A DNA stretch of 64,000 nucleotides from Streptomyces iranensis (lineage in GTDB: Bacteria; Actinomycetota; Actinomycetes; Streptomycetales; Streptomycetaceae). The stretch covers positions 248,001 to 312,000 of the forward strand of contig NZ_JAGGLR010000002.1 of assembly GCF_017874715.1 (NCBI RefSeq), written 5' to 3'. The position numbers were made by a program, and so were the translations under genes. Shown here piece by piece: positions 1 to 64,000 of this stretch. Numbering within the stretch: the stretch's first letter is position 1; every line of letters begins with the position of its first letter. The notes under the pieces are model-generated. The model searched no databases, was not told the DNA's origin, and saw only the letters and a list, made by a program, of their open reading frames with translations.

Positions 1-576
1 GTGTTCCAAAGCAGCGTCGGCGCGGAGAAGCGCCACGGTGCCGGTGAGATCGACGGCCTGGCACAGACCGAGATCGCTCTGGAGGGCACGGGAGCCGACG
101 TCACCCATCTGCGCTGCGGCTACTTCTTCACCAATCTCGAATTCGAGCTCGAGGCCCTGCGCGCCGGCACCCTCCAGGTGATCCTGCCGCTCGACCAGCC
201 CATGGCGTGGGTGGCGCCCCGCGACATCGCCGAGGTCGCCACCACCCGTCTGCTGGCGTCCGACTGGTCCGGCCGGTGCGTACAGGGCGTCCACGGGCCC
301 GCCGACCTCACCTGGCGACAGGTCGGCGGCATCCTCACGGCCGCCACCGGCCGGCGGATCGGCGTCGAGCGGATCACCGACGACGCCATGCGGGCTCGAC
401 TCCGCCGGGCGGGGATGGCCGAGAGCCTGGTCGAGGCCGTGCTCGGCATGTCGACCGGCCTGCGCGAGGACTTCGTGCCCGAACAGCCCCGCACCCTCCG
501 GACCACCACCCCGACCCCCCTCGCCGCCTGGGCCCACGACCAGCTGCGGCACCGGATCGCCGACGACGTCCCGTAA
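1..576 (+). CDS. NmrA-like NAD(P)-binding oxidoreductase, 5' part missing
   Basis: The visible 191 residues are the substrate-binding half of an NmrA/NAD(P)H-azoreductase-like atypical short-chain dehydrogenase. The stretch FQSSVGAEKRHGAG, the LRCGYFFTNL segment and the DIAEVATTRLL segment are typical of this family. The N-terminal Rossmann glycine motif is absent, so the gene begins before the window; the GTG at position 1 is simply where the frame is cut and should not be taken as the start. Family members act as redox sensors or quinone/azo reductases in the cytoplasm, but the substrate cannot be told here. It converges with the RidA gene on the other strand. Confidence 0.8.
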   Translation: MFQSSVGAEKRHGAGEIDGLAQTEIALEGTGADVTHLRCGYFFTNLEFELEALRAGTLQVILPLDQPMAWVAPRDIAEVATTRLLASDWSGRCVQGVHGPADLTWRQVGGILTAATGRRIGVERITDDAMRARLRRAGMAESLVEAVLGMSTGLREDFVPEQPRTLRTTTPTPLAAWAHDQLRHRIADDVP

Positions 577-601
577 GCGATCCGCGTGTCGTCCTCGGGG
601 G

Positions 602-1000
602 TTACCCGGCCACCACCGCGAATGCCTCGATCTCCATCAGGAACTCCGGCCGCACCAGCGAGACGACCTGCACCGCCGAGGCGGCGGGCAGCCGGTCGTC
701 GGGTATGCAGGCGGCACGGGCCTCGCGGATGGCCGCCATATGGGCCATGTCCGTGACGAAGTACGTCAGCTTGATCACATCGTCGAAGGTGGCACCGGCG
801 GCGGCGAGGCAGCGCCGCAGATTCTCGAAGACCTGGCGGGCCTGGGCCACCGGATCGCCCTCGCCGACGATGGCGCCCGCCTCGTCCAGGGCGATCTGGC
901 CGGAGACGGCCACGAAGTGCCCGGTGCCCTGGACGACATGGGAGTACTGGGCGGCGGGCGCGACCCCGTCCGGGGCGGGGATCCTGATCAACTCACTCAT
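602..1000 (-). CDS. RidA/YjgF/UK114 family protein
   Basis: This 132-residue protein has the length and motifs of the RidA family: YSHVVQGTGHFVAVSGQIALD near the N terminus in pieces, the VFENLRRCLAAAGA helix, and an ending in which IEAFAVVAG closes the trimer core. RidA proteins deaminate reactive enamine/imine intermediates made by PLP enzymes. I chose the ATG giving MSELIRIP; the open frame runs 12 codons further but the extension is not conserved-looking. It lies 13 bp downstream of the ABC ATPase on the same strand and may be the last gene of that operon, which contains a PLP enzyme. The arginine that binds the enamine carboxylate is probably the R of LVRPEF near the C terminus. Confidence 0.85.
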   Translation of the reverse strand: MSELIRIPAPDGVAPAAQYSHVVQGTGHFVAVSGQIALDEAGAIVGEGDPVAQARQVFENLRRCLAAAGATFDDVIKLTYFVTDMAHMAAIREARAACIPDDRLPAASAVQVVSLVRPEFLMEIEAFAVVAG

Positions 1001-1013
1001 GGGTGCAGCGTAA

Positions 1014-2570
1014 TCAGGTGAGGGCCGACCAGGCACGCGTCAGGTCGGCCGTGAACGGGTGGCTCGGGGTGGTCAGCACCTGGTGGGCCGGGCCCTGCTC
1101 GATCAGTTCGCCCGCCTCCAGGACGGCGATGCGCGTGGCCAGGGCCGCCGCGTCCAGGTCGTGGGTGATGAGGATCAGGGCCAGGTCGGTGTGGTCGCGG
1201 GGCAGGGCGATGAGGCGGTCGAGGATGTCCCGGCGGGTGATCGGGTCCAGGCCGGAGGTGACCTCGTCGCATACGAGCACCCGGGGCCGCGCGAGCAGGG
1301 CGCGGGCGAGAGCGGCACGCTGCAGCTCGCCGCCCGACAGCTGCCCCGGCAGGCGTCGTACGAGGTCGGGCGCGAGTCCGAGACCGTTCAGCGTCGCCTC
1401 CGCCTCGGCCCGCGCCGTCGCCGGGGCGGCTCCTCGCAGCCGTGACGCCGTGCGCGCCACCTGGTCCAGGACCGGCCGGTGTTCGTCGAAGGCGGCCCGT
1501 GCGTCCTGGAAGACGTACTGGACGGCGGCGAGTTGCTCCCGGGTGCGGGAGCGCAGGCTGCGGGGCAGCGGGGAGTCGTCCAGCAGCACCTCTCCGTCGT
1601 GGTCGCGGTGGAGCCCGGCCAGGCACCGGGCGAGCGTGGTCTTGCCGCTGCCCGAGCGGCCGACGACGGCCAGGCAGGTGCCGGAGCGGACGGTGAGCCC
1701 GGCGGTGCGCAACACGGTGGTGGCGCCGTGGCGTGCGGCCAGTCCGCGCACCCGCAGTCCGGGTGTCCCCGGCCCGGGTGTCGCCTCCCCGGCCTGCCGC
1801 TTGTCGCGTGGTACGTCGCCCGGCGGGGTGCTGGGCGGTGTGGTCGGCCGTGCGGCGAGGAGCGTACGGGTCCAGGGGTGTGCGGGCGCCGTCCACATTC
1901 GCTCGGCGGGCGCCGACTCCACCACCCGGCCCGCGCGCATCACCACGACCTCGTCGGCGAGCGCTCGCACCACATCCAGGTCATGGCTGAGGAGTACGAC
2001 GGCGATGCCGCGTTCGGCGACCGCGGACAGCCGCTCCACGACACGGCGTTTGGTGAGCGCGTCCTGTCCCGTGGTCGGTTCGTCCGCGACCACGACACGC
2101 GCGCCCAGCAGCAGCGCCTGCGCGAGGACGACGCGCTGCTGCTGACCGCCGGACAGCTGGTGCGGATAGCGGTGCAACAGCGCCTCGGCGTCCGGCAGTT
2201 GGGCTTGGGCCAGGGCGGCGAGAACCCGCTCGCGGGCCTCGGCGCGGCGCTCGGAGCGCCGCGGATGGCGCACCTGCCGGCGGGCTATGTCATGGAGGAG
2301 CGCGCCGATCCGGCGCGCCGGGTTGAGGACCGCGGCCGGATGTTGCGGGACATAGCCGACCAGCCCCTCGGCCACGCGTACGTCACCCGTCACCCGGGCC
2401 CCCGGCGGGTACTCGCCGAGCAGCGCCAGCCCGGTGGTCGTCTTGCCGCTGCCGGACGGGCCCACCAGCGCGGTGATCCGTCCGGGCGCCACGCTGAGGC
2501 TCACGTTGTCGACCACGGCCCGGCCGTCGATCTCGACGCGCAGGTCCTTGATCTCGGCGACCGCGTTCAC
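1014..2570 (-). CDS. Oligopeptide/nickel-type ABC importer, two ATPase domains fused
   Basis: A 518-residue protein carrying two complete ABC ATPase domains, equivalent to DppD and DppF joined in one chain. Domain 1 has Walker A GPSGSGKTT (about residues 37-45), signature LSGGQQQR and Walker B VVVADEPTTG. Domain 2 has GRSGSGKTT, LSGGELQR and VLVCDEVTSG. It powers import through the two upstream permeases. The chosen GTG start overlaps the permease stop as GTGA and sits 5 bases after GGAAG; an alternative GTG lies two codons upstream. The open frame continues far upstream but only as a shadow of the permease. The linker around residues 245-275 is rich in Pro and Thr. Context suggests the cargo is a small metal-chelate or peptide. 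Confidence 0.9.
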   Translation of the reverse strand: MNAVAEIKDLRVEIDGRAVVDNVSLSVAPGRITALVGPSGSGKTTTGLALLGEYPPGARVTGDVRVAEGLVGYVPQHPAAVLNPARRIGALLHDIARRQVRHPRRSERRAEARERVLAALAQAQLPDAEALLHRYPHQLSGGQQQRVVLAQALLLGARVVVADEPTTGQDALTKRRVVERLSAVAERGIAVVLLSHDLDVVRALADEVVVMRAGRVVESAPAERMWTAPAHPWTRTLLAARPTTPPSTPPGDVPRDKRQAGEATPGPGTPGLRVRGLAARHGATTVLRTAGLTVRSGTCLAVVGRSGSGKTTLARCLAGLHRDHDGEVLLDDSPLPRSLRSRTREQLAAVQYVFQDARAAFDEHRPVLDQVARTASRLRGAAPATARAEAEATLNGLGLAPDLVRRLPGQLSGGELQRAALARALLARPRVLVCDEVTSGLDPITRRDILDRLIALPRDHTDLALILITHDLDAAALATRIAVLEAGELIEQGPAHQVLTTPSHPFTADLTRAWSALT

Positions 2571-3445
2571 GTCCACTTCCCCTTCTTCCGCTCCGTGCGC
2601 CCGTTCTTCCGCTCCGCGCGCCCGTTCTTCCGCTCCGCGCGCCCGCCGTCGTCCAGCGCCGCGTCGAACAGCAGATTGCTGCCCGTGGTCAGCGCGACGA
2701 TCAGCAGCGCGGGCACGACGACCGCCCAGGGCTGGACGAACAGCCCGGTGCGGTTGCGGTCCACCATCACCGCCCAGTCCGCGGCGTCCGGCGCCACGCC
2801 GACGCCCAGGAAGGCCGCGGTGGCCACCAGGTAGAGCACACCGGTGAGCCGGATTCCGGCGTCGGCGGCCAGCGTGCGCAGGATCGACCGCCCGACGTAG
2901 CCGACCCCCATCCGCCACCAGGTCTCGCCCTGCAGCCGCATCGCCTCGACCGCCGGGCGCGAGGCGGCCTCGGCGGCCGCGGCGCGCACCAGCCGGGCGG
3001 CGTCCGGGATGTTGGCGAGCGCCACCAGCGGCGCCAGGCCCGCCGCGCCCGGGGTGAAGACGGTGGCGACCAGCAGGATCAACAGCAGCGACGGCACGGC
3101 GAGCAGGATGTCCAGGGGGCGGATGAGCAGCTCCTCCAGCCGGCCCCGGTGGGTGAGCGCGGCGGTGAGCCCGATCGGCAGCGCCACCAGATACGCGAGC
3201 GCGGTCGCCGCCAGCGCGGTCAGGACCACCGGCCGCCCACCGAGCAGGATCTGCCGCCAGACGTCACGGCCCACGAAGTCGGTGCCGAGCCAGTGGCCGC
3301 CACCGAGCGTGAAGGAGGTGGCGCGCGGGTCGGGCGCACCGGCGAACAGCGGCCCGAACAGGGCGAGGGCGAGCGGGACGGCCACGATCGCGAGGGCGAA
3401 CGCGTAGGCCCCCCGGCCCGGCCGCCCGTCGAGGTACGCGCTCAC
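2567..3445 (-). CDS. ABC importer permease, DppC-like
   Basis: A 292-residue inner-membrane permease of the DppC/OppC/NikC type. It has an N-terminal membrane segment, then the WLGTDFVGRDVWRQILLGG region typical of this subunit, and the binding-protein-dependent transport loop near EAMRLQGETWWRM (the EAA loop that docks on the ATPase). It pairs with the upstream DppB-like subunit. The GTG start overlaps the previous stop as GTGA. The C-terminal tail is unusual: a 7-residue basic repeat, RAERKNG, occurs about three times and comes from a 21-bp tandem DNA repeat at about 2578-2645. This tail lies just before the ATPase start, so repeat expansion would alter only the cytoplasmic end. Confidence 0.9.
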   Translation of the reverse strand: MSAYLDGRPGRGAYAFALAIVAVPLALALFGPLFAGAPDPRATSFTLGGGHWLGTDFVGRDVWRQILLGGRPVVLTALAATALAYLVALPIGLTAALTHRGRLEELLIRPLDILLAVPSLLLILLVATVFTPGAAGLAPLVALANIPDAARLVRAAAAEAASRPAVEAMRLQGETWWRMGVGYVGRSILRTLAADAGIRLTGVLYLVATAAFLGVGVAPDAADWAVMVDRNRTGLFVQPWAVVVPALLIVALTTGSNLLFDAALDDGGRAERKNGRAERKNGRTERKKGKWT

Positions 3446-4395
3446 GCCGTCACCTCGCCCCGGGGTGCGAATCCGCGGGTCACCAGATCGGCGCCGATGT
3501 TCAGGACGACGGTGATGACGCCGAAGACCACCGCGAGCCCCTGCACCACGGGCACATCGCGTTCGGCGACCGCGTTCATCAGCACGGTTCCCAGACCGGG
3601 GATCACGAACAGGGCCTCCACGACGATGACACCGCACAGCAGCCAGTCCACGGTGCGGGCCAGGTGCTGGGCGGCCGGGGCGACCGCGTTGGGCAGGGCG
3701 TGTGCGTAGCGGATACGGGCGCCGGGGATCCCGTAGCGGCGCGCCTGCGCGGCGTACGGCGAGGCGAGCGCCTCGATCATTCCGGCGCGCACCATGCGGG
3801 CCAGCGAGCACACCGGCCGGGACAGCAGGACGAGCACGGGCAGCACCAGCGCGGCGGGGTGGCCGAGCAGATCGGTGCCGTAGCCGACGGCGGTCGGCGG
3901 CAGCCAGCCCAGCCGCAGCGCGAAGACGGTCACCAGCAGCACCCCGAGGGCGAATTCGGGGACGGCGTAGACGCCGAGCGTCACCGTGCTGATGGCCCGG
4001 TCGGCGAGCCGTCCCCGGTGGCGGGCGGCGAGCACACCCAGCCCCACCCCGGCCGGCACCAGGAGCAGCACCGTGAGCGAGGCGAGGAGCAGGGTGGGGC
4101 CGAAGCCATCGGCCACGTACGCGCTCACGGGCCGCCGCGAGACCAGCGAGGTGCCCAGGTCGCCGTGGGCGAGCCCGGCCGCCCAGTCCAGCAGGCGGGC
4201 GGTGGCGGGCCGGTCGAGCTCCATGGTCTCGCGGATGGCGGCGACGCGTGCGGGGTCGGGCTCGTCCCCGGCGAGTGCCACGGCCGCGTCGCCCGGCAGC
4301 GCCTCGGTGAGCGCGAAGACCAGCAGTACGACGGCCACAGTCTGGGCGGCGCCGAGCAGCAGCCGCCGGGCGAGCCAGGAGCGCAATGGCCTCAA
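3442..4395 (-). CDS. ABC importer permease, DppB-like
   Basis: A 317-residue permease of the DppB/OppB/NikB type. The first membrane segment starts at about residue 12, followed by TEALPGDAAVALAGDEPDP and a large extracytoplasmic region, then five more membrane segments. The EAA loop is near EALASPYAAQARRYGIPGA, and VVEALFVIPGLGTVLMNAV is the conserved C-terminal block. No ATG or GTG suits the N terminus; a TTG overlapping the substrate-binding protein stop as TTGA is the best start, with a second TTG three codons later. It forms the channel with the DppC-like subunit. Confidence 0.87.
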   Translation of the reverse strand: MRPLRSWLARRLLLGAAQTVAVVLLVFALTEALPGDAAVALAGDEPDPARVAAIRETMELDRPATARLLDWAAGLAHGDLGTSLVSRRPVSAYVADGFGPTLLLASLTVLLLVPAGVGLGVLAARHRGRLADRAISTVTLGVYAVPEFALGVLLVTVFALRLGWLPPTAVGYGTDLLGHPAALVLPVLVLLSRPVCSLARMVRAGMIEALASPYAAQARRYGIPGARIRYAHALPNAVAPAAQHLARTVDWLLCGVIVVEALFVIPGLGTVLMNAVAERDVPVVQGLAVVFGVITVVLNIGADLVTRGFAPRGEVTA

Positions 4396-5984
4396 CGGAG
4401 CCAGACCTTGTCGAAGCGGGCCCAGTCCAGGGTGTTGGCCGGGGCCTCGCGGTCCACGCCTCCCACAGAAGGCGCGGTGCCGATGATCCAGTCGGCGAAC
4501 CCCCAGACCAGGAAGCCTCCTTCGGCGTACAGACGGCGCTGCATGCGCTCGTAGACGGCGGCGCGGGCCTTGTCGTCCTTGGTGGACTGGGCCTGCTGGT
4601 AGAGGGCGTCGAAGTCCTTGTGGTGCCACTTGGTGGCGTTGGTGGTGGATCCGGTGAGCAGGCGCTGGGAGATGTGGGACTCGATGGGCATGGCGCCGGA
4701 GCGGTAGCTGCACAGCGTGCCGGAGTCGAGGATGTCGCTCCAGTACGAGTCCTTGCTGCCGTTCCGCACCCTGATGGTGACCCCGGCCCTGGCCGCCTGG
4801 TCGCGGAAGATGCCGGCGGCCTCGGTGAATCCGGCGGCGACGGGCGAGGTATCGAGGGTGACCCTGAGGTCGGCCGCGCCCGCCTCCTCGAGCAGCTTGC
4901 GCGCGCGGTCGAGGTCCTGTTCGCGCTGGGGCAGCCCGGCCGGGTAGTACTCGTAGCCCTTGCCGAACAGGTCGTTGCCGAGCCGGCCCGCCCCGGACAG
5001 GGCGCCGTCGATCAGCTCCTTCCGGTCGGCGATGAGGAAGAACGCCTCACGGACACGCCTGTCGTCGAACGGAGGGCGGTCGGTCTTCATGGCGAACGCC
5101 TGCATGGCGCTGCCCGGCAGCCGGACGATCTCCATCCGGCCGCCGCGCTCATGGGCGCGTGCGGTGGTGGGGTTCAGCTCATGGGCGTATTCGACCTGGC
5201 CGCCGAGGAGCGCGTTGACGCGTGCGGACTCCTCGTTCGCCACGATGAATTCGAGCTCGTCGAGGTGCGGGGCGCCGTCCCAGTGGTCGTCGTGGCGCCG
5301 CAGCACGGTGGAGCGGCCCGGGGTGAAGGAGACGAACCGGAAGGGCCCGCTGCCGATGGGCTTACGGTCGAATTCCTTCGCCCCGTCGGGGACGATGTAC
5401 GCGCCGAACGCGGCGAGCACGTTGGGGAACTCGGCGGTCGGGCGCTTGAGGACGAACTCGACGGTCCGCCGGTCCACGGCCCGGCTCGCCGCGAGGTCGA
5501 TGGGTTCGAGGGACGCCTTGGCGCGGTACGCCTCCTTCGGGTCGGCGATGCGGCGGTAGCTGTAGAGGACGTCGCGCGCGGTCACCGGCCGGCCGTCGTG
5601 GAAGGTGGCCTCCCGCAGGGTGACCTGCCAGCGGTCCAGGCCCGCGTTCGGCTCCCATGTCCGGGCCAGGCGCGGCCGGGCGGAGAGGTCGGCGCCGTAG
5701 TCGGCGAGCTTGTCGAAGAGCGCCTTGGCTCGGGCGACATCGGCGAATAGATTGCTCAGATGCGGGTCGAGGGTCTCGCTCGCGCCACCGCCCGCGAAGG
5801 CGGCGCGCAGCCGTCCGCCGCGCCGTGGCTTTCCGTCGCTCTTCGTGTCGCCCCGGCCGGAGGCACCGCCGCCGCATCCGGCGAGGGTGAGGGCGCCGAG
5901 CCCGGCCAGGCCCGAGGCGGCGGCGAGTACGCCGCGCCGGGGCGGGCCCGGGAGGTGGAGGCGGGGAGCAGGGTCATCATGCAT
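4392..5984 (-). CDS. ABC importer substrate-binding lipoprotein, SBP family 5
   Basis: A 530-residue extracellular solute-binding protein of family 5 (peptide, nickel and opine-metallophore binders). The N terminus has PPRRG followed by a hydrophobic stretch and the lipobox LAGC with Cys at residue 37, so it is probably a Tat-type lipoprotein. Family landmarks include TLDPHLSNLF, the FHDGRPVTARDVLYSYRRI block and the IGSGPFRF segment. The ATG start has AAGGAA about 8 bases upstream. It is 107 bp downstream of the methyltransferase and begins the transporter half of the operon. Ligand cannot be read from sequence; the Zur-like box and chelate-type biosynthetic genes upstream suggest a metal complex. 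Confidence 0.9.
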   Translation of the reverse strand: MHDDPAPRLHLPGPPRRGVLAAASGLAGLGALTLAGCGGGASGRGDTKSDGKPRRGGRLRAAFAGGGASETLDPHLSNLFADVARAKALFDKLADYGADLSARPRLARTWEPNAGLDRWQVTLREATFHDGRPVTARDVLYSYRRIADPKEAYRAKASLEPIDLAASRAVDRRTVEFVLKRPTAEFPNVLAAFGAYIVPDGAKEFDRKPIGSGPFRFVSFTPGRSTVLRRHDDHWDGAPHLDELEFIVANEESARVNALLGGQVEYAHELNPTTARAHERGGRMEIVRLPGSAMQAFAMKTDRPPFDDRRVREAFFLIADRKELIDGALSGAGRLGNDLFGKGYEYYPAGLPQREQDLDRARKLLEEAGAADLRVTLDTSPVAAGFTEAAGIFRDQAARAGVTIRVRNGSKDSYWSDILDSGTLCSYRSGAMPIESHISQRLLTGSTTNATKWHHKDFDALYQQAQSTKDDKARAAVYERMQRRLYAEGGFLVWGFADWIIGTAPSVGGVDREAPANTLDWARFDKVWLR

Positions 5985-6062
5985 GGCGGTGTTCCTTGAC
6001 GTGTGTCGGTGGCGGTCGTCGTGGGGCACGGCGGGCGGGAGCGCGGTCCGGTCAGCAGGGCG

Positions 6063-6102
6063 GCGGGTCAGTGGGTCAGTGGGTCAGTGGGTCAGCGGGT
6101 CA
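6063..6102. repeat. 8-bp tandem repeat between methyltransferase and transporter genes
   Basis: Five head-to-tail copies of an 8-bp unit (GTGGGTCA, with the two end copies reading GCGGGTCA). The fifth copy and part of the fourth lie in the last codons and stop of the methyltransferase; the rest are in the 107-bp spacer before the binding-protein gene. A change in copy number would alter the spacer length. Confidence 0.9.
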
Positions 6103-6925
6103 GCCGGGCCACCAGGTGCAGCCGGTCGGCGTCGACCGTGGTGGCCGCGTCGTCGCCCTCCCGCCACGGCGGCTCGGTGCGCGGCCCCGGCCGGTCGTAC
6201 AGGCCGAGGACGGTGAAGCCGTGCGCGGTCAGGCGGTGCCGGAGCTCCTGGGGGAAGAGCAGCCGCCAGGCCGAGCGCTGCTCGACCGGCGGGGAGCCGT
6301 CGTCGGCGGTCCATACGCGCGTCCGGCGCAGCAGTTGCGCCGCCCGGTCGAGATACAGGGTGGTGGTGGACCGGTAGCACGTGCCGTGATGGCTGAAGGT
6401 GTTGACGGTGGGGGCGTCGAGGAGTTCGGTACGGCCCAGGAAGAAGGCCCCGTTGCGCATCTCCGCGACGAGGAGCCCACCGGGTGCCAGCCCGGCGCGG
6501 CAGGAGCCGAGGAAGCCGTCGAGCTCGTCGTCGGTGTGGCAGTACAGCAGGGCGCTGTCCAGGCACACCACGGCGTCGAACGTCCCGAGGTCGAAGCCGC
6601 GCAGATCGGCGTGGCGGTACTCCGGCCCCGGGTGGTGCGCGCGGGCGTACTCCAGCATCGCCGTCGAGAGGTCGGACCCGGCAACCGTACGGCCCGCGCC
6701 GTGCAGATACGCGGCGTCCCGCCCGGTGCCGCAGCCGATGTCCAGGACCCGCGGGCCCGCGCCGTACCGCCGCAGGACGTCCTCGGCCCAGCGCCCGGCG
6801 AGCCGCTGGTGGTCGGGGAATCTGGCCTCGTACAGTTCGGGGCTGTCGATGAGCAGATTGCCCCGTGTCGTCTCGCGCTCCGATGCGTATGTCATGCCGC
6901 TCTCGCTCATGCCGTCCTCGCTCAT
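6092..6925 (-). CDS. Class I SAM-dependent methyltransferase
   Basis: A 277-residue cytosolic methyltransferase. The SAM-binding motif I VLDIGCGTGRD is at about residues 60-70, motif II acidic residue follows in GSDLSTAMLEYA, and FDAVVCLDSALLYC and LAPGGLLVAEM are the later core strands. The ATG overlaps the stop of the MFS gene as ATGA, so the two are translationally coupled. As part of the Zur-linked operon it may methylate the product or an intermediate, but the acceptor is unknown. The last codons fall inside the 8-bp repeat. Confidence 0.87.
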   Translation of the reverse strand: MSEDGMSESGMTYASERETTRGNLLIDSPELYEARFPDHQRLAGRWAEDVLRRYGAGPRVLDIGCGTGRDAAYLHGAGRTVAGSDLSTAMLEYARAHHPGPEYRHADLRGFDLGTFDAVVCLDSALLYCHTDDELDGFLGSCRAGLAPGGLLVAEMRNGAFFLGRTELLDAPTVNTFSHHGTCYRSTTTLYLDRAAQLLRRTRVWTADDGSPPVEQRSAWRLLFPQELRHRLTAHGFTVLGLYDRPGPRTEPPWREGDDAATTVDADRLHLVARLTR

Positions 6926-8175
6926 GCCGCCGCGGGGACGGCCGTGTGCTGGGCGGGCAGGGTTCCGGTGCGGCGCAGCCAGGCGACGCCACCGGCCGAG
7001 GCGAGGCCGAAGGCCAGGCAGCAGGCCCAGGGCAGCCATGCGGCGCCCCCGTGCGCCCCGGCGTCCATGGCCCAGCCGACGGCCGTGTTGCCCACGGCGG
7101 CGGCGATGCCGGAGACCACGTAGAAGAGCCCGAAGTACGTGCCGGTGAGCTCCCTTCGCCCGAACCCGGGGATCAGCTCCATCACAAAGGGCTGGGCGAC
7201 CATCACACCCAGGTAGAGCAGGAGGGCACCGGCCAGGACGGGCAGGGCGTACAGCGCCTTCGCCCCAGGCCCGCCGGGCGTGGCCCCCGCCACCGCCATG
7301 GGTGGCAGGAAGGCCAGGCCCATCAGCGCCAGGCCCGCGCAGATCCACCGCGCCCGGCTGCCGCGCGACTTGAGTGCATGCGTGATCCGCAGTTGGAGGC
7401 CGAGGTTGGCGAGCGTACCGACGAGGAAGACCAGCCCGGCGGCTCCGTCCCAGCCGGTGGCCTGGCGTGCCCCGGCGGGTAGCAGCAGATACAGCTGGTT
7501 TTCCAAGGCGAACATGGAGACCATGGCCAGCGAGAAGGCCAGGAAGGCGCGGTTGCCGACCACTTCCCGCCAGTCGGCGAGGACACCGCCGGGCGACGGT
7601 GTGACGGCGCGGGCGGGGAGCACCAGCGCCTGGGCGAGGGTCAGCAGCGCGAAGATGGCGGCGGCGGTGAGCGCGGAGGCGCGGAAGTCCACCAGCAGCA
7701 GGGCGCTGCCGAGCAGCGGTCCGATCAGGGCGCCGATGGTGGCGAAGACGTTGAACAGCGCGAACGCCTCCGCCTCGCGCCCGCCCGACTCCTGCGCCAG
7801 ATACGCCCGTACGGCCGGGTTGAACAGGGCCCCCGCCAGGCCGCTGAGCACGGAGGCGGCGAGCAGCACCGGCAGGCCGTCACCGAGCGCGAAGAGCGCG
7901 AATCCGAGGGTGCGGACGGCGCAGCCGGTGATGATGACCCCGCGCGCGCCCAGCCGGTCGGCGGCCGATCCGCCGATGATGAACAGACCCTGCTGGCTGA
8001 GGTTGCGCACCCCGAGGACCGTGCCGACGACGGCCGCCGACATGCCCAAGTCCTCGCTCAGATGGGTGGCGAGATAGGGGATGAGCAGGTAGAAGCCGGT
8101 GTTGACGCCGAGCTGGTTGACCAGCAGCAGGCGGATCGCGAGCGGGAAGCCGCGCAGTTCACGCCACGTCTTCAC
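6922..8175 (-). CDS. MFS transporter, probable exporter
   Basis: A 417-residue twelve-helix major facilitator protein. The loop 2-3 signature GGSAADRLGARGVIITG and a tidy two-bundle hydrophobic pattern support this. The GTG start giving VKTWRELRGF is preceded by GGGAGGGGAG and overlaps the 3' end of the epimerase gene by 17 bp; an upstream extension in the same frame has no RBS. Embedded between biosynthetic enzymes and an importer, it most plausibly exports the pathway product, as MFS pumps do in staphylopine-type and siderophore loci (inference). Confidence 0.88.
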   Translation of the reverse strand: MKTWRELRGFPLAIRLLLVNQLGVNTGFYLLIPYLATHLSEDLGMSAAVVGTVLGVRNLSQQGLFIIGGSAADRLGARGVIITGCAVRTLGFALFALGDGLPVLLAASVLSGLAGALFNPAVRAYLAQESGGREAEAFALFNVFATIGALIGPLLGSALLLVDFRASALTAAAIFALLTLAQALVLPARAVTPSPGGVLADWREVVGNRAFLAFSLAMVSMFALENQLYLLLPAGARQATGWDGAAGLVFLVGTLANLGLQLRITHALKSRGSRARWICAGLALMGLAFLPPMAVAGATPGGPGAKALYALPVLAGALLLYLGVMVAQPFVMELIPGFGRRELTGTYFGLFYVVSGIAAAVGNTAVGWAMDAGAHGGAAWLPWACCLAFGLASAGGVAWLRRTGTLPAQHTAVPAAA

Positions 8176-9259
8176 GGTGCTCCCCTCCCTCGGTTCCCTC
8201 GGCCTCCTCGGCGGTCGCCCGTCGCCGCACACCGAGTCCGGGGCGGCCACTGGTCCGTACGACCCCGTCGGTGCCCCCGATGCCGGTCCACGGGTCGTGG
8301 GCGAGCAGCAGATGGCCATCGAGGTCGATCCAGCGGGCGCGGTCCGCGAGGTGCACGGCGGGCGCGAGGCCGAGGGTGCTGGCGGTCAGGCAGCCCAGCA
8401 TCAGGTCGGTGCCGCTGCCCTCGAGCAGCGAGGCGATCCGCAGCGCGGCGTGGACACCGCCGCACTTGGCGAGCTTGACGTTGACGCCCTGCACCCGCCC
8501 GGCGAGACGGCGGACGTCCTCGTGGTCGACGGCGTCCTCGTCCGCGATGACCAGCAGCGGCGAGCGTTCGGCGAGCCGGGCCAGTGCCTCGGGGTCACCC
8601 GGTGCGATGGGCTGTTCGACGGCCTCGACGGCGGGCTCCAGCTCCGCGAAGCGGGGCAGCAGCTCCCGCGCACGGGCCACGGTCCAGGCGCCGTTGGGGT
8701 CGAGCAGCAGCCGGGCGGTGGGCGCGGCGGCGCGCACGGCACGTACGCGCGCCACGTCGTCCTCGGGGTCCGGGCTCCCCGCCTTGATCTTGATGACGGA
8801 GAAGCCGCTGTCGGCCAGAGACCGGGCCCGCACCGCGGCGCGCTCCGCCGGAACGATGCCCACCGTGCGGGCGGTGGTGGCGAACGGCCGCGGCGAGGAG
8901 GGGTCGAGGAGCCGGTGGAGTGCCAGGCCCGCGCGTTTGCCGCACAGGTCGAGGAGCGCCGATTCGACGGCGGCCCGCACCGCGGCCGGGCGGTGGTGGC
9001 CGGGCTCCTCCTCGCGCAGGGCGGACAGCGCGCTCTCCGGATCGGCGCAGCGAACCAGGTCCCGGGACGCCTGGTGCAGCAGCCGCTGGAGGGTGGCGGT
9101 GTCGAGGCCGTAGTACCCGCTGGTGACGGCCTCGCCATGGCCGTACTGCCCCGCGTGCTCGACGGTCAGCCATACGGCGTCGCGGGCGGCCATGGTGGAA
9201 CGGGAGATCCGCAGCGGCTCGGCGAGTTCGAGGCGTACGGTGCGCTGGTCGGCTTTCAC
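8159..9259 (-). CDS. Enolase-superfamily dipeptide epimerase-like enzyme
   Basis: A 366-residue member of the mandelate racemase/muconate lactonizing group, closest in pattern to L-Ala-D/L-Glu and related dipeptide epimerases. The KIKAG strand supplies one catalytic Lys and VNVKLAKCGG the opposing Lys, the pair that defines the epimerase branch. Metal ligands fit LLLDPNGAW (Asp), EQPIAPGD (Glu) and IADEDAVD (Asp). GTG overlaps the PLP gene stop as GTGA. In this operon it could invert a stereocentre in an amino acid or dipeptide intermediate. A typical cell-wall role is less likely given the neighbours. Confidence 0.87.
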   Translation of the reverse strand: MKADQRTVRLELAEPLRISRSTMAARDAVWLTVEHAGQYGHGEAVTSGYYGLDTATLQRLLHQASRDLVRCADPESALSALREEEPGHHRPAAVRAAVESALLDLCGKRAGLALHRLLDPSSPRPFATTARTVGIVPAERAAVRARSLADSGFSVIKIKAGSPDPEDDVARVRAVRAAAPTARLLLDPNGAWTVARARELLPRFAELEPAVEAVEQPIAPGDPEALARLAERSPLLVIADEDAVDHEDVRRLAGRVQGVNVKLAKCGGVHAALRIASLLEGSGTDLMLGCLTASTLGLAPAVHLADRARWIDLDGHLLLAHDPWTGIGGTDGVVRTSGRPGLGVRRRATAEEAEGTEGGEHREDVA

Positions 9260-10347
9260 GAGGTGCTTTCCAGGATCGGGGACCCGCTGCTCAGCGGGTC
9301 GGTGACGGCGGTGCAGCGCACCCAGCCCGTGGCCTCCGTGGCGCGCGGGTGGGCGATCTGCACGGGCCGGGTGGCGGCGGTGGTCAGGTCGAGGCCGTGT
9401 GCGGCGGCGAAGTCGTCGTCGTAGACGGTGCCGAGATAGCGGTGCGGCCCGTCGGGGAAGACGGTGGCCACGACGGCTCCGGGGTGGACGCGGGCGGCCC
9501 AGGCGGCGACGAGCGCGACGGCTCCGGTGCTCCAGCCGCCGCTGATGAAGCTGCCCTTGGCGAGCGCCCGGCAGGTGGTCGCGGCCTCGGCCGGGCCCAC
9601 CCAGTGGACCTCCTCGAAGGCGTCGTAGGCCACGTTGCGCGGGTGGATGCTGCTGCCCAGACCGCGCATCAGCCGGGGCCGCGCGGGCTGGCCGAAGATG
9701 GTGGACCCGGTGGCGTCGACCCCGATGAGCCGCAGCTCGGGCCAGTGCTCGCGCAGGGGCCGGATGAGGCCGGCGCTGTGGCCGCCGGTGCCGACGCTGC
9801 ACACCAGGATGTCGAGATGGTCGAGCTGGGTGGTCAGTTCGGCGGCGAGTGAGGCGTAACCGGTGGTGTTGTCGGGGTTGTTGTACTGATCGGGCCAGTA
9901 GGCGTCCGGCAGCAGTGCCAGCATCTCGCGCAGCCGCGCCAGGCGGGCGGCCTGCCATCCGCCCTCGGCCGCCGGGCGGTCCACGAGCTCCAGGCGGACG
10001 CCGTAGGTGCGCAGCAGCCGCCGCATCGACGGTTCCAGCTCGGTGTCGCAGACCAGCACGATGGGGTGGCCGAGCGCCTGGCCCGCGAAGGCGAGGCCGA
10101 TGCCGAGGGTGCCTGAGGTGGATTCCACCACCGGGGCGCCGGGGCGCAGTTCGCCACGTTCCCGGGCGCCGAGCAGCATGGACACGGCGGCGCGGGCCTT
10201 CATCCCGCCGGTGCCGAGCCCTTCGAGCTTGGCCCAGAAGCCGGGGTGGGGGCAGGGCAGGTCGGTGGTGATCCGGGCGAGCGGGGTACGGCCGAGCAGG
10301 GCGAGGAGGTCGCCGCCCGCGGGGGCGTGGTGGAGGGCCGGGGTCAT
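9256..10347 (-). CDS. Cysteine-synthase-family PLP enzyme, atypical active site
   Basis: A 363-residue fold-type II PLP enzyme of the cysteine synthase/cystathionine beta-synthase family. The PLP lysine is probably in GTGGMKARAA, where the usual Lys-Asp-Arg is Lys-Ala-Arg. The substrate loop, normally TSGNTG or SSGN, reads ESTSGTLGIGLA, so the Asn is Thr. CSVGTGGHSAGL is the phosphate-binding glycine loop. These changes are like those in branch members such as SbnA that use other acceptors. The ATG overlaps the DUF364 stop as ATGA. It may make a diamino acid or join an amino acid to an activated serine; that is inference. The long C-terminal part (about 290-363) has no catalytic motif I recognise. 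Confidence 0.85.
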   Translation of the reverse strand: MTPALHHAPAGGDLLALLGRTPLARITTDLPCPHPGFWAKLEGLGTGGMKARAAVSMLLGARERGELRPGAPVVESTSGTLGIGLAFAGQALGHPIVLVCDTELEPSMRRLLRTYGVRLELVDRPAAEGGWQAARLARLREMLALLPDAYWPDQYNNPDNTTGYASLAAELTTQLDHLDILVCSVGTGGHSAGLIRPLREHWPELRLIGVDATGSTIFGQPARPRLMRGLGSSIHPRNVAYDAFEEVHWVGPAEAATTCRALAKGSFISGGWSTGAVALVAAWAARVHPGAVVATVFPDGPHRYLGTVYDDDFAAAHGLDLTTAATRPVQIAHPRATEATGWVRCTAVTDPLSSGSPILESTS

Positions 10348-11168
10348 GGGGCGCCCCCGTAACAGTGGATGGTCCCGGGGCCGCCGTCGAGCCAGAAGAA
10401 CGGGTAGGGCTCGGCGCACACCGCGGTGACCCCGGCGCCGATCAGCCGTGGCAGGATCGCGCTCCCGGTCTGGGCGAACATCACCAGTTGTCTGCCGTGG
10501 CGCAGGGCGTGCTCGCGCAGCGGCTCGAAGGTGCCGTTGCCGAGCGTCATACCGGAGGCGAGCACGGCGTCGCAGTCCGCCAGCCGCGCGAGCGCGTCGG
10601 TGGCGATCGGCTCACCCCACTCCGTGGTGCCGCCCTTGAGGTCGCACGGCACATAGCGCAGCCCTCGCGAACGCAAGTCCTCCAGAAGGGAGTTGACCAC
10701 TCCCACGACGAGGACGGTCCGGCCCGGCGCCAGGTCCAGCAGCCCGGCGACGGACGCGGCCCGCGCACGGGACTTCCGCAGGGAGTCGCCCGCCGCGAGG
10801 GCCACCGGCCGCGCCCCGTGGCGGGATGTGTGCGGCATCGCATGCATCAGATACGCGTCCAGGGCGGCGATCCGGACCGGCGTCAGGTCATGCCGCAGCA
10901 ACCGGGCCACGTCCGCGCCGACGCAGTCGTCGATCGCGCCGTCGGGCAGCGCACCGGGCTCGACGGCGCACGAGCCGACGGCCTCGGCCAGCCGCAGGCT
11001 GAACACCTCGTTGCGGTAGCCGCCGCCGCGCCCGTCATGGCGTACGGCCTGGCGGGTGGTGAAGGCCACGGCGATCCGCAGGGTGCGCGGATCGGGCCCG
11101 AGGGCCCCGTCCAGCACCCGGCCGTGCAACTCCTCGAAGGAGGCGGCTTGTTCGGTGCGCGTCGTCAT
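10344..11168 (-). CDS. DUF364/DUF4213 (putative heavy-metal chelation) Rossmann-like protein
   Basis: A 274-residue protein with the DUF4213-DUF364 layout, families named for a putative heavy-metal chelation role. The N-terminal half holds GGYRNEVFSLRLAEAVG, and the C-terminal Rossmann-like half holds RTVLVVGVVNSLLEDL, then CDAVLASGMTLGNGTFEPL and MFAQTGSAILPRL, the conserved block of DUF364. ATG overlaps the ATP-grasp stop as ATGA. Some relatives sit in molybdenum or metal-use loci. The exact chemistry is not established; here it lies second in a Zur-linked operon. Confidence 0.82.
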   Translation of the reverse strand: MTTRTEQAASFEELHGRVLDGALGPDPRTLRIAVAFTTRQAVRHDGRGGGYRNEVFSLRLAEAVGSCAVEPGALPDGAIDDCVGADVARLLRHDLTPVRIAALDAYLMHAMPHTSRHGARPVALAAGDSLRKSRARAASVAGLLDLAPGRTVLVVGVVNSLLEDLRSRGLRYVPCDLKGGTTEWGEPIATDALARLADCDAVLASGMTLGNGTFEPLREHALRHGRQLVMFAQTGSAILPRLIGAGVTAVCAEPYPFFWLDGGPGTIHCYGGAP

Positions 11169-12421
11169 GCGACCACCACCCGCGGGCGCACCCCGGCCAG
11201 CAGGGCCTCGACACGGTCGCGGGCCCCGGTCCCGGCCGCGTCGGCCGCCATGACATGGCCGAGGTATTCGTTGTTGCTACCGGTCGCCGCGACCTGCTTG
11301 CCGGGCTCGGCGAACCGCACCTCGAGAACGTCCGGCTCCTCCCGCATCGCGTCGCCGCCCTCGATCGACACCAGCGTTCCGGCGGTGTCCGGCACCAGGA
11401 AGCCGATGGCGGCGCTGCGCAGCCCGGTGTCCAGCCGCCGCAGATCGGGCCGCCGGCCGAGGCTTACGTCCACGCAGGCGGCCGTGAGGTCGATCCCGGT
11501 GACATGGCGGACCAGTTCGGTGATGCGGTTCCCCGCGGGGCGGGGGTTGACCTCCACCACCCGTGGCCCGGCGGCGGACAGCTTGATCTCGGTATGGGCC
11601 ACGACGCCGTCCAGGCCGAGTCCCTTCAGCGCGAGCAGCGCGGTCTCGCACACCGCCTCGGTGTCCTCCGGGGCGAGCGCGGCCGGGAACATGTGCCCGG
11701 TCTCGATGAACGCGGGCGCCCCGCCGACGCTCTTGTCCGTCACCCCGACCACCTCGGCCGCACCGCCGAAGGACACCGTCTCGACACTGACCTCCGGCCC
11801 GTCGAGGAGCTCTTCGAGCAGCACGACGGGGGAACGGAGCTGGCCACGGGCGTTGACGGGAAAGTCGGCGAGCGCCCGGAAGGCGTCCAGCAGCTCGCGT
11901 TCGTCCTCGACCCGCCGTACGTACATCCCCGCGCACAGATCCACGGGCTTGACCACCAGCGGATAGCCGATGTCGCGGGCCGCCTCGGCGGTGTGCGCCC
12001 AGTCGGCGCAGACCGCGTAGCGCGGCCCGGCCACCCCGGCGGCCTCGAGCACCCGCCGGGTGGCGTCCTTGCGGCAGGCGTTCCGCACGGCTTCGGCGGA
12101 GGGTCCTGGCAGCCCCAGCCGGTCGGCGATGCGCGCGGCCGTCGGCAGGTAGTAGTCGCAGGACGTGATGACGCCGTCGAAGCGCAGCGTGCCGTGGAGC
12201 CCTTCCACCAGCGGCAGCAGGGAGTCGGCGTCGTTGGTGTCGGCGGTCAGCACATGGCGGGCCGCGAGCAGCGGATGCGCGGTGCCCTCGGGCGCCGCAC
12301 GCAGATAGTGGTGCAGATCGCGGGTGAGGAAGGTGAACTCGTGCCCACCCTCGCGGATCGCCCGTGGCAGCAGCCTGCTCATCGATCCGACCCAGCTTTC
12401 GACCATCAGCAGGTGGGCCAC
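11165..12421 (-). CDS. ATP-grasp ligase, first gene of the Zur-linked operon
   Basis: A 418-residue ATP-grasp carboxylate-amine ligase. Residues about 140-175 hold the YPLVVKPVDLCAGMYVRRV nucleotide-binding block, VVLLEELLDGPEVSVE follows, and VVEVNPRPAGNRITELV is the Mg-binding C-terminal motif (Glu-x-Asn). Enzymes of this group make peptide or amide bonds with an acylphosphate intermediate, as in carnosine or dapdiamide-type ligases. The GTG start has GGAGAG three bases upstream, and the open frame extends past it without support. About 120 bp upstream lies the Zur-like box, and all the genes down to the importer follow in the same direction with overlaps. It is the likely bond-forming step of the pathway. 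Confidence 0.88.
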   Translation of the reverse strand: MAHLLMVESWVGSMSRLLPRAIREGGHEFTFLTRDLHHYLRAAPEGTAHPLLAARHVLTADTNDADSLLPLVEGLHGTLRFDGVITSCDYYLPTAARIADRLGLPGPSAEAVRNACRKDATRRVLEAAGVAGPRYAVCADWAHTAEAARDIGYPLVVKPVDLCAGMYVRRVEDERELLDAFRALADFPVNARGQLRSPVVLLEELLDGPEVSVETVSFGGAAEVVGVTDKSVGGAPAFIETGHMFPAALAPEDTEAVCETALLALKGLGLDGVVAHTEIKLSAAGPRVVEVNPRPAGNRITELVRHVTGIDLTAACVDVSLGRRPDLRRLDTGLRSAAIGFLVPDTAGTLVSIEGGDAMREEPDVLEVRFAEPGKQVAATGSNNEYLGHVMAADAAGTGARDRVEALLAGVRPRVVVA

Positions 12422-12542
12422 AACTCTCCTTCGTCGTAGGCAGATTGGGGGTAAACCCTCGTCGTCGGGCTGGAGGTCGGGGCAGGCCGGGGCACAGGGC
12501 GCCGCCGGGTGTCCCCGCCTTGACCACCCACCGCACACTAAT

Positions 12543-12557
12543 CGATAATCGTTTTCA
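12543..12557. promoter_or_regulatory. Zur-like operator between divergent genes
   Basis: CGATAATCGTTTTCA matches the actinobacterial Zur pattern TGAAAATCATTTTCA at 12 of 15 positions and is an AT-rich island in GC-rich DNA. It lies about 120 bp upstream of the ATP-grasp start and 33 bp upstream of the divergent hydrolase start, so it could repress both. Zur binds such sites with zinc and releases when zinc is scarce. Fur/DmdR iron boxes and Nur boxes have different patterns. Binding has not been shown. Confidence 0.65.
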
Positions 12558-12590
12558 TTGTCATCTGATGGTCCGAGGATAGCGAGACAC

Positions 12591-14108
12591 ATGAGCTCCC
12601 CCCAACGGCGCGCCTCGGTGGCGTGCGCTCTGACGGCGTGCGCCGCCACCCTCGTCACCGGCGCGCCCGCCCCCGCCCACGCCACTCCCCCGACCCCGAC
12701 CGCGACCCCGACCCTTCGCTTCGGCGCCTGCCCGGATTCCGTACCGGACCCGCCCGCGCCGGAACACGTCGAGTGCGCCACGCTCGCCGTCCCGCTGGAC
12801 TGGAGCCACCCGGGCGGCAGGCGCATCCGGGTCGCCGTCTCCCGCGTACGGGCCTCCGGGCCTCCCGCCGAGCGGCGCGGCATCCTCCTGGTGAACCCGG
12901 GCGGGCCCGGCGGACCGGGGCTGCCGTACGCCGTCACCAAGCGCGCCAAACTCCCCGAGAGCGTCCGGCGTTCGTACGACATCATCGGCTTCGACCCGCG
13001 CGGCGTCGGCCACAGCGCGCCCGCCGGCTGCGGCCGCATGGGCGGCCTCTTCGACACACCGGGCGCCGATCCCGTACCGGTCGGCCCCAGGGCGGAGCGC
13101 GCACACCTCCACTCCCTGCGGCGCATGGCGGACGACTGCGCGGCGGGGGCGGCCGGCGCCCTGCCGCATCTGTCGACGGAGCAGACCGCATACGACATGG
13201 ACGCCATACGGGCGGCCCTCGGCGAGCGGCGCACCGGCTTCCTCGGTGTCTCCTACGGCAGCTACCTCGGCGCCGCCTACGCCGCCCACTTCCCCCGCCG
13301 CGTGTCCCGCATGGTGCTCGACAGCGTCGTCGGCCCATGGGAGTGGTACGACTTCGACCTGCGGCAGACCCGGGCCCTGCTGCGCCAGCGCGAGGTGTTC
13401 TTCCGCTGGGTGGCGGAGCACCCGGGGCGGTTCGGGCTCGGCGGCAGCCCCGAGGCGGTGCGCGAGGCGTATCTGCGGGTGCGCACGGGGCTCGCCACCC
13501 ACCCCGTGGACGGGTTCGGCGCGGCCGCGTTCGACCGTGCCGTCTACCGCGCGCTCGGCCGCACCGAACGCTGGACGGGCCTCGCCGACGGCCTCCGCGC
13601 CTCTCTGCGCGACGGCGACACCGGCGCCCTCCGCCCCGACGAGCCCTTCGACGGCCCGGAGTCACGCAACTACGAGGCCGCCAACCGGATCGTCAAGTGC
13701 GCGGACGGCCACGCCCCCACGCCCCGCCGGGTGGCCGCCGACATCCGCCGGACGCGGCGGCTGGATCCGCAGCCGGTCCTCACCGGTATCGAGGCGTCCA
13801 CCTGCGCCTACTGGCACCACCAGCCCGCCCACCGCACCCGGCTCGGCAGCCCCGGCGCCCCGCCCGCCCTGCTGATCGCCTCCGCCCACGACCCCGTCAC
13901 CCCCATCGAGGGCGCGCGCCGGCTCCGGCACCGGCTGCCCGGTTCGCGGCTGGTGACGCTCCACCAGGACTACTCCCACGGCGTGTTCGCCAGCCGGGGC
14001 GATCCGTGTGTCGATGGAGCCGCCGCCGCGTACCTGGTCGAGGGGAGGCTTCCGGCGGCCGATGTGCACTGCACCGGTCCCGGCCTGCCCGAACCGGACC
14101 AGGGCTGA
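12591..14108 (+). CDS. Secreted alpha/beta hydrolase, tripeptidyl aminopeptidase-like
   Basis: A 505-residue S33-type hydrolase with a C-terminal TAP-like domain, as in Streptomyces SlpD/SlpE and tripeptidyl aminopeptidases. A signal peptide covers about residues 1-33 (Arg-Arg, hydrophobic core, Ala-rich cleavage site near PAHA). The nucleophile Ser is residue 221 in GVSYGSY. IIGFDPRGVGHS is the conserved strand, DPVTP holds the Asp and YSHGVF the His. The ATG at 12591 gives the signal peptide; the frame extends a few codons upstream at a TTG. Divergent from the Zur-linked operon and close to its box, it might process a peptide product or free metals from peptides outside the cell, which is speculative. 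Confidence 0.88.
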   Translation: MSSPQRRASVACALTACAATLVTGAPAPAHATPPTPTATPTLRFGACPDSVPDPPAPEHVECATLAVPLDWSHPGGRRIRVAVSRVRASGPPAERRGILLVNPGGPGGPGLPYAVTKRAKLPESVRRSYDIIGFDPRGVGHSAPAGCGRMGGLFDTPGADPVPVGPRAERAHLHSLRRMADDCAAGAAGALPHLSTEQTAYDMDAIRAALGERRTGFLGVSYGSYLGAAYAAHFPRRVSRMVLDSVVGPWEWYDFDLRQTRALLRQREVFFRWVAEHPGRFGLGGSPEAVREAYLRVRTGLATHPVDGFGAAAFDRAVYRALGRTERWTGLADGLRASLRDGDTGALRPDEPFDGPESRNYEAANRIVKCADGHAPTPRRVAADIRRTRRLDPQPVLTGIEASTCAYWHHQPAHRTRLGSPGAPPALLIASAHDPVTPIEGARRLRHRLPGSRLVTLHQDYSHGVFASRGDPCVDGAAAAYLVEGRLPAADVHCTGPGLPEPDQG

Positions 14109-14317
14109 CCGTCGACCGTTTCTGTGAGTTTCTGTGAATCACCGGCCGGTCGGCTGCCGCGACCTGCCGGTTTCCCCCGGGCCCGGCTTCCGGTTCACAT
14201 CACACGCCCAGACTCGTGCAGAGCTGTCCCAGAACGGCGGATCACTGTGATGCGACGCGCCACGACTACGTCGGGCGACCGCAACCAGGTCCAGAGGGAC
14301 GGAAGGAAGAGCGCTTC

Positions 14318-15811
14318 ATGCCCAACGGCAGCATTGGCAGCGCCAGCACCAGCACGAGTGCCCGCACCGATACCGGCGCGGGACCGCTCGGCAGCGAACG
14401 GCACACGAGGTGGAACAGACCGCTCATCTCCCAGGTGGCCATCCTCATTCTGGTGAACACCATGGTGGACACCGTCGTCACCGCACCGCTCCTCGTCCTT
14501 CCCGAGATGCTCGACCACTTCGGCACCGATCAGTCGGCGTGGATCGACGCCAGCTCGCTGCTGGCGGGAGCGATGTGGGCGCCGCTGCTCGGGAAGAGCG
14601 CCGATATCCACGGCAAGCGCAGGGTGCTGGTGGGGACGTTGATCATCGCCCTCGCGGGCGCCCTCGTGTGTCTCGTCGCCCCCAACCTCTGGGTGTTCAT
14701 CTTCGGGCGTCTGTTGCAGGGAGCGGCTGTGGGAGCCGTGTTCCTCACGGTCGCCCTCATCCGTGACATGTGCGCACCGGACATGGCGATGGTCGTCACG
14801 GGTGTCGTGACCTCCGGCTCCGCACTCCTCAGCATCGTCATGCCCGCCCTCTTCGAGTTCACGGCCGCGGAGTTCGGCTGGCGGAGTGTGTTCGTGGCGT
14901 CGGCGATCTTCGCGGCCATCGCGGCGGTCCTGGTGCACCGCCTCGTTCCCCAGTCCACGATCACGACGCCGGGCAAGGTCGACATCGCCGGGGCCGTTCT
15001 CCTCGGTGGCGGGCTGGCGGCGGTGCTCAGCTATGTGAGCCTCGGGTCGGAGTTCGGCTGGTTCACCGTGGGCCCGCTCGCCCTCCTCGTCGGTGGCGCC
15101 GCGGCACTGGCCCGGTGGTTCCTGGTGGCGAGCCGGATTCCCGAGCCCGTGATCGACATCAGAAACCTCGGCAGGCCACTGGTGCTCACGCTGCTCGTGG
15201 TCGTCTTCGGAACCGGCGCGTACCAGAGCATGCTCACACTCTTCGGCCTGATCGCCAAGGTCTCGGCGGATCAGGACCTCGGGTACGGACTCGCCGCCCC
15301 GGGAGCGCTGGGCCTGCTGTACGGCATACCGGCGATCGGCATCGTGCTCGGCGGCACCCTGGCGGGGGTGCTCAGCACCCGCCTCGGACCGGCCGTGGCA
15401 CTGGCGGGTGGAGTGGCGATCGGAACGGTGGGAACCATCGGGATGTTCCTCGGGGACTCCGTACTCCCCCTCGCGGTCGTCTGCTCCTTCCTGCTGAGCC
15501 TCACCGCGGGAACGCTCGTGACATCCGGCTTCAACATGGCGGCGACGCTCGCACCCCCGGAACGACAGGGCGTGGTGTCCAGCATGGTCATGGTGATGGT
15601 GGCGACCGGGGCGGTGATCCTCAAGTTCGTGGGTTCGGCCGTACTCAAGTCCACCAACAGGGTCGTGGACGGAGAGACGGTGAACTCGGCCCTGGGCGTG
15701 CACGGTTACATCGCCATGGCCACCAGCGCGTTCATCGCCGCCGCCGTGGTCGTCGTCATCCTCCTGCGCACGCAGCGGCGCCGCGCACGCACCTCGGTTC
15801 TGGAGTCATGA
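14318..15811 (+). CDS. DHA2-type MFS drug efflux transporter
   Basis: A 497-residue integral membrane protein of the 14-helix MFS drug:H+ antiporter group. GKSADIHGKRRVLVG is the loop 2-3 motif, and GRLLQGAAVGAVFL is the motif-C-like segment of antiporters. The N terminus is Ser/Thr-rich. The ATG at 14318 follows GGAAGGAAG by 7 bases. Its stop overlaps the start of the following ABC remnant as ATGA, which suggests that the pump and the lost ABC system were once one operon. No dedicated regulator is next to it except the two-component system 600 bp downstream. Confidence 0.88.
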   Translation: MPNGSIGSASTSTSARTDTGAGPLGSERHTRWNRPLISQVAILILVNTMVDTVVTAPLLVLPEMLDHFGTDQSAWIDASSLLAGAMWAPLLGKSADIHGKRRVLVGTLIIALAGALVCLVAPNLWVFIFGRLLQGAAVGAVFLTVALIRDMCAPDMAMVVTGVVTSGSALLSIVMPALFEFTAAEFGWRSVFVASAIFAAIAAVLVHRLVPQSTITTPGKVDIAGAVLLGGGLAAVLSYVSLGSEFGWFTVGPLALLVGGAAALARWFLVASRIPEPVIDIRNLGRPLVLTLLVVVFGTGAYQSMLTLFGLIAKVSADQDLGYGLAAPGALGLLYGIPAIGIVLGGTLAGVLSTRLGPAVALAGGVAIGTVGTIGMFLGDSVLPLAVVCSFLLSLTAGTLVTSGFNMAATLAPPERQGVVSSMVMVMVATGAVILKFVGSAVLKSTNRVVDGETVNSALGVHGYIAMATSAFIAAAVVVVILLRTQRRRARTSVLES

Positions 15812-16357
15812 TGATCGAAGCACGCGGACTGACCAAGCGCTACGGCAAGGTGGTGGCCGTCGACGGCCTGACGTTCGCCGTCCGCCCTGGGGAACGGGCG
15901 CGGTGCTGCCCGGCCGGACGGCCCGCCACCATCTGCTGGCCCTCGCGGCCTGCAACGGCATCCCCCGTGGCCGAGTGGCGGAGGTCCTGGCGGAGGTAGG
16001 TCTTGAGAGCGTGGCCCGCCGCAGGGCCGGGACGTACTCGCTCGGCATGCGGCAGCGGCTCGGCATCGCGGCGGCTCTGCTGGGCCATCCCCCGGTACTC
16101 GTCTTCGACGAGCCGCTCAACGGGCTCGACCCCGCATCGGCCGCGGACGGCTGATCGCGGACACCGCCGTGGCGGCGTTCATCGACGCGCACTCCGGCCG
16201 TGAGGTCCTGGTGCGCGGCCCGCGGATGGATTCGCTGCGCCGGATGCTGTCACCGGCGGCGGAGGTGCGTACGGACGGCGCGGACGCCGTCATGGCAGGG
16301 TGTGTCGGGGCCCTGCTGACCGCTGCGTTCGTCGTCTTCCGCCGGCGCGACGCGTAA
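15808..16357 (+). pseudogene. ABC transporter ATPase-permease remnant with several deletions
   Basis: Three frame segments together make a decayed ABC-2 type system. Segment 1 (15808 to about 15897) encodes the N terminus MIEARGLTKRYGK and ends at VRPGE, just where Walker A should follow. After a deletion and frame change, segment 2 (about 15903-16135) resumes with PGRTARHHLLALAACNG, the signature SLGMRQRLGIAAALL and Walker B VLVFDEPLNGLDP. A second deletion then changes frame to GRGRLIADTAVAAFIDAHSG, the C-terminal ATPase region. The last 20 or so residues, ending FVVFRRRDA, look like the C terminus of an ABC-2 permease, so a third deletion removed nearly all of the permease. No functional ATPase can be made without Walker A. 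Confidence 0.85.
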
Positions 16358-16416
16358 CGGGCCGGGATGCCGGAGAGCGGACGATCGGGCGATCGGGCGA
16401 GGACGGGACGGGACGG

Positions 16417-17121
16417 ATGACGGCAACGGAACGGCTGCTGGTGGTGGAGGACGAGCCGACGCTGCGCGAGTTGCTCTCCGCGAGTCTGCGGCTGGCGGGC
16501 TTCGCCGTGGTCGCGGTCGCGACCGGCGAAGAGGCGCTGGCCGCGGTGCGGGAGCGGCGTCCCGACCTGATCGTGCTGGATGTGATGCTGCCCGACATCG
16601 ATGGCTTCGAGGTCGTCCACCGGCTGCGCGGGCAGCATCCGCTCGCCGCGGCGGGGCATCCCCCGGTGCTGTTCCTCACCGCCCGCGATGCGCCCGAGGA
16701 CCGGATCAGCGGGCTCAGGGCGGGCGGTGACGACTACGTCACCAAGCCGTTCAACCTGGAGGAGTTGATCCTGCGCATCCGGGCCATTCTGCGCCGCGTC
16801 AGCGGTCGGCAGTCGGACGGCCGGCTGGTCGTCGGCGATCTGGAGCTGGACCCCGACAGCCATCAGGTGATCCGGGGCGGGCAGCCGGTGCGGCTGTCCC
16901 CGACCGAGTTCAGCCTGCTGCGCGTGCTGATGGAGAACGCCGGGCAGGTGCTGGCGAAGTCCCAACTCCTGGAGCTGGTCTGGCAGTACGACTTCGGGGG
17001 CGACGACAGCATCGTCGCCTCCTACATCAGCTATCTGAGGCGCAAGGTGGACCTGGGCGAACCGAAGCTGATCCATACGGTGCGCGGCACCGGGTACGTG
17101 CTGCGCAGGCCGCCGCGGTGA
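16417..17121 (+). CDS. OmpR-family response regulator
   Basis: A 234-residue two-domain response regulator. The receiver domain has acidic pocket ED near residue 11, the phosphorylated Asp55 in LIVLDVMLPD, and the Lys in VTKPFN. The C-terminal winged helix (about 135-232) contains LSPTEFSLLRVLMENAGQ and ends with the usual RGTGYVLR. The start at 16417 has GGGACGGGACGG upstream. Its stop overlaps the kinase GTG as GTGA. It acts with the sensor kinase downstream; target genes are unknown but may have been the flanking, now broken, transporters. Confidence 0.92.
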   Translation: MTATERLLVVEDEPTLRELLSASLRLAGFAVVAVATGEEALAAVRERRPDLIVLDVMLPDIDGFEVVHRLRGQHPLAAAGHPPVLFLTARDAPEDRISGLRAGGDDYVTKPFNLEELILRIRAILRRVSGRQSDGRLVVGDLELDPDSHQVIRGGQPVRLSPTEFSLLRVLMENAGQVLAKSQLLELVWQYDFGGDDSIVASYISYLRRKVDLGEPKLIHTVRGTGYVLRRPPR

Positions 17122-18635
17122 GCGGGAGCCCAGCGCGCGAGCAGCGCGGCCAGTTCTCGTGGCGCGGGCGGCTCTCGCTGCGCGGGCGGCTGCTGGCGAT
17201 CGCCCTGATGCTGCTCGTGGCCGCCCTGCTCGGCAGCAACGCCCTGGCCGTCGTCCTGCTCCAGCGCGACCTGGTGCATCAACTGGACGACCGGCTCCGC
17301 ACCGCCGCCACGGTCACCGCGCGCCTCACCGACCCGTCCGACATGGCGGGCGATCGGACATCGCGGGTACGCGACACCGTGGAGCAGCAGCTGACCGGCG
17401 ATGTCTATCTGGCCTCCCTCGGCCCGAACGGCCGGGTACGGCAGGTCATCCGGCCCGCGGCGCACAGTGCTCCCGCCCTGCCCCCGCTCGACGCGGCGGC
17501 GGTCGGCGAGCGCGGCCGTCGGCCCTTCGAGGCCCCGGCCGCCGACGGCGGTGAGGCCTGGCGGGTGATCGCCGTACCGCTCAACGCGCCGGGGGAACAG
17601 CACAAGCAGGCCGAGGGCACCCACAGCGTCGTCCTCGCGGCCTCCCTCACCCAGGTCGACGCGACGATCAGACAGCTCGGCACCCGGATGCTGCTCATCG
17701 ACTCCCTGGTGCTGGCGCTGCTCGGCGGGGCCGGGTGGTTCGCCGTACGCGCCGGACTGCGTCCGCTGCGCCGGATCGAGACCACCGCGGCGGCCATCGC
17801 GGACGGCGACCTGTCCAGCCGTGTCCCGGAGCTGGCCGCCTCCCGTACCGAACTCGGCCGGCTGGCCATGGCGCTCAACGGCATGCTGGACCGGGTCGAG
17901 GAGAGCGACGCCGCGCGGGCGGCCGCCGCCGAGCGGATGCGCCGCTTCATCGCGGACGCCAGCCATGAGCTGCGCACCCCGCTCTTCGGCATCAAGGGGT
18001 TCACCGAGCTGTACCGGATGGGCGGCATGCCCGAGCGCGCCGACGTCGACACCGCGATGGGCCGTATCGAGCGGGAAGCGGCACGGCTGGTCCGGCTGGT
18101 CGAGGATCTGCTGCTGCTCGCCCGCCTCGACGAGTACGCCGCCGCCGCGGACCTCCCCCTCCATCCCACCCCGATGGATCTGCGCACCTTGGCCGTCGAC
18201 GCCCTGCACGACCTGCGCGCGCTCGATCCACGGCGCCCCTTCACCCTCACCGGCCCCGGCGGCGGGCCGCCGGGGGGCGCGCCGGTGCTCGGCGACGAGG
18301 CGAGACTGCGCCAGGTGACCTCCAACCTCGTCGGCAACGCGGTGGCGCACACCCCGCCCGGCACTCCGGTCCGGATCGGCGTCGGCACCGAGGGCGGTCT
18401 GGCGGTGCTGGAGCTGCACGACGAGGGTCCGGGGATGTCCGAGGAGCAGGCCGCCCGCGCCTTCGACCGCTTCTACCGCGTGGATGACGCCCGCGGCCGC
18501 ACCAAGAGCGGAGGTGCGGGGCTCGGCCTCGCGATCGTCCGCTCCCTGGTGACGGCCCACCACGGCCGGGTGGAGGTGCATACGGCCCCGGGCGAGGGCG
18601 CCACGTTCCGCGTCCTGCTCCCCCTGGACGACTGA
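17118..18635 (+). CDS. Sensor histidine kinase
   Basis: A 505-residue membrane kinase. There is a transmembrane helix at about residues 25-50, an extracytoplasmic sensor region to about 190, a second helix near 192-215, then HAMP, then the HisKA box ASHELRTPLFGIKGF with phosphorylated His283. The ATPase domain shows the N box NLVGNAVAHT, G1 DEGPGM, the F box AFDRFYRVD and G2 GGAGLGLAIV. GTG start overlaps the response regulator stop. It is a TcrY/MprB-like kinase in general layout. The signal is unknown. Confidence 0.92.
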   Translation: MSGSPAREQRGQFSWRGRLSLRGRLLAIALMLLVAALLGSNALAVVLLQRDLVHQLDDRLRTAATVTARLTDPSDMAGDRTSRVRDTVEQQLTGDVYLASLGPNGRVRQVIRPAAHSAPALPPLDAAAVGERGRRPFEAPAADGGEAWRVIAVPLNAPGEQHKQAEGTHSVVLAASLTQVDATIRQLGTRMLLIDSLVLALLGGAGWFAVRAGLRPLRRIETTAAAIADGDLSSRVPELAASRTELGRLAMALNGMLDRVEESDAARAAAAERMRRFIADASHELRTPLFGIKGFTELYRMGGMPERADVDTAMGRIEREAARLVRLVEDLLLLARLDEYAAAADLPLHPTPMDLRTLAVDALHDLRALDPRRPFTLTGPGGGPPGGAPVLGDEARLRQVTSNLVGNAVAHTPPGTPVRIGVGTEGGLAVLELHDEGPGMSEEQAARAFDRFYRVDDARGRTKSGGAGLGLAIVRSLVTAHHGRVEVHTAPGEGATFRVLLPLDD

Positions 18636-18671
18636 GCACCGGCCGTATTCGCCACCGCGAACGGGGGGGGG

Positions 18672-19042
18672 ATGGAGCTGATCGCCGCCCGGGTCGTCCA
18701 GGGGCTGGCCACCGGCGTGGCCACGGGTGCCGCGGGCGCCGCCCTGCTCGACTTCGAGGACCCGCGTCACGCGGGGCGGGCCGCCCCGGCCAACAGCGTC
18801 ACCCCCGTCCCCGGCATGGCGGCCGGTGTGCTCGTCTGGAGCCCGGCGCCACCGTCGCCCCGGCCTCCAGGGCAGTGCTGCCGCTCATCGCGCCCGGTGT
18901 CATCGCCGCCTGGGCCCTCGGCGGCTTCTGCTCCTCGCTCGGCGCGCGACTCGCCCGTCTGATCGCCCCGCACGCCCCGCACGCCACCGGCGGGCTTGCG
19001 GCGCTCGTCGCACTGACCACCGGGCACCACCGCCGGGCCTGA
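18672..19042 (+). pseudogene. MFS transporter fragment, frameshifted
   Basis: The first frame from ATG 18672 reads LIAARVVQGLATGVATGAAG and then ALLDFEDPRHAGRAA, a conserved piece of MFS transporters (helix 4 to loop 4-5). It loses sense after GMAAGVLV. A second frame resumes near 18866 with VIAAWALGGFCSSLGARLARL, another MFS piece, and ends at a TGA at 19040-19042. Both ends of the protein and the middle are missing. A run of nine G (18663-18671) sits directly before the ATG. Confidence 0.8.
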
Positions 19043-19052
19043 CACCCCCGGC

Positions 19053-20630
19053 TCAGCGCACCTTCGTCAGCCCGTCCTCGATCGTGGCGAGCAGGGTCTC
19101 GTCGCAGGCGGCCGGGGTGTCCGCCGCCCAGCACACATAGCCGTCGGGGCGGATGAGCAGGGCTGCGGCGCCCAGGTCGTCGGCGCAGGTGGCGCGGACG
19201 AGGTCGACGCGTGGCGGGAGCCGGAGGCCGTCCGGGACAGCTCCGGCCAGATCGAGCAGAACGGCGTGGCCCGAGCCGAACAGCGCCGACAGCCGGGTGG
19301 CGCCGTCCTCGGTGACCAGGTCGGCGTCCGGCACGCGCTGCCCGGTGAGGGGATGCTCGCCGGGCAGCTCGTAGCGCAGCGAGAGGCCTGACATCAGCCC
19401 CGCGAGATGGCGGTTGGCGTCGGGCAGGCGCAGCAGGTCGATGAAGATGTCACGCAGGGCGGCCACGTCCTCGCTCGGGTTCGTGTCCGCCAGGACGCGC
19501 TGTGCCGAAGTGTGATGCAGGACCCGGGCCGCGGCCGGGTGCCGCTCGGCGTGGTAGCTGTCCAGGAGGCCGCTCGGCGCCCGGTCCTGGATGACCGCGG
19601 CCAGCTTCCAGCCGAGGTTGATCGCGTCCTGCATACCGAGGTTGAGGCCCTGGCCGCCCATCGGCGAATGGATATGGGCGGCGTCGCCCGCGAACAGCAC
19701 CCGGCCCACGCGGTACTGCTCCAGCTGTCGCGTGGCGTCGCTGAAGCGCGAGGAGTTGTCCACGGCCCCGAGGGTGGTCTCCTCGCCGTACACCTCCCGC
19801 AGCGCGGTGGCGATCTCCTCATGGGTGACGGGGACGTCGCGGGCGGTGTCCACCTGGCCCTCGTGCCCGAAGGTGAAGCGGTACAGGTCGCCGCCGACCG
19901 GGACCAGCATGGCCCAGTAGCCGCCCACCTGACGGGTCATGGTGCTGATGTGCCCCATCTGCTTCGGCACCAGCGAGGAGACCGCGGTCAGCCGGATGTC
20001 GGTCAGCACCGCCTGATGGGTCCCGGCCCGCCCGGGAAACGGCAGCTCCAGCAGTTTGCGCACCGTGCTGTGGCCGCCGTCGCACGCCACCAGATAGCGT
20101 GCCCGCACCCGCAGGCCGTCCGCCGTCACGACCACGCCGTCCTCGTCCGGCTCGACCTTCGAGACGGCGGTGGAGCGCAGAATCCGCGCCCCCGCGGCGA
20201 CCGCCCGCTCCTCGAGCACCTCCTCGATCTTCCACTGGGGGAGGGCGATCGGATCGTTGTGCCTGGTCCGCCAGGGGGTGCAGTCCAAGGGCACGGGCAG
20301 CATCGCGAAGTGCCCGCCCACCCAGTCACGCGGCATGGCCCGCCGCAGCATCGGCTCCAACAGCCCCCGCGACTCCAGAAGTTCGGCCGTACGGGGCTGG
20401 ATCGCGCCGCCCTTCACCTGCTCGATGCGCTGGTCCAGCTTCTCCAGCACCAGGGTCTCGGCCCCGGCCAACGCCAGCTCGTACGCCAGCATCAGCCCGG
20501 TCGGGCCGGCGCCCGCGATGACGACGTCGGTCGTGCTCTCTGCCGCCTCCGCCGCCTCCGCCCTCTCTGTCGCCTCCGCTGTCTCCGTCGTCTCCATCGT
20601 CTCCATCGTCTCCGTCTCCTCCGTCGACAC
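19053..20630 (-). CDS. FAD-dependent aromatic/polyketide-type monooxygenase
   Basis: A 525-residue class A flavoprotein monooxygenase (PF01494 type). After a low-complexity N terminus the FAD dinucleotide motif VVIAGAGPTGLMLAYELA begins at about residue 36, YLVACDGGHSTVRKLL is the DG motif and VLFAGDAAHIHSPMGGQGLN the GD motif. A C-terminal thioredoxin-like lobe follows from about 400. Such enzymes hydroxylate phenols or tailor polyketides, and are often controlled by an adjacent TetR. The GTG start follows AGGAGGGGCGACC. The first 35 residues are a Glu/Thr/Met/Ala repeat made by tandem 6-mers (GAGACG-like), an odd addition relative to the family. Confidence 0.88.
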   Translation of the reverse strand: MSTEETETMETMETTETAEATERAEAAEAAESTTDVVIAGAGPTGLMLAYELALAGAETLVLEKLDQRIEQVKGGAIQPRTAELLESRGLLEPMLRRAMPRDWVGGHFAMLPVPLDCTPWRTRHNDPIALPQWKIEEVLEERAVAAGARILRSTAVSKVEPDEDGVVVTADGLRVRARYLVACDGGHSTVRKLLELPFPGRAGTHQAVLTDIRLTAVSSLVPKQMGHISTMTRQVGGYWAMLVPVGGDLYRFTFGHEGQVDTARDVPVTHEEIATALREVYGEETTLGAVDNSSRFSDATRQLEQYRVGRVLFAGDAAHIHSPMGGQGLNLGMQDAINLGWKLAAVIQDRAPSGLLDSYHAERHPAAARVLHHTSAQRVLADTNPSEDVAALRDIFIDLLRLPDANRHLAGLMSGLSLRYELPGEHPLTGQRVPDADLVTEDGATRLSALFGSGHAVLLDLAGAVPDGLRLPPRVDLVRATCADDLGAAALLIRPDGYVCWAADTPAACDETLLATIEDGLTKVR

Positions 20631-20691
20631 GGTCGCCCCTCCTCGATTTCTCGCCTCGGGCTATATGTATACCAGGTGCAGAAATCTCCTG

Positions 20692-20705
20692 AGGGCAATT
20701 GCTCT
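20692..20705. promoter_or_regulatory. Candidate TetR operator
   Basis: AGGGCAATTGCTCT is an imperfect 14-bp palindrome with a perfect GCAATTGC core. It lies in the 90-bp spacer between the divergent monooxygenase and TetR genes, just upstream of the TetR start, where an autoregulatory site is expected. An AT-rich stretch CTATATGTATACC about 20 bp away may be a -10 region. Confidence 0.35.
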
Positions 20706-20720
20706 GCTACCGTGGGCGTC

Positions 20721-21362
20721 GTGGACGGCAAGCCAGGGCTGCGGGAGCGGAAGAAGCAGCGGACCCACGCGGCGATCTCCGAGGCGGCGATCACGCTCTT
20801 CCTCGAACACGGCTTCAACCAGGTCTCGGTGGCCCAGGTGGCCGAGGCGGCCGAGGTGTCCAAGCGCACGCTCTTCGCCTACTTCCCGGCGAAGGAAGAC
20901 CTCGTGGTGCACCGCCTCGCCGACCACGAGACCGAAAGCGCCCGCGTCGTACGGGCCCGCCCGCCCCGCACCACCCCGCTGACCGCGCTGCGCGAGCATG
21001 TCCTCAAGGGCCTGCGCGAACGGGACCCGATCACCGGGCTCAACGACCATCCGCAGATCCTCAAGCTCACCCGGATGATCCTCGACACACCCTCGCTGGT
21101 GGCCCGGATGGCGCGGTTCAAGGACGGTGCCGAACGCGCGCTCGCGCAGGCGCTGCGGGAGACGGCGGACACCCCGGAACTCACGGCGCGGCTGGCCGCC
21201 GTCCAAATCGTCGCGGTCCAGTGGTCACTGGCACAGGACAACACCGCACGCGTGACGTACGGGGAGCCGGCCGACGAGCGCTACGCGGGTGCGGTGGCCG
21301 ACGCGGAGCACGCGTTCGCGCTGCTGGAGAACGGACTGCGGCACCTGCCCCCGCGGAAGTGA
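20721..21362 (+). CDS. TetR-family regulator of the adjacent monooxygenase
   Basis: A 213-residue TetR/AcrR repressor. The N-terminal helix-turn-helix spans about residues 12-55, with ISEAAITLFLEHGF and VSKRTLFAYFPAKEDLV. The C-terminal ligand pocket region is helical and resembles MftR-type C domains (TetR_C_17-like), with ALREHVLKGL and RMILDTPSLVARM. GTG 20721 is chosen; GTG 20712, three codons upstream, is also possible and no strong RBS separates them. It is divergent from the monooxygenase, the usual repressor-target arrangement. Confidence 0.87.
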   Translation: MDGKPGLRERKKQRTHAAISEAAITLFLEHGFNQVSVAQVAEAAEVSKRTLFAYFPAKEDLVVHRLADHETESARVVRARPPRTTPLTALREHVLKGLRERDPITGLNDHPQILKLTRMILDTPSLVARMARFKDGAERALAQALRETADTPELTARLAAVQIVAVQWSLAQDNTARVTYGEPADERYAGAVADAEHAFALLENGLRHLPPRK

Positions 21363-21495
21363 CGCCGGGCAGCCCCGCACGGCTGCCTCCGGAGCGTCAG
21401 GTCGCCAGGCGGTCAGGCCGTCAGGCGCCCGGCGGGAGGTGTCTCGGTGTCGAACGCGACGGGTTCGGGGGATCGGACGTGCCCTCACAACGCGA

Positions 21496-21525
21496 GAGGG
21501 CCCCCGGATGGCTCCGCGGGCCCTC
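21496..21525. terminator. Bidirectional hairpin terminator
   Basis: GAGGGCCC and GGGCCCTC form a perfect 8-bp stem around a 14-base loop, between the convergent TetR and cbtA genes. No T-run follows on either side, as is common for actinobacterial hairpins. Confidence 0.6.
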
Positions 21526-21541
21526 GTGCGTCTCGGTGTGG

Positions 21542-22303
21542 TCAGTTCGGGGCGGCAGCCACCGCCCGGCTCTTCTCGGCCTTCGCGGGCCTGGGGTTCA
21601 GCAACCGCTCGGCGAGCTCGCCGAAGAGGAGGCCGAAGCCACCCCACAGGATCAGCTGCATGGCGAGGGCGGACAGCCGGAACCGCCACAGGACGGTGGC
21701 CGGGAAGTCCGCCGGCACCTCGTTGATGACGGGCAGGAAGGCGAACGCCGGCCCGATGACGACGGCGAAGGCGGCCACCGCGGCGACGGTGGCGTACCAG
21801 GTGCCCAGCTTCGGGGCGAGCCGCTTGCCGAGGATGGTGGCGGCGATCGCGAGGAGCACGCTGAGCACCATCATCAGGAAGTACAGCGTCGTCCGCTTGC
21901 CGATGGTGTCGCCGTTGCCGACGGCGGGCGGGTTGGCCGGGTACTTCAGGAACGGCACGACATAGACCGCGAGCAGCGCACAGCCGGACAGCAGCAGCGC
22001 GGTGGCCCGCGGGCTGAAGCGGCCGACGCGGCCGAGGGCGACGCAGTAGGCGAGGGCGGCGATGCCGCCGAACGCGATCCCGTAGATCAGCACACCGGTG
22101 GCCAGGCCCGCGGTGGACTGCAGACTACGGGAGACGATCTCGACCTCGTGCTCATGCGCGGGGGCGTGGGCCTCCTCGAAGCCGATCGCGCGGTCGACGT
22201 TCGGCTCACCGAGGAAATAGGCGGCGATCAGGGCGAGCACACCGGCACCAAGACCGGCGAGCATGCCCCGCACCAACAGGTTTCTTACTGTTGCGGAGTT
22301 CAT
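21542..22303 (-). CDS. cbtA: CbtA-type cobalt transporter subunit
   Basis: A 253-residue membrane protein of the CbtA family (probable cobalt permease linked to B12). It has about five or six membrane segments, beginning LLVRGMLAGLGAGVLALIAA. The extracytoplasmic loop with Glu and His (EEAHAPAHEHEVE) could bind metal, and PFLKYPANPP is a family landmark. It lies 20 bp downstream of cbtB on the same transcript, under the cobalamin riboswitch, so B12 sufficiency would shut off cobalt uptake. Confidence 0.9.
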   Translation of the reverse strand: MNSATVRNLLVRGMLAGLGAGVLALIAAYFLGEPNVDRAIGFEEAHAPAHEHEVEIVSRSLQSTAGLATGVLIYGIAFGGIAALAYCVALGRVGRFSPRATALLLSGCALLAVYVVPFLKYPANPPAVGNGDTIGKRTTLYFLMMVLSVLLAIAATILGKRLAPKLGTWYATVAAVAAFAVVIGPAFAFLPVINEVPADFPATVLWRFRLSALAMQLILWGGFGLLFGELAERLLNPRPAKAEKSRAVAAAPN

Positions 22304-22323
22304 GGGGTGCGGCGTCCCTCGCC

Positions 22324-22545
22324 TCAGTGGCAGGGGAAGCCGAGCAGATGGCGGGCGTCATGCACCCACTCGTGGACGCCCGAGCCGGAAACGACCGCGG
22401 TGGCGCCCTGCTCGGCGCCGACGAAGTACAGCAGGACCAGCATCAGGATGCCGAAGAAGACGGCCCAGGGAGCTATCGCCTTCAGCGGCAGCGTGGCGGG
22501 GAGGGCGGGAGTGGTGGCTGTCGGCTGCGCGACATGCTGCGCCAT
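22324..22545 (-). CDS. cbtB: CbtB-type cobalt transporter subunit
   Basis: A 73-residue single-helix protein of the CbtB family. The membrane segment is AVFFGILMLVLLYFVGA, and the C terminus carries the conserved histidine metal motif VHEWVHDARHLLGFPCH with four His and one Cys. ATG 22545 has a strong RBS, AGGAGG, 8 bases upstream. The riboswitch lies immediately upstream. CbtB works with CbtA to bring in cobalt for cobalamin synthesis. Confidence 0.92.
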   Translation of the reverse strand: MAQHVAQPTATTPALPATLPLKAIAPWAVFFGILMLVLLYFVGAEQGATAVVSGSGVHEWVHDARHLLGFPCH

Positions 22546-22593
22546 GGCAGTGGCCTCCTAAGGGAGTTCGCGTCCCATCTCGGTGGTGCACAG

Positions 22594-22698
22594 GACGATG
22601 GCTGCGGGTCTGACTCACGGAACGTCCCCTTCGGATACGTCTCGTTCACAGTGGCGCGACCGTGCCGGATTCCCACCGGCTTCCGTCAGACCATCGTC
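22594..22698 (-). ncRNA. Cobalamin riboswitch controlling cbtBA
   Basis: Read on the minus strand, the conserved core is plain: GCCGGTGGGAATCCGGC, then CGGTCGCGCCACTGTGA (the B12 box region), then GTGAGTCAGACC. The ends GACGATGG and CCATCGTC pair as an 8-bp P1 stem that closes the domain at the stated limits. At about 105 nt it is a short form. It stands 48 bp from the cbtB start. Downstream, a CTCCC run next to TTAGGAGG could hide the RBS, suggesting control of translation. Confidence 0.9.
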
Positions 22699-22766
22699 GA
22701 TATCGCACCGACGGTACCGCGTGTCGGATGCCTGGCCAAGACCGGCCACCTGGTGAGACGCCTCTC

Positions 22767-22794
22767 TCCTGCCGGGCGGCCGGTCCCGGCAGGA
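22767..22794. terminator. Hairpin in the cbtB-btuF intergenic region
   Basis: TCCTGCCGGG and CCCGGCAGGA make a perfect 10-bp stem with an 8-base loop. It may end a transcript or be a structural element upstream of the divergent genes. The rest of 22700-22924 shows no gene. Confidence 0.4.
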
Positions 22795-22924
22795 CGCACA
22801 CGCATCACTCGTCGCGGCCGTGCCGGGGGCTGTTGGGCGGCAGGCAGTGGCCGCGGAGGCGGGTCAGCAGTTCGGAGGTCTCCAGTGTCGCCGATCTCCC
22901 GGACCGCCCGCCTACAGTCGCGGT

Positions 22925-23851
22925 ATGCGCATCGTCTCCCTGCTGCCCGCCGCGACCGACATCGTCGCCGAACTCGGGCTCGCCGAGCATCTGGCCGGCC
23001 GGACCCACGAATGCGACTGGCCGCCGGAAGCGGTGGCGGACCTCCCCGTGGTGACCGCCACCGGCCTCGACCAGGACGCCCTCACCAGCCGGGAGATCTC
23101 CGACGCGGTCGGCGGCGCGACACACTCCGGGTCCTCGCTCTACACCCTCGACACCGAGGCGCTGGCGGCCCTGCGCCCCGATGTGGTGCTCACCCAGGAC
23201 CTGTGCGAGGTGTGCGCCGTGTCGTACCGGAAGGTCAGCCGGGCCGTCCGGCTGCTGGACGCCGACACCCGCGTCCTCAGCCTGGAGCCACATACGCTCG
23301 ACGACGTACTGGACTGCCTGGTGACGGTGGGCGAGCTGCTCGGCGTGCGCGAGCGCGCCGAGCGGTGCCGGGCCGACCTGCGCGACCGCCTCGAACGGAT
23401 CCGTCAGGCGGTGGCGGGCCGGGCCCGGCCGCGGGTCGTGGCGATCGAATGGCTCGACCCGCTGTGGCCCGCCGGACACTGGGTCCCCGACCAGATCGCC
23501 ACCGCCGGAGGCGAACCGCTGCTCGCCGCGTCCGGTCAGCACACCAGCCCGATGACCTGGGAGGCGGTGCGCGCCGCCCGGCCGGAGGTGGTGCTGGTCC
23601 TGCCGTGCGGCTTCCCGCCCGAGCGCACCCTGCGGGAGACGGACCTGCTCACCCGCCTCCCGGGCTGGACGGACCTGCCCGCCGTACGGGCCGGGAGGGT
23701 CTGGGTGCTGGACGGCCCGGCCTACTTCAACCGCCCCGGCCCACGCGTGGTGCGCGGAGCCGAGGTGCTGGCCCACGTCCTGCACGGCGTACGGGCCGGG
23801 GAGGAGGTGACGGCGGCCGAGGCGCTCCCGTTCCCGGCCCGGTCGTCATGA
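22925..23851 (+). CDS. Cobalamin-type periplasmic-binding family protein without signal peptide
   Basis: A 308-residue protein of the BtuF/FepB-like helical-backbone binding family. It opens [19 protein letters not shown], the BtuF start, but without any signal peptide or lipobox. Later landmarks are [33 protein letters not shown] and [11 protein letters not shown]. Standalone cytosolic versions are common in actinobacteria and are annotated as cobalamin-binding, with no proven role. It is divergent from cbtBA, which supports a link to B12 or cobalt. No permease or ATPase gene follows. Confidence 0.85.
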
Positions 23852-24042
23852 CCGGCGGCCCGGACACCACGTCATGACGCACGTGCCGCGGGGGTCAGCC
23901 GTACGGTGGGGATCTGGAACGGCCGAGGCCGTGTCCGGCTCGGGGTACTCCTTGTGGACGTTGTCCGGGACCAGCTTCGCCATGCGGCGGCCGCAGAGGT
24001 CGATCGGGGCGGAGGTAACGCAGGGCGCGGCCCGATCGGGTG

Positions 24043-25329
24043 TCAGGTGTCCTGGCGCAGGAACAGTTCCACGACCGGTACCGCCACATCGGGGCGGACG
24101 ACCGGCAGGGTCAGGGTCAGGGTGCCGGGCGGCTGACCGCCGAGGCCGGTGTTCTGCGCCTTGATCGACGGGTCGATCTCGCGGTACTTGATCTCGGACG
24201 CGTCGTGCAGGAGCTGCGCGTACTCGACCTTGCCCGCCAGGTCCGGCAGGTGGACATGGCCGAAGGGCCAGGTGAAGAGGTGCAGATAGAGACGGTTGCC
24301 GCGCTGGGTGTAGCGGGTGTCGACCGGGGCGCGGTGTGGGGAGGGACCGGCGCCGTGGATGGAGCGCTGGTGGCGGGACATCCACGCACCGATCCCCTCC
24401 AGCGTGGCGAGGGCGGTGGCGTCGAAGTCACCGCGTCCGGTCGGGCCGACGTTCAGCAGCATGTTGCCGTTCTTCGAGACGCCGTCGACGAGCATCCGGA
24501 CCAGCAGGTCGACCGGTTTCACATTGAGGTTGTCGCGGTCGTAGCCCCAGCTGCCGTTGAGGGTCTGGCACGCCTCCCACACCACCGGCTGCCCGTCGAC
24601 CTCCATGGGCCTGTCGGGCTGGTACTGCTCGGGTGTGACGAGGTCGCCGGGGATGGCGAGCCGGTCGTTGACGATGATCTCGGGCTGCAGCCTGCGGGTG
24701 AGCGCGAGGAGTTCCTCCGAGCCCCACTCCTCCCTGCCCTTGCCGTTCCACACGTCGTGGTGGTCGTCGTCCTTGTACGAGAAGTCGTAGAAGAGATAGT
24801 CGATGGTGCCGTAGCCGGTCAGCAGCTCCGCCACCTGACCGTGCAGATAGGCGCGGTAACGGGCCATGTCGCGGCCCTCGTTGAGTCGCTTGATCTCCTC
24901 CGGCGGGTCGTCGCGGCGCGGGTGGAGGCCGTCGATGACGAAGTCCGGGTGGTGCCAGTCGATGAGCGAGTGATAGAAGCCCACGCGCAGCCCCTCGGCG
25001 CGCACGGCCTCGACGAACTCGGCGACGAGATCCTTGCCGATCGGGGTGTTCTTCGAGGTGTAGTCGGTGAGCTTGGAGTCCCACAGGCAGAAGCCGTCGT
25101 GGTGCTTGGTCGTGAGCACCATGTACTTCATTCCGGCGCGCTTGGCGGACCGCGCCCACTCGCGGGGGTCGAAGAGGTCCGGTTCGAAGTGGCGGAAGTA
25201 GCGGTCGTAGTCCTCGTCCGTGATGCGTTCGCGGTTCTTCACCCACTCGTGGCGGGCGGGCAGGGCGTACAGGCCCCAGTGGATGAACATGCCGAAGCGG
25301 TCTTCGGTGAACCAGGCGGGGATGGCCAT
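24043..25329 (-). CDS. Alpha-L-fucosidase, GH29
   Basis: A 428-residue GH29 glycosidase. The N-terminal barrel has GMFIHWGLYALPARHEW, MKYMVLTTKHHDGFCLWDS and GFYHSLIDWHHP, all fucosidase hallmarks; the nucleophile Asp is most likely in DYLFYDFSYK. The C-terminal beta-sandwich begins near residue 340. There is no signal peptide, so it acts in the cytoplasm on imported fucosylated oligosaccharides. The ATG has AAAGGAA upstream, and the gene ends an operon with a CUT1 sugar importer, 42 bp after the last permease. It retains a nearly full length compared with typical GH29 enzymes. Confidence 0.92.
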   Translation of the reverse strand: MAIPAWFTEDRFGMFIHWGLYALPARHEWVKNRERITDEDYDRYFRHFEPDLFDPREWARSAKRAGMKYMVLTTKHHDGFCLWDSKLTDYTSKNTPIGKDLVAEFVEAVRAEGLRVGFYHSLIDWHHPDFVIDGLHPRRDDPPEEIKRLNEGRDMARYRAYLHGQVAELLTGYGTIDYLFYDFSYKDDDHHDVWNGKGREEWGSEELLALTRRLQPEIIVNDRLAIPGDLVTPEQYQPDRPMEVDGQPVVWEACQTLNGSWGYDRDNLNVKPVDLLVRMLVDGVSKNGNMLLNVGPTGRGDFDATALATLEGIGAWMSRHQRSIHGAGPSPHRAPVDTRYTQRGNRLYLHLFTWPFGHVHLPDLAGKVEYAQLLHDASEIKYREIDPSIKAQNTGLGGQPPGTLTLTLPVVRPDVAVPVVELFLRQDT

Positions 25330-25371
25330 CGAGGGGGATTCCTTTCCCGGAGAGGAGGAGGCACACAGGGG

Positions 25372-26229
25372 TCAGCGGCCACCCAGGCCGCTGGTGACGA
25401 TGCCGCGCACGAGGTGTTTCTGGAGGAGGACGAGGATGATCACGGTCGGCAGCATCGAGGTCACCGAGGCCGCCATGACAAGGCTCCACTCATTGCCCTG
25501 CTGTCCGAAGAACGCCTGGAGGCCGAGCGGGATGGTGGCGCGCGCGTTGACGTCGTTGACGATCACGAGGGGCCACAGGAAGGAGTTCCAGTAGCTGATG
25601 AAGGTGAAGACGGCGAGGACGGCGAGCGTGGGCCGGGCCAGGGGCACCATCACGCTGAGGAAGGTGCGCACGGTCCCGGCGCCGTCGACCCGGGCCGCGT
25701 CGTCGAGTTCCTGGGGAACGGTCAGGAAGAACTGGCGCAGCAGGAACGCGCCGAGCGCGGTGAACGCCCACGGGATGATGAGGGCCTGGACGGTGTCCAC
25801 CCATCCGAGGTCCTGCATCATCACGTACATCGGGATGACGAGGACGTCCTGCGGGATCATCAGGGTCGCGAGGAACAGCAGGAACACCACGTTCCGGCCG
25901 CGCCAGCGGAGCCGGGAGAAGGCGTATCCGCTGAAGCAGGCGACGGTCACGTTGATGGCGGTGCCGACGGCTGCGACGAGGACACCGTTGAAGATGAAGC
26001 GGGCGAACGGCAGATAGCTGAAGACGTCGGTGTAGTTCTGCCACCGGAGCGCGGAGCCCCAGAGGGTCGGCGGCGTGGTGAAGGTGTCCGACTCGGGCTT
26101 GAGGCTCGTGGCCACCATATAGATGAGCGGCGCCATGAAGGCCAGGGCGATGAGGCAGAGGATCACATAGCCGATCGCGTGCCGCATCCGCGGTGCCGCT
26201 CCCGTCGTCCGCGTACCGCCGCTACTCAT
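25372..26229 (-). CDS. Sugar ABC permease, MalG-type (CUT1)
   Basis: A 285-residue permease with six membrane segments. The EAA loop is in LPVPQELDDAARVDGAGTVR in pieces (PQELDDAARVDGAG), the MalG-type landmark, and VNDVNARATIPLGLQAFFG is a typical C-terminal region. The ATG overlaps the preceding permease stop by 8 bp. It pairs with the MalF-type subunit to form the channel. No ATPase gene is in this operon; Streptomyces CUT1 systems usually share the multi-sugar ATPase MsiK encoded elsewhere. Confidence 0.9.
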   Translation of the reverse strand: MSSGGTRTTGAAPRMRHAIGYVILCLIALAFMAPLIYMVATSLKPESDTFTTPPTLWGSALRWQNYTDVFSYLPFARFIFNGVLVAAVGTAINVTVACFSGYAFSRLRWRGRNVVFLLFLATLMIPQDVLVIPMYVMMQDLGWVDTVQALIIPWAFTALGAFLLRQFFLTVPQELDDAARVDGAGTVRTFLSVMVPLARPTLAVLAVFTFISYWNSFLWPLVIVNDVNARATIPLGLQAFFGQQGNEWSLVMAASVTSMLPTVIILVLLQKHLVRGIVTSGLGGR

Positions 26230-27226
26230 AGTGCACCCACCGCTTCTGGCCGAGGAACTGGACCGCCGTGATGCCGAGGATGATGACGAACAGCACCCAG
26301 GCGCCCGCAGAGGCGAGCCCGAGCTGCTGGTTCTGGAAGCCGGTGTTGTAGATGTACTGGACGAGGGTTTCCGTCTCCGTCCCCGGGCCGCCCTTGGTGA
26401 GCAGGAACGGCTGGGTGAACACCTGGAAGGAGGTGATGAGCGTCATCATGGTGGCGAAGAAGATCGACGGCGAGATGGCCGGGAACTTCACATGCCAGAA
26501 GGTCCGCCACGCGCTCGCGCCGTCGAGCTGTGCGGCCTCGATCTGGCTGTCCGGCACCGCGTCGAGCGCGGCGGAGAAGATGAGCATGTTGTAGCCGAAG
26601 CCCGCCCAGACGCTCATCGCCACGACCGCGAACATCGCCCAGGTGTCGTCGGCGAGGAAGTTGGGGGCGTGCTCGCCGAGGGTCGACTGGAGCGTGGCGT
26701 CGATGAGCCCGTCGGGCTGGTACAGCATCCGCCAGACGACGACGTTCGCCACCAGCGGGGTGATGGTCGGGATGAAGAACAGCACCCGGAAGATGTGCCG
26801 GTGTCTGATCCGCGGTGTCAGCCAGGCCGCGAGCCCTAGGGAGACCACGAGGTTCAGCGGCACGTAGAGGATCACGTACTCGGCCGTGTTGCGCACCACG
26901 ACCCAGAAGACCGGATCATCGAAGAGCCGGCGGTAGTTCTCCAGTCCGGTCCAGGTGTGGCCGCCGATCATCGGCCAGTTCATGAAGCTCACGACGAGGG
27001 ACGCGACGATCGGGACCACGGTGAAGAGCGCCAGCCCGATCGAGTGCGGGGCGGCGAACGCCGCGCCCCACCATGAGCGGCGCCCGACCTCGGCCGGGCG
27101 CCGCGCCTCGGGCTCCTCGTCCACCGCGACGGCGGCGCCCTCGACGGCGGCGCCCGGGGCGGCCACCTCCACCGTCACCACCTCCTCCTCGGCCGGGGCG
27201 GCCTGCTCTGTTGTCACGGCCGTCAC
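26222..27226 (-). CDS. Sugar ABC permease, MalF-type (CUT1)
   Basis: A 334-residue permease. Its first 55 residues are an acidic, Ala-rich cytoplasmic tail (EEEVVTVEVAAP and following), longer than usual. Membrane segments start near IGLALFTVVPIVASL. The EAA loop is IEAAQLDGASAWRTF, and QPFLLTKGGPGTETETLVQ is the MalF signature. GTG overlaps the binding-protein stop as GTGA. Confidence 0.9.
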   Translation of the reverse strand: MTAVTTEQAAPAEEEVVTVEVAAPGAAVEGAAVAVDEEPEARRPAEVGRRSWWGAAFAAPHSIGLALFTVVPIVASLVVSFMNWPMIGGHTWTGLENYRRLFDDPVFWVVVRNTAEYVILYVPLNLVVSLGLAAWLTPRIRHRHIFRVLFFIPTITPLVANVVVWRMLYQPDGLIDATLQSTLGEHAPNFLADDTWAMFAVVAMSVWAGFGYNMLIFSAALDAVPDSQIEAAQLDGASAWRTFWHVKFPAISPSIFFATMMTLITSFQVFTQPFLLTKGGPGTETETLVQYIYNTGFQNQQLGLASAGAWVLFVIILGITAVQFLGQKRWVHYE

Positions 27227-28455
27227 TGCCCGAGTTGGCCCGCGATGGACTTCATCGTCTCGGCGCCCGACTGCTGTCCGTTGACGGCTTGGATTCCGTA
27301 CTGGGAGAAGAGCTGCTGGAGCTGGTCGCTCTGTTTGTTGCCGGGCAGTGGTGTCGATGCCTTCTGGGCCGTCTCGAGGACGCTCTCGACGCCGTCGATG
27401 TGCGCGTTCTCGTACCACGTCTGCTGGGCGGCGGTGCGTCCGGGGAAGGCCCGGCCCTGCCGCGCCAGGGTGGTGAGCACCTTCTGGCTCGTCATTGTCC
27501 TGATGGCCTTGAACGCCTGGTCGGGGTAGGCGCACTGTTTGGAGATGCCGAATCCGGAGCCCGCCGAGAAGGTGGCCGGGCCGGAGGTGTGGCCGGTGGG
27601 TATGGTCGTGACCCCGATCGGGAATTTCACCTTGCTCTTCTGGTCGAGCAGGGACCAGGGGCCGTCGAGATACATGCCGACTTTCTTGGACACGAAGTTG
27701 TTGGAGGGGGCGTCGTTGTCCGCGCTGGCCTGGGTGGCGGTGCCGTTCTTGACGAGCGAGGAGAGCCAGTCCAGCCCCTTGGCGAATGTGGGGTTCGACG
27801 GATCGAGTGTTCCGTCGGCCTTGATGACCCGGCCGCCGTTGTAGCCGAGGATCATCGATTCGAGATTCATGTCCGCGACGCTCGAGGCGAACATCGTCTT
27901 TCCCGCCGCCTTGAACTTGGCCGCGGCCGCCGTGAAGTCGGCGAGCGTCCAGCCGGGCTTCGGTTCCGCGGCACCGACCTGCCGGAACAGGTCCTTGTTG
28001 TAGAAGAGCAGCATGGGCCCGGTGTCATACGGCAGGGCGTACAGCTTTCCGTCGACCTTCATTCCGTTCAGGGCGGTGGTGTCGAACTCGGAGAGATCGA
28101 GCCCGCCCTTCTTGGCGTAGGAGTCGATCGGCCGCAGGACATCGGTGTAATTCGCCGCGCGGAGACTCTGGATGCTCACGACGCACGGCGCGCTCCCGGT
28201 GCTGAGCTGGGTGCGGAGCTTGGTGAAGTAGTCGTTGAAGGGTGCGCCCTGGATCGTGACCTTCGGGCCGCCCTGCGCGCTGACCGAATTCGCCACCTGC
28301 TGCCAGGCCGCCTTGTCGGACGAACCCGCGATCCACATCGACCAGACGAGTTTGTCCTTCGACTGGTTGGACGTGCTGGAACTGGCGGAACATCCCACCA
28401 GCAATCCCCAGGCGGCGGCCGCCGCGGTGACACCGACGAGGATTCGTCTTTTCAT
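27223..28455 (-). CDS. Sugar ABC substrate-binding lipoprotein, SBP family 1
   Basis: A 410-residue extracellular sugar-binding protein. The signal peptide MKRRILVGVTAAAAAWGLL ends in lipobox LLVGC with Cys at about residue 22. The fold pattern LVWSMWIAGSSDKAAWQQ and YALPYDTGPMLLFYNKDLF is typical of CUT1 binding proteins. It is first in an operon with two permeases and an alpha-L-fucosidase, so fucosylated oligosaccharides are a reasonable ligand guess. Start at the ATG 28455; an upstream frame extension lacks a signal peptide. Confidence 0.92.
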   Translation of the reverse strand: MKRRILVGVTAAAAAWGLLVGCSASSSTSNQSKDKLVWSMWIAGSSDKAAWQQVANSVSAQGGPKVTIQGAPFNDYFTKLRTQLSTGSAPCVVSIQSLRAANYTDVLRPIDSYAKKGGLDLSEFDTTALNGMKVDGKLYALPYDTGPMLLFYNKDLFRQVGAAEPKPGWTLADFTAAAAKFKAAGKTMFASSVADMNLESMILGYNGGRVIKADGTLDPSNPTFAKGLDWLSSLVKNGTATQASADNDAPSNNFVSKKVGMYLDGPWSLLDQKSKVKFPIGVTTIPTGHTSGPATFSAGSGFGISKQCAYPDQAFKAIRTMTSQKVLTTLARQGRAFPGRTAAQQTWYENAHIDGVESVLETAQKASTPLPGNKQSDQLQQLFSQYGIQAVNGQQSGAETMKSIAGQLGQ

Positions 28456-28960
28456 AGCAGAGTCCACTTCATGTGCGTGCTCGGATGGCAGTACACGGGC
28501 AGCACGGAACGCGGGCATGGAATGCGCATGCGGATGCCGCTGCGGCTGCTGTGGGAAAGCCCCGACCACGGCGAGTGGGGTGGGGCGAGAAGATGTGGCG
28601 GGTGTGATGAACGTCAGATACCGAGTAAGACGGGCGCCGTGTGTACGGCGGCCGCCCCATGGTGCGCTCGATACGTACGGAAACTGAAGTCCCTGACCGT
28701 CACTGTCGTGATCCGACCCATTGCGACTCCTTTGGCCGGCCCTTTTTACCAGGACGCATCGGCATCAGAACATCCGATGTATTGGAGTGTCAAGGTGTCG
28801 TACGGGCCGGACCACCCGCCAAATCCTCCGCCGGACAGCGTCAGAGCTTGGACGTCTCCGGCAAGTCCCCATGTGTCTCACACCGCGCCACAACGGATGC
28901 ACCGGAGCCTCGCGGGTCCGGCTGGGCGCCGTGTGAAGTCGACGTGATGTTCACGTGACA
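28456..28960 (-). promoter_or_regulatory. 505-bp promoter region of the fucosidase/sugar importer operon
   Basis: No gene is seen here. On the minus strand a -35-like TTGACA lies at 28788-28793, and an 11-bp dyad ACATCCGATGT (28770-28780) sits just downstream, in the spacer where a repressor would act. A second element with the same half-sites in reverse order, GATGT then ACATC around a TCACGTG core, lies at 28944-28964 and overlaps the end of the DeoR gene. These may be sites for that regulator. Confidence 0.4.
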
Positions 28961-29737
28961 TCACCCAGGGACGATGCGCACATCGACGCCGCGCTCGCGC
29001 AGCCCGCGCACCTCCCCGGCCGGTGCCGCGTCGTCCACCACGACCAGGTCGAAGTCGGTGAGCGGAGCCAGGGCGTACAGGCCCTGGTTGGCGAACTTCG
29101 TATGGTCGACGAGGAGTACGCGGCGTGCCGCGGCGGCCATCATCGCCTGCTTGACCTGCACTGTCTCCGGTGACATGTGGTAGCAGCGGCCCGCGGTGAC
29201 GGCGGTGGTGGACATGAACAGCACATCGGCGCGGAAGGCGGACATGCTCTGCGCGGTGTGCGGTCCCATGAACGCGTCGTACGCCGGGAAGTAGGTGCCG
29301 CCGAGCGCCACCAGCGCCGCCCCGGGCTCCTTGGCCAGAGCCGTGATGGCGGGCAGCGAGTTGGTGATCACCGTGATCGGTGTGTGGTGGGGCAGGTGCT
29401 GGGCCAGGCCCAGGCAGGTGGTGGAGTCGTCGATCACCACGATCCGGCCGGGAGCCAGCTCCTCGGCGGCCGCCCGCGCCAGCCGCTGTTTGGTCCGCGT
29501 CATCGTCGTCATGCGCTCGCCGACACTGCCGTGGAACTGCGTGGACGGCAGACAGCTCGCACCACCGCGCACCTTGCGCAGCCAGCCCTGCGCCTGGAGG
29601 GCATCCAGGTCGCGATGGACGGTCATCACACTGACGGCGAACTCGGCCGCCAGGTCCGAGGTGCGGACGAAGCCCTTGGTCGTGACCAGTTCGCGCAGCA
29701 GGTGCCGCCGCTCCTCCTGCCCATCCGTACGGGTCAT
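28961..29737 (-). CDS. DeoR/GlpR-family sugar repressor
   Basis: A 258-residue repressor. The N-terminal winged helix spans about residues 8-60 with FVRTSDLAAEFAVSVMTVHRD cut as SVMTVHRDLDAL, the DeoR signature. The C-terminal DeoRC sugar-phosphate sensor domain has VVIDDSTTCLGLAQHL and VTNSLPAITAL, and DHTKFANQGL near the end. The ATG follows AAGGAG by 10 bases; the upstream in-frame extension is formed by the 19-bp repeats and is rejected. It lies between the fucosidase importer operon and the FGGY kinase operon and may control both. Confidence 0.9.
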   Translation of the reverse strand: MTRTDGQEERRHLLRELVTTKGFVRTSDLAAEFAVSVMTVHRDLDALQAQGWLRKVRGGASCLPSTQFHGSVGERMTTMTRTKQRLARAAAEELAPGRIVVIDDSTTCLGLAQHLPHHTPITVITNSLPAITALAKEPGAALVALGGTYFPAYDAFMGPHTAQSMSAFRADVLFMSTTAVTAGRCYHMSPETVQVKQAMMAAAARRVLLVDHTKFANQGLYALAPLTDFDLVVVDDAAPAGEVRGLRERGVDVRIVPG

Positions 29738-30089
29738 GGCCTGCGGCTCCTTACCCCTTCCGCACCACCCGGGCGGGTCCGCACCACCCGGGCGGGTCCG
29801 CACCACCCGGGCGGGCCGGCGTGAGACAAACTGATGTGAAACTCACGCGAAGGTAACACGCCCGCGGACCGTCACCTCCCCCGTGCGCAGGGCCGGTGGC
29901 CCAGGACATCGCACGGTGCCGTGGGCCGGCCGCGGGATAATCCCGCGCCCCGATTGACGTGGCTTCCCGGCGGCGATTCTCTGGGTTTGTCGGCGCGGAA
30001 TTCCGCCGACGGCGTCGGTTTCCCGGAGCGGTGGCGATCCACTGGTACGCCGCTGCTCCAGCCGTGATGAAGGGGCAGGTATTTCGGTC
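29738..30089. promoter_or_regulatory. Divergent promoter region, DeoR gene and FGGY kinase operon
   Basis: Besides the 19-bp repeats this gap holds GTGAG and CTCAC arms at 29821-29845 around GATGT, and a near-palindrome at 29989-30010 centred on CGGAATTCCG with GTCGG and CCGAC ends. A -35-like TTGACG at 29954-29959 could start the kinase transcript. No gene is seen. Confidence 0.35.
29760..29816. repeat. Three tandem copies of a 19-bp GC-rich unit
   Basis: CCGCACCACCCGGGCGGGT occurs three times head to tail with one base differing in the last copy. Each unit has a CCCGGG centre. The array lies 23 bp upstream of the DeoR start codon, in its 5' leader or promoter, and within the 352-bp divergent region to the kinases. 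Confidence 0.9.
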
Positions 30090-31679
30090 ATGACGGTTCT
30101 CACTGTCGACGTCGGCACGTCGGTCATCAAGTCCGTCGTGTTCGACGCCGAGGGAAGGGAAGTGGCGGTCTCCCGCACCGGTACGGAGGTGCTGCGGCCT
30201 CACCCCGGATGGGCCGAGCAGGACATGGACGCCGTGTGGCACGGGGTCGCCTCCACCGTGCGCGGCGCCCTGGCCCAGCTGGGGCCCGGACATGACGCGG
30301 TGCGGCTGATCGCGTTCACGGCCCAGGGGGACGGCTGCTGGCTGGTCGACGGCGACGGCCGCCCCACCGGCCCGGCGGTCCTCTGGTCCGACGGACGCGC
30401 CGGTGATCTGCTCGCGCGCTGGCAGGCCGATGGCGTCCTGGCGGAGGCGTACCGCCGCAACGGCTCCCTCACCTGCGCGGGCATGCCCAACGCGGTGCTC
30501 GCCTGGCTCGCCGAGCACGACCCGGCGCGCCTGGAGCGCTCGCACACCGCGCTGACCGCGGCGGGCTGGCTGTTCCTGAGGCTCACCGGCGTCACGGCGA
30601 TCGACGCGTCCGACGCGTCGGCCCCCTTCCTCGACCACGCCACGGGCGCGTACGACCCGGCGATCGTGGACCTGTTCGGCCTGGCGTGGGCCCGTCGGCT
30701 GCTGCCGCGCGTCCTCGGACACGACGAGTGCGTCGCCGAGCTCACCCACCACGCGGCAGCCGAACTGGGCCTCCCCACCGGCCTTCCCGTCGTGATGGCC
30801 CCCTACGACATCGCCGCCACCGCCCGCGGCGCCGGGGTCGTCGACCCCGGGCAGGCGTGTGCCATCCTCGGCACCACCCTGTGCACCGAGGTGGTGCGCC
30901 GGAGCGTGGACACCTCGGGCGAGCCGTGCGGCATCACCATCGCCTTCGGCCGCCACGACCGCCTGCTGCGCGCCCTTCCCACCCTCTCGGGCACCGAGGT
31001 GCTGGACTGGGCGTGCCGGACACTGGCCGTCGAGAGCCCCGCCGCGCTCGGTGACCTCGCCTCCGCGTCCGCACCCGGCGCCGCCGGGCTGGGCTTCCTC
31101 CCCTACCTCTCCCCCGCCGGGGAACGGGCGCCGTTCCTCGACGCGCGGGCCCGCGGCACCTTCTGGGGCCTGTCGCTTGACCACACCCGCGCCGACCTGG
31201 CCCGTGCGGTCTTCGAGGGGCTGTCCCTCGTCGTACGGGACTGCCTGCGAGCCTCCGGAACCGAGGTGCACGAGCTGCGGCTGTGCGGCGGAGGCGCGGG
31301 CAGCGACCGCTGGTGTCAGCTCATCGCCGATGCCACCGGCGTCCCGACGGCGCGCGGCACCGACACCGAGCTGGGCGCGAAGGGCGCCTTCCTCACCGGT
31401 CTGGTGCTCACCGGCGCCGAGCGGAGCCTGGAGGGGGCCGCCGCCAAGTACACCCGTAAGGGCGCGAGTTGGGCACCGGACCCGGGCCGGGCCGCGCTCT
31501 ACGACGAGCTGTCCGCGGCACACCTGGCGTGGCGGGACGCGGCCCGGTCCCTGGGCTGGTCGCCATCCCGGGGACCGGACACGTCGCCGGCCCGGCCGGA
31601 CGCGTCACCGGCCCGGCCGCCCACCGGCACCCCCGCTCGGCGCCCCCACGACCCCCGTCCGGAAACCTCGCATGTCTGA
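30090..31679 (+). CDS. FGGY-family carbohydrate kinase
   Basis: A 529-residue sugar kinase with two actin-like domains. The N-terminal phosphate loop is DVGTSVIKSVVFD, the probable catalytic Asp lies in VMAPYDIAATARGAG, and LRLCGGGAGSDRWCQLIADAT is the C-terminal FGGY/adenosine motif. The pattern is nearest to L-xylulose/erythritol-type kinases rather than glycerol kinase. The C-terminal 35 residues are a Pro/Arg/Ala-rich tail with short internal repeats and probably disordered. The gene overlaps the next kinase by 8 bp and is the first of a four-gene plus-strand operon. Confidence 0.87.
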   Translation: MTVLTVDVGTSVIKSVVFDAEGREVAVSRTGTEVLRPHPGWAEQDMDAVWHGVASTVRGALAQLGPGHDAVRLIAFTAQGDGCWLVDGDGRPTGPAVLWSDGRAGDLLARWQADGVLAEAYRRNGSLTCAGMPNAVLAWLAEHDPARLERSHTALTAAGWLFLRLTGVTAIDASDASAPFLDHATGAYDPAIVDLFGLAWARRLLPRVLGHDECVAELTHHAAAELGLPTGLPVVMAPYDIAATARGAGVVDPGQACAILGTTLCTEVVRRSVDTSGEPCGITIAFGRHDRLLRALPTLSGTEVLDWACRTLAVESPAALGDLASASAPGAAGLGFLPYLSPAGERAPFLDARARGTFWGLSLDHTRADLARAVFEGLSLVVRDCLRASGTEVHELRLCGGGAGSDRWCQLIADATGVPTARGTDTELGAKGAFLTGLVLTGAERSLEGAAAKYTRKGASWAPDPGRAALYDELSAAHLAWRDAARSLGWSPSRGPDTSPARPDASPARPPTGTPARRPHDPRPETSHV

Positions 31680-33174
31680 CGCCCTCTCCCCCGACGCCCT
31701 CTCCCCCGACGCCGTCCATCTCGGCCTGGACCTCGGTACGCAGAGCGTGCGCGCGGTCGCCGTGGACGGCACCGGGAAGCTGCTCGCCGCGGCCTCCCGC
31801 CCCCTGACCGGCCACCGCGACGGCGTACGCCACGAACAGGATCCCGAGCAGTGGTGGTCCGCCGCCGGTGCCGCCTGCCGCGAGGCCCTGAGCGGCATCG
31901 ACGGCGGGCGGGTGCGGGGGGTGGCGGTGGACGCCACCTCCGGGACCGTCCTCCTCGCCGACCCGTCCGGAACGCCCCTCACCCCGGCCCTGATGTACGA
32001 CGACGGGCGCGCCGCGGACCACACCGACCGCGTCAACACCGTCGGCGCGGAGGTGTGGGAGAGGCTCGGCTACCGCACCATGCAGCCGTCCTGGGCCCTG
32101 CCCAAACTCCTGTGGCTGCTCCAACACACCGATGTCCCGCCGGGGGCCCGGCTGCTGCACCAGGCCGACCTGATCACCTGGCGGCTGGCCGGACGACAGA
32201 CCCCCGGCGACGCCAGCCACGCCCTGAAGACCGGCTACGACCTGCTCGCCGACCGCTGGCCCGCCGAGGAGCTGGCCGCCCTCGGCGTCCCCGATGGCCT
32301 GCTGCCGGAGGTCGTACGGCCCGGTACGGTGATCGGCACGATCTGCGCACGGGCCGCCGCCGTCACCGGAATCCCCGTCGGCACGCCGGTGGTCGCGGGG
32401 ATGACCGACGGCTGCGCGGCCCAGATCGGGGCGGGCGCGCTCGGCCCGGGGGCCTGGAACTCGGTGCTGGGCACCACCCTGGTCCTCAAGGGCGCCGGCC
32501 CCCGTCCGGTGCACGACCCCGCCGGGGTGGTCTACTGCCACCGCGGGCCCGGCGGCAGCTGGCTGCCCGGCGGTGCCTCCAGCAGCGGCGCGGGCGTACT
32601 GTCCCGCCGCTTCCCCGGCGCCGACCTCGACGCTCTCACCGAAGCGGCCGCCGGGACCGGTTCCACCGCGGTCGTCTACCCGCTCGTCGGCGAGCGGGGC
32701 GAACGCTTCCCCTTCCGCGCGCCCGACGCGCACCCCTTCGTCCTGGGCGAACCCTCCGGCGCGGCCGAGGAGTTCCACGCCTGTCTGCTCGGCGTGGCCT
32801 GTGTGGAGCGGCTCTGCCTCGACCGCCTGGATCACATCGGCGCTCCCGTGGACGGCCCGCTGAGCCTGACCGGTGGCGGCGCCCGCAACCGCTACTGGTC
32901 GCAGCTGCGCGCCGATCTCCTCGGCCGGAGCGTGACCCTGCCGGAGCAGGCCGAGAGCGCCGTCGGCATGGCGGTGCTCGCCGCCACCGCCTCGGGCGTC
33001 ACGCTGGAGCGGGCCGCCGCCGCCATGGTGCGCGACGGAGCCGAACTGCACCCCGAGTCCGCCCGCACCGCCCGGCTGACCCCCGTCTACCTCGGCTTCG
33101 CCGACGAACTGGTCCGCCGGGGCTGGCTGGAGCCGGAGGTGGCCGCCCACGCCCACAGAAAGGCCGACCAGTGA
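31672..33174 (+). CDS. Second FGGY-family carbohydrate kinase
   Basis: A 500-residue kinase of the same superfamily, xylulokinase-like. GLDLGTQSVRAVAVD is the phosphate loop, VAGMTDGCAAQIGAGAL holds the catalytic Asp, and SLTGGGARNRYWSQLRADLL is the C-terminal FGGY motif. It begins with a small DNA tandem repeat encoding DALSPDALSPDAV. It differs enough from its neighbour that the pair likely phosphorylate different sugars. The stop overlaps the phosphatase GTG as GTGA. Confidence 0.87.
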   Translation: MSDALSPDALSPDAVHLGLDLGTQSVRAVAVDGTGKLLAAASRPLTGHRDGVRHEQDPEQWWSAAGAACREALSGIDGGRVRGVAVDATSGTVLLADPSGTPLTPALMYDDGRAADHTDRVNTVGAEVWERLGYRTMQPSWALPKLLWLLQHTDVPPGARLLHQADLITWRLAGRQTPGDASHALKTGYDLLADRWPAEELAALGVPDGLLPEVVRPGTVIGTICARAAAVTGIPVGTPVVAGMTDGCAAQIGAGALGPGAWNSVLGTTLVLKGAGPRPVHDPAGVVYCHRGPGGSWLPGGASSSGAGVLSRRFPGADLDALTEAAAGTGSTAVVYPLVGERGERFPFRAPDAHPFVLGEPSGAAEEFHACLLGVACVERLCLDRLDHIGAPVDGPLSLTGGGARNRYWSQLRADLLGRSVTLPEQAESAVGMAVLAATASGVTLERAAAAMVRDGAELHPESARTARLTPVYLGFADELVRRGWLEPEVAAHAHRKADQ

Positions 33175-33785
33175 CCGACTTCGTCCTCGTACGGCACGGG
33201 GAGACCGTGTGGCACGCGGAGAACCGCTACGCCGGCCGCACCGATGTGCCACTGACCGAACACGGGTACAGGCAGGCCGCCGAGCTCGGTGCCTGGGCCG
33301 CGGGCCGGCGGCTGGACGCGGTGCTCAGCTCACCGCTGTCCCGCGCCCGGCTCACCGCCGAGCCCGCCGCGGCCGCGCTCGGCCTCACCCCGCGCGTGGA
33401 CGAGCGGCTGTACGAGGTGGACTTCGGGCGCGGCGAGGGGCTGACCCGGGCGGAGATGCGGGAGCGGTTCCCGGCGGAGCTGGGCGCGTTCCTGGCCGAT
33501 CCGGTCGCCCACCACCTCCCCGGTGGCGAGGACCCGGCGGCGGCCGCCGACCGCGCGATCGGCTGTCTGACGGATATCGCCCATGAGGTGCCCGAGGGAC
33601 GGGTCCTGGTCGTCGCCCACTCCACCCTCGTCCGCCTGGTCCTGTGCCAGTTGCTGGGCATTCCGCTCGCCCGCTACCGCCAGGTGTTTCCCCGGCTGGA
33701 GAACGGCGCTCTGACCGAACTGCGCCTGCGGGACGGCCGGGCATCGCTTCTGCGGCTCAACGCCCCGGCCCTGGCCACCGGCTGA
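33171..33785 (+). CDS. Histidine phosphatase family protein (GpmB/CobC-like)
   Basis: A 204-residue phosphoglycerate-mutase-fold phosphatase. LVRHGETVWHAENRYAGRTD holds the catalytic His, RLYEVDFGRGEGLTR the acid/base region, and VLVVAHSTLVRLVL the second catalytic His. It is probably a cytoplasmic sugar-phosphate phosphatase. Coupled to the kinase gene by a GTGA overlap, it may recycle or proofread sugar phosphates in the same pathway. Confidence 0.9.
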   Translation: MTDFVLVRHGETVWHAENRYAGRTDVPLTEHGYRQAAELGAWAAGRRLDAVLSSPLSRARLTAEPAAAALGLTPRVDERLYEVDFGRGEGLTRAEMRERFPAELGAFLADPVAHHLPGGEDPAAAADRAIGCLTDIAHEVPEGRVLVVAHSTLVRLVLCQLLGIPLARYRQVFPRLENGALTELRLRDGRASLLRLNAPALATG

Positions 33786-33807
33786 CCCCTCCCTCCGGAG
33801 TGCCACC

Positions 33808-34120
33808 GTGCCCACCACCGTCCTCGCCGCCGGCGACCACTTCGTGCTGCCCCGGCTGCTCACCGAGGAGCTGCGGAGCTCCGTCCCCGACCGCGGCGCA
33901 CTCGACATCCGCGAGCTGCGGCTGCCCTGGCCGCACACACCGTTCGGCAAGGTCGCCGAGGTCGACGAGGCGTCCGGCACCGAAGAGGAGCTCATCGAGG
34001 CGCTGCGCGGGAGGCGGCTCTGTATGACACGGATGGCCCCGCTCACCGAACGCGTCCTGCGGGCCTGCCCCGACCTCGAACTGTTCTGCGTCAGCCGCGG
34101 CGGCCCGGTCAACGCCACCA
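33808..34120 (+). pseudogene. Truncated D-isomer-specific 2-hydroxyacid dehydrogenase
   Basis: The first 100 or so residues match the N-terminal catalytic domain of phosphoglycerate-dehydrogenase-like enzymes: TEEELIEALRGRRLCMTRMA, RACPDLELFCVSRGGPVN. Directly after GGPVN the family continues to the NAD-binding domain, but here the reading becomes unrelated (ATTRRSGPAV) until a stop at 34359 inside the GntR gene. The NAD domain and the catalytic His/Glu are missing, so a deletion removed the last two thirds. In the intact operon it would oxidise or reduce a sugar-acid phosphate. Confidence 0.8.
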
Positions 34121-34231
34121 CTCGCCGGTCAGGGCCCGCGGTGGCCCGGCCCGGCTCGCCCCTGAACGGCGTCCCTCACCTGGGTAAACTGTCGCTGTCC
34201 CGATACGCCCCGAGCAGCAGCAGGAGGCCGG

Positions 34232-34951
34232 ATGCCGCCGCAGGACACCTCCGCGACCGGGGCACCGCGGGAAGGGCGGGGGCGGGAGGTGCCGCCCGCC
34301 CGTCAGGCGCTCTCGGACAGCGTCTACGAGAACATCAAGGCCATGGTCATGGACCATGAGATCACCCCCGGCGCGCGCGTCAGTATCGAGGCCCTGTCCC
34401 GCGCCCTCAGCGTCTCACCGACCCCCATCCGGGAGGCGCTGGCCAGGCTGGAGGCGGACGGTCTGGTGGTGAAGAGGCCGCTGTCGGGGTACCGCACCAC
34501 CGAGCTGCTGACCCCGCAGGGGCTCGAGGAGCTCTTCGAGATGCGGCAGCTCCTGGAGCCGAGGGCGGCCGCGCTCGCCGCGGTCAACGCCAGTGAGGAC
34601 CAGCTCGACGCCATCGAGCGGATCGCGGAGGAGATGCACACCCACCCGGGGACCGCCGCCGGGCGCTATGCGGCCTACCGCGGCTTCGCCGCCCTCGACC
34701 AGCGCCTCCACGACGCGATCGCGCGGGCGTCCGGGCGGCCGCTGCTCGCGGACGCGGTGGAGCGGCTCCACTCCCATCTGCACATCTTCCGGCTGAGCAG
34801 CCAGCTCGGCGCCGACGACCCGACCCTCGCGGAGCACCAGCGCGTGGTGCACGCGATATTGCGCCGCAATGCCGACCGCGCGGCCGAAGCGATGGCGGAG
34901 CACCTCACCCGCAGCCTCGGGCGCCAGCTCAGCCGGGACGAGGAGTCCTGA
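34232..34951 (+). CDS. GntR-family regulator, FCD (FadR) subfamily
   Basis: A 239-residue regulator. The wHTH (about residues 27-95) has SVYENIKAMVMDHEITPGARV and VSPTPIREALARLEADGLV. The all-helical FCD domain follows with metal/ligand residues in FEMRQLLEPRAAALAA and QRLHDAIARASG. ATG 34232 is preceded by AGGAGG, 4 bases away. It reads in the same direction as the kinase operon and converges with the RbsABC-type operon; either may be its target. Confidence 0.9.
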   Translation: MPPQDTSATGAPREGRGREVPPARQALSDSVYENIKAMVMDHEITPGARVSIEALSRALSVSPTPIREALARLEADGLVVKRPLSGYRTTELLTPQGLEELFEMRQLLEPRAAALAAVNASEDQLDAIERIAEEMHTHPGTAAGRYAAYRGFAALDQRLHDAIARASGRPLLADAVERLHSHLHIFRLSSQLGADDPTLAEHQRVVHAILRRNADRAAEAMAEHLTRSLGRQLSRDEES

Positions 34952-35008
34952 CCCGCGCCATGTGGGTCAGGGCCCGCGCCACGCGTGTCCTGACCCGCGC
35001 CATGCGCG

Positions 35009-36553
35009 TCACGCCTCCACCTCCCGTGGGCGCACCGCCGACGTCGCGCGGTCGTGGATGATGCGGATGATCCGGCCGCTCATCCGCTCGTAGTCGCGGT
35101 CGTTGTCCACCTCGCCGCGGATCCGGTGGTCGGCCATCACCACCACCCGGTCCGCGAGCGTGACCATCTCCGCGAGGTCGCTGCTGATCAGCAGAATGGG
35201 CAGCCCGTCGCGGGCCAGCTCCCAGATGAGTTCATGGAAGGCGTGCTTGGTGCGCACATCGACACCGACGGTCGGCTCATCGACGATGAGCAGCCGGGTG
35301 TCGGCCGCCAGCCACTTCGCCAGGCTCACCTTCTGCTGGTTGCCGCCGGACAGCTCACCGGCGTGTCGCTCGAGCCCGGCGATGCGGATGCCGAGACGTT
35401 CGACGAGGTCGTGCGCCACGTCCCGCTCCTCGCGCGCGGAGACGAAACCGAGCGCCTTCGCCAGCCTCTTCCACACCGTCACCGTGATGTTCCGGGCGAT
35501 GGGCTGATCCAGGAAGACCCCTTCCTCCTTGCGGTTCTCGGTGAGATAGCCGATGCCGAAGCGGTGCAGCGCCTGCCGGGGGGAGGCGATGCGCACCGGC
35601 TCGCCGTGCACCCGGATCTCTCCGCCGGTGACGCGGTCGAGGCCCAGCATGGCCTTGACCAGTTCGCTTCGCCCCGCGCCGACCAGTCCGTACAGCCCGA
35701 CGATCTCGCCGGGCCGGACGTCCAGGCTGATGTCCCGGTGACCGGCGGCGGTGGACACTCCGTCGAACGAGAGCACCGGCGGGGCGGACGTGTCCACCTC
35801 CCGAGGGCGCATCTCGGTCGCCGCGTGGGCGCGCCCCACCATGAGACCGACCACGTCGTCCTGTGTGTGCTCGGCGAGCGGCGAGGATTCGAGCACGGAG
35901 GCGCCGTCGCGCAGCACGGTGACGGTGTCGCAGATGGCGAACACCTCCTCCAGCTTGTGGCTGACGAAGACGACACACGTCCCCCGGGCCTTCAGCCGCC
36001 GCACGACCTCGAAGAGGCGCTCCGCCTCGCGCGGGGAGAGGGAGGCGGTCGGCTCGTCGAGGAGCAGCACCCGGCTCTCGGTGTACAGGGCCTTGGCGAT
36101 CTCCACCAACTGCTGCTGTGCCACGGACAGTTCACGGACCGGCCGGTCCGGGTCGAGGTCCAGACCCAGTTCGCCGAGGCACCGCAGAGCGGGGTCGGTC
36201 ATGGCCGCGCGGTCGATGAGACCGCGGTGTGAGGGAGGGCTCTGCAGTGTGATGTTCTCGGCCACCGAGAAGCCCGGGATCAGATTGCGCTCCTGGTGCA
36301 CCACGCCGATGCCGGTGCGGGTGGCCTCCAGTGGCGAGCGCGGACGCACCTCGCGGCCGCACCAGAGGAGACGGCCGCTGTCGGGAGTGTGCACCCCGGT
36401 CAGGACCTTGATGAGGGTGGACTTTCCCGCGCCGTTCTCGCCGAGCAGCGCGTGGACGGACCCGGCGGTGAGGCGCAGTCCGACGCCGTCCAGGGCCCGT
36501 ACGCCGGGAAACACCTTGACGATGGCCTGGCAATCGAGAAGGACGTCGCTCAT
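35009..36553 (-). CDS. Sugar ABC importer, RbsA-type double ATPase
   Basis: A 514-residue CUT2 ATPase with two ABC domains. Domain 1 has Walker A GENGAGKST (about 36-44), signature LSVAQQQL and Walker B VLLLDEPTAS. Domain 2 has the degenerate Walker A GLVGAGRSE typical of RbsA, LSGGNQQKV and LLIVDEPTVG. ATG overlaps the permease stop as ATGA. It drives the two upstream permeases. The larger open frame upstream is a shadow. Confidence 0.92.
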   Translation of the reverse strand: MSDVLLDCQAIVKVFPGVRALDGVGLRLTAGSVHALLGENGAGKSTLIKVLTGVHTPDSGRLLWCGREVRPRSPLEATRTGIGVVHQERNLIPGFSVAENITLQSPPSHRGLIDRAAMTDPALRCLGELGLDLDPDRPVRELSVAQQQLVEIAKALYTESRVLLLDEPTASLSPREAERLFEVVRRLKARGTCVVFVSHKLEEVFAICDTVTVLRDGASVLESSPLAEHTQDDVVGLMVGRAHAATEMRPREVDTSAPPVLSFDGVSTAAGHRDISLDVRPGEIVGLYGLVGAGRSELVKAMLGLDRVTGGEIRVHGEPVRIASPRQALHRFGIGYLTENRKEEGVFLDQPIARNITVTVWKRLAKALGFVSAREERDVAHDLVERLGIRIAGLERHAGELSGGNQQKVSLAKWLAADTRLLIVDEPTVGVDVRTKHAFHELIWELARDGLPILLISSDLAEMVTLADRVVVMADHRIRGEVDNDRDYERMSGRIIRIIHDRATSAVRPREVEA

Positions 36554-37617
36554 CCGGAGCCTCCCGTGTGCGGCGACACGGCGGCGGGCCGCGCGCCGCT
36601 TCGCGGTGGTGCGGGCGGTGCGCTTCCGCGCGAACCACCCCTCTTGGCCAAGTGGCTCTGGTGGAGGCGGCCGCCCACCACCGTGCCGAGCACGACCACG
36701 CCGATGAGGAAGTTCACCCAGCTCGGATCGAGCGAGAACTGGGCGCGTGCGGCGTCGATGAGCCGCATCACGAAGGCCGCCAGCACCGTGCCGAGCACCG
36801 CGACCGAGCCACCGGTGAGCGCGACGCCGCCGATGATGGGAGCCGCGAAGCTGGGCAGCAGCCAGTCGCCGCCGACACTGCGGTTGACTCCGGGCAGCGA
36901 CGCCGTGGCGGTCAGGGCGGCCACGCCGATCAGAAGCCCCGACAGGGTGTGGGCGAGCACGATCTGCCGGTCGGTGGAGATGCCCGACAGCCTGGCCGCC
37001 AGCGGATTGCCACCTGCCGCGAGCAGCCGCCGACCGGCGGTGGTGCGGTACAGGAAGGCGGCGAGCAGGGCCGCCGCGGCCAGCGCGGTGACGAACACCA
37101 GCGGGACGTTCAGCGGGGCCGCCCGGCCGAAGTCCCTCAGGGCGGCGGAGTATCCGTCGACGGTGCGGGTGCCGGTCAGCCCGTACTGGGCCCCCTGGAG
37201 GATCGTCATCGTCCCGAGGGTGACGATAAAGCCATTGATCTTCGTCACCACGATGAACAGGCCCGTCACCAGGCCGATGGCCGTGGCCGTCAGCACACAA
37301 GCCACCACCGCGACCGGGGCGGGCACGCCCTGGTCCGCCATCAGGACACCCATCAAGCAGGCGGTGAAGCCACCGAGCGCGCCGACCGCGAGATTGAGCT
37401 GTCCGACGCACAGCGCCACCATCTGGGCCAGCCCGATGAGGACGGGGGTGGCCAGGTACCGCAGGAAGGTGCGCACCGACGGGCCCTCGAAGAACGAGCC
37501 GGAGGAGGCCACGCCCAGGGCGAGGTAGCCGATGAGCACCACGCACAGCAGGGTCATCGCCGTGGAGCGGGAGAAGCGGCGCAGGGCCGCGGCGCCCCGA
37601 TCGCGGATCGTCGTCAT
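36550..37617 (-). CDS. Sugar ABC permease, RbsC-type (second)
   Basis: A 355-residue CUT2 permease with eight to ten membrane segments: VALCVGQLNLAVGALGGFTA, TKINGFIVTLGTMTILQGA and ARLSGISTDRQIVLAHTLSGLL are landmarks. The C-terminal tail is Gly/Pro/Arg-rich. It overlaps the other permease stop as ATGA and likely forms a heteromer with it. Confidence 0.9.
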   Translation of the reverse strand: MTTIRDRGAAALRRFSRSTAMTLLCVVLIGYLALGVASSGSFFEGPSVRTFLRYLATPVLIGLAQMVALCVGQLNLAVGALGGFTACLMGVLMADQGVPAPVAVVACVLTATAIGLVTGLFIVVTKINGFIVTLGTMTILQGAQYGLTGTRTVDGYSAALRDFGRAAPLNVPLVFVTALAAAALLAAFLYRTTAGRRLLAAGGNPLAARLSGISTDRQIVLAHTLSGLLIGVAALTATASLPGVNRSVGGDWLLPSFAAPIIGGVALTGGSVAVLGTVLAAFVMRLIDAARAQFSLDPSWVNFLIGVVVLGTVVGGRLHQSHLAKRGGSRGSAPPAPPRSGARPAAVSPHTGGSG

Positions 37618-38693
37618 GTCGAACGCACCACCTTGCGATGGGACACCACGGTGCGCACCCGGTCGGCCGAGAGGGCCAGGAGCAGAACGCAACCGAGGTA
37701 GACGTTCAGGCTTTCCAGACCCACCCCGAGCAGATCGAGCCCCTTGCGGATGACACCGACCAGGGCCGTGCCCAGCAGCGCTCCCACGACGGAGACGACG
37801 CCACCGGTGAGCAGGGTGCCGCCGAGCACCGAGCCGAGGAACGAGGGCAGCATGAAGTCGTCCCCGATGGAGGCGCGGAACGTTCCGGTGCTGACGGCGG
37901 CCATGAATCCGGCGAGCGCGGCGAGCAGCCCCGAGAGCGTGTGCGCCAGGATGACACGGCGGCCGGTGGGGATGCCGGACAGCTCCGCCGCCGCGGGGTT
38001 GGCGCCGGTGAGCAGCAGCTCCCGGCCGATGCGGGTGGCGCCGTAGAGGAAACCGAGGCCGAGCAGGGCCAGGACGGTGAACTGCGCGAGCTGCGGTATC
38101 ACCGGGGATCCGCACACGGGCCCGACGCAGATGTCGGCGAGCGAGTACGAGCGCAGTTCCGCGAGCCCCGACGGCTTGGTGGTGAAGGCGGCGTTCTCGG
38201 TCAGGGCCGAGTAGAGCAGGGAGACGAGCCCCAGCAGCGCGAAGTCCATCGCGAGGGTCACGACGAAGGAGCTCACCCCGGTACGGGTGATGATCCAGCC
38301 GGTCAGCGCGCCGATGGCGGCTCCGGCGCACAGGCACAGCAGCAGGCCGAGCGGCAGTGGCAGGCCCAGCCGGTCGTATCCGAGCCCCGCGAACAGCGCG
38401 CCGAAGGCGGCCATCCGCCCGACGGCCAGGTTCATATGCCCCACCGAGAGGACGACCATCTGGGCGAGCGCCACCACGGTCAGTGTCGAGACGTCCCGCA
38501 CCAGCGGGAACAGCACGAGCCGCTCGTCGAGGAAGGTCGGCTGCACCACCCCGAACAGGGCGCTGAGGCCGACGACGAGCACCAGCAGGCCGAGCCGCTG
38601 GTTGACCCAGAACGGCAGCCGGTGCGCGGGGCGCGATGGCGTGGCCCGGGTGGAGCGGGTGTCACTGCCCGGCGGGATGACGGGCGTCGTCAT
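37614..38693 (-). CDS. Sugar ABC permease, RbsC-type (first)
   Basis: A 359-residue CUT2 permease. VALAQMVVLSVGHMNLAVGR, TRTGVSSFVVTLAMDFALLG and AELSGIPTGRRVILAHTLSG match the family. It starts with a Thr/Pro/Ser-rich cytoplasmic end. ATG overlaps the dehydratase stop, so all five genes of this operon are coupled except the first. Having two distinct permeases rather than one suggests a ligand with a specialised importer, as in AraH/YtfT-like systems. Confidence 0.9.
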   Translation of the reverse strand: MTTPVIPPGSDTRSTRATPSRPAHRLPFWVNQRLGLLVLVVGLSALFGVVQPTFLDERLVLFPLVRDVSTLTVVALAQMVVLSVGHMNLAVGRMAAFGALFAGLGYDRLGLPLPLGLLLCLCAGAAIGALTGWIITRTGVSSFVVTLAMDFALLGLVSLLYSALTENAAFTTKPSGLAELRSYSLADICVGPVCGSPVIPQLAQFTVLALLGLGFLYGATRIGRELLLTGANPAAAELSGIPTGRRVILAHTLSGLLAALAGFMAAVSTGTFRASIGDDFMLPSFLGSVLGGTLLTGGVVSVVGALLGTALVGVIRKGLDLLGVGLESLNVYLGCVLLLALSADRVRTVVSHRKVVRST

Positions 38694-39778
38694 GCCACCC
38701 TCCGGTCGTCGATGGCGTCCATGTCCCAGTCGATGCCGATCCCCGGCACGTCGGGCGCCACGGCCATCCCGGCGCGCATCGTCAGCTCACCGCGGGTCAC
38801 GGCCCGCAGCTGCGGGATGTGCTCGACGTACCCGCCGTTGGGCACCGCGGCCACGAGGCTGACATGCAGTTCCATCAGGAAGTGCGGGCACACCATGACG
38901 TTGTGGCTCTCCGCGGTGTGGGCGACCTTGAGCCAGGGTGTGATCCCGCCGACCCGGGCGGCGTCGACCTGCACGACGGAGGCGGCGCCCGTCTCGAGGT
39001 AGGAGCGGAACTGCGGGAGCGCGTACAGGGACTCGCCGACGGCGACGGGAATCCGTGTCGCACGCGCCAGCCGGGCATGGCCGCTGATGTCGTCCGCCGG
39101 AAGGGGCTCCTCGATCCAGTACGGGTCGTAAGGCTCCAGCGCGGCCGCCAGCCGGAGGGCGGAGGACATCGTCTGCGACTGGTTGGCGTCCGTCATGATG
39201 TGCAGCGAGGGGCCGGCCGCCTCGCGTACCGCGCGCAGCCGCTCGGCGTCCTCGGCGGGATGCGGCTTGCCCACCTTGATCTTGATACCGGCCCACCCGG
39301 CCTTCTGGGCCCGCAGCGCCCCCTTCACCAGGTCGTCGGTGGCCAGATGGAGCCAGCCGCCCTCGGTGTCGTAGACCGGAACCTCCTGGCGGTGGCCGCC
39401 GGCCAGCCGCCACAGTGGCTCACCCGCGCGCTTGCAGCGTACGTCCCACAGCGCGGTGTCCACGGCGGCGAGCGCGAGCGAGGTGATGGCTCCGGTGGTG
39501 GTCGCGCGGGTCAGGGCGAACAGCCGCTGCCACAGCGCCTCGACGTTGCGCGCGTCCTGCCCGACGAGGGCGGGCAGCAGGTGGTCCCGCAGCAGTGCCA
39601 GTACGGAGGTGCCACCGGTGCCGATGGTGTACGCGTAGCCGGTGCCCGCGCTGCCGTCGGCCGTGGTGAGGTCGACGAGTACCGTCTCCTGCTTGACGAA
39701 GGACTGCACCGCGTCGGTGCGGTCGGTCTCCACGGCGATGTCGGCCAGCTTGGCCGTGGCGGTCGTGATGATGCTCAT
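38690..39778 (-). CDS. Mandelate-racemase-family acid-sugar dehydratase-like enzyme
   Basis: A 362-residue enolase-superfamily protein of the mandelate racemase subgroup. GIKIKVGKPHP gives the KxK base, HIMTDANQSQ and YWIEEPLPADDI and AVGESLYALPQF supply metal ligands, and CPHFLMELHVSL the His base. The order matches galactarate/talarate and related acid-sugar dehydratases; VYDTEGGWL is a segment I associate with that branch. It is located between the binding-protein gene and the permeases of an RbsABC-type importer, so it probably acts on the imported compound. Confidence 0.87.
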   Translation of the reverse strand: MSIITTATAKLADIAVETDRTDAVQSFVKQETVLVDLTTADGSAGTGYAYTIGTGGTSVLALLRDHLLPALVGQDARNVEALWQRLFALTRATTTGAITSLALAAVDTALWDVRCKRAGEPLWRLAGGHRQEVPVYDTEGGWLHLATDDLVKGALRAQKAGWAGIKIKVGKPHPAEDAERLRAVREAAGPSLHIMTDANQSQTMSSALRLAAALEPYDPYWIEEPLPADDISGHARLARATRIPVAVGESLYALPQFRSYLETGAASVVQVDAARVGGITPWLKVAHTAESHNVMVCPHFLMELHVSLVAAVPNGGYVEHIPQLRAVTRGELTMRAGMAVAPDVPGIGIDWDMDAIDDRRVA

Positions 39779-39837
39779 CTGGTGATGTCCGCTTTCTGTG
39801 GTGCCAGCGACTTTCCGCGGTGCGGCGACGGCGGGGA

Positions 39838-40932
39838 TCAGCCGCATGCCAGGACGTCGTCGGCGAACCGCTTCTTCAGCTGGGCGGTCTTCGCCTTCCG
39901 GGCACGGTCGTAGGTCGTGAGGTTCTCCTTGGTGACGACGAACGAGCCCGAGTCGACGGACTGCCCGGGACTGCGCATGGCGCACTGCTTGGTCTGGAGC
40001 AGTGCGAGGGCCCACGCCCCGACCTCGGCCTGCCCCACCGGGTTCTGCACGACGGTGGCGGTGACCGTGCCCTGCCTGATCGAACTGAGGATCTTGGCGT
40101 CGTCGTCGATGGCCACGACCCTCGCCCGCGAACCGGAGCTCTTGACGGCGTCTGCGGCGGCGACGGCCGGGTTGTAGGCGGTGGAGACGATGCCCTGGAT
40201 CTGCTTGCCCTTGGCGGTCAGCAGGTCGGACACCGCCTTCTGCGCGGTCTGCAGGTCCTCGTCGATGTCGGTGACGGTCTGCAGCAGCCGCACCCTGCCG
40301 CCCGACTCCTTCACGGCCCGCGCGACGCCCTTGATCCGCAGCTGGGTGTTGGCGTCCACGTTGTTGCCCGTCAGATGGACGAGTCTGCCCGTGCCGCCCA
40401 TGGCGTCGATGGCGGCCCTGGCCGCCTTGTACGCGGCGAGTTCGACGTCCGTGGAGAGGCAGAAGTCGGCCTCGTTCTTCTTCCCCGCCGGGCAGGAGCC
40501 GAGCGAGGCCACGGCGAGCCCCTGCGACTTCAGGTCGGTGAACGTGGTGTTGATGTCGGTCGGCGAGACCCCGAAGACACCGAACGCGTTGTAGCCGCGC
40601 GCGGCGAGCGTGGACAGCAGGTTGTTCTGCTTCTGCTGGTCCCACTCCGCCGTCTCGTCGAACCGCACGTCCCCGAGCCGGTAGGTCTTCCTCGCCTTGG
40701 CGCCGGCGGTCTTCCAGAGCTGGAAGTAGGGGTGGGCGCCGCCGGGGACCAGCGCGACCTCGGTGGCCGAACCGTCCGCGAGCACGGCCGAGCCGCCGCC
40801 CGCCCGCGCGGACGCGGGGGCCTGCCCGCCCGACGGCTCACCCGAGTTCTTGAGTGTGCACGCTGCCGAACCCGTGGCCAGCAACGCCACGGCGACAACT
40901 CCCGGCAGAAGGGATCCGGTCCGGAGACGCAC
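39838..40932 (-). CDS. Sugar-binding lipoprotein, RbsB-type
   Basis: A 364-residue periplasmic-binding protein of the ribose/galactose (type I) fold. GTG 40932 gives RLRTGSLLPGVVAVALLAT ending in lipobox GSAAC. VALVPGGAHPYFQLWKTAG and TDLKSQGLAVASLGS fit the fold. GGAGG upstream serves as the RBS; the frame extends further upstream without support. It opens the CUT2 importer operon and is followed by the dehydratase after 59 bp. Confidence 0.88.
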   Translation of the reverse strand: MRLRTGSLLPGVVAVALLATGSAACTLKNSGEPSGGQAPASARAGGGSAVLADGSATEVALVPGGAHPYFQLWKTAGAKARKTYRLGDVRFDETAEWDQQKQNNLLSTLAARGYNAFGVFGVSPTDINTTFTDLKSQGLAVASLGSCPAGKKNEADFCLSTDVELAAYKAARAAIDAMGGTGRLVHLTGNNVDANTQLRIKGVARAVKESGGRVRLLQTVTDIDEDLQTAQKAVSDLLTAKGKQIQGIVSTAYNPAVAAADAVKSSGSRARVVAIDDDAKILSSIRQGTVTATVVQNPVGQAEVGAWALALLQTKQCAMRSPGQSVDSGSFVVTKENLTTYDRARKAKTAQLKKRFADDVLACG

Positions 40933-40951
40933 CTCCCCACCTCCACGAATC

Positions 40952-41101
40952 AAATAGGAAATTGATGCCGTGATGGTGTGCCAGTCGAGTCGTCCCGTCA
41001 AGCCTCTCGACAGAAACCCCTGCAAGGAGCCCGACAAACGCGAGGTCCGGCGCCCCCGTGGCTCGGGCGCCGGACCTCGGCCTTTCAGATTCCTATAGGA
41101 A
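40952..41101. promoter_or_regulatory. Possible ROK/GntR operators upstream of the RbsB-type gene
   Basis: A perfect 12-bp palindrome TTCCTATAGGAA lies at 41090-41101, and a related half-site (AATAGGAAATTGATG on the plus strand) at 40953-40967. The two flank the promoter of the importer and the terminator of the chitinase. A -35-like TTGACG is present on the minus strand between them. Confidence 0.35.
41041..41079 (-). terminator. Strong hairpin terminator after the GH18-CBM13 gene
   Basis: CGAGGTCCGGCGCCC and GGGCGCCGGACCTCG pair perfectly over 15 bp with a 9-base loop. It sits 43 bp after the stop of the chitinase on the minus strand and before the importer operon. Confidence 0.85.
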
Positions 41102-41122
41102 ATGAATGCGTCGGGTCGTGGG

Positions 41123-42508
41123 TCAGCCGCCGTACTGGGCGAAGACGCGTGTGAAGTCCCATGGCTGCTGGGAGACGCCCGAGCAGGTGTCGGCTCCGCC
41201 ACCGGTGCAGGGCCGGTCACGGTTGACCGACCAGAAGGTCAGCCGCGCGAGGTGCTTCTGCTGGGCGTAGCCGAGGATGGTACGGAAGTCGGCCACGGTC
41301 ACCGTCTCGCCGTTGTCGGTGATGCCGTTCATCGACGAGATGCCGGAGTGCCGGTACGCCTGGTCGTCGGAGTACCCGTAGGCGCTCTTGACCGCGTTCT
41401 TGAGCCCCTCGGCGGCGCGGATGGTGAGCTGGCCCATGTTCTGGCCCGCTCCCCCGAAGTTGAACGGCATGATGGTCCAGCTGTCCACGGTCAGCCCGGC
41501 GGCGGCGGCCTTGCTGATCAGGCTGTTGTCGGGGCCGTTCTGGCCGGTGCCGAAGGTCATGTACACCTTGATGCCGGGGTTGTTGGCCTTGACCGTCTTC
41601 AGCGCGTCGACCGTGCGCTGCTGGACGGTCGGGCTGTCGTACGCGGCGGCCTCGATGTCGATGTCGATCGCCTTGAGCCCGTAGGCGTTGATGACCTTCT
41701 GGTACGCGGCGGCCAGCTCGCCCGCGCTGCCGCAGGAGCTCTCCAGCTTGTTGCCGCTCCAGCCGCCGAAGGACGGGATGACATCGCCACCGGCCGATCG
41801 CACGGTGTTGATGGTCTGCTGGTCGACCCCTCCGGTGAGCGGACGGCCACCGTCCCACTGCGGGTTGCAGTAGCCGTTGCTGAGCACGAAGGCGAGGGTG
41901 AACCATTTGACGCCGGTCGCGTTCATCACGGTGGTGGGGCTCGGCGGGCTGCCCCAGCCGTTGTAGAGGTACGGGGCCACGGCCATGGCACCCGGTCCTG
42001 GCGGTGTGGTGTCGCCGCTCGGCGCGGTCCACTTCTGGTTGGCGGCGCCGGTGCAAGTCCATATCTGCAGCCGCGTACCATTGGCCGAACTCCCGCCCGT
42101 GGCATCCAGGCACTTGTCGGCCTGTGGGTTCACGATGTCACGCGCCGCCGGAACCGCCCACTGCTGCGCCGCGCTCCCATTGCAATCCCACAACTGGACG
42201 AGGGAGCCATCGGCCGTACCACCCGACGCCACATCCAGACACTTCCCCAACGCACGGATCGTGCCATCGGAGCCAACCGTCCACTGCTGCGCGGCAGTTC
42301 CGTTGCAGTCGTAGAGCTGCACGGCCGTGCCATTGGCGTTGTTGGCACCCGCCACGTCCACACACTTGCCACCGACACCGGTGATCTGCCCGGTGGCCGC
42401 CACGGCGCCACTCGCGGGAAGGCTGGTCAGCCCGGTGAGGAGGGCAGCGGCGGCCGCGGCGCCGAGCACACCGCGTATCCCGGGCCCGCGCAGGAGTCCG
42501 CCGTTCAT
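41123..42508 (-). CDS. Secreted GH18 chitinase-like enzyme with N-terminal ricin-type (CBM13) domain
   Basis: A 461-residue secreted protein. A signal peptide (residues 1-40, ending near GAVAA) precedes a ricin B/CBM13 domain (about 41-165) with repeated QxW motifs such as AAQQWTVGS and NQKWTA. After a Pro/Gly linker comes a GH18 barrel (about 180-461) opening VAPYLYNGWGSPP, with the acidic strand LKAIDIDIEAAAY. The D-x-D-x-E core is present but the first Asp of the usual DxxDxDxE is Lys, as in PF-ChiA-like chitinases. Start overlaps the GH16 stop as ATGA. The CBM13 stretch is almost identical in DNA to that of the GH16 gene. Confidence 0.9.
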   Translation of the reverse strand: MNGGLLRGPGIRGVLGAAAAAALLTGLTSLPASGAVAATGQITGVGGKCVDVAGANNANGTAVQLYDCNGTAAQQWTVGSDGTIRALGKCLDVASGGTADGSLVQLWDCNGSAAQQWAVPAARDIVNPQADKCLDATGGSSANGTRLQIWTCTGAANQKWTAPSGDTTPPGPGAMAVAPYLYNGWGSPPSPTTVMNATGVKWFTLAFVLSNGYCNPQWDGGRPLTGGVDQQTINTVRSAGGDVIPSFGGWSGNKLESSCGSAGELAAAYQKVINAYGLKAIDIDIEAAAYDSPTVQQRTVDALKTVKANNPGIKVYMTFGTGQNGPDNSLISKAAAAGLTVDSWTIMPFNFGGAGQNMGQLTIRAAEGLKNAVKSAYGYSDDQAYRHSGISSMNGITDNGETVTVADFRTILGYAQQKHLARLTFWSVNRDRPCTGGGADTCSGVSQQPWDFTRVFAQYGG

Positions 42509-42882
42509 CTGGTCACCGTCCACTTCTGGTTGGCGGCGCCGGTGCAGGTCCATATCTGCAGCCGCGTACCGTTCGCCGAACTCCCACCGGCGGCATCCAG
42601 ACACTTATTGGCCTGCGGATTCACGATGTCACGCGCCGCCGGAACCGCCCACTGCTGCGCCGCACTCCCATTGCAATCCCACAACTGAACCGCGGTGCCA
42701 TCGGCCGTACCACCCGACGCCACATCCAGACACTTCCCCAACGCACGGATCGTGCCATCGGAGCCAACCGTCCACTGCTGCGCGCCGGTGCCATTGCAGT
42801 CGTAGAGCTGCACCGGTGTGCCGTTGGCGTTGTTGGCACCCGCCACGTCCACACACTTGCCACCGACACCGGTGATGGCACC
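42028..42882. repeat. Near-identical duplicated CBM13 coding segments
   Basis: The minus-strand segments at about 42028-42390 (5' part of GH18) and 42522-42882 (3' part of GH16) align along about 360 bp with few base differences. Each encodes a three-lobe ricin-type domain. The identity is far higher than expected for independent domains and implies a recent duplication or ongoing gene conversion. Confidence 0.9.
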
Positions 42883-43785
42883 GCCACCCGGCTGTCCGCC
42901 GTCGGTGCTGACCCGGACGTAGTCGACAAGGAGCTGCTGGGGGAAGGAGGTGCTGCCGTCGGGGTCTCCGGGCCAGTAGCCGCCGACCGCGAGGTTGAGG
43001 ATCACGAAGAAGGGCTTGTTGAACACCCACTGCCGGCCACCGAGGTCGGCGGGGGTACGCCGCTGGTACACGGTGCCGTCGACGGACCAGCTGATCGCGT
43101 TCGGGCTCCAGTCGATGGCGAAGGTGTGGTACGCGTCGGCGAACGCCTGGCCACCGGGCAGGGAGTACCCGGCGCCGATGCCGCCGGAGCCGAAGTAGCC
43201 AGGGCCGTGGAGGGTGCCGTGGACCGTGGAGGGCTCGAAGCCCACGTTCTCCATGATGTCGATCTCACCGGAGTCGGGCCAGCCGACGTCTCCGATGTCG
43301 TTGCCCAGCATCCAGAACGCGGGCCACATGCCCTGCCCGCGCGGGATCTTCATCCGAGCCTCGACCCGGCCGTAGGTGGTGGTGAACTTGCCGGAGGTGT
43401 TCAGTCGGGCGGAGGTGTACTCACACCGTCCGTACCAGCACTGGTAGTTGCCCGGGTTCTCGCGGCGGGCAGTGATGACCAGGTGGCCCTGGCCGTCGAG
43501 GGCGGCGTTGCTGTTACCCGCCGTGTAGTACTGCCGCTCGTGGTTGTTGACGTTGTCCCCCGTCTCGATCTGCCACTTGCCGCCGTTGACGGCGGAGCCG
43601 GCGGGCCCGTCGAACTCGTCGGAGAACGTGACGGCGGCCGCCGTGCCGGGTCTCGCGGTGGACTTCGCGGCGGGGCTCGCCGCGGAAGCCGAGGTGCCCT
43701 GTGCCAGTCCGGTGGACAGCGACGCGAGGGCGAGGAACGAGACGAGGGACAGCAGCAGTCGCCTGGGTAAGCGCGGGGAGTCCAT
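42505..43785 (-). CDS. Secreted GH16 beta-glucanase (laminarinase type) with C-terminal CBM13
   Basis: A 426-residue secreted endoglucanase. A signal peptide covers about residues 1-33. The GH16 domain (about 50-300) holds the catalytic SGEIDIMENVG (E-x-D-x-x-E) and GMWPAFWMLG, the pattern of endo-beta-1,3-glucanases. A Gly linker then leads to a ricin-type CBM13 (about 305-426) ending NQKWTVTR. The ATG follows GGAAGGGAGAG. It is followed at once by the GH18 gene, forming a two-gene operon suited to fungal cell walls. Confidence 0.92.
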   Translation of the reverse strand: MDSPRLPRRLLLSLVSFLALASLSTGLAQGTSASAASPAAKSTARPGTAAAVTFSDEFDGPAGSAVNGGKWQIETGDNVNNHERQYYTAGNSNAALDGQGHLVITARRENPGNYQCWYGRCEYTSARLNTSGKFTTTYGRVEARMKIPRGQGMWPAFWMLGNDIGDVGWPDSGEIDIMENVGFEPSTVHGTLHGPGYFGSGGIGAGYSLPGGQAFADAYHTFAIDWSPNAISWSVDGTVYQRRTPADLGGRQWVFNKPFFVILNLAVGGYWPGDPDGSTSFPQQLLVDYVRVSTDGGQPGGGAITGVGGKCVDVAGANNANGTPVQLYDCNGTGAQQWTVGSDGTIRALGKCLDVASGGTADGTAVQLWDCNGSAAQQWAVPAARDIVNPQANKCLDAAGGSSANGTRLQIWTCTGAANQKWTVTR

Positions 43786-43891
43786 GACTCTCCCTTCCAG
43801 AAACGGGTGATGACAGGTGCGGAGAGGCATGAGGCGCATGCGAACCAAGTGGTTACGGCGCCGACCGGGTGCGTAGGCGAGCTCAGCGGTA

Positions 43892-43914
43892 CTTAGTTCA
43901 TTACGTGAGTTAAG
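43892..43914. promoter_or_regulatory. 23-bp palindrome, candidate ROK/XylR-type operator for GH16-GH18
   Basis: Arms CTTAGTTCA and TGAGTTAAG are complementary except at two central positions. The site is 107 bp upstream of the GH16 start. TTA...TAA-ended dyads are typical of ROK-family operators in Streptomyces, which is the reason for the guess. Confidence 0.35.
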
Positions 43915-43941
43915 AAGTGAAGGAAAAGCCTGTCAAGGGTT

Positions 43942-43953
43942 TGGTATGGACCA
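43942..43953. promoter_or_regulatory. DasR-like responsive element (dre)
   Basis: TGGTATGGACCA keeps all eight arm bases of the dre core TGGT-N4-ACCA. DasR represses chitin and GlcNAc genes and is released by GlcN-6-P. It lies between the divergent GH16 and GH18 genes. Confidence 0.6.
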
Positions 43954-44217
43954 GATATGCCAACAAGTCACCGCGCGGAGGGCTGTTCGCCGCCGCGGAC
44001 GTCGGCGACACGGTCGGCGAGTTCGCCCTTTGAAGGCATGTCATTCATTGGTGCGGACCTATTGACGAGACACGTTCAACTCCCGAAATATATGGGCCCG
44101 AGAGTCCGGCCGTGACCTTCCGGCCGGACACCGCATGTCGCGGGCTGCGGCGGCGCCTGTCCGACGGACATGCCCACTGCCGGGGCCCGTCCGCGTGTCA
44201 GGAAGGCATCCCCCCAC

Positions 44218-45252
44218 ATGAATCACAGCGAAGACCTCTCCGGCCGGGACCGCGTGCAGCGCCGCCGCCGGCGGACCGTCCTGGCGGTGGCCGCGGCCCT
44301 CGCGGCCACCGCCGCGAGCACGACCGCGGCCGCCTGGGCCGACAACACCGGCCAGGACCGCGACTCGGCATCCGCCGCGCCCGCCGCCGTGGCCCCCTAC
44401 CTCTACAACGGATGGGGCAATCCCCCGGACCCTGGCGAGGTGATGGACGCCACCGGCGTCGGCTGGTTCACCCTCGCCTTCGTCCTCGACGCGGGCAACT
44501 GCGACCCGCGGTGGGACGGCGGCCGCCCGCTGGCCGGCGGGGCCGACGAGCAGACCGTGAAGGCCATACGGGCCAAGGGCGGCGATGTGGTGCCGTCCTT
44601 CGGCGGCGCGAGCGGCAACAAGCTGGAGCAGTCCTGTGCCGACGCGAAGGCCCTCGCCGGGGCCTACCAGAAGGTCATCGACGCCTACGGTCTCAAGGCC
44701 ATCGACATCGACATCGAGGGCGACGCCTACAACGACCCGGCCGTCCAGCAGAAGACGATCGACGCCCTGAAGCAGGTGAAGGCCGACAACCCGGGGCTGC
44801 TCACCTACGTCACCTTCCCCAGCGATCAGAACGGCCCCGACGACGGCATGATCCGCCGGGCCGCCGAATCCGACTTCGAGGCCGACAGCTGGACCATCAT
44901 GCCGTTCGACTTCGGCGGCGAGGGCCAGAACATGGCCGAGCTGACCAAGCAGGCCACCGACGGCCTGAAGAACGCCGTCAAGGGCGCCTACGGCTACAGC
45001 GACGAGGACGCCTACCGGCACAGCGGCCTGTCCTCGATGAACGGCATCACCGACGTCAAGGAGACCGTCACCACGGACGACTTCGAGTCGATCCTGGGCT
45101 ACGCCTCCGAGCACCACCTGTCGCGGCTCTCCTTCTGGTCCGTCAACCGCGACCGCCCCTGCCCCGGCGACTACCCGAACGACGACACCTGCTCCGGAGT
45201 CGCCCAGGAGCCCTGGCAGTTCACCGGGATATTCGCCCGGTACAAGGGCTGA
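44218..45252 (+). CDS. Secreted GH18 chitinase-like enzyme, no CBM
   Basis: A 344-residue paralogue of the GH18 domain at 41123-42508, easily aligned end to end (APYLYNGWGNPPDPGEVMDA, AYGLKAIDIDIEGDAY, SIMPFDFGG-like TIMPFDFGGEGQNMAEL). The signal peptide covers residues 1-42 with a basic RRRRR start. There is no CBM13. As in its paralogue the first Asp of the DxxDxDxE motif is replaced by Lys. ATG 44218 follows GGAAGG. The next gene starts 15 bp later, so they are co-transcribed. Confidence 0.9.
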   Translation: MNHSEDLSGRDRVQRRRRRTVLAVAAALAATAASTTAAAWADNTGQDRDSASAAPAAVAPYLYNGWGNPPDPGEVMDATGVGWFTLAFVLDAGNCDPRWDGGRPLAGGADEQTVKAIRAKGGDVVPSFGGASGNKLEQSCADAKALAGAYQKVIDAYGLKAIDIDIEGDAYNDPAVQQKTIDALKQVKADNPGLLTYVTFPSDQNGPDDGMIRRAAESDFEADSWTIMPFDFGGEGQNMAELTKQATDGLKNAVKGAYGYSDEDAYRHSGLSSMNGITDVKETVTTDDFESILGYASEHHLSRLSFWSVNRDRPCPGDYPNDDTCSGVAQEPWQFTGIFARYKG

Positions 45253-45266
45253 GGGGGCACATCACC

Positions 45267-47099
45267 ATGACGAACGACACCACCGGGGCGACCGACATCA
45301 CCGGGGCGACCGGCACCACCATGCCGGACACCGCCGGGACGGACACCATCCAGCGCGGGCACCGCCGACGCCGCCGCATCGCCCGCGCCACCGCCGGGTT
45401 CGCCGTGCTGGCCGGCGCCGTCGCCGCGGCGCTGACCGTACCGGCGGCGCACGGCGCGGACGCCGAGCCGGACCTGGGTCCGAATGTGCAGATCTTCGAC
45501 CCGTCGATGTCCGCGCAGGAGATCCAGGGCAAGCTCGACTCGGTCTTCGGCGAGCAGGAGAAGAACCAGTTCGGCCAGGCCCGGCACGCCCTGCTGTTCA
45601 AGCCCGGCTCGTACGACGTCAAGGCCAACGTCGGCTTCTACACCCAGGTGGCGGGCCTCGGCCTGTCGCCCGACGACACCACCATCAACGGCCAGGTGCA
45701 CGCCGAGGCCGACTGGTTCGACGGCAACGCGACGCAGAACTTCTGGCGCGACGCCGAGAACCTCGCCGTCAACCCGGACGGTGGCGCGGACCGCTGGGCC
45801 GTCTCGCAGGCCGCCCCGTACCGCCGTATGCATCTGAAGGGCGATCTGCAGCTGGACGACGGCGGCTGGTCCAGCGGCGGTCTGCTGGCCGACACCAAGG
45901 TCGACGGGCAGGTGAAGTCCGGATCGCAGCAGCAGTGGCTCTCCCGCAACACCGAATGGGGCAGCTGGACCGGCTCCAACTGGAACATGGTGTTCGTCGG
46001 CGCGCGGAACGCCCCGGCCGGGGACTTCCCCAACCCGCCGTACACCCGGGTCGACAAGTCGCCCATCACCCGTGAGAAGCCGTTCCTGTACGTCGACGAC
46101 GACGGCGCGTACAAGGTGTTCGTACCGGAGGTGCGCAAGGACTCGACGGGCACGTCCTGGTCCTCGGGGACACCGAAGGGCGAATCGCTCCCGCTGAGCG
46201 ACTTCTTCATCGCCAAGCCGGATGCCACGGCCGAGGAGATGAACGCGGCGCTCGACGCGGGCAAGCACCTGCTCATCACCCCGGGCGTCTACCACCTCGA
46301 CGCGCCGCTGAAGGTGACCAAGCCCGACACCGTCGTACTGGGCCTGGGACTGGCCACGCTGATTCCCGACAACGGGGTCTCGGCGATGAACGTGGCCGAC
46401 GTGGACGGCGTCAAGCTCGCGGGCCTGCTCATCGACGCGGGTACCGAGAACTCCGAAACACTGATGGAGGTCGGTCCCGAGGACTCGTCCGCGAACCACG
46501 CCGACAACCCCACCTCGCTGCACGATGTGTTCTTCCGGGTCGGCGGCGCGGGCGTGGGCAAGGCGTCCACCAGCCTGGTGGTCAACAGCTCGAACGTGAT
46601 CGGCGACCACACATGGATCTGGCGCGCCGACCACGGCGACGGCGTCGGCTGGGACTCCAACACGGCCGACAACGGGCTCGTCGTCAACGGCGACGACGTG
46701 ACCATGTACGGCCTGTTCGTCGAGCACTACCAGAAGCACCAGACGACCTGGAACGGCGAGGGCGGCCGCACGTACTTCTACCAGAACGAGATGCCCTACG
46801 ACCCGCCCCACCAGGACGCCTGGATGAACGGCTCCACCAAGGGGTACGCCGCCTACAAGGTGGCCGACTCGGTCAAGCGCCATGAGGCGTGGGGCCTGGG
46901 CAGCTACTGCTTCTTCAACACCAACAAGTCCGTCACCGCCGAGCACGCCTTCGAGGTTCCGCAGAGCCCGGACGTGAAGTTCCACGACATGGTCACCGTC
47001 TCGCTCGGCGGCACCGGCACCATCAACCATGTCATCAATGGCACGGGAGGTCCCTCGGACGCCAACAGCAACGTGGCGAACGTGACCGAGTACCCCTGA
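45267..47099 (+). CDS. Secreted right-handed beta-helix protein, GH55-like/discoidin-annotated family
   Basis: A 610-residue secreted protein. After about 65 residues with a basic patch, a hydrophobic segment and AAHGADA cleavage site, the mature chain begins PDLGPNVQIFDPSMSAQEIQ. The middle and end have pectate-lyase-like repeats (DVDGVKLAGLLIDAGTENSE, DDVTMYGLFVEHYQ) that suggest two beta-helix halves as in GH55 exo-beta-1,3-glucanases. Homologues are often labelled coagulation factor 5/8 or adenylyl cyclase, which the sequence does not support. Position between GH18 and GH88 genes suggests a polysaccharide substrate. The N-terminal 25 residues hold Thr/Gly/Asp repeats. Confidence 0.8.
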   Translation: MTNDTTGATDITGATGTTMPDTAGTDTIQRGHRRRRRIARATAGFAVLAGAVAAALTVPAAHGADAEPDLGPNVQIFDPSMSAQEIQGKLDSVFGEQEKNQFGQARHALLFKPGSYDVKANVGFYTQVAGLGLSPDDTTINGQVHAEADWFDGNATQNFWRDAENLAVNPDGGADRWAVSQAAPYRRMHLKGDLQLDDGGWSSGGLLADTKVDGQVKSGSQQQWLSRNTEWGSWTGSNWNMVFVGARNAPAGDFPNPPYTRVDKSPITREKPFLYVDDDGAYKVFVPEVRKDSTGTSWSSGTPKGESLPLSDFFIAKPDATAEEMNAALDAGKHLLITPGVYHLDAPLKVTKPDTVVLGLGLATLIPDNGVSAMNVADVDGVKLAGLLIDAGTENSETLMEVGPEDSSANHADNPTSLHDVFFRVGGAGVGKASTSLVVNSSNVIGDHTWIWRADHGDGVGWDSNTADNGLVVNGDDVTMYGLFVEHYQKHQTTWNGEGGRTYFYQNEMPYDPPHQDAWMNGSTKGYAAYKVADSVKRHEAWGLGSYCFFNTNKSVTAEHAFEVPQSPDVKFHDMVTVSLGGTGTINHVINGTGGPSDANSNVANVTEYP

Positions 47100-47131
47100 G
47101 CCCGTAACACGCTCCACCAGCTTCACCGGTT

Positions 47132-47170
47132 GCCGGTGGGGCGCGGGTACGTCGCCCGCGCCCCACCGGC
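47132..47170 (+). terminator. Strong hairpin terminator after the beta-helix gene
   Basis: GCCGGTGGGGCGCGGG and CCCGCGCCCCACCGGC form a perfect 16-bp stem with a 7-base loop, 33 bp after the stop codon. It separates the GH18/beta-helix operon from the GH88 gene. Confidence 0.85.
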
Positions 47171-47237
47171 GGCTGAGCGCACGGACCGCATGTCGTCATG
47201 TCGTTGTCGGATTCACCCTCGTGAAGGGCGGACACTG

Positions 47238-48467
47238 ATGAGCGTTTCCCGGAGAGCCCTGCTGACCACCGCGGCCGGTACCGCGGTGGCGGCCACTTCG
47301 ATCGCTCCCCCGGCCCAGGCGGCGGAGGAGGTCCCCGGCCACGCCGCCACGCTCCGCACCTTCGGCGAGACGGCGGACTACGCGGTGGCGAAGCTGCGCG
47401 CGGTCGCACCGGGGGTGAGCGGCTTTCCGGTCGGTACGAAGTTCGAGAAGTGGACGTACTCCCAGAACGGCGACTGGGTCGGCGGGTTCTGGCCGGGGAC
47501 GCTGTGGATGGCGTGGCTGTACAGCGGCGAGGAACGGTTCCGCACGCTGGCCCTCGCCTCCGCGGAGAAGCTCGCCCCCCGCCAGAACGACACCGGCACC
47601 CACGACCTCGGATTCCTCTTCTATCCCTCGTGGGTCACCGCCTGGCGGCTCACCGGTCAGGACACCTGGCGGGCGGGCGCACTGCGGGCGGCCTCTTCCC
47701 TCATCCGGCGGTACAACCCGCGCGGCCGTTTCATCCGGGCCTGGGGAGCGCTGGACGAGCAGGCGAACGCGGGCCGGGTCATCATGGACACGATGATGAA
47801 CCTCGATCTGCTGGCGTTCGCGAGCAGCCAGAGCGGGGACGGCAAGTACCTCGACATCGCCGTGGAGCACGCCAGAACCACCCAGCGGCACTTCCCGCGC
47901 CCGGACGGATCCACCCCGCACGTCTACGACTTCGACCCGTCCTCCGGCGCTCCCCTCGGCCCGGCCACCGTGCAGGGCTACAGCCCGGCCTCCTGCTGGT
48001 CACGCGGGCAGGCATGGGGAATCTACGGATTCACCACCATCCACCGCCGCACCGGACACCCGGAATTCCTCACCACCGCGCGGAAACTCGCCGACTTCGC
48101 CCTGAGCGCGCTCACCCCGGATGACGTCCCCGGGTGGGACTACCTCGCGCCACAAGCACCCCACGACATCAAGGACGCCTCCGCGGGCGCGGTCATGGCC
48201 TGCGGCCTGCTCGACCTGTCCAGGGCCACCGGCGAACCGCGTTACCGCGAGGCGGCGCTGCGGCTGCTCACCGCGCTGTCGCAGACCTGCCTGACCACGA
48301 AGTCGACCCGGGCCGAGGCGGTCGTGGCACGCTGCACCCGGAACCGCCCGAGCGAGGACGGCATCGAGATCTCACTCCCCTACGCCGACTACTACCTGCT
48401 CGAAGGCATTCTGCGGGTTCTGCGCCCCGACGACGTCGACCGGGCCATCGACCTGTCCACGGTCTGA
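47238..48467 (+). CDS. Secreted GH88/GH105-like unsaturated glucuronyl hydrolase
   Basis: A 409-residue protein with a Tat signal (SRRALLTTAAG, then AQA cleavage near residue 29) and an alpha/alpha-barrel of the GH88 type. NGDWVGGFWPGTLWMAWLY, HDLGFLFYPSW and SCWSRGQAWGIYGFT are typical; Asp residues in HDLGF and IMDTMMNLD are the candidate catalytic pair. These enzymes hydrate and remove unsaturated uronic acids released by lyases. It is monocistronic, behind a strong terminator, and converges with the FadR-type regulator. Confidence 0.88.
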   Translation: MSVSRRALLTTAAGTAVAATSIAPPAQAAEEVPGHAATLRTFGETADYAVAKLRAVAPGVSGFPVGTKFEKWTYSQNGDWVGGFWPGTLWMAWLYSGEERFRTLALASAEKLAPRQNDTGTHDLGFLFYPSWVTAWRLTGQDTWRAGALRAASSLIRRYNPRGRFIRAWGALDEQANAGRVIMDTMMNLDLLAFASSQSGDGKYLDIAVEHARTTQRHFPRPDGSTPHVYDFDPSSGAPLGPATVQGYSPASCWSRGQAWGIYGFTTIHRRTGHPEFLTTARKLADFALSALTPDDVPGWDYLAPQAPHDIKDASAGAVMACGLLDLSRATGEPRYREAALRLLTALSQTCLTTKSTRAEAVVARCTRNRPSEDGIEISLPYADYYLLEGILRVLRPDDVDRAIDLSTV

Positions 48468-48507
48468 GGCTCACACCGCGCGGCGCCCGTCCGGCCGGGG
48501 CGGCGTA

Positions 48508-49212
48508 TCAGCCTTCCCTCGCGGGGTCGTCGGGCGTGGCGCCGGTCAGGGCGGCCGCGGTCCGGGTGAGGTGCTGGGCAAGTACCCCGGCCGCGGTGTC
48601 GGCGTCGCGGGCCAGCGCCGCCTCCTCCAGGCGGCGGTGCTCCTCGATGCCGTCCCGGTCCGGGTTACGGTGTGCCGACCAGCGGCGGGCCAGTTCGCTC
48701 GCGGTCCACATCCGGTCGAAGGTCTCCAGAAGGACGGGGTTGCCGCAGCCCTCCAGCAGAGTGCGGTGGAAGCTCCGATGGGCCTCGGACCAGGCGTCGC
48801 TGTAGTACTCGCCCTCCTCCGGCAGATATGGCGGGGTGCGCGCCAGACGGTGGTGGGCGGCCCGTACGCGGGCCTCCCAGTCCACGTCGCCGCGCTCGAT
48901 GGACATGCGCAGCACGACCGGTTCGACGGTCCGGCGGGCCTCCGCGATCTCCTGCCAGCGGCGGTCGGAGAAGGCCGGGACGGCGAATCCGCGGTTGGGC
49001 AGCCGGTCGGCGAGGCCCTCGCCGACCACCCGTACGAGCGCCTCGCGCACGACGGCCAGGCTCACACCCTGCTCCTTGGCGAGGTCCTGCGGTTTGAGGG
49101 CGTCACCGGGGGCGTGGTCCCCGCGCATGATCGCGTGCCGCAAGTGCGCGTAGACCTGCTCGGAGAGCATCTGCTTCCCCGACGAGGTCGAGGTGGGGGC
49201 CGTCTGAGTCAT
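48508..49212 (-). CDS. FadR-subfamily GntR regulator
   Basis: A 234-residue regulator. The wHTH (about 18-85) contains EQVYAHLRHAIMRGDHAPGD and VSLAVVREALVRV; the FCD domain has EARRTVEPVVLRMSIERGD and SFHRTLLEGCGNP. ATG 49212 is taken; ATG 49224, four codons upstream, is equally open, and neither has an ideal RBS. A perfect palindrome lies just upstream. It may regulate itself and the divergent PEBP gene. Confidence 0.88.
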   Translation of the reverse strand: MTQTAPTSTSSGKQMLSEQVYAHLRHAIMRGDHAPGDALKPQDLAKEQGVSLAVVREALVRVVGEGLADRLPNRGFAVPAFSDRRWQEIAEARRTVEPVVLRMSIERGDVDWEARVRAAHHRLARTPPYLPEEGEYYSDAWSEAHRSFHRTLLEGCGNPVLLETFDRMWTASELARRWSAHRNPDRDGIEEHRRLEEAALARDADTAAGVLAQHLTRTAAALTGATPDDPAREG

Positions 49213-49237
49213 GCCCTTCAGCATAGACGATCCAGAA

Positions 49238-49251
49238 GATAATCGATTATC
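49238..49251. promoter_or_regulatory. Perfect 14-bp palindrome, probable GntR operator
   Basis: GATAATCGATTATC is a perfect dyad 13-26 bp upstream of the regulator start and about 130 bp upstream of the divergent PEBP gene. AT-rich palindromes of this kind are typical FCD-GntR sites. Confidence 0.6.
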
Positions 49252-49376
49252 GGTGCTATGGTCGATTCATCGGCTCCGAAGAAGGCGACGGCGGCGCCGC
49301 CGCGCGGTGCCGTGCGCCCTCCGCCAGGTCGCCTCTCTCTTCGCCACCCCCAGCCCGGCCCGAAAGGAACGACGCC

Positions 49377-49916
49377 ATGAGCGCCAACGACCCCTTCGCC
49401 CGCCTCCCCGAGGCGGCCTCCTTCACCGTCACCAGCACCACCGTCACCGACGGCGCCGCCTGGTCCTCCGAGCAGCTCTCCGGCATATCCGGCGTCCCCG
49501 GCGGGAAGGACGTTTCCCCACAGCTGACCTGGAGCGGCGCCCCGGAAAACACCAAGAGCTACGCCGTCACCGTCTACGACCCCGACGCCCCCACCGGGTC
49601 CGGGTTCTGGCACTGGGCGGTGGCCGGCATCCCCGCCACCGTGACCGAGCTGCCCGAGGGCGCCGGCGACGACACCGGCTCGGGCCTGCCCGAGGGCGCC
49701 TTCCAGCTGCCCAACGACGCCCGCGCGGCGCGCTACATCGGCGCCGCCCCGCCGGCCGGGCACGGCCCGCACCGCTACTTCGTCGTGGTGCACGCCCTCG
49801 ACGTCGAGTCCATCGGCGTCCCGGCCGACGCCACCCCGGCCGTCCTCGGCTTCACCATGAGCGGCCACATCCTCGGCCGCGCCGTCCTGACCGCCACCGC
49901 CGAAACCCCCGCCTGA
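49377..49916 (+). CDS. YbhB/YbcL-type phosphatidylethanolamine-binding protein (PEBP)
   Basis: A 179-residue cytosolic PEBP. The family core is visible as [39 protein letters not shown] and [16 protein letters not shown], containing the ligand-pocket Asp and His residues. Function in bacteria is unknown. ATG 49377 has GAAAGGAACG upstream. A strong hairpin follows the stop. Confidence 0.92.
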
Positions 49917-49928
49917 CGGATGGCGACC

Positions 49929-49969
49929 AGGATGGCCCTCGACCACGCTTCGTGGTCGAGGGCCATCCT
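49929..49969 (+). terminator. Strong hairpin terminator after the PEBP gene
   Basis: AGGATGGCCCTCGACCA and TGGTCGAGGGCCATCCT pair perfectly over 17 bp with a 7-base loop, 13 bp after the stop. The remaining 49970-50150 holds no gene I recognise. Confidence 0.9.
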
Positions 49970-50153
49970 CAAGGGCTCTTGCCGCGATCGACGCGTAACT
50001 CGACGCGCTCACCGAGGTGTTCGGCCGGCCGCCGATCCCACGCGCGTCGCATCCGGCCGCGGCCACCACCCGCTCATAACGCATACGGCCGACCAGCCGT
50101 GGAGCAAACGCCTCGGCGACGCAACACTGAACGTGAAGATCCGCCGCCCGATT

Positions 50154-50194
50154 TGGTCCGGACCATTGACACTACTGGTCTAGTCCTGTTGTCT
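50154..50194 (+). promoter_or_regulatory. DasR-type tandem sites and promoter of the chitinase gene
   Basis: TGGTCCGGACCA (50154-50165) is a perfect palindrome with all dre arm bases. TTGACA at 50166-50171 is a consensus -35. TGGTCTAGTCCT (50176-50187) matches the dre TGGTCTAGACCA at 10 of 12. The -10 would fall near 50189. Paired direct-repeat sites around the -35 are the known arrangement of Streptomyces chitinase promoters. Confidence 0.8.
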
Positions 50195-50285
50195 CGTGGG
50201 CGCGCGACCTCCCCCATGCCTCCTGTCCGTCCCTCCCCCCCCTCACTTCAGCTCCGCCTTCCCCCCACACCAAGGAGCGGCCCCC

Positions 50286-51455
50286 ATGAGCCTCCGTTTC
50301 CCCTTGAGCAAGAGGGTCCTGACCGGCGTGTGCGCCTCCGTCGCCGCGGCCGGGCTGCTCGCCACGGTCTCGACGACGACCGCCGACGCGGGTACCACCT
50401 CCGACGCGGGTACCACCTCCGCCACCACGAAGGCGGCACTCCCCGACCACGCGCTCGTGGGCTATCTGCACTCGAGCTTCGCCAACGGCTCCGGATACAC
50501 CCGGATGGCCGATGTCCCCGACAGCTGGGACATCATCGACCTGGCCTTCGGCGAACCCACCTCCACCACCTCCGGCGACATCCGCTTCAGCCTCTGTCCC
50601 CAGAGCGAATGCCCGAACGTCGAGTCGGAGGACGAGTTCAAGGCCGCCATCAAGGCCAAGCAGGCCGCGGGCAAGAAGGTGCTGATATCCATCGGCGGGC
50701 AGAACGGCCAGGTGCAGCTCACCACCACCGCCGCCCGCGACAAGTTCGTCGAGTCGGTCGGGGCGATCATCGACAAGTACGGACTGGACGGCCTCGACAT
50801 CGACTTCGAGGGCCACTCGCTGTCGCTGGACGACGGCGACACCGACTTCAAGAACCCGAAGACCCCCGCGATCGTCAATCTCATCGCGGCCGTGAAGTCG
50901 CTCAAGGCGAAGCACGGATCCGACTTCGTCCTCACCATGGCTCCGGAAACCTTCTTCGTACAGCTGGGCTACCAGTTCTACGGCTCGGGCGCCTCCGGCG
51001 GCCAGGACCCACGCTCCGGGGCGTATCTGCCGGTCATCCACGCACTGCGGGACGATCTCACCCTGCTGCACGTCCAGGACTACAACTCCGGACCGATCAT
51101 GGGGCTCGACAACCAGTTCCACAACATGGGCAGCGCCGACTTCCACATCGCGATGACCGACATGCTGCTCACCGGCTTCCCCGTCGCGGGCGACACCAAC
51201 AACGTCTTCCCCGCTCTGGACCCGTCCCAGGTGGCGATCGGCCTGCCCGCGAGCCCCAACGCGGGCAACGGCCACACCACGCCCGGTGATGTGACCAAGG
51301 CCCTCAACTGCCTGACGAAGAAGAGCGACTGCGGCGGCTATGAGCCCCACGGCAGCTGGCCCGCCCTCCGCGGGCTGATGGCCTGGTCGATCAACTGGGA
51401 CGGCTTCAACGGCGGCGAGTTCTCGAAGAACTTCGAGAGCTACTACGGCCGTTGA
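50286..51455 (+). CDS. Secreted GH18 chitinase
   Basis: A 389-residue secreted family 18 chitinase. The signal peptide spans residues 1-35, followed by a short Thr/Ala repeat (DAGTTSDAGTTSATT) coded by an 18-bp DNA repeat. The barrel starts VGYLHSSFANGSGY, and the catalytic strand DGLDIDFEG has the full DxxDxDxE with Glu as acid/base. TMAPETFFVQLGY and VQDYNSG hold substrate residues. ATG follows AAGGAG by 8 bases. It is single-domain, controlled by the DasR-type promoter, and ends in a strong terminator. Confidence 0.95.
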   Translation: MSLRFPLSKRVLTGVCASVAAAGLLATVSTTTADAGTTSDAGTTSATTKAALPDHALVGYLHSSFANGSGYTRMADVPDSWDIIDLAFGEPTSTTSGDIRFSLCPQSECPNVESEDEFKAAIKAKQAAGKKVLISIGGQNGQVQLTTTAARDKFVESVGAIIDKYGLDGLDIDFEGHSLSLDDGDTDFKNPKTPAIVNLIAAVKSLKAKHGSDFVLTMAPETFFVQLGYQFYGSGASGGQDPRSGAYLPVIHALRDDLTLLHVQDYNSGPIMGLDNQFHNMGSADFHIAMTDMLLTGFPVAGDTNNVFPALDPSQVAIGLPASPNAGNGHTTPGDVTKALNCLTKKSDCGGYEPHGSWPALRGLMAWSINWDGFNGGEFSKNFESYYGR

Positions 51456-51463
51456 GCCATCGC

Positions 51464-51500
51464 TCCGGTCATGGGCGCCGGTGGCGCCCATGACCGGAGG
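51464..51500. terminator. Strong hairpin terminator after the chitinase
   Basis: CTCCGGTCATGGGCGCC and GGCGCCCATGACCGGAG form a perfect 17-bp stem with a 3-base loop, starting 9 bp after the stop codon. Confidence 0.9.
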
Positions 51501-51539
51501 TTGCCTTCGTGCGCGCTTCAACTCCTACCGTTCACCGGC

Positions 51540-52535
51540 ATGGAGACCATGGCGCACAACAGAACGCTGGGCCGCAGCGGCATCGAAGTGAGCCCCCTCG
51601 GCTTCGGCTGCTGGGCCATCGGCGGTGAGTGGCAGTCCACCGACGGGCAGCCCCTGGGCTGGGGCGAGGTCGACGATGACGAGTCCGTGCGCGCGATCCG
51701 GCGCGCACTCGACCTCGGCGTCACCTTGTTCGACACCGCCGACGCGTACGGCACCGGCCACAGCGAACGCGTGCTCGGCCGCGCCCTCGGCAAGCACCGC
51801 GGCGATGTCGTCGTCGCCACGAAATGGGGCAATGTCTTCGACGAGCGGACCCGGATCCGCGAGGGCCAGGACGACTCGCCGGAACATGTACGCCGCGCCC
51901 TGACCGCCTCGCTGCGACGCCTCAACACGGACCATGTCGACCTGTACCAGCTCCACATCTCCGACGCGGACCCCGAACGGGCCGCCCAACTCCGCGACGC
52001 CTGCGAAGAGTTGGTGCGCGAGGGGCTCATCCGCGCATACGCGTGGAGCACCGATGACCCCGACCGGGCAGCCGTCTTCGCCGAGGGCCCGCACTGCGCG
52101 GCCGTCCAGCACCGTCTGAACATCCTCCAGGACGCGCCCGAACTCCTCGCACTCTGCGCGGAGTCGGACCTCGCCAGCATCAACCGCAGCCCCCTCGCCA
52201 TGGGGCTGCTCGCCGGCAAGCACACCGCCGGGCGCCCCCTGGACGACGGGGACATCCGCAACGCGCCGCCCGCCTGGCTGCCGGGGTTCATCGCGAACGC
52301 GGGCGCGGACCCGGTCTGGCTCCGGCGGGTCGACGCCCTGCGGTCCATCCTCACCAGCGACGGCCGTACCCTCGCACAGGGCGCCCTCGCCTGGATCTGG
52401 GCCCGCAGCCCGCGGACGATCCCGATCCCCGGCTTCCGTACGGTCGCCCAGGCCGAGGAGAACGCGGGCGCGATCGCGAAGGGGCCGCTCACGGCCGGGC
52501 AGATGGCCGACGTCGACCGGATCCTGGGGCGGTGA
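51540..52535 (+). CDS. Aldo/keto reductase
   Basis: A 331-residue AKR with the (beta/alpha)8 core. The catalytic tetrad fits Asp and Tyr in FDTADAYGTGHSERV, Lys in VVVATKWG, and His in DLYQLHISD. IPGFRTVAQAEENAG is the NADPH-binding end. ATG 51549 is also possible and has GGAG just before it. It looks monocistronic, isolated by the terminator upstream. Closest type is the AKR11/13-like Streptomyces oxidoreductase; substrate unknown. Confidence 0.9.
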   Translation: METMAHNRTLGRSGIEVSPLGFGCWAIGGEWQSTDGQPLGWGEVDDDESVRAIRRALDLGVTLFDTADAYGTGHSERVLGRALGKHRGDVVVATKWGNVFDERTRIREGQDDSPEHVRRALTASLRRLNTDHVDLYQLHISDADPERAAQLRDACEELVREGLIRAYAWSTDDPDRAAVFAEGPHCAAVQHRLNILQDAPELLALCAESDLASINRSPLAMGLLAGKHTAGRPLDDGDIRNAPPAWLPGFIANAGADPVWLRRVDALRSILTSDGRTLAQGALAWIWARSPRTIPIPGFRTVAQAEENAGAIAKGPLTAGQMADVDRILGR

Positions 52536-52616
52536 GCGGCGGCGGCGTGCTAGGCCCGGACGATCACACCGTCGGGACGCGGCTTCAGCACCGAGGCGAG
52601 CGTCTCCGCGAGCAGA

Positions 52617-53906
52617 ATGTCGGGCATGGACGCAGAGGACACGCCGGACGCACTCGACACGCCGGACGCACAGAACACGCCGGACGCGCAGAACGCCCCG
52701 GACGCGCAGGACACGCCGGACGCGCAGGACACCGCCAAGAGGCTGCGGGCGATCACCGACGAGCTGTCGGACCGCTTCTACGAGCGCGCCGACGTGGTGC
52801 GAACGCTGGTGGTGACGCTGCTGGCCGGGCAGCACTCCTTGGTGCTCGGCCCGCCCGGGACCGCGAAGTCGGAGCTGGCCCGGGAGCTCACGGGCAGGGT
52901 CGATGGCGCGGCGTACTGGGAGATCCTGCTGTCGAAGTTCACCGCGCCCACGCGGATGTTCGGCCCCATCGACGTGGCCGCGCTGGCCCGGGGTGAGTAC
53001 CGCCAGGTCTACGACGGCCGCGCCACGACCGCGCACATCGCCTTCATCGACGAGATCTTCAAGTGCTCCACGGCGGCGCTCAACGAGACGCTGGGCTACC
53101 TCAACGAGCGGATCTACCACCCCGAGAACGGCGGCGAGCCGATCCGCTGCCCGCTGATCGGGGCCATCACGGCGAGCAATGAACTGCCCGGCGGAGAGGA
53201 CACGGCCGCGATCTACGACCGGCTGCTGGTGCGACTCGAGGTCGGCTACCTGGAAGACCCCTCGAACTTCGCCGCGCTGGTCCGTTCCGCCATCAGCCGC
53301 CCGGCGGCACCGCCACGGACCACGGTCGAGCTGGCCGCGCTGCGGCACGCCGTGGCCGGGGCCGTCCCGGCCGTGGACGTCCCCGACGGGATCGTGGACG
53401 CGGTGTGCACGCTGCGGGCCGCCCTGCGCCGCAAGGAGCTCATCGCCTCCGACCGCCGCTGGCGGCAGGCGGTGGGCCTGCTCCAGGCGTCCGCGTACCT
53501 CGACGGCCGCCCGGCGGTCGCCGAGACCGACCTGTCGGTGCTGACGCATGTGCTGTGGGACTCCCCCGCCGAACGCCCGGCCGTCGAGCGCGAGGTGCTG
53601 AACCTGGTCAACCCCGACGCCAAGGAGGCGCTCGACCTGGCCGACGCCCTCGATGAGCTGGAGGCCCAGCTCGACGCCATGGCCGGGCAGTCCCGCGAGG
53701 CGCTGAGCGAGTGGGTCATCAAACAGGCCCACAACAAGCTCGCCATGGCGGGGAAACGGCTGGAGAAGCTGCGCGAGGACGCGGCACGCGCCGGTCGCTC
53801 CACCGCCGCCATCGACCGGGTCACCGGCCGCCAGCGCGCCGTCCGCGCCCGGGTGCTCACCGAGGCCCTCGGCGTGGACGCGAGCATGGTGCAGGCCCAG
53901 CTGTGA
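52617..53906 (+). CDS. MoxR/RavA-type AAA+ ATPase with N-terminal repeat
   Basis: A 429-residue AAA+ protein. Residues 6-40 are five or six copies of a D/N-T/A-PDA-Q/L pentamer-like repeat. The ATPase follows: Walker A GPPGTAKSE (about 80), Walker B AFIDEIFKCS, sensor 1 AITASNELPGG. A C-terminal helical region resembles the RavA LARA-side arm. GTGA overlap couples it to the VWA gene, so the two make a RavA-ViaA-like chaperone pair. Second start ATG at 52626 is possible. Cargo unknown. Confidence 0.9.
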   Translation: MSGMDAEDTPDALDTPDAQNTPDAQNAPDAQDTPDAQDTAKRLRAITDELSDRFYERADVVRTLVVTLLAGQHSLVLGPPGTAKSELARELTGRVDGAAYWEILLSKFTAPTRMFGPIDVAALARGEYRQVYDGRATTAHIAFIDEIFKCSTAALNETLGYLNERIYHPENGGEPIRCPLIGAITASNELPGGEDTAAIYDRLLVRLEVGYLEDPSNFAALVRSAISRPAAPPRTTVELAALRHAVAGAVPAVDVPDGIVDAVCTLRAALRRKELIASDRRWRQAVGLLQASAYLDGRPAVAETDLSVLTHVLWDSPAERPAVEREVLNLVNPDAKEALDLADALDELEAQLDAMAGQSREALSEWVIKQAHNKLAMAGKRLEKLREDAARAGRSTAAIDRVTGRQRAVRARVLTEALGVDASMVQAQL

Positions 53907-55531
53907 GCAAGCGCGACGAGCCGGCGCTCGACGAACTGGCGAGCCGGGCCGGGACCTGGCTGGGCCGGTCCGCCGCCACTCCCGTACGGCACACCACGGC
54001 CGTGGTCGCGGACCGGTTCGACCGGATCACCTGGCGCGACACCTACGAGCAGTCGGCCGGACTGCGCGAGGTGGCCGAGGAGCTCAACGAGCGCCACGAC
54101 CACGCCACCGACCTTCTGACCGACGTGTTCCTGGCCGCCTACAAGGTCGGGCCGCGGTTGCGCGAGCGCGCCGAGATGGCCCCCTCCCGGTTGGTCAACC
54201 ACCAGGTCATCACAGCACTGGTGGAGTCACCGGAGTTCGCCGGGCTGCGCCGGGAGACGGCCGGTGCCCCGTACGCCGCCGCCATGGCCGTGCTCGCCCA
54301 GGCCGCCGCGGTGCGCGGGTTGCTGGAGCGCTCCCGGGAGACCCAGGAGCGGGCCGAGCGGGCGAGCCGGGCCCAGCAGGACGCCGACGGCGCGGCGGCC
54401 GCCGTGAACGAGGCGCTCCAGCGGGCCGCGGACGAGGCCGACGAGGACGGCACCGTGCCGACCCCGGCCGCCGACGCCGTACGCCGGGCGATCGACGCCG
54501 CCGAGGCCGCGGAGGCCGCTGCGCGGCGAGCCGCCCAGCACGCCACGCAGGCCCTCGCCGCGGCGGCCCCCGGCATCCACGCCGCCGCGCGGAACGCGGC
54601 GGGCAACGCCGCCGCGGCCGTACGGGAGGAGGCCGCGCTGATGCGGGCATGGGGCGTGGCCCCCGGCCGGCTGGAGCGGATGCCGTTCGACGAGCGCGCC
54701 CGGCTCGCCGAGCGGCTGCGCACCGGCCGCCTCGCCCAGTGGGCCGAACTGATCGGCCGCTTCCGGCAGATGGCCGACGGTGAGCGCGCCCGCAAGATGG
54801 AGAACGCCACCGGGGAGCTGGTCGGCGTCACCCTCGGCGACGACCTCTCCCGCCTGATCCCCTCAGAGCTGGCGGGCCTCGGCCTGCCCGAGCTGCGCGC
54901 GGTGTTCGCCGCGCGCTACGCCGCCGGGGAGCTGATGCTCTACGACGCCCAGGGAGAGCAGACCACCGGCCAGGGCGCCATCATCGCGTGCGTGGACACC
55001 TCCCACTCCATGTACGCGGCGGGGCCCGGCGGCGTCACCCGGGAGGCATGGTCCAAGGCGTGCGCCCTGGCCCTGCTGGACCAGGCCCGCCACGCGGGGC
55101 GTGACTTCGTCGGCATCCTGTTCTCAGCCGCCGACCGGCTCCGGGTCTTCCGCTTCCCCGCCGACGGGCCGCAGCCCGCCGGTATCGACCCGGTCCTCGA
55201 CTTCGCGGAGACCTTCCTCGGCGGCGGCACCAGCTACCAGGCGCCGCTGACAGTTGCCGCCGGACTGCTGGCGGAGGAGTTCGACGACGCCGCCCGCGCA
55301 CGCGGCGACATCGTGATGATCACCGACGACGAATGCGGTGTCACCGAGGAGTGGACACGCGGCTGGAACGACGCCAAACACCGATTGGGCTTCCGGGTCT
55401 TCGGCGTGGCCATCGGCGCCCCGCGCGCCGCCGGGACCGGCTCGGTCCTGGAGGCCCTGTGCGACAACCTCCGCTCCATCGAGGACCTCACCGACGTCCA
55501 CGCCGCCGCCGACCTCTTCCGCGTGATCTGA
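53903..55531 (+). CDS. VWA-domain protein, ViaA-like
   Basis: A 542-residue protein. About residues 150-270 form an Ala/Glu/Arg-rich helical, probably coiled-coil stretch. The von Willebrand A domain is in the last 200 residues: the MIDAS CVDTSHSMY (DxSxS), GGGTSYQAPL (Thr) and MITDDECGVTEEW (Asp). It lacks signal or membrane segments, so it works in the cytoplasm with the MoxR ATPase encoded directly upstream. Its N-terminal part TYEQSAGLREVAEELNE resembles ViaA. Confidence 0.9.
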   Translation: MSKRDEPALDELASRAGTWLGRSAATPVRHTTAVVADRFDRITWRDTYEQSAGLREVAEELNERHDHATDLLTDVFLAAYKVGPRLRERAEMAPSRLVNHQVITALVESPEFAGLRRETAGAPYAAAMAVLAQAAAVRGLLERSRETQERAERASRAQQDADGAAAAVNEALQRAADEADEDGTVPTPAADAVRRAIDAAEAAEAAARRAAQHATQALAAAAPGIHAAARNAAGNAAAAVREEAALMRAWGVAPGRLERMPFDERARLAERLRTGRLAQWAELIGRFRQMADGERARKMENATGELVGVTLGDDLSRLIPSELAGLGLPELRAVFAARYAAGELMLYDAQGEQTTGQGAIIACVDTSHSMYAAGPGGVTREAWSKACALALLDQARHAGRDFVGILFSAADRLRVFRFPADGPQPAGIDPVLDFAETFLGGGTSYQAPLTVAAGLLAEEFDDAARARGDIVMITDDECGVTEEWTRGWNDAKHRLGFRVFGVAIGAPRAAGTGSVLEALCDNLRSIEDLTDVHAAADLFRVI

Positions 55532-55599
55532 CCGCGCCCACCGGCAGTTCGCCGGGCCGACGGCTGTTTCTCCGCGTTCCGTATGGGTGCAGACGCCGC

Positions 55600-56373
55600 T
55601 CAGACCACCGGGATGATGCCGCCGTCGACCCGGAACTCGGCCCCGGTGAGCCACTTGCCGCGGTCGGAGGCAAGGAACGCGATCATCTCCGCCACGTCCT
55701 CGGGTTCACCGGGACGACCCATCGGCACCTTCAAGTGGTCCACGATCCGCTGCTTCACCTCGTCGATGGAGATCCCTTGACCGTCGGCCATCCGCTGGAG
55801 ATGGCCGACCGCTCCCTCCGTGGCGACGAAGCCGGGCAGCACGCACACCACGCGGACACCATGTGGTCCCACCTCCGTCGCCAGCTCCCGGCTGTACGCG
55901 TTGAGCGCCGCCTTCGCCGCGGCGTACGACGCCTCGGCAGGCTGTGGGAGCCGACTGGCGATCGAGGAGATGTGCACCACGACGCCGGAGCCGCGCTCGA
56001 TCATCCCGGGAACCAGGGCTCGGTCGATCCGCACGGCGCTGAGCAGGTTCATCTCCAGGTCGGCGAGCCAGGACGCGTCGGACCGCTCCAGGGTCGGCGT
56101 CGGGGCGGTCGCGGCTCCCGCGTTGTTGACCAGGACGTCGATGCCTCCGACGCTGTCCAGCACCCGTCGGCCGAGGTCCGCCACCCCCTCCTCGGACCGC
56201 AGGTCCACGGGGAAGAAGGTCGCCGGCATGTCCTCCGGGGGCGCGGTGCGCGAGGCCGTCAGTACGGTCGCGCCGGCCGCGGCGAAGCGACGGGCCGTCG
56301 CCTCTCCCAGTCCGCGGCTGCCACCGGTGACCAGCACCCGCAGGCCGCTGAGCCCCTCGTCCACGATCGTCAT
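55600..56373 (-). CDS. Short-chain dehydrogenase/reductase
   Basis: A 257-residue classical SDR. TGGSRGLGEA is the nucleotide glycine motif, VNNAGAA the NNAG, ISSIAS the Ser, and SYAAAKAAL the Tyr-x-x-x-Lys. Dinucleotide preference: Arg in the GGSRGLG loop and SRTAPP favour NADPH. C-terminal GAEFRVDGGI is typical. It is divergent from a TetR gene 95 bp away, which probably represses it. Start ATG 56373; upstream frames are shadows. Confidence 0.92.
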   Translation of the reverse strand: MTIVDEGLSGLRVLVTGGSRGLGEATARRFAAAGATVLTASRTAPPEDMPATFFPVDLRSEEGVADLGRRVLDSVGGIDVLVNNAGAATAPTPTLERSDASWLADLEMNLLSAVRIDRALVPGMIERGSGVVVHISSIASRLPQPAEASYAAAKAALNAYSRELATEVGPHGVRVVCVLPGFVATEGAVGHLQRMADGQGISIDEVKQRIVDHLKVPMGRPGEPEDVAEMIAFLASDRGKWLTGAEFRVDGGIIPVV

Positions 56374-56468
56374 GCGTGTGCTCCTTCAGAAAGGTCTTCA
56401 GTAAGATGAACCGGACTCCGGAAACCGACCCCGGAGACTGTACACACAAACGGAGCCGGACTCACCTT
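56374..56468. promoter_or_regulatory. SDR-TetR divergent promoter with CCGGA-type repeats
   Basis: The 95-bp spacer repeats CGGACTCCGG, CCCCGGAG and CGGAGCCGGA-like elements flanking ACTGTACACAC. Any of these may be the TetR operator, but none is a perfect long palindrome. Confidence 0.3.
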
Positions 56469-57056
56469 ATGGGCTCACCTCACGGAGGACCGTTGCCGTC
56501 ATCACGCCCGCTGCGCGCCGATGCCCGCCGTAACCGCGAAGCGCTCCTGACCGCCGCGCGTGAGGCATTCCTCACCGGCGACGCCGACGCCCACGTGGAG
56601 GAGATCGCCCGGCGAGCCGGGGTGGCGGTCGGTACGCTCTACCGCCACTTCGAGACGCGCGAAGCACTCGTCGAGGAGGTGTACCGCCAAGAGGTCGCCG
56701 AACTCTGCGCCGCCCCCGCCCGGCTGCTCGCGCAATACGCCCCGGACGAGGCCGTGCACCGCTTCCTCCTGCTGCTCGTCGAGCACTCGGCAGTGGGCAA
56801 GGGCATGTCCGAGGCGCTGGAGAGCATCATGGCGACGGACTCTCCGGTCTTCGACGACGCGCGCGCCGAGATGGCTCACGCCCTCGACGAGCTGCTCGCC
56901 GCGGGGGTCGCCGCCGGTGCCATCCGCGACGGCGTCAGCGGACGCGTCCTCCTGCGCGCTCTCGGCGGCATCTGCGGAATGCGCGCCAAGGGGTGGGAGG
57001 ACGACGCGGTACGCATCACCACGATCCTCTACGACGGGCTGCGCAGCGGCCGCTGA
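56469..57056 (+). CDS. TetR-family regulator
   Basis: A 195-residue repressor. The HTH (residues about 18-65) reads REALLTAAREAFLTG and AGVAVGTLYRHFETREALV. The C-terminal part has HALDELLAAGVAAGAIRDGV and ends with RALGGICGMRAKGW, like the SbtR-type C domain. ATG 56469 is the start with an ordinary TetR N terminus. Divergent from the SDR. Confidence 0.9.
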   Translation: MGSPHGGPLPSSRPLRADARRNREALLTAAREAFLTGDADAHVEEIARRAGVAVGTLYRHFETREALVEEVYRQEVAELCAAPARLLAQYAPDEAVHRFLLLLVEHSAVGKGMSEALESIMATDSPVFDDARAEMAHALDELLAAGVAAGAIRDGVSGRVLLRALGGICGMRAKGWEDDAVRITTILYDGLRSGR

Positions 57057-57066
57057 GAACCGTGTG

Positions 57067-57936
57067 TCAGTGGTCCGCCACGGGGTCGCCGGCCGATTGC
57101 GCGGCCCATGAAGCGAGGATGCGCAGCCGGTCGTGGCTGGGTGTGCCGGGCTCGGCGGTCAGCGTGATGAGCTGCTGATCGGGGTCGTCGGTGCAGGTGA
57201 GGAAGGACCAGTCGAGGGTGAGCTCGCCGACGACCGGATGGTGCAGGACTTTCGTGCCCGTGCCCTGGACGGCGACGCGATGGGCGCCCCACCACCGCCG
57301 GAAGTCGGGGTCCTGAAGCGACAGCTCGCCCACCAGTCTGGCCAGTCGTGGATCTTTCGGGTCCCGGGCGGCCTCCATGCGCAGCTGCGCCAGGCTGGTC
57401 TGCGCCACCCAGTCCCAGTCCGGGTACAGCGCCCTGATGGCCGGTTCGCAGAAGACCAGCCGTACGAAGTTGCGTTTCTCCACCGGGATCCGCGCGAAGT
57501 CGGTGAACAGGGCGGCGGCCATGGGATTCCAGGCGAGGATGTCCGTGCGCCGGCCCAGGACGACGGCCGGCGTGGTGGCGAGGTCGTCCAGCAGCCGCCG
57601 CAGCTGTGGGTGGACCTTCTGCGTGGTGCGCCGACGGGGCCGGGCGGCGTCCCGGCCGGACAGTTCGAACATGTAGGCACGCTCGCCGTCGTCGAGCCGG
57701 AGAACGCGCGCGAGGGTGTCCAGCACCGGTTCGGAAGCCTGGCGGCGGCCCTGCTCCAGGCGCGTGTAGTAGTCGGAGCTGATCGACGCCAGCAAGGCCA
57801 CTTCCTCCCGGCGCAGCCCCTTGACCCTGCGCCTGCCCGCCGGATCGGGCAGCCCGACCTGGGCCGGGCTCAGCTCCCTGCGCCGGGCCTTGAGGAAGCC
57901 GCCCAGTTCGCTGTGGTGCGCGTCGCTGCTGCTCAT
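57067..57936 (-). CDS. XRE-family regulator with MmyB-like ligand domain
   Basis: A 289-residue regulator. N-terminal HTH (about 15-75): GGFLKARRRELSPAQVGL, VKGLRREEVALLASISSDYY, RLEQGRRQ. The C-terminal PAS-like MmyB domain binds fatty-acid or other ligand (DILAWNPMAAALF, RNFVRLVFCEPA). These proteins typically sit divergent from an oxidoreductase or hydrolase, as here. ATG 57936 is taken; the frame runs upstream through the promoter. Confidence 0.92.
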   Translation of the reverse strand: MSSSDAHHSELGGFLKARRRELSPAQVGLPDPAGRRRVKGLRREEVALLASISSDYYTRLEQGRRQASEPVLDTLARVLRLDDGERAYMFELSGRDAARPRRRTTQKVHPQLRRLLDDLATTPAVVLGRRTDILAWNPMAAALFTDFARIPVEKRNFVRLVFCEPAIRALYPDWDWVAQTSLAQLRMEAARDPKDPRLARLVGELSLQDPDFRRWWGAHRVAVQGTGTKVLHHPVVGELTLDWSFLTCTDDPDQQLITLTAEPGTPSHDRLRILASWAAQSAGDPVADH

Positions 57937-57983
57937 AGCCACAAGTCTGACAAACAACGAGGCCCGTGACAGGGGGCCTGACC

Positions 57984-58011
57984 TGTCCCAGGACAGCGTT
58001 GTCCGGGGACA
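57984..58011. promoter_or_regulatory. Two TGTCC-NN-GGACA dyads, probable MmyB-type operator
   Basis: TGTCCCAGGACA (57984-57995) and TGTCCGGGGACA (58000-58011) share perfect 5-bp arms, with centres 16 bp apart. They lie in the 178-bp spacer between the regulator and the divergent hydrolase. Confidence 0.65.
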
Positions 58012-58114
58012 CAGGACGCCCCTTACCGGCCTCCGCACCGCGTGCCAGTGTCGGTGACGTGACCGGCGGACGGCCCGTCCCACTCACCCGCACCCACCCA
58101 GGAGCCACAGAACC

Positions 58115-59056
58115 GTGAAGGCCAACGTCACCTTCCCCAGCAACCATCTCGCCATCGCCGGGATTCTCTTCACCCCCGACGACCACACCGGCGACCCCAC
58201 CGACGACCCCACCGACGGCCGGTTGCCGGCCGTTGCCATCTCCCACCCCGGAGGCGGTGTGAAGGAGCAGAGTCCGAGCGTCTACGCCGAGCGGCTGGCC
58301 GCTGCCGGGTTCACCGCGCTCGTCTTCGACGCCGCCCACCAGGGCGAGAGCGAGGGCGAGCCGCGAGGTCTGGAGAACCCCTTCCAGCGAGCCGAGGACA
58401 TCAAGTCCGCCGTGACCTATCTGACCACCCGCGACGATATCGACCCGGACCGCATCGGGGCCTTGGGCATCTGCGCGTCCGGCGGTTACGTTCCCTACGC
58501 CGCGCAGACCGACCACCGCATCAGGAGTGTCGCCACGGTCAGCGCCGGGGACCTCGGGTCGGTGTTCCGGGAGGGGCTGGGCCGCACCCAGGACCCGGCG
58601 GTCCTCCAGGCCATGCTCGACCAGGCCGGCGCACTGCGCACCGCGGAAGCACACGGCGCGGCCCCGCGAATGGAGGCGTGGATTCCCGAGAACGCGGAGG
58701 AGCTGCTGGAGACCGCCACCCGGCAGTTCCGGGAGACGTACGAGTTCTACCGCACCCCGCGCGGCTACCACCCCCGCGCGAACCAGGGATGGGTGCTGCG
58801 CAGCATCGACCTGATCGCCCAGTACGACTCGTACGCCATGATCCGGCTCATCTCGCCCCGCCCTCTGCTGATGATCGCCGGTTCGGAGGCGGAGACCGCC
58901 TACTTCAGCCGGGAAGCGATCGAGAAGGCGGCCGAGCCCAAGCAGCTGGTCATCATCGACGGCGCCAGCCACATCGACCTGTACGACAGGGACGAATACG
59001 TCACCCCCGCCGTGGCCGAACTCACCGCGTTCTTCGGCAAGCATCTGGCCGGCTGA
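58115..59056 (+). CDS. Alpha/beta hydrolase with Cys at the nucleophile position (YcjY-like)
   Basis: A 313-residue hydrolase. ISHPGGGVKEQSPSVYAERLA is the oxyanion and lid region, FDAAHQGESEGEPRG the next strand, and GALGICASGGYVPYA the elbow, where the nucleophile position of G-x-Nu-x-S is Cys. The likely His is in IDGASHIDLYD. A DPTDDPTD stretch reflects a short DNA repeat. Start is GTG 58115. Divergent from the MmyB-type regulator. Relatives are uncharacterised YcjY/DltD-N type; a dienelactone-like hydrolase role is only inference. Confidence 0.85.
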   Translation: MKANVTFPSNHLAIAGILFTPDDHTGDPTDDPTDGRLPAVAISHPGGGVKEQSPSVYAERLAAAGFTALVFDAAHQGESEGEPRGLENPFQRAEDIKSAVTYLTTRDDIDPDRIGALGICASGGYVPYAAQTDHRIRSVATVSAGDLGSVFREGLGRTQDPAVLQAMLDQAGALRTAEAHGAAPRMEAWIPENAEELLETATRQFRETYEFYRTPRGYHPRANQGWVLRSIDLIAQYDSYAMIRLISPRPLLMIAGSEAETAYFSREAIEKAAEPKQLVIIDGASHIDLYDRDEYVTPAVAELTAFFGKHLAG

Positions 59057-59113
59057 CCATCCACCACCCCCGCCCGCGGTCAAGGGCCACTTCACTTCTT
59101 GAAGACCAACTCC

Positions 59114-59160
59114 TTGACAAGGACATGAAACCCGACAACTCTTCGTGAGAGCGCTCTCAC
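59114..59160 (+). promoter_or_regulatory. Promoter and LacI-type operator of the GH64 gene
   Basis: TTGACA at 59114-59119 is a consensus -35. GTGAGAGCGCTCTCAC at 59145-59160 is a perfect 16-bp palindrome located near the expected start of transcription, where LacI-family proteins act. It resembles but is not the CebR box TGGGAGCGCTCCCA. The cognate regulator is not in this window. Confidence 0.7.
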
Positions 59161-59271
59161 CCATGGCCCGCCGCGTTGCGTCGGCGCCCGGGTGCTCGTC
59201 AAGGCTGGACATGGTGGCTGCCCGGCGGGCGGCCACCTGCCCTCGCCCTACCCCCACATCAGGAGAGAACC

Positions 59272-60261
59272 ATGCCCCCCACCGCACTGCCGCCGCTCCG
59301 GCGCCGAGGCCCCGCCCGCCTCGCCGCCGCGGCCACGCTGGCACTCGCCACGTTCTGCTCCCTCGGCGCCATGCCGTCGGCCGCCGCCGACACCGACACC
59401 CACGACAGCCACAACAGCGCACGCGCCGAAGGCCAGCCGCCGGACGACTTCTGGGGCGACACGAGCACCATCCCGCCCGCGAAGAACGTCCTCACCGTCA
59501 AGATCCTCAACCGGACGAACGGAAAGTACCCGGACGACCAGGTCTTCTGGACGTTCAACAACGAAACACACTCGATCGCCGAGCAGCCCACGCTCGACAT
59601 GCCGGCGAACTCCGCGGGCCGGATGTACTTCCACCTCGGCTCGCCCGACAGCAAGTACTCCGACTTCATCGAGTTCACCGTCGGGGACGACGTCTTCAAC
59701 GGCAACACCACCCGGGTCGACGCGTTCGCGCTGAAGCTGGCGATGCGACTGCACGCCCACGACGGCTTCGACACACAGGTCGGCGAGGACTACGAGACGT
59801 TCCAGGAGGACCGGGACGCCACCTGGAAGAAGTTCGCCGACGCCATGCCGGCCGAGTTCGCATCGCTGACCGAGGTCGAGAAGCCGTACCGGATCCTCGC
59901 GCCGGGCAGCGTGCCCGACTTCCGGGAGGGCGGCAAGTACGCGGACTACATGAGCGGTTACGCGAAGACGGTCGGCATCGACGCGCCCACGTCCGACATC
60001 TTCGGCTGCGCCGGTGTGCTGGCCAACGAGGCGGGGAAGTGTTCCGCGCTGAACCGGCACGTGGCGCAACTGCCCGAGGACCAGTGGTCGGATCCGGGCC
60101 AGTACTACAAGGACCCACCGGCGAACTACTACGCCAAGTTCTGGCACGACCACGCCATCGACAAGCTCGCCTACGGCTTCCCGTACGACGACTTCGCGGG
60201 CCAGTCCTCCTTCGTCTCCCACAACGACCCGCAGTGGCTCGAGGTGGCCGTCGGCTGGTGA
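59272..60261 (+). CDS. Secreted GH64 beta-1,3-glucanase
   Basis: A 329-residue secreted enzyme. Signal peptide about residues 1-38. The GH64 fold begins LTVKILNRTNGKYPDDQVFW, then FNNETHSIAEQPTLDMPANS, YFHLGS and NTTRVDAFALKLAMRLHAHD, segments typical of laminaripentaose-producing GH64 enzymes. The end KLAYGFPYDDFAGQSSFVSH is the catalytic-domain C terminus. It lacks any CBM. It probably releases laminari-oligosaccharides from fungal or algal glucan, adding to the GH16/GH18 set 15-18 kb away. Confidence 0.87.
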   Translation: MPPTALPPLRRRGPARLAAAATLALATFCSLGAMPSAAADTDTHDSHNSARAEGQPPDDFWGDTSTIPPAKNVLTVKILNRTNGKYPDDQVFWTFNNETHSIAEQPTLDMPANSAGRMYFHLGSPDSKYSDFIEFTVGDDVFNGNTTRVDAFALKLAMRLHAHDGFDTQVGEDYETFQEDRDATWKKFADAMPAEFASLTEVEKPYRILAPGSVPDFREGGKYADYMSGYAKTVGIDAPTSDIFGCAGVLANEAGKCSALNRHVAQLPEDQWSDPGQYYKDPPANYYAKFWHDHAIDKLAYGFPYDDFAGQSSFVSHNDPQWLEVAVGW

Positions 60262-60285
60262 CCCACTGACCCGTCCCACCCACCC

Positions 60286-60317
60286 GGTGCCCGCCGGCCA
60301 CCCGACTGGCGGGCACC
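60286..60317 (+). terminator. Hairpin terminator after the GH64 gene
   Basis: GGTGCCCGCC and GGCGGGCACC form a 10-bp stem with a 12-base loop, 25 bp after the stop. Confidence 0.6.
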
Positions 60318-60381
60318 GCGGCGGGCACCGCTGATTTAACCAGTGGCGTCCCCGTGGATGAGCCGCATAGCTTGTGCGTTC

Positions 60382-61215
60382 GTGACGGGTGATCCGGAGA
60401 AGCGCGCGAACCGACGTGACCTCGGTCGGGTGTTCAACGAGGTGGCCGAGGTCTACGACCGGGTCCGGCCGGGGTACCCGGACGAGCTGTTCGCGGACCT
60501 TGCCGCCATCACCGGCATGGAAGCAAGGTCGTCGGTGCTCGAGGTGGGCTGCGGTACCGGGCAGGCCACGCGCTCGCTGGCAGCGCTCGGATGCTCGGTG
60601 ACCGCCATCGAGCCGGGCCGGGAAATGGCCGCGCTGGCGCGGCGACGGCTCGCCGCCCTCCCCAACGTCGAAGTCGAGACATCGACATTCGAGGAGTGGG
60701 ACGACCGCGGTGCACGCTTCGACGCCCTCGTGGCCGCGTCCTCCTGGCACTGGGTCGACCCGTCGATCGGCTGGCGGCGAGCACACGATGTGCTCCGCCC
60801 CGGCGGCTGGCTGGCGCTGCTCGGCAACGTCGTGGTCCGCAGGCCGGGAGAGCCGGAGGTGTACGCCGAGACCGCCGATCTCCACGAGCGGTTCTGCCCC
60901 GGGAACCCTGGCTGGGGTCATCCCCCGCTCGAGGACGACGTACGCGGCACCGACGGGGGCTGGGGGCTGGTCGACGACCCCGGCGGCCTGTTCGGCCCGC
61001 CGATCGTGCGCTGGTACCCGACCGTTCAGTGGTTCAACGGGGAAGGCTTCGCCGATCACCTTCGCTCGACGTCGCTCTACCGGAGACTCGACCGCGACGT
61101 CCGCGAGCCCCTGCTCGACGCCGTCGCCGAGCGCATCCTGACCCGAATGGATGACCGGGCGTCACGCCGCTATCTGACCGTCCTCCGGATCGGCCAGAGC
61201 ACCGGGCGGCACTAA
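60382..61215 (+). CDS. Class I SAM-dependent methyltransferase
   Basis: A 277-residue methyltransferase. RVFNEVAEVYDRVRPGYPDE is the substrate-side start, SVLEVGCGTGQATRSLA the SAM motif I, TAIEPGREMAALARRRL motif II and VLRPGGWLALLGNVV the later strand. No RBS decides between GTG 60382, ATG 60358 and GTG 60343; I prefer 60382 because TAGCTT-like bases 15 bp before it suggest a leaderless transcript. Substrate unknown. It overlaps the AlkD-like gene stop by 4 bp on the opposite strand. Confidence 0.83.
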   Translation: MTGDPEKRANRRDLGRVFNEVAEVYDRVRPGYPDELFADLAAITGMEARSSVLEVGCGTGQATRSLAALGCSVTAIEPGREMAALARRRLAALPNVEVETSTFEEWDDRGARFDALVAASSWHWVDPSIGWRRAHDVLRPGGWLALLGNVVVRRPGEPEVYAETADLHERFCPGNPGWGHPPLEDDVRGTDGGWGLVDDPGGLFGPPIVRWYPTVQWFNGEGFADHLRSTSLYRRLDRDVREPLLDAVAERILTRMDDRASRRYLTVLRIGQSTGRH

Positions 61216-61964
61216 GCTGTTCGCCCGCCCGCCATCAGGGAAGTTCGCGTCTCCTTGGCCATCTTCTCGATCGCGTACCGGAATGTGTCGCGGCTCATTT
61301 CAGTACGCCATGTGCGCAGGAACTCGGCCACCTCGTCCGGATGCACCTCGGCAGTGACCTTGAGCAGCCACCCACAGCCCTTCTGCACATACACATCGTC
61401 GTCGTGCATCAGCCGGGTGCAGTTGTCGAAGACGTGGGACAGGGGCAGTTCGAACACCGACCGGCCCACCTTGCGCCGAACGAACTTCACGACGGCCACG
61501 TTCGCGGCGCGCCTCGCCCAGCTGGACCGGGATTCGGCCCAGGCTCGCGTCCGCGGGATCTGATCGAGGTGTCCGCGGAAGAACGGGTACAGCAACTTCA
61601 GGCACAGGTCGTCGCACTGCGCCCAGTTCGACACATACGATCCGAGCCAGTGCTCACAGCGGTCGAGCAGTTCGGGGCCCAGCCCGACCCTCGCGACCTT
61701 GTGCAGGACCGCGAATCCCAGCAGGACCTCTTCGTGGTAGGAGGCGCGCGACAGGACTTCTTCCGCGAGAGCCGACCGCGTCGCCGCGGGCACGTCCGGC
61801 CTCTCGCGGAAGTAGGCGTTCGCGATCTCCACTACTGAGGCATTGCTCACCCCGAGCGCGCGGATCCGCTGCGGAAAGTAGCGCTGCATTCTGACCGCGA
61901 AGTCCGCGTCGGCCCTCGCCGCGAGGGACCCCAGAAGTTCGTCGGCCGCCGCCTCCACGTCCAT
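61212..61964 (-). CDS. AlkD-like DNA alkylation repair HEAT-repeat protein
   Basis: A 250-residue protein of HEAT-like repeats, the AlkD/AlkC fold. LARASYHEEVLLGFAVLHKV-like pieces (LSRASYHEEVLLGFAVL), SYVSNWAQCDDLCLKLL and LSHVFDNCTRLMHDDDVYVQ are typical. AlkD removes N3- and N7-alkylated bases without base flipping. Here the key Trp/Asp region SNWAQCDD is kept. The longer open frame upstream overlaps the isomerase and is a shadow. No damage-response box was seen upstream. Confidence 0.85.
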   Translation of the reverse strand: MDVEAAADELLGSLAARADADFAVRMQRYFPQRIRALGVSNASVVEIANAYFRERPDVPAATRSALAEEVLSRASYHEEVLLGFAVLHKVARVGLGPELLDRCEHWLGSYVSNWAQCDDLCLKLLYPFFRGHLDQIPRTRAWAESRSSWARRAANVAVVKFVRRKVGRSVFELPLSHVFDNCTRLMHDDDVYVQKGCGWLLKVTAEVHPDEVAEFLRTWRTEMSRDTFRYAIEKMAKETRTSLMAGGRTA

Positions 61965-62079
61965 TGTCGTGAACCTAGTGTGAGGAGACCGGCTTGGCAA
62001 CGATCGGCTTCGGCGCCGAGCGCGACACGGGCAGGCCGCGGCGGTCCGCCCTCGGCGTCCGCCGCCGCCCCGCCCCCGG

Positions 62080-62544
62080 TCAGCCCTCGTAACTCCGGAT
62101 GGCGGCGACCTTCTCCGCCGACGGGGAGGCCTCGTCGAAGCTCTGCGCGAGCCAGTCATCCGTAAGCGCGCGGGCGAGTTCCAGGCCGATGACGCGCTGG
62201 CCGAAGCAGAGCACCTGGGCGTTGTTGCTGAGGACCGAGCGGCGCACGGAGTAGGTGTCGTGGGCGGTGACCGCGCGGATGCCGGGGACCTTGTTGGCGC
62301 TGATGGCCACGCCGAGGCCGGTGCCGCACACCAGCAGGGCGCGGTCGGCGGTGCCCTCGGCCACGCGGCGGGCCGCTTCCACCGCGACATGCGGATAGGC
62401 GGTGTGCTCGTCGCTGCCCACGCCGACGTCGATGACCTCGGCGACCCGGGGGTCGTCCAGCAGATCCTGCTTGAGGACTTCCTTGTAGTCGTAACCGGCG
62501 TCGTCGCAGCCGACGACGATCCGGAAGGCATGCGCGGTGGTCAT
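62080..62544 (-). CDS. RpiB/LacAB-type sugar-phosphate isomerase
   Basis: A 154-residue isomerase. [16 protein letters not shown] opens the Rossmann-like fold, [15 protein letters not shown] holds the catalytic Cys, and [23 protein letters not shown] the anion hole. It is similar to D-erythrulose-4-phosphate isomerase (EryI/DerI type) and ribose-5-phosphate isomerase B. ATG overlaps the kinase gene stop as ATGA, so kinase and isomerase are coupled; that pairing suggests erythrulose, not ribose, as substrate. Confidence 0.88.
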
Positions 62545-64000
62545 ACGGGATCGCTTCCTGTCGTCGCGGGGAGAGTGGCCACCGCGGTCAGCACCGCGGC
62601 GAGTGAGGTGGCTCCGGGGTCGGGGGTGCCCACGCTGCGGTCGGCGAGGGGTCGGGCGCGGCCCAGGCGGGGGCGCAGCCCGGCGGTGTTCTCCGCGGCC
62701 GTACGGGCTTCGGCCACGGCGGACGCGTACGCCTCGGACACCGGGGCTCCGCTCCGCAGCCCCGTCGCGAAGGCGGTGGCGAACGGCGTGAGGGCGTCGA
62801 CCAGGGTCTTGTCGCCCACTTCGGCCCCGCCGAGCGAGGTGACGGCGGTGAGCGCTTCCGCGGCGGCGGACGCCAACTCCTCGCGCCCCGGCGCCCGGTC
62901 GGCAGGCAGCGCCGCGCCGATGGCGCGCAGCCCCACCCCCCACAGCGCCCCCGAGGTGCCCCCAGCCTCCGCCGCCCAGGCGTCACCGGCGGCGGCCAGC
63001 ACCGCCGCCGGGGCGAGCCGGTCGGTGTGTGCCTTTTCCGCGGCCGCGAGTGCCGCGTCGACGCCCTTGCACATGCCACGGCCGTGATCGCCGTCGCCCG
63101 CCACCGCGTCCAGCCGGCCCAGGTCCTCCGCGTCCCGGTGCAGTACGTCGCGGGCGGCGCGCAGTGCGTGGACGGCCAGCTCGGCGGCCTCGACCGCCGC
63201 GCCGGACGCCGTGGCGGTCGACCGCTCCGGGCGGCGCGGGGCCGCGGCGGGCCGTACGGCGTCGTCGTCCAGCGGGGGTTCGGGCGGTGCCGTACGGCAG
63301 AACGCCGGGGTGTCGGCCGGGGCGAGCCACAGCCGCTCCAGCTCCTCGTCCAGCCAGCTCAGGGTCAGCGAGCAGCCGGCCATGTCGAGACTGGTGACGA
63401 GTTCGCCGACCTCGGGGCGTACGGGCGTGAGCCCCGCCTCGTCCAGCTGACGGGCCACGGCGCCCCACAGCACGTACAGCTCCTCGTACTTCGTGGCGCC
63501 GAGACCGTTGAGGACGACCGCGACCCGCCCGTCGTCGCCCGCCCCGGCGGGCCGGTCCGCGAGCAGCCCCGTCACCAGGGCGCGGGCCAGATCCTCCGCG
63601 GTGCCCAGGGTGTCCTCGCTGACCCCCGGTTCGCCGTGGATGCCGAGACCGAGACCCAAGCGGCCCTCGGGAACGGTGAACAGGGGAGCGTCGGCGCCCG
63701 GCAGGGTGCAGCCGTCGAAGGCCACTCCGAGCGTGCGGGTACGGGCGTTGGTGTGCTCGGCGACGCGGACGACCTCGTCCAGCGAGGCACCCTCCTCGGC
63801 CGCCGCCGACGCGGTCTTGAAGACGACGAAGCCACCCGCGATGCCACGCCGCCGCGCCGTCTGACCGGCGGGGGCGGAGGCGATGTCGTCGGTGACGGCG
63901 AAGCAGCGGGCGGCGATTCCGTCGCCCTCCAACTGCCGTTCCGCGAGGCCGAAGTTCATCACGTCCCCCGCGTAGTTGCCGAAGAGGAAGAGGACACCGC
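62541..64000 (-). CDS. DhaK-DhaL fusion kinase (dihydroxyacetone/erythrulose type), N terminus beyond window
   Basis: The visible 486 codons carry the latter part of a DhaK domain and a full DhaL domain. DhaK landmarks are [14 protein letters not shown] and the His-bearing [13 protein letters not shown] region; the substrate-binding His is near [10 protein letters not shown]. DhaL shows the nucleotide-metal loop [13 protein letters not shown] and GGTSGALWG. The protein continues past 64000. It uses ATP directly, not PEP. As it is coupled to an RpiB-type isomerase it may be an erythrulose kinase (DerK/LerK). Confidence 0.88.

Follow-up and report, generated by a model that had tools for sequence, protein, structure and literature searches.

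What is the role, in Streptomyces iranensis, of a row of ten genes that joins biosynthetic enzymes to an exporter and an importer behind a Zur-type box? We analysed a stretch of 64,000 nucleotides of this genome (hereafter the window) and compared the locus with its relatives. The operon is probably a zinc metallophore system. We propose that the operon, with its Zur-type box across the likely promoter, would be closed by zinc-bound Zur and open at zinc shortage.

The ten-gene row and its conservation

All of the genes named in the initial annotation (a ligase, DUF364, a PLP enzyme, an epimerase, an MFS pump, a methyltransferase and an importer) were recovered by Pfam and NCBIfam searches on the minus strand, where ten genes lie in a row between 1014 and 12421 with the starts chosen in this analysis (Table 1). 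The range first proposed, 4392-12591, captured a real gene row but omitted two permeases and the ATPase of the same row. With the chosen starts, eight of the nine gene junctions overlap, mostly by 4 bases; the sole exception is a 107-base gap ahead of the SBP gene. Nicotianamine synthase, opine dehydrogenase and NRPS proteins are absent, as first noted, from the Pfam and NCBIfam matches listed for the ten proteins (for the ATP-grasp and ATPase proteins, all NCBIfam results given here are among the matches listed). RidA, encoded just downstream (602-1036, minus strand), was considered as an eleventh gene that would clear 2-aminoacrylate, and was dropped because it was unmatched in 22/22 stretches (20 genomes, including G407 with a truncated operon, together with L005 and L008).

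Table 1. Positions in the window of the ten genes, the box and the neighbouring hydrolase
Feature	Position	Strand	Basis
Zur-type box, TGAAAACGATTATCG	12543..12557	minus	12/15 Zur palindrome, 9/11 published motif
Putative core promoter enclosing the box	12535..12564	minus	-35-like ATGACA (12559-12564), -10-like TAGTGT (12535-12540)
ATP-grasp ligase, L-amino acid ligase type (predicted dipeptide-forming)	11165..12421	minus	PF13535, PF18603 LAL_C2
ATP-grasp start codon	GTG following AAGGAGAG	minus	start chosen here
DUF364 two-domain protein, likely enzyme, part of shared core	10344..11168	minus	PF04016
PLP enzyme, fold type II, SbnA/CysK2-like	9256..10347	minus	PF00291
Dipeptide epimerase, enolase superfamily	8159..9259	minus	PF13378/PF02746
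MFS transporter, predicted product exporter	6922..8175	minus	PF07690
Class I SAM methyltransferase	6092..6925	minus	PF13649 and others
Family-5 solute-binding protein (SBP) of importer	4392..5984	minus	PF00496, 252 bits
Importer permease 1, TTG start chosen	3442..4395	minus	PF00528, PF19300
Importer permease 2	2567..3445	minus	PF00528
Importer ATPase, two NBDs fused in one protein	1014..2576	minus	two PF00005 stretches
Divergent alpha/beta hydrolase (TAP-like), optional, other side of box	12591..14108	plus	PF00561, PF08386

The unit is strongly conserved. The check proposed at the outset, for co-occurrence of the genes and for upstream Zur boxes, showed that 72 of 80 related loci keep the ten genes in order and that 79 of 81 upstream regions contain the box in alignment. 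The remaining eight loci comprise six that run off their contigs, one cut at the end of the extracted stretch and one that breaks off. The same order occurs in L005 (Rhodococcus) and in L008 and L260 (Embleya). Homologues lying beside peptidoglycan or sugar genes had been named as evidence against the proposal; none lies right beside the operon in the window, L005 or L008, the stretches whose named flanking genes were covered. The ten-gene operon type is not rare: a hand count of rows with at least 69% identity finds its DUF364 in 69 of the 295 Streptomyces genomes.

The Zur-type box and its relatives

The box claimed at 12543-12557 is real and lies exactly there. It matches the palindrome TGAAAATGATTTTCA at 12 of 15 letters and agrees with the Zur motif tGaNNatSatNNtCa, derived by ChIP-chip in S. 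coelicolor (PMC5472717), at 9, not all, of its 11 fixed positions. Across 81 upstream regions (the window and 80 related loci) the best score was at least 12 in 78, 11 in one and 10 in two, while 1620 shuffled upstream sequences never scored above 10. The pattern TGAAAAYGATTWTCRNT, allowing up to two mismatches, matches this box and nothing else in the entire 12 Mb genome; a looser Zur pattern gave 174 matches against 25 for its reversed control and was set aside. The box and its promoter-like surroundings align in 79/81 upstream regions with near-invariant columns, two of the 79 (L018 and L021) being weak at 10/15, and in L069 and L072 the match lies elsewhere than at the aligned place. The Rhodococcus box reaches only 10/15, and no box was found at the operon of L243. 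Conservation extends past the box, from column -5 to column +21 of the alignment, and the hexamers ATGACA and TAGTGT may represent the -35 and -10 elements. A Zur-type box in the promoter region, a feature of the Zur regulon, is present.

The hydrolase on the other side of the box was considered as its true target and rejected. Of the 73 testable loci, 37 have it adjacent and divergent, one more has its best piece farther off, and 35 show no match to it (E 1e-20). As 33 of these 35 loci retain the aligned box (the other two are L069 and L072), the box belongs with the operon.

Elsewhere in the same genome, znuA carries two 12/15 sites equal in score to the operon box (1345-1359 and 1367-1381 of L127), situated immediately ahead of the likely start codon and across it. 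A Fur-family gene lies 2 kb downstream of znuA on the same contig. One S18 copy of S. coelicolor is under Zur control (PMC6103462); the S18 loci of our genome, used as a positive control, gave no support, with no clear Zur site upstream of any of the three. The four best sites of L129 do not exceed 9/15, L130 has nothing higher than 10, and the 12/15 site of L128 follows the S18 stretch rather than preceding it.

A diverged core of DUF364 (approximately 41% identity) and PLP enzyme recurs with other enzymes and importers. All 20 fetched loci of this kind have upstream boxes of 11-14/15, with at least 12 in 17. Of 295 Streptomyces genomes, 69 contain the ten-gene type, 55 the diverged type and two both, one of these with a truncated type-A copy; 12.9 double carriers would be expected (Fisher p 3e-5, uncorrected for phylogeny). 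Either type is present in 122 of the 295 sampled genomes (41%), 120 of which have one type only. This exclusion may come partly from ancestry, and near-exclusion of two Zur-linked types suggests a shared nutritional task. The conserved promoter-like box, the equal znuA sites, the operon unit and the Zur-boxed diverged relatives with other importers together support both the zinc link and the logic of making, exporting and re-importing a chelate that was first read from this locus.

Enzymes, importer and a predicted product

The ATP-grasp protein scores above cut-off for both PF13535 (63 bits) and PF18603 (57 bits) and qualifies as an L-amino acid ligase. Its best solved relatives are the L-amino acid ligase BL00235 (3vot) and BacD, and 13 of the 14 motif residues checked are kept in 82-83 of 83 rows, with D207 kept in 67. 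The epimerase, closest to the DgcA and AE-epimerase models, keeps its KxK motif, second lysine, metal ligands and DxD motif in every covering row (79-80 of 82), and we take these to be the marks of a dipeptide epimerase, the second lysine being catalytic. DUF364 (PF04016) is above its gathering cut-off with the two-domain fold present. Its family name, 'putative heavy-metal chelation', had been counted towards a chelator; the name is no evidence, and the crystal paper, together with the model here, points to an enzyme, which this protein likely is. DUF364 is the only other enzyme common to the PLP-containing gene sets of this kind seen here.

The PLP enzyme had been described as an atypical cysteine-synthase-like protein. 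This assignment can now be narrowed: its nearest relative is an enzyme of actinobacterial plasmids that has an MFS pump as its partner and frequently lies close to heavy-metal genes, and SbnA is more distant. Such PLP and MFS pairs were present in 8/9 plasmid loci viewed, and in 5/9 an annotated heavy-metal gene (heavy-metal ATPases, metal-sensitive regulators or a four-helix copper-binding protein) lies within 8 kb. In three of them (L248-L250) the PLP enzyme is 57-58% and the MFS protein 43-45% identical to those of the operon. The pair, presumably comparable to CysK2/Rv0849 of mycobacteria, shares the adjacent PLP and MFS genes with the operon, but annotation shows neither an importer nor a ligase, epimerase or DUF364 next to it, and the three pairs scanned have no Zur-type site of 12 or more.

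SbnA, which supplies 2,3-diaminopropionate for staphyloferrin B, is nonetheless the top match of the PLP enzyme among solved structures (158 bits, residues 13-313). The PLP lysine is kept, as are two of the SbnA residues R132, Y152 and S185 that serve O-phosphoserine (PMC12414870), the third, S185, being replaced by Gly. The enzyme is predicted to catalyse beta-replacement on an activated serine. It differs from SbnA in scoring below the cut-off of the NCBIfam model TIGR03945 (243.4 against 349.95 bits), in falling outside the strict SbnA group in our tree, and in having no SbnB-type (OCD family) partner in the operon by Pfam. Among 15 strict-SbnA control loci DUF364 was unmatched in all, and sites of at least 12 occurred in one (8 kb from the SbnA gene) and of at least 11 in four. 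The neighbours scanned there (up to five in L210, L211, L213, L214, L218 and L219, one in L216) include an OCD gene alongside SbnA in L210 and L216, NRPS domains in L210, L213, L218 and L219, a ketosynthase in L211 and a TauD-type gene in L210, L214, L218 and L219; no lyase was among the neighbours scanned, although these loci had been chosen with an EDDS-type cluster in mind.

The importer set is complete, with a family-5 SBP (PF00496), two permeases (PF00528) and two NBDs in a fused double PF00005 protein. The SBP is of the peptide/nickel/opine type and reaches only 51 bits against the CntA model of staphylopine systems, whose cut-off is 800; the ATPase resembles NikD, NikE, CntD and CntF, below their cut-offs, among the NCBIfam matches listed. 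Importers of family 5 take cargo of many kinds besides chelates.

We can propose a pathway in which Zur binding, zinc as the metal, all substrates, the order of the steps and the product are predicted from sequence. On the PLP enzyme an amine would take the place of the leaving group of a serine in activated form, which is likely to be O-phosphoserine; the resulting N-(2-amino-2-carboxyethyl) amino acid would be an aminocarboxylate that binds metal. DUF364 would act on this unit, the ATP-grasp ligase would link it by an amide bond to another amino acid, the epimerase would invert one residue and the methyltransferase would methylate the product. The MFS pump would then secrete it, and the family-5 importer would take back its zinc complex. 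The product is likely to be a dipeptide-like aminocarboxylate with one inverted residue.

Known chelators, alternative readings and significance

Staphylopine systems bring together biosynthesis enzymes, an MFS exporter and a family-5 (Opp/Nik) importer. The operon shares this make-export-import logic and a CntD/CntF-like ATPase with the cnt type; among the family matches, however, it has no nicotianamine-synthase-like CntL and no opine dehydrogenase CntM, and in their place has the PLP enzyme, DUF364, ATP-grasp ligase, dipeptide epimerase and methyltransferase. Coelibactin of S. coelicolor, a Zur-controlled, predicted zincophore of the same genus, is described as a putative non-ribosomal peptide (PMC6103462), whereas the ten proteins of the operon include no NRPS. 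Titles and abstracts of the open-access literature searched do not describe this gene set, an absence rather than a proof; the biosynthetic route is likely new to the literature searched.

We consider it unlikely that the operon makes a known product under Zur control, an EDDS-like or EDHA-like aminopolycarboxylate assembled by an aes-type route. To our knowledge EDDS contains no amide bond, so that its route would leave both the dipeptide ligase and the dipeptide epimerase idle, and Pfam finds no lyase or decarboxylase in the ten proteins. Both [S,S]-EDDS and EDHA are nonetheless actinomycete chelators of neither NRPS nor NIS origin: EDDS of Amycolatopsis japonicum is under Zur control, with a structure suggestive of neither synthesis (PMC4993170, PMC9252823), an 11 kb EDHA cluster is reported in Streptomyces scabiei (scab_5231-5311, PMC8914351), and antiSMASH 7 includes an aminopolycarboxylic acid metallophore class (PMC10320115). 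The predicted amide bond and inverted residue set the operon apart from these by description rather than gene by gene, and such a product is hardest to dismiss for the PhyH-bearing relatives (L162 type). The metal could also be copper, because the PLP enzyme's nearest outside relatives often adjoin heavy-metal export genes. The operon might then make a metal-stress or copper-handling metabolite, such as a CysK2-type sulfur/amine conjugate, with Zur merely tying it to zinc starvation. This is improbable: the plasmid pairs from which the idea derives have no annotated DUF364, ligase, epimerase or importer alongside and, in the three scanned, no site of 12 or more; the operon adds a dedicated importer and a Zur-type box.

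The resemblance of the ligase to BacD, the alanine-anticapsin ligase, would suit a zinc-responsive antibiotic or signal, with the peptide importer used for self-uptake. Joint conservation of box and importer across the genus and in Embleya, and the shared task suggested by near-exclusion with the second Zur-linked type, make this very improbable. Scavenging of peptidoglycan or other peptides at zinc shortage, with peptides entering through the importer and L-Ala-D-Glu recycled by the epimerase, has hardly any likelihood. The nearest epimerase models and the peptide-type relatives of the importer fit it, as does the TAP-like hydrolase, of a family we take to be peptidase-type, present in 37-38 of 73 loci. 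This hydrolase is unmatched in the other 35, however, and the ten conserved genes include no peptidase, yet encode a dipeptide-building ligase, a PLP enzyme, a methyltransferase and an exporter.

Beyond the zinc metallophore system proposed for this operon, the odds are evenly balanced that Actinobacteria have an undescribed class of zinc metallophores under Zur control, modular in design and built around the PLP and DUF364 pair. Its ten-gene branch would make an epimerised, methylated L,D-dipeptide chelator by dipeptide ligase and dipeptide epimerase, and its sister branches would rely on a GHMP kinase or on a PhyH oxygenase, with a siderophore-type instead of a peptide-type importer.

The prediction is directly testable, as it concerns one promoter, one operon and one predicted secreted metabolite. 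Streptomyces has been intensively mined for natural products, and coelibactin is the only Zur-linked Streptomyces chelator cluster named in the review text consulted (PMC6103462). If our reading is true, roughly four in ten Streptomyces species would hold an overlooked zinc metallophore system that is neither NRPS- nor opine-based, dipeptide ligase and dipeptide epimerase chemistry would be newly used in metal capture, and DUF364 would gain a concrete biological setting.

The operon and its upstream box

The genome (11.98 Mb, genus Streptomyces) carries in the window ten genes that run in one direction and whose products were named from family models. With the start codons chosen in this analysis, eight of the nine junctions between them overlap. 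The DUF364 protein shares 96% identity with a multispecies Streptomyces entry and 94% with an S. rapamycinicus entry. The initial annotation had described a row of ligase, DUF364, PLP enzyme, epimerase, MFS, methyltransferase and importer genes with a Zur-type 15-mer, here called the box, upstream; every member of this row was found, and the box lies exactly where it had been placed. Immediately downstream of the ATPase gene, a RidA/YjgF-family gene with the same orientation could be part of the transcript in this genome; none of the 22 stretches searched had a match to it. Two further genes, for a CbtA-type transporter and a binding protein, lie 9 to 11 kb away from the operon.

Coordinates of features, each within its own stretch
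Stretch	Coordinates	Strand	Feature	Basis
Window	602-1036	-	RidA/YjgF-family gene (PF01042)	
Window	1014-12421	-	Operon: ATP-grasp ligase, DUF364, PLP enzyme, dipeptide epimerase, MFS, methyltransferase, family-5 SBP, two permeases, ATPase with two fused NBDs	Family models
Window	12520-12549	+	Sigma-70-like promoter (10/12) for divergent hydrolase	
Window	12543-12557		Zur-type box	
Window	21542-22303	-	CbtA cobalt-transporter-type gene	
Window	22820-23851	+	Peripla_BP_2 binding protein	
L127	1345-1359; 1367-1381		Two 12/15 sites at own-genome znuA	
L045	11248-12762		1.5 kb insertion with transposase-like frame	
L005	24308-24586		DUF1490 family gene	
L162	901-10704		Type-B sister operon	
L251	7960-10236		PLP enzyme fused to ATP-grasp ligase	

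The S. coelicolor Zur motif is given as tGaNNatSatNNtCa, and znuA of that species as having two Zur boxes (PMC5472717). In the genome studied here, the two znuA sites fall just before and over the likely start codon (1372 or 1381 of L127). On the same contig znuA is followed, 2 kb downstream, by a Fur-family gene (L001), as it is by zur in S. coelicolor. The own-genome S18 loci, used as a positive control for an upstream Zur site, gave no support.

Conservation and ownership of the box

The initial annotation had proposed searching for co-occurrence of the ligase, DUF364, PLP and epimerase genes and for boxes upstream of them, and both were found. Relatives of the ATP-grasp protein are encoded in 192 stretches of the genome collection; among the best 80 of these, nearly all Streptomyces, the complete ten-gene order is kept in 72. 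Six of the other eight end at a contig edge (L031, L044, L047, L052, L068, L085). In Wenjunlia tyrosinilytica (L045) an insertion splits the ATP-grasp gene from the DUF364 gene, and the fetch limit then cuts the row short; in L058 the row stops after the epimerase with 7 kb of sequence remaining. All ten genes are also plasmid-borne in Rhodococcus (L005), S. angustmyceticus (L008) and Embleya (L260). On the Rhodococcus plasmid a DUF1490 family gene follows shortly after the operon.

Upstream regions of the window and the 80 loci (81 in all, up to 300 bases each) were scored against TGAAAATGATTTTCA. The best score out of 15 was 14 in one, 13 in 36, 12 in 41, 11 in one and 10 in two; the maximum among 1620 shuffled upstreams was 10. 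The box aligns in 79 of the 81, the exceptions being L069 (best match at -255) and L072 (another register). Across these 79 the 15-mer hardly varies, nor does the flank on its right, and the surroundings drift; the distance to the start codon varies, being mostly 100-120 bases and 61 in five loci. A -35-like and a -10-like hexamer can be read as enclosing the box. Because the 80 loci are best matches, this conservation is confined, Rhodococcus apart, to one family, Streptomycetaceae, which includes Embleya (13/15); the Rhodococcus upstream stretch reaches 10/15 at best.

The box could instead serve the divergent hydrolase gene. Of the 73 loci whose upstream DNA was long enough, 37 have this gene adjoining the operon, and in one more its best-matching piece lies at a greater distance. 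The remaining 35 gave no hydrolase match, and all of them but L069 and L072, 33 in number, keep the aligned box, which argues that the box belongs with the operon. In the window the candidate hydrolase promoter overlaps the box, so that one regulator could govern both directions there.

Diverged relatives and SbnA-type enzymes

Hand-counted DUF364 matches in 295 Streptomyces genomes, including the one studied, split cleanly into type A, the window kind (at least 69% identity, 69 genomes), and type B (37-44%, 55 genomes); two genomes hold both and 173 neither. A type-B query leaves both the 122 genomes with a match and the 55 of type B unchanged. The two types co-occur twice against an expected 12.9 (Fisher p 3e-5, a statistic that ignores kinship). 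One double carrier, G407, has a type-A copy (L243) lacking methyltransferase, importer and box that looks like a remnant; the other, G642, has a complete type-A operon with an 11/15 site. Across the phylum, DUF364 matches (E 1e-10) occurred in 6 of 396 sampled genomes, all Streptomyces, four of type A and two at 41%; protein names place type B in further genera as well, among them Tsukamurella, Nocardiopsis and Amycolatopsis.

Twenty of the 55 type-B loci, hand-picked for long contigs and spread, were fetched. All have an upstream site of 11-14/15, at least 12 in 17; some further 11/15 sites within these loci look like chance. They comprise at least three gene sets: DUF364, GHMP kinase, PLP enzyme and MFS with a FecCD/Peripla_BP_2 importer, a set that plasmids L006, L007 and L009 carry too; PLP enzyme and DUF364 with a GHMP-like gene in divergent orientation and an importer of the FecCD kind; and PLP enzyme, PhyH oxygenase, DUF364 and MFS with a family-5 importer (L162). 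Because they persist across differing gene sets, PLP enzyme and DUF364 form the common pair. In L162 the four importer proteins are 45-50% identical to those of the window, and the SBP recurs in L160 and L163; L159 and L171 have the core and no matching SBP within the fetched stretch. A scan of L162 revealed a sister operon of family-5 importer, methyltransferase-like protein, PLP enzyme, PhyH oxygenase, DUF364 and MFS behind a 14/15 box, with L160 and L163 similar.

The operon's PLP enzyme differs from SbnA in failing the strict SbnA test. The 15 control loci, all those listed as passing that cut-off in the 396 genomes, gave no DUF364 match; a site of at least 12/15 occurs in one, 8 kb from its SbnA gene, and sites of at least 11/15 in four (six sites in 235 kb). 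In an unrooted tree of 68 PLP enzymes (the window, 12 of the 80 type-A loci, L005, L008, 23 type-B, 15 SbnA and 15 others) a 100/99 split separates types A and B from both strict SbnA and the below-cut-off cysteine-synthase-like enzymes. The tree program's warning of long branches that meet covers type B, so the tree suggests, rather than establishes, a shared origin of the two types. In a second tree, with plasmid pairs added, support for joining type A is no higher than 67/87, and the position of the Rhodococcus copy is not firm.

Those plasmid pairs contain, among the matches listed, the PLP enzymes most similar to that of the operon (57-60%). Nine plasmid loci were chosen from 40 matches listed of 204; in eight the PLP gene directly precedes an MFS gene, and in five an annotated heavy-metal gene lies within 8 kb. 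Three MFS proteins compared are 43-45% identical to that of the window. The unit of SbnA/CysK2-like PLP enzyme and MFS (L248, L249, L250, L254, L256, L257, L258, L259; five of eight near heavy-metal genes) is possibly a device for exporting a metal ligand without an importer. Mycobacteria have a CysK2-Rv0849 pair, and CysK2 uses O-phosphoserine. On an S. globosus plasmid (L251) a PLP enzyme is fused to an ATP-grasp ligase inside an NRPS cluster, beside a GHMP-like kinase, a lyase-family protein and an MFS, showing that a single protein can combine both activities.

A predicted zinc metallophore pathway

The likeness to staphylopine systems seen by the initial annotation holds: the operon would work alike, although the two defining enzymes of those systems are absent. 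The nearest precedent in the sources consulted for a Zur-controlled chelator that is neither NRPS- nor NIS-made is EDDS, likened here by its description (PMC4993170, PMC9252823). AntiSMASH 7 includes an aminopolycarboxylic acid metallophore class (PMC10320115).

Beyond the observed genes, their order and conservation, the box and the kept residues, we infer substrates, product, metal and Zur binding as follows. Zinc-loaded Zur would block the operon promoter. Under zinc shortage the cell would make an N-(2-amino-2-carboxyethyl) amino acid and join it to a second amino acid; one residue of the joined product would be inverted and the product methylated. The product would then be exported, and its zinc complex re-imported.
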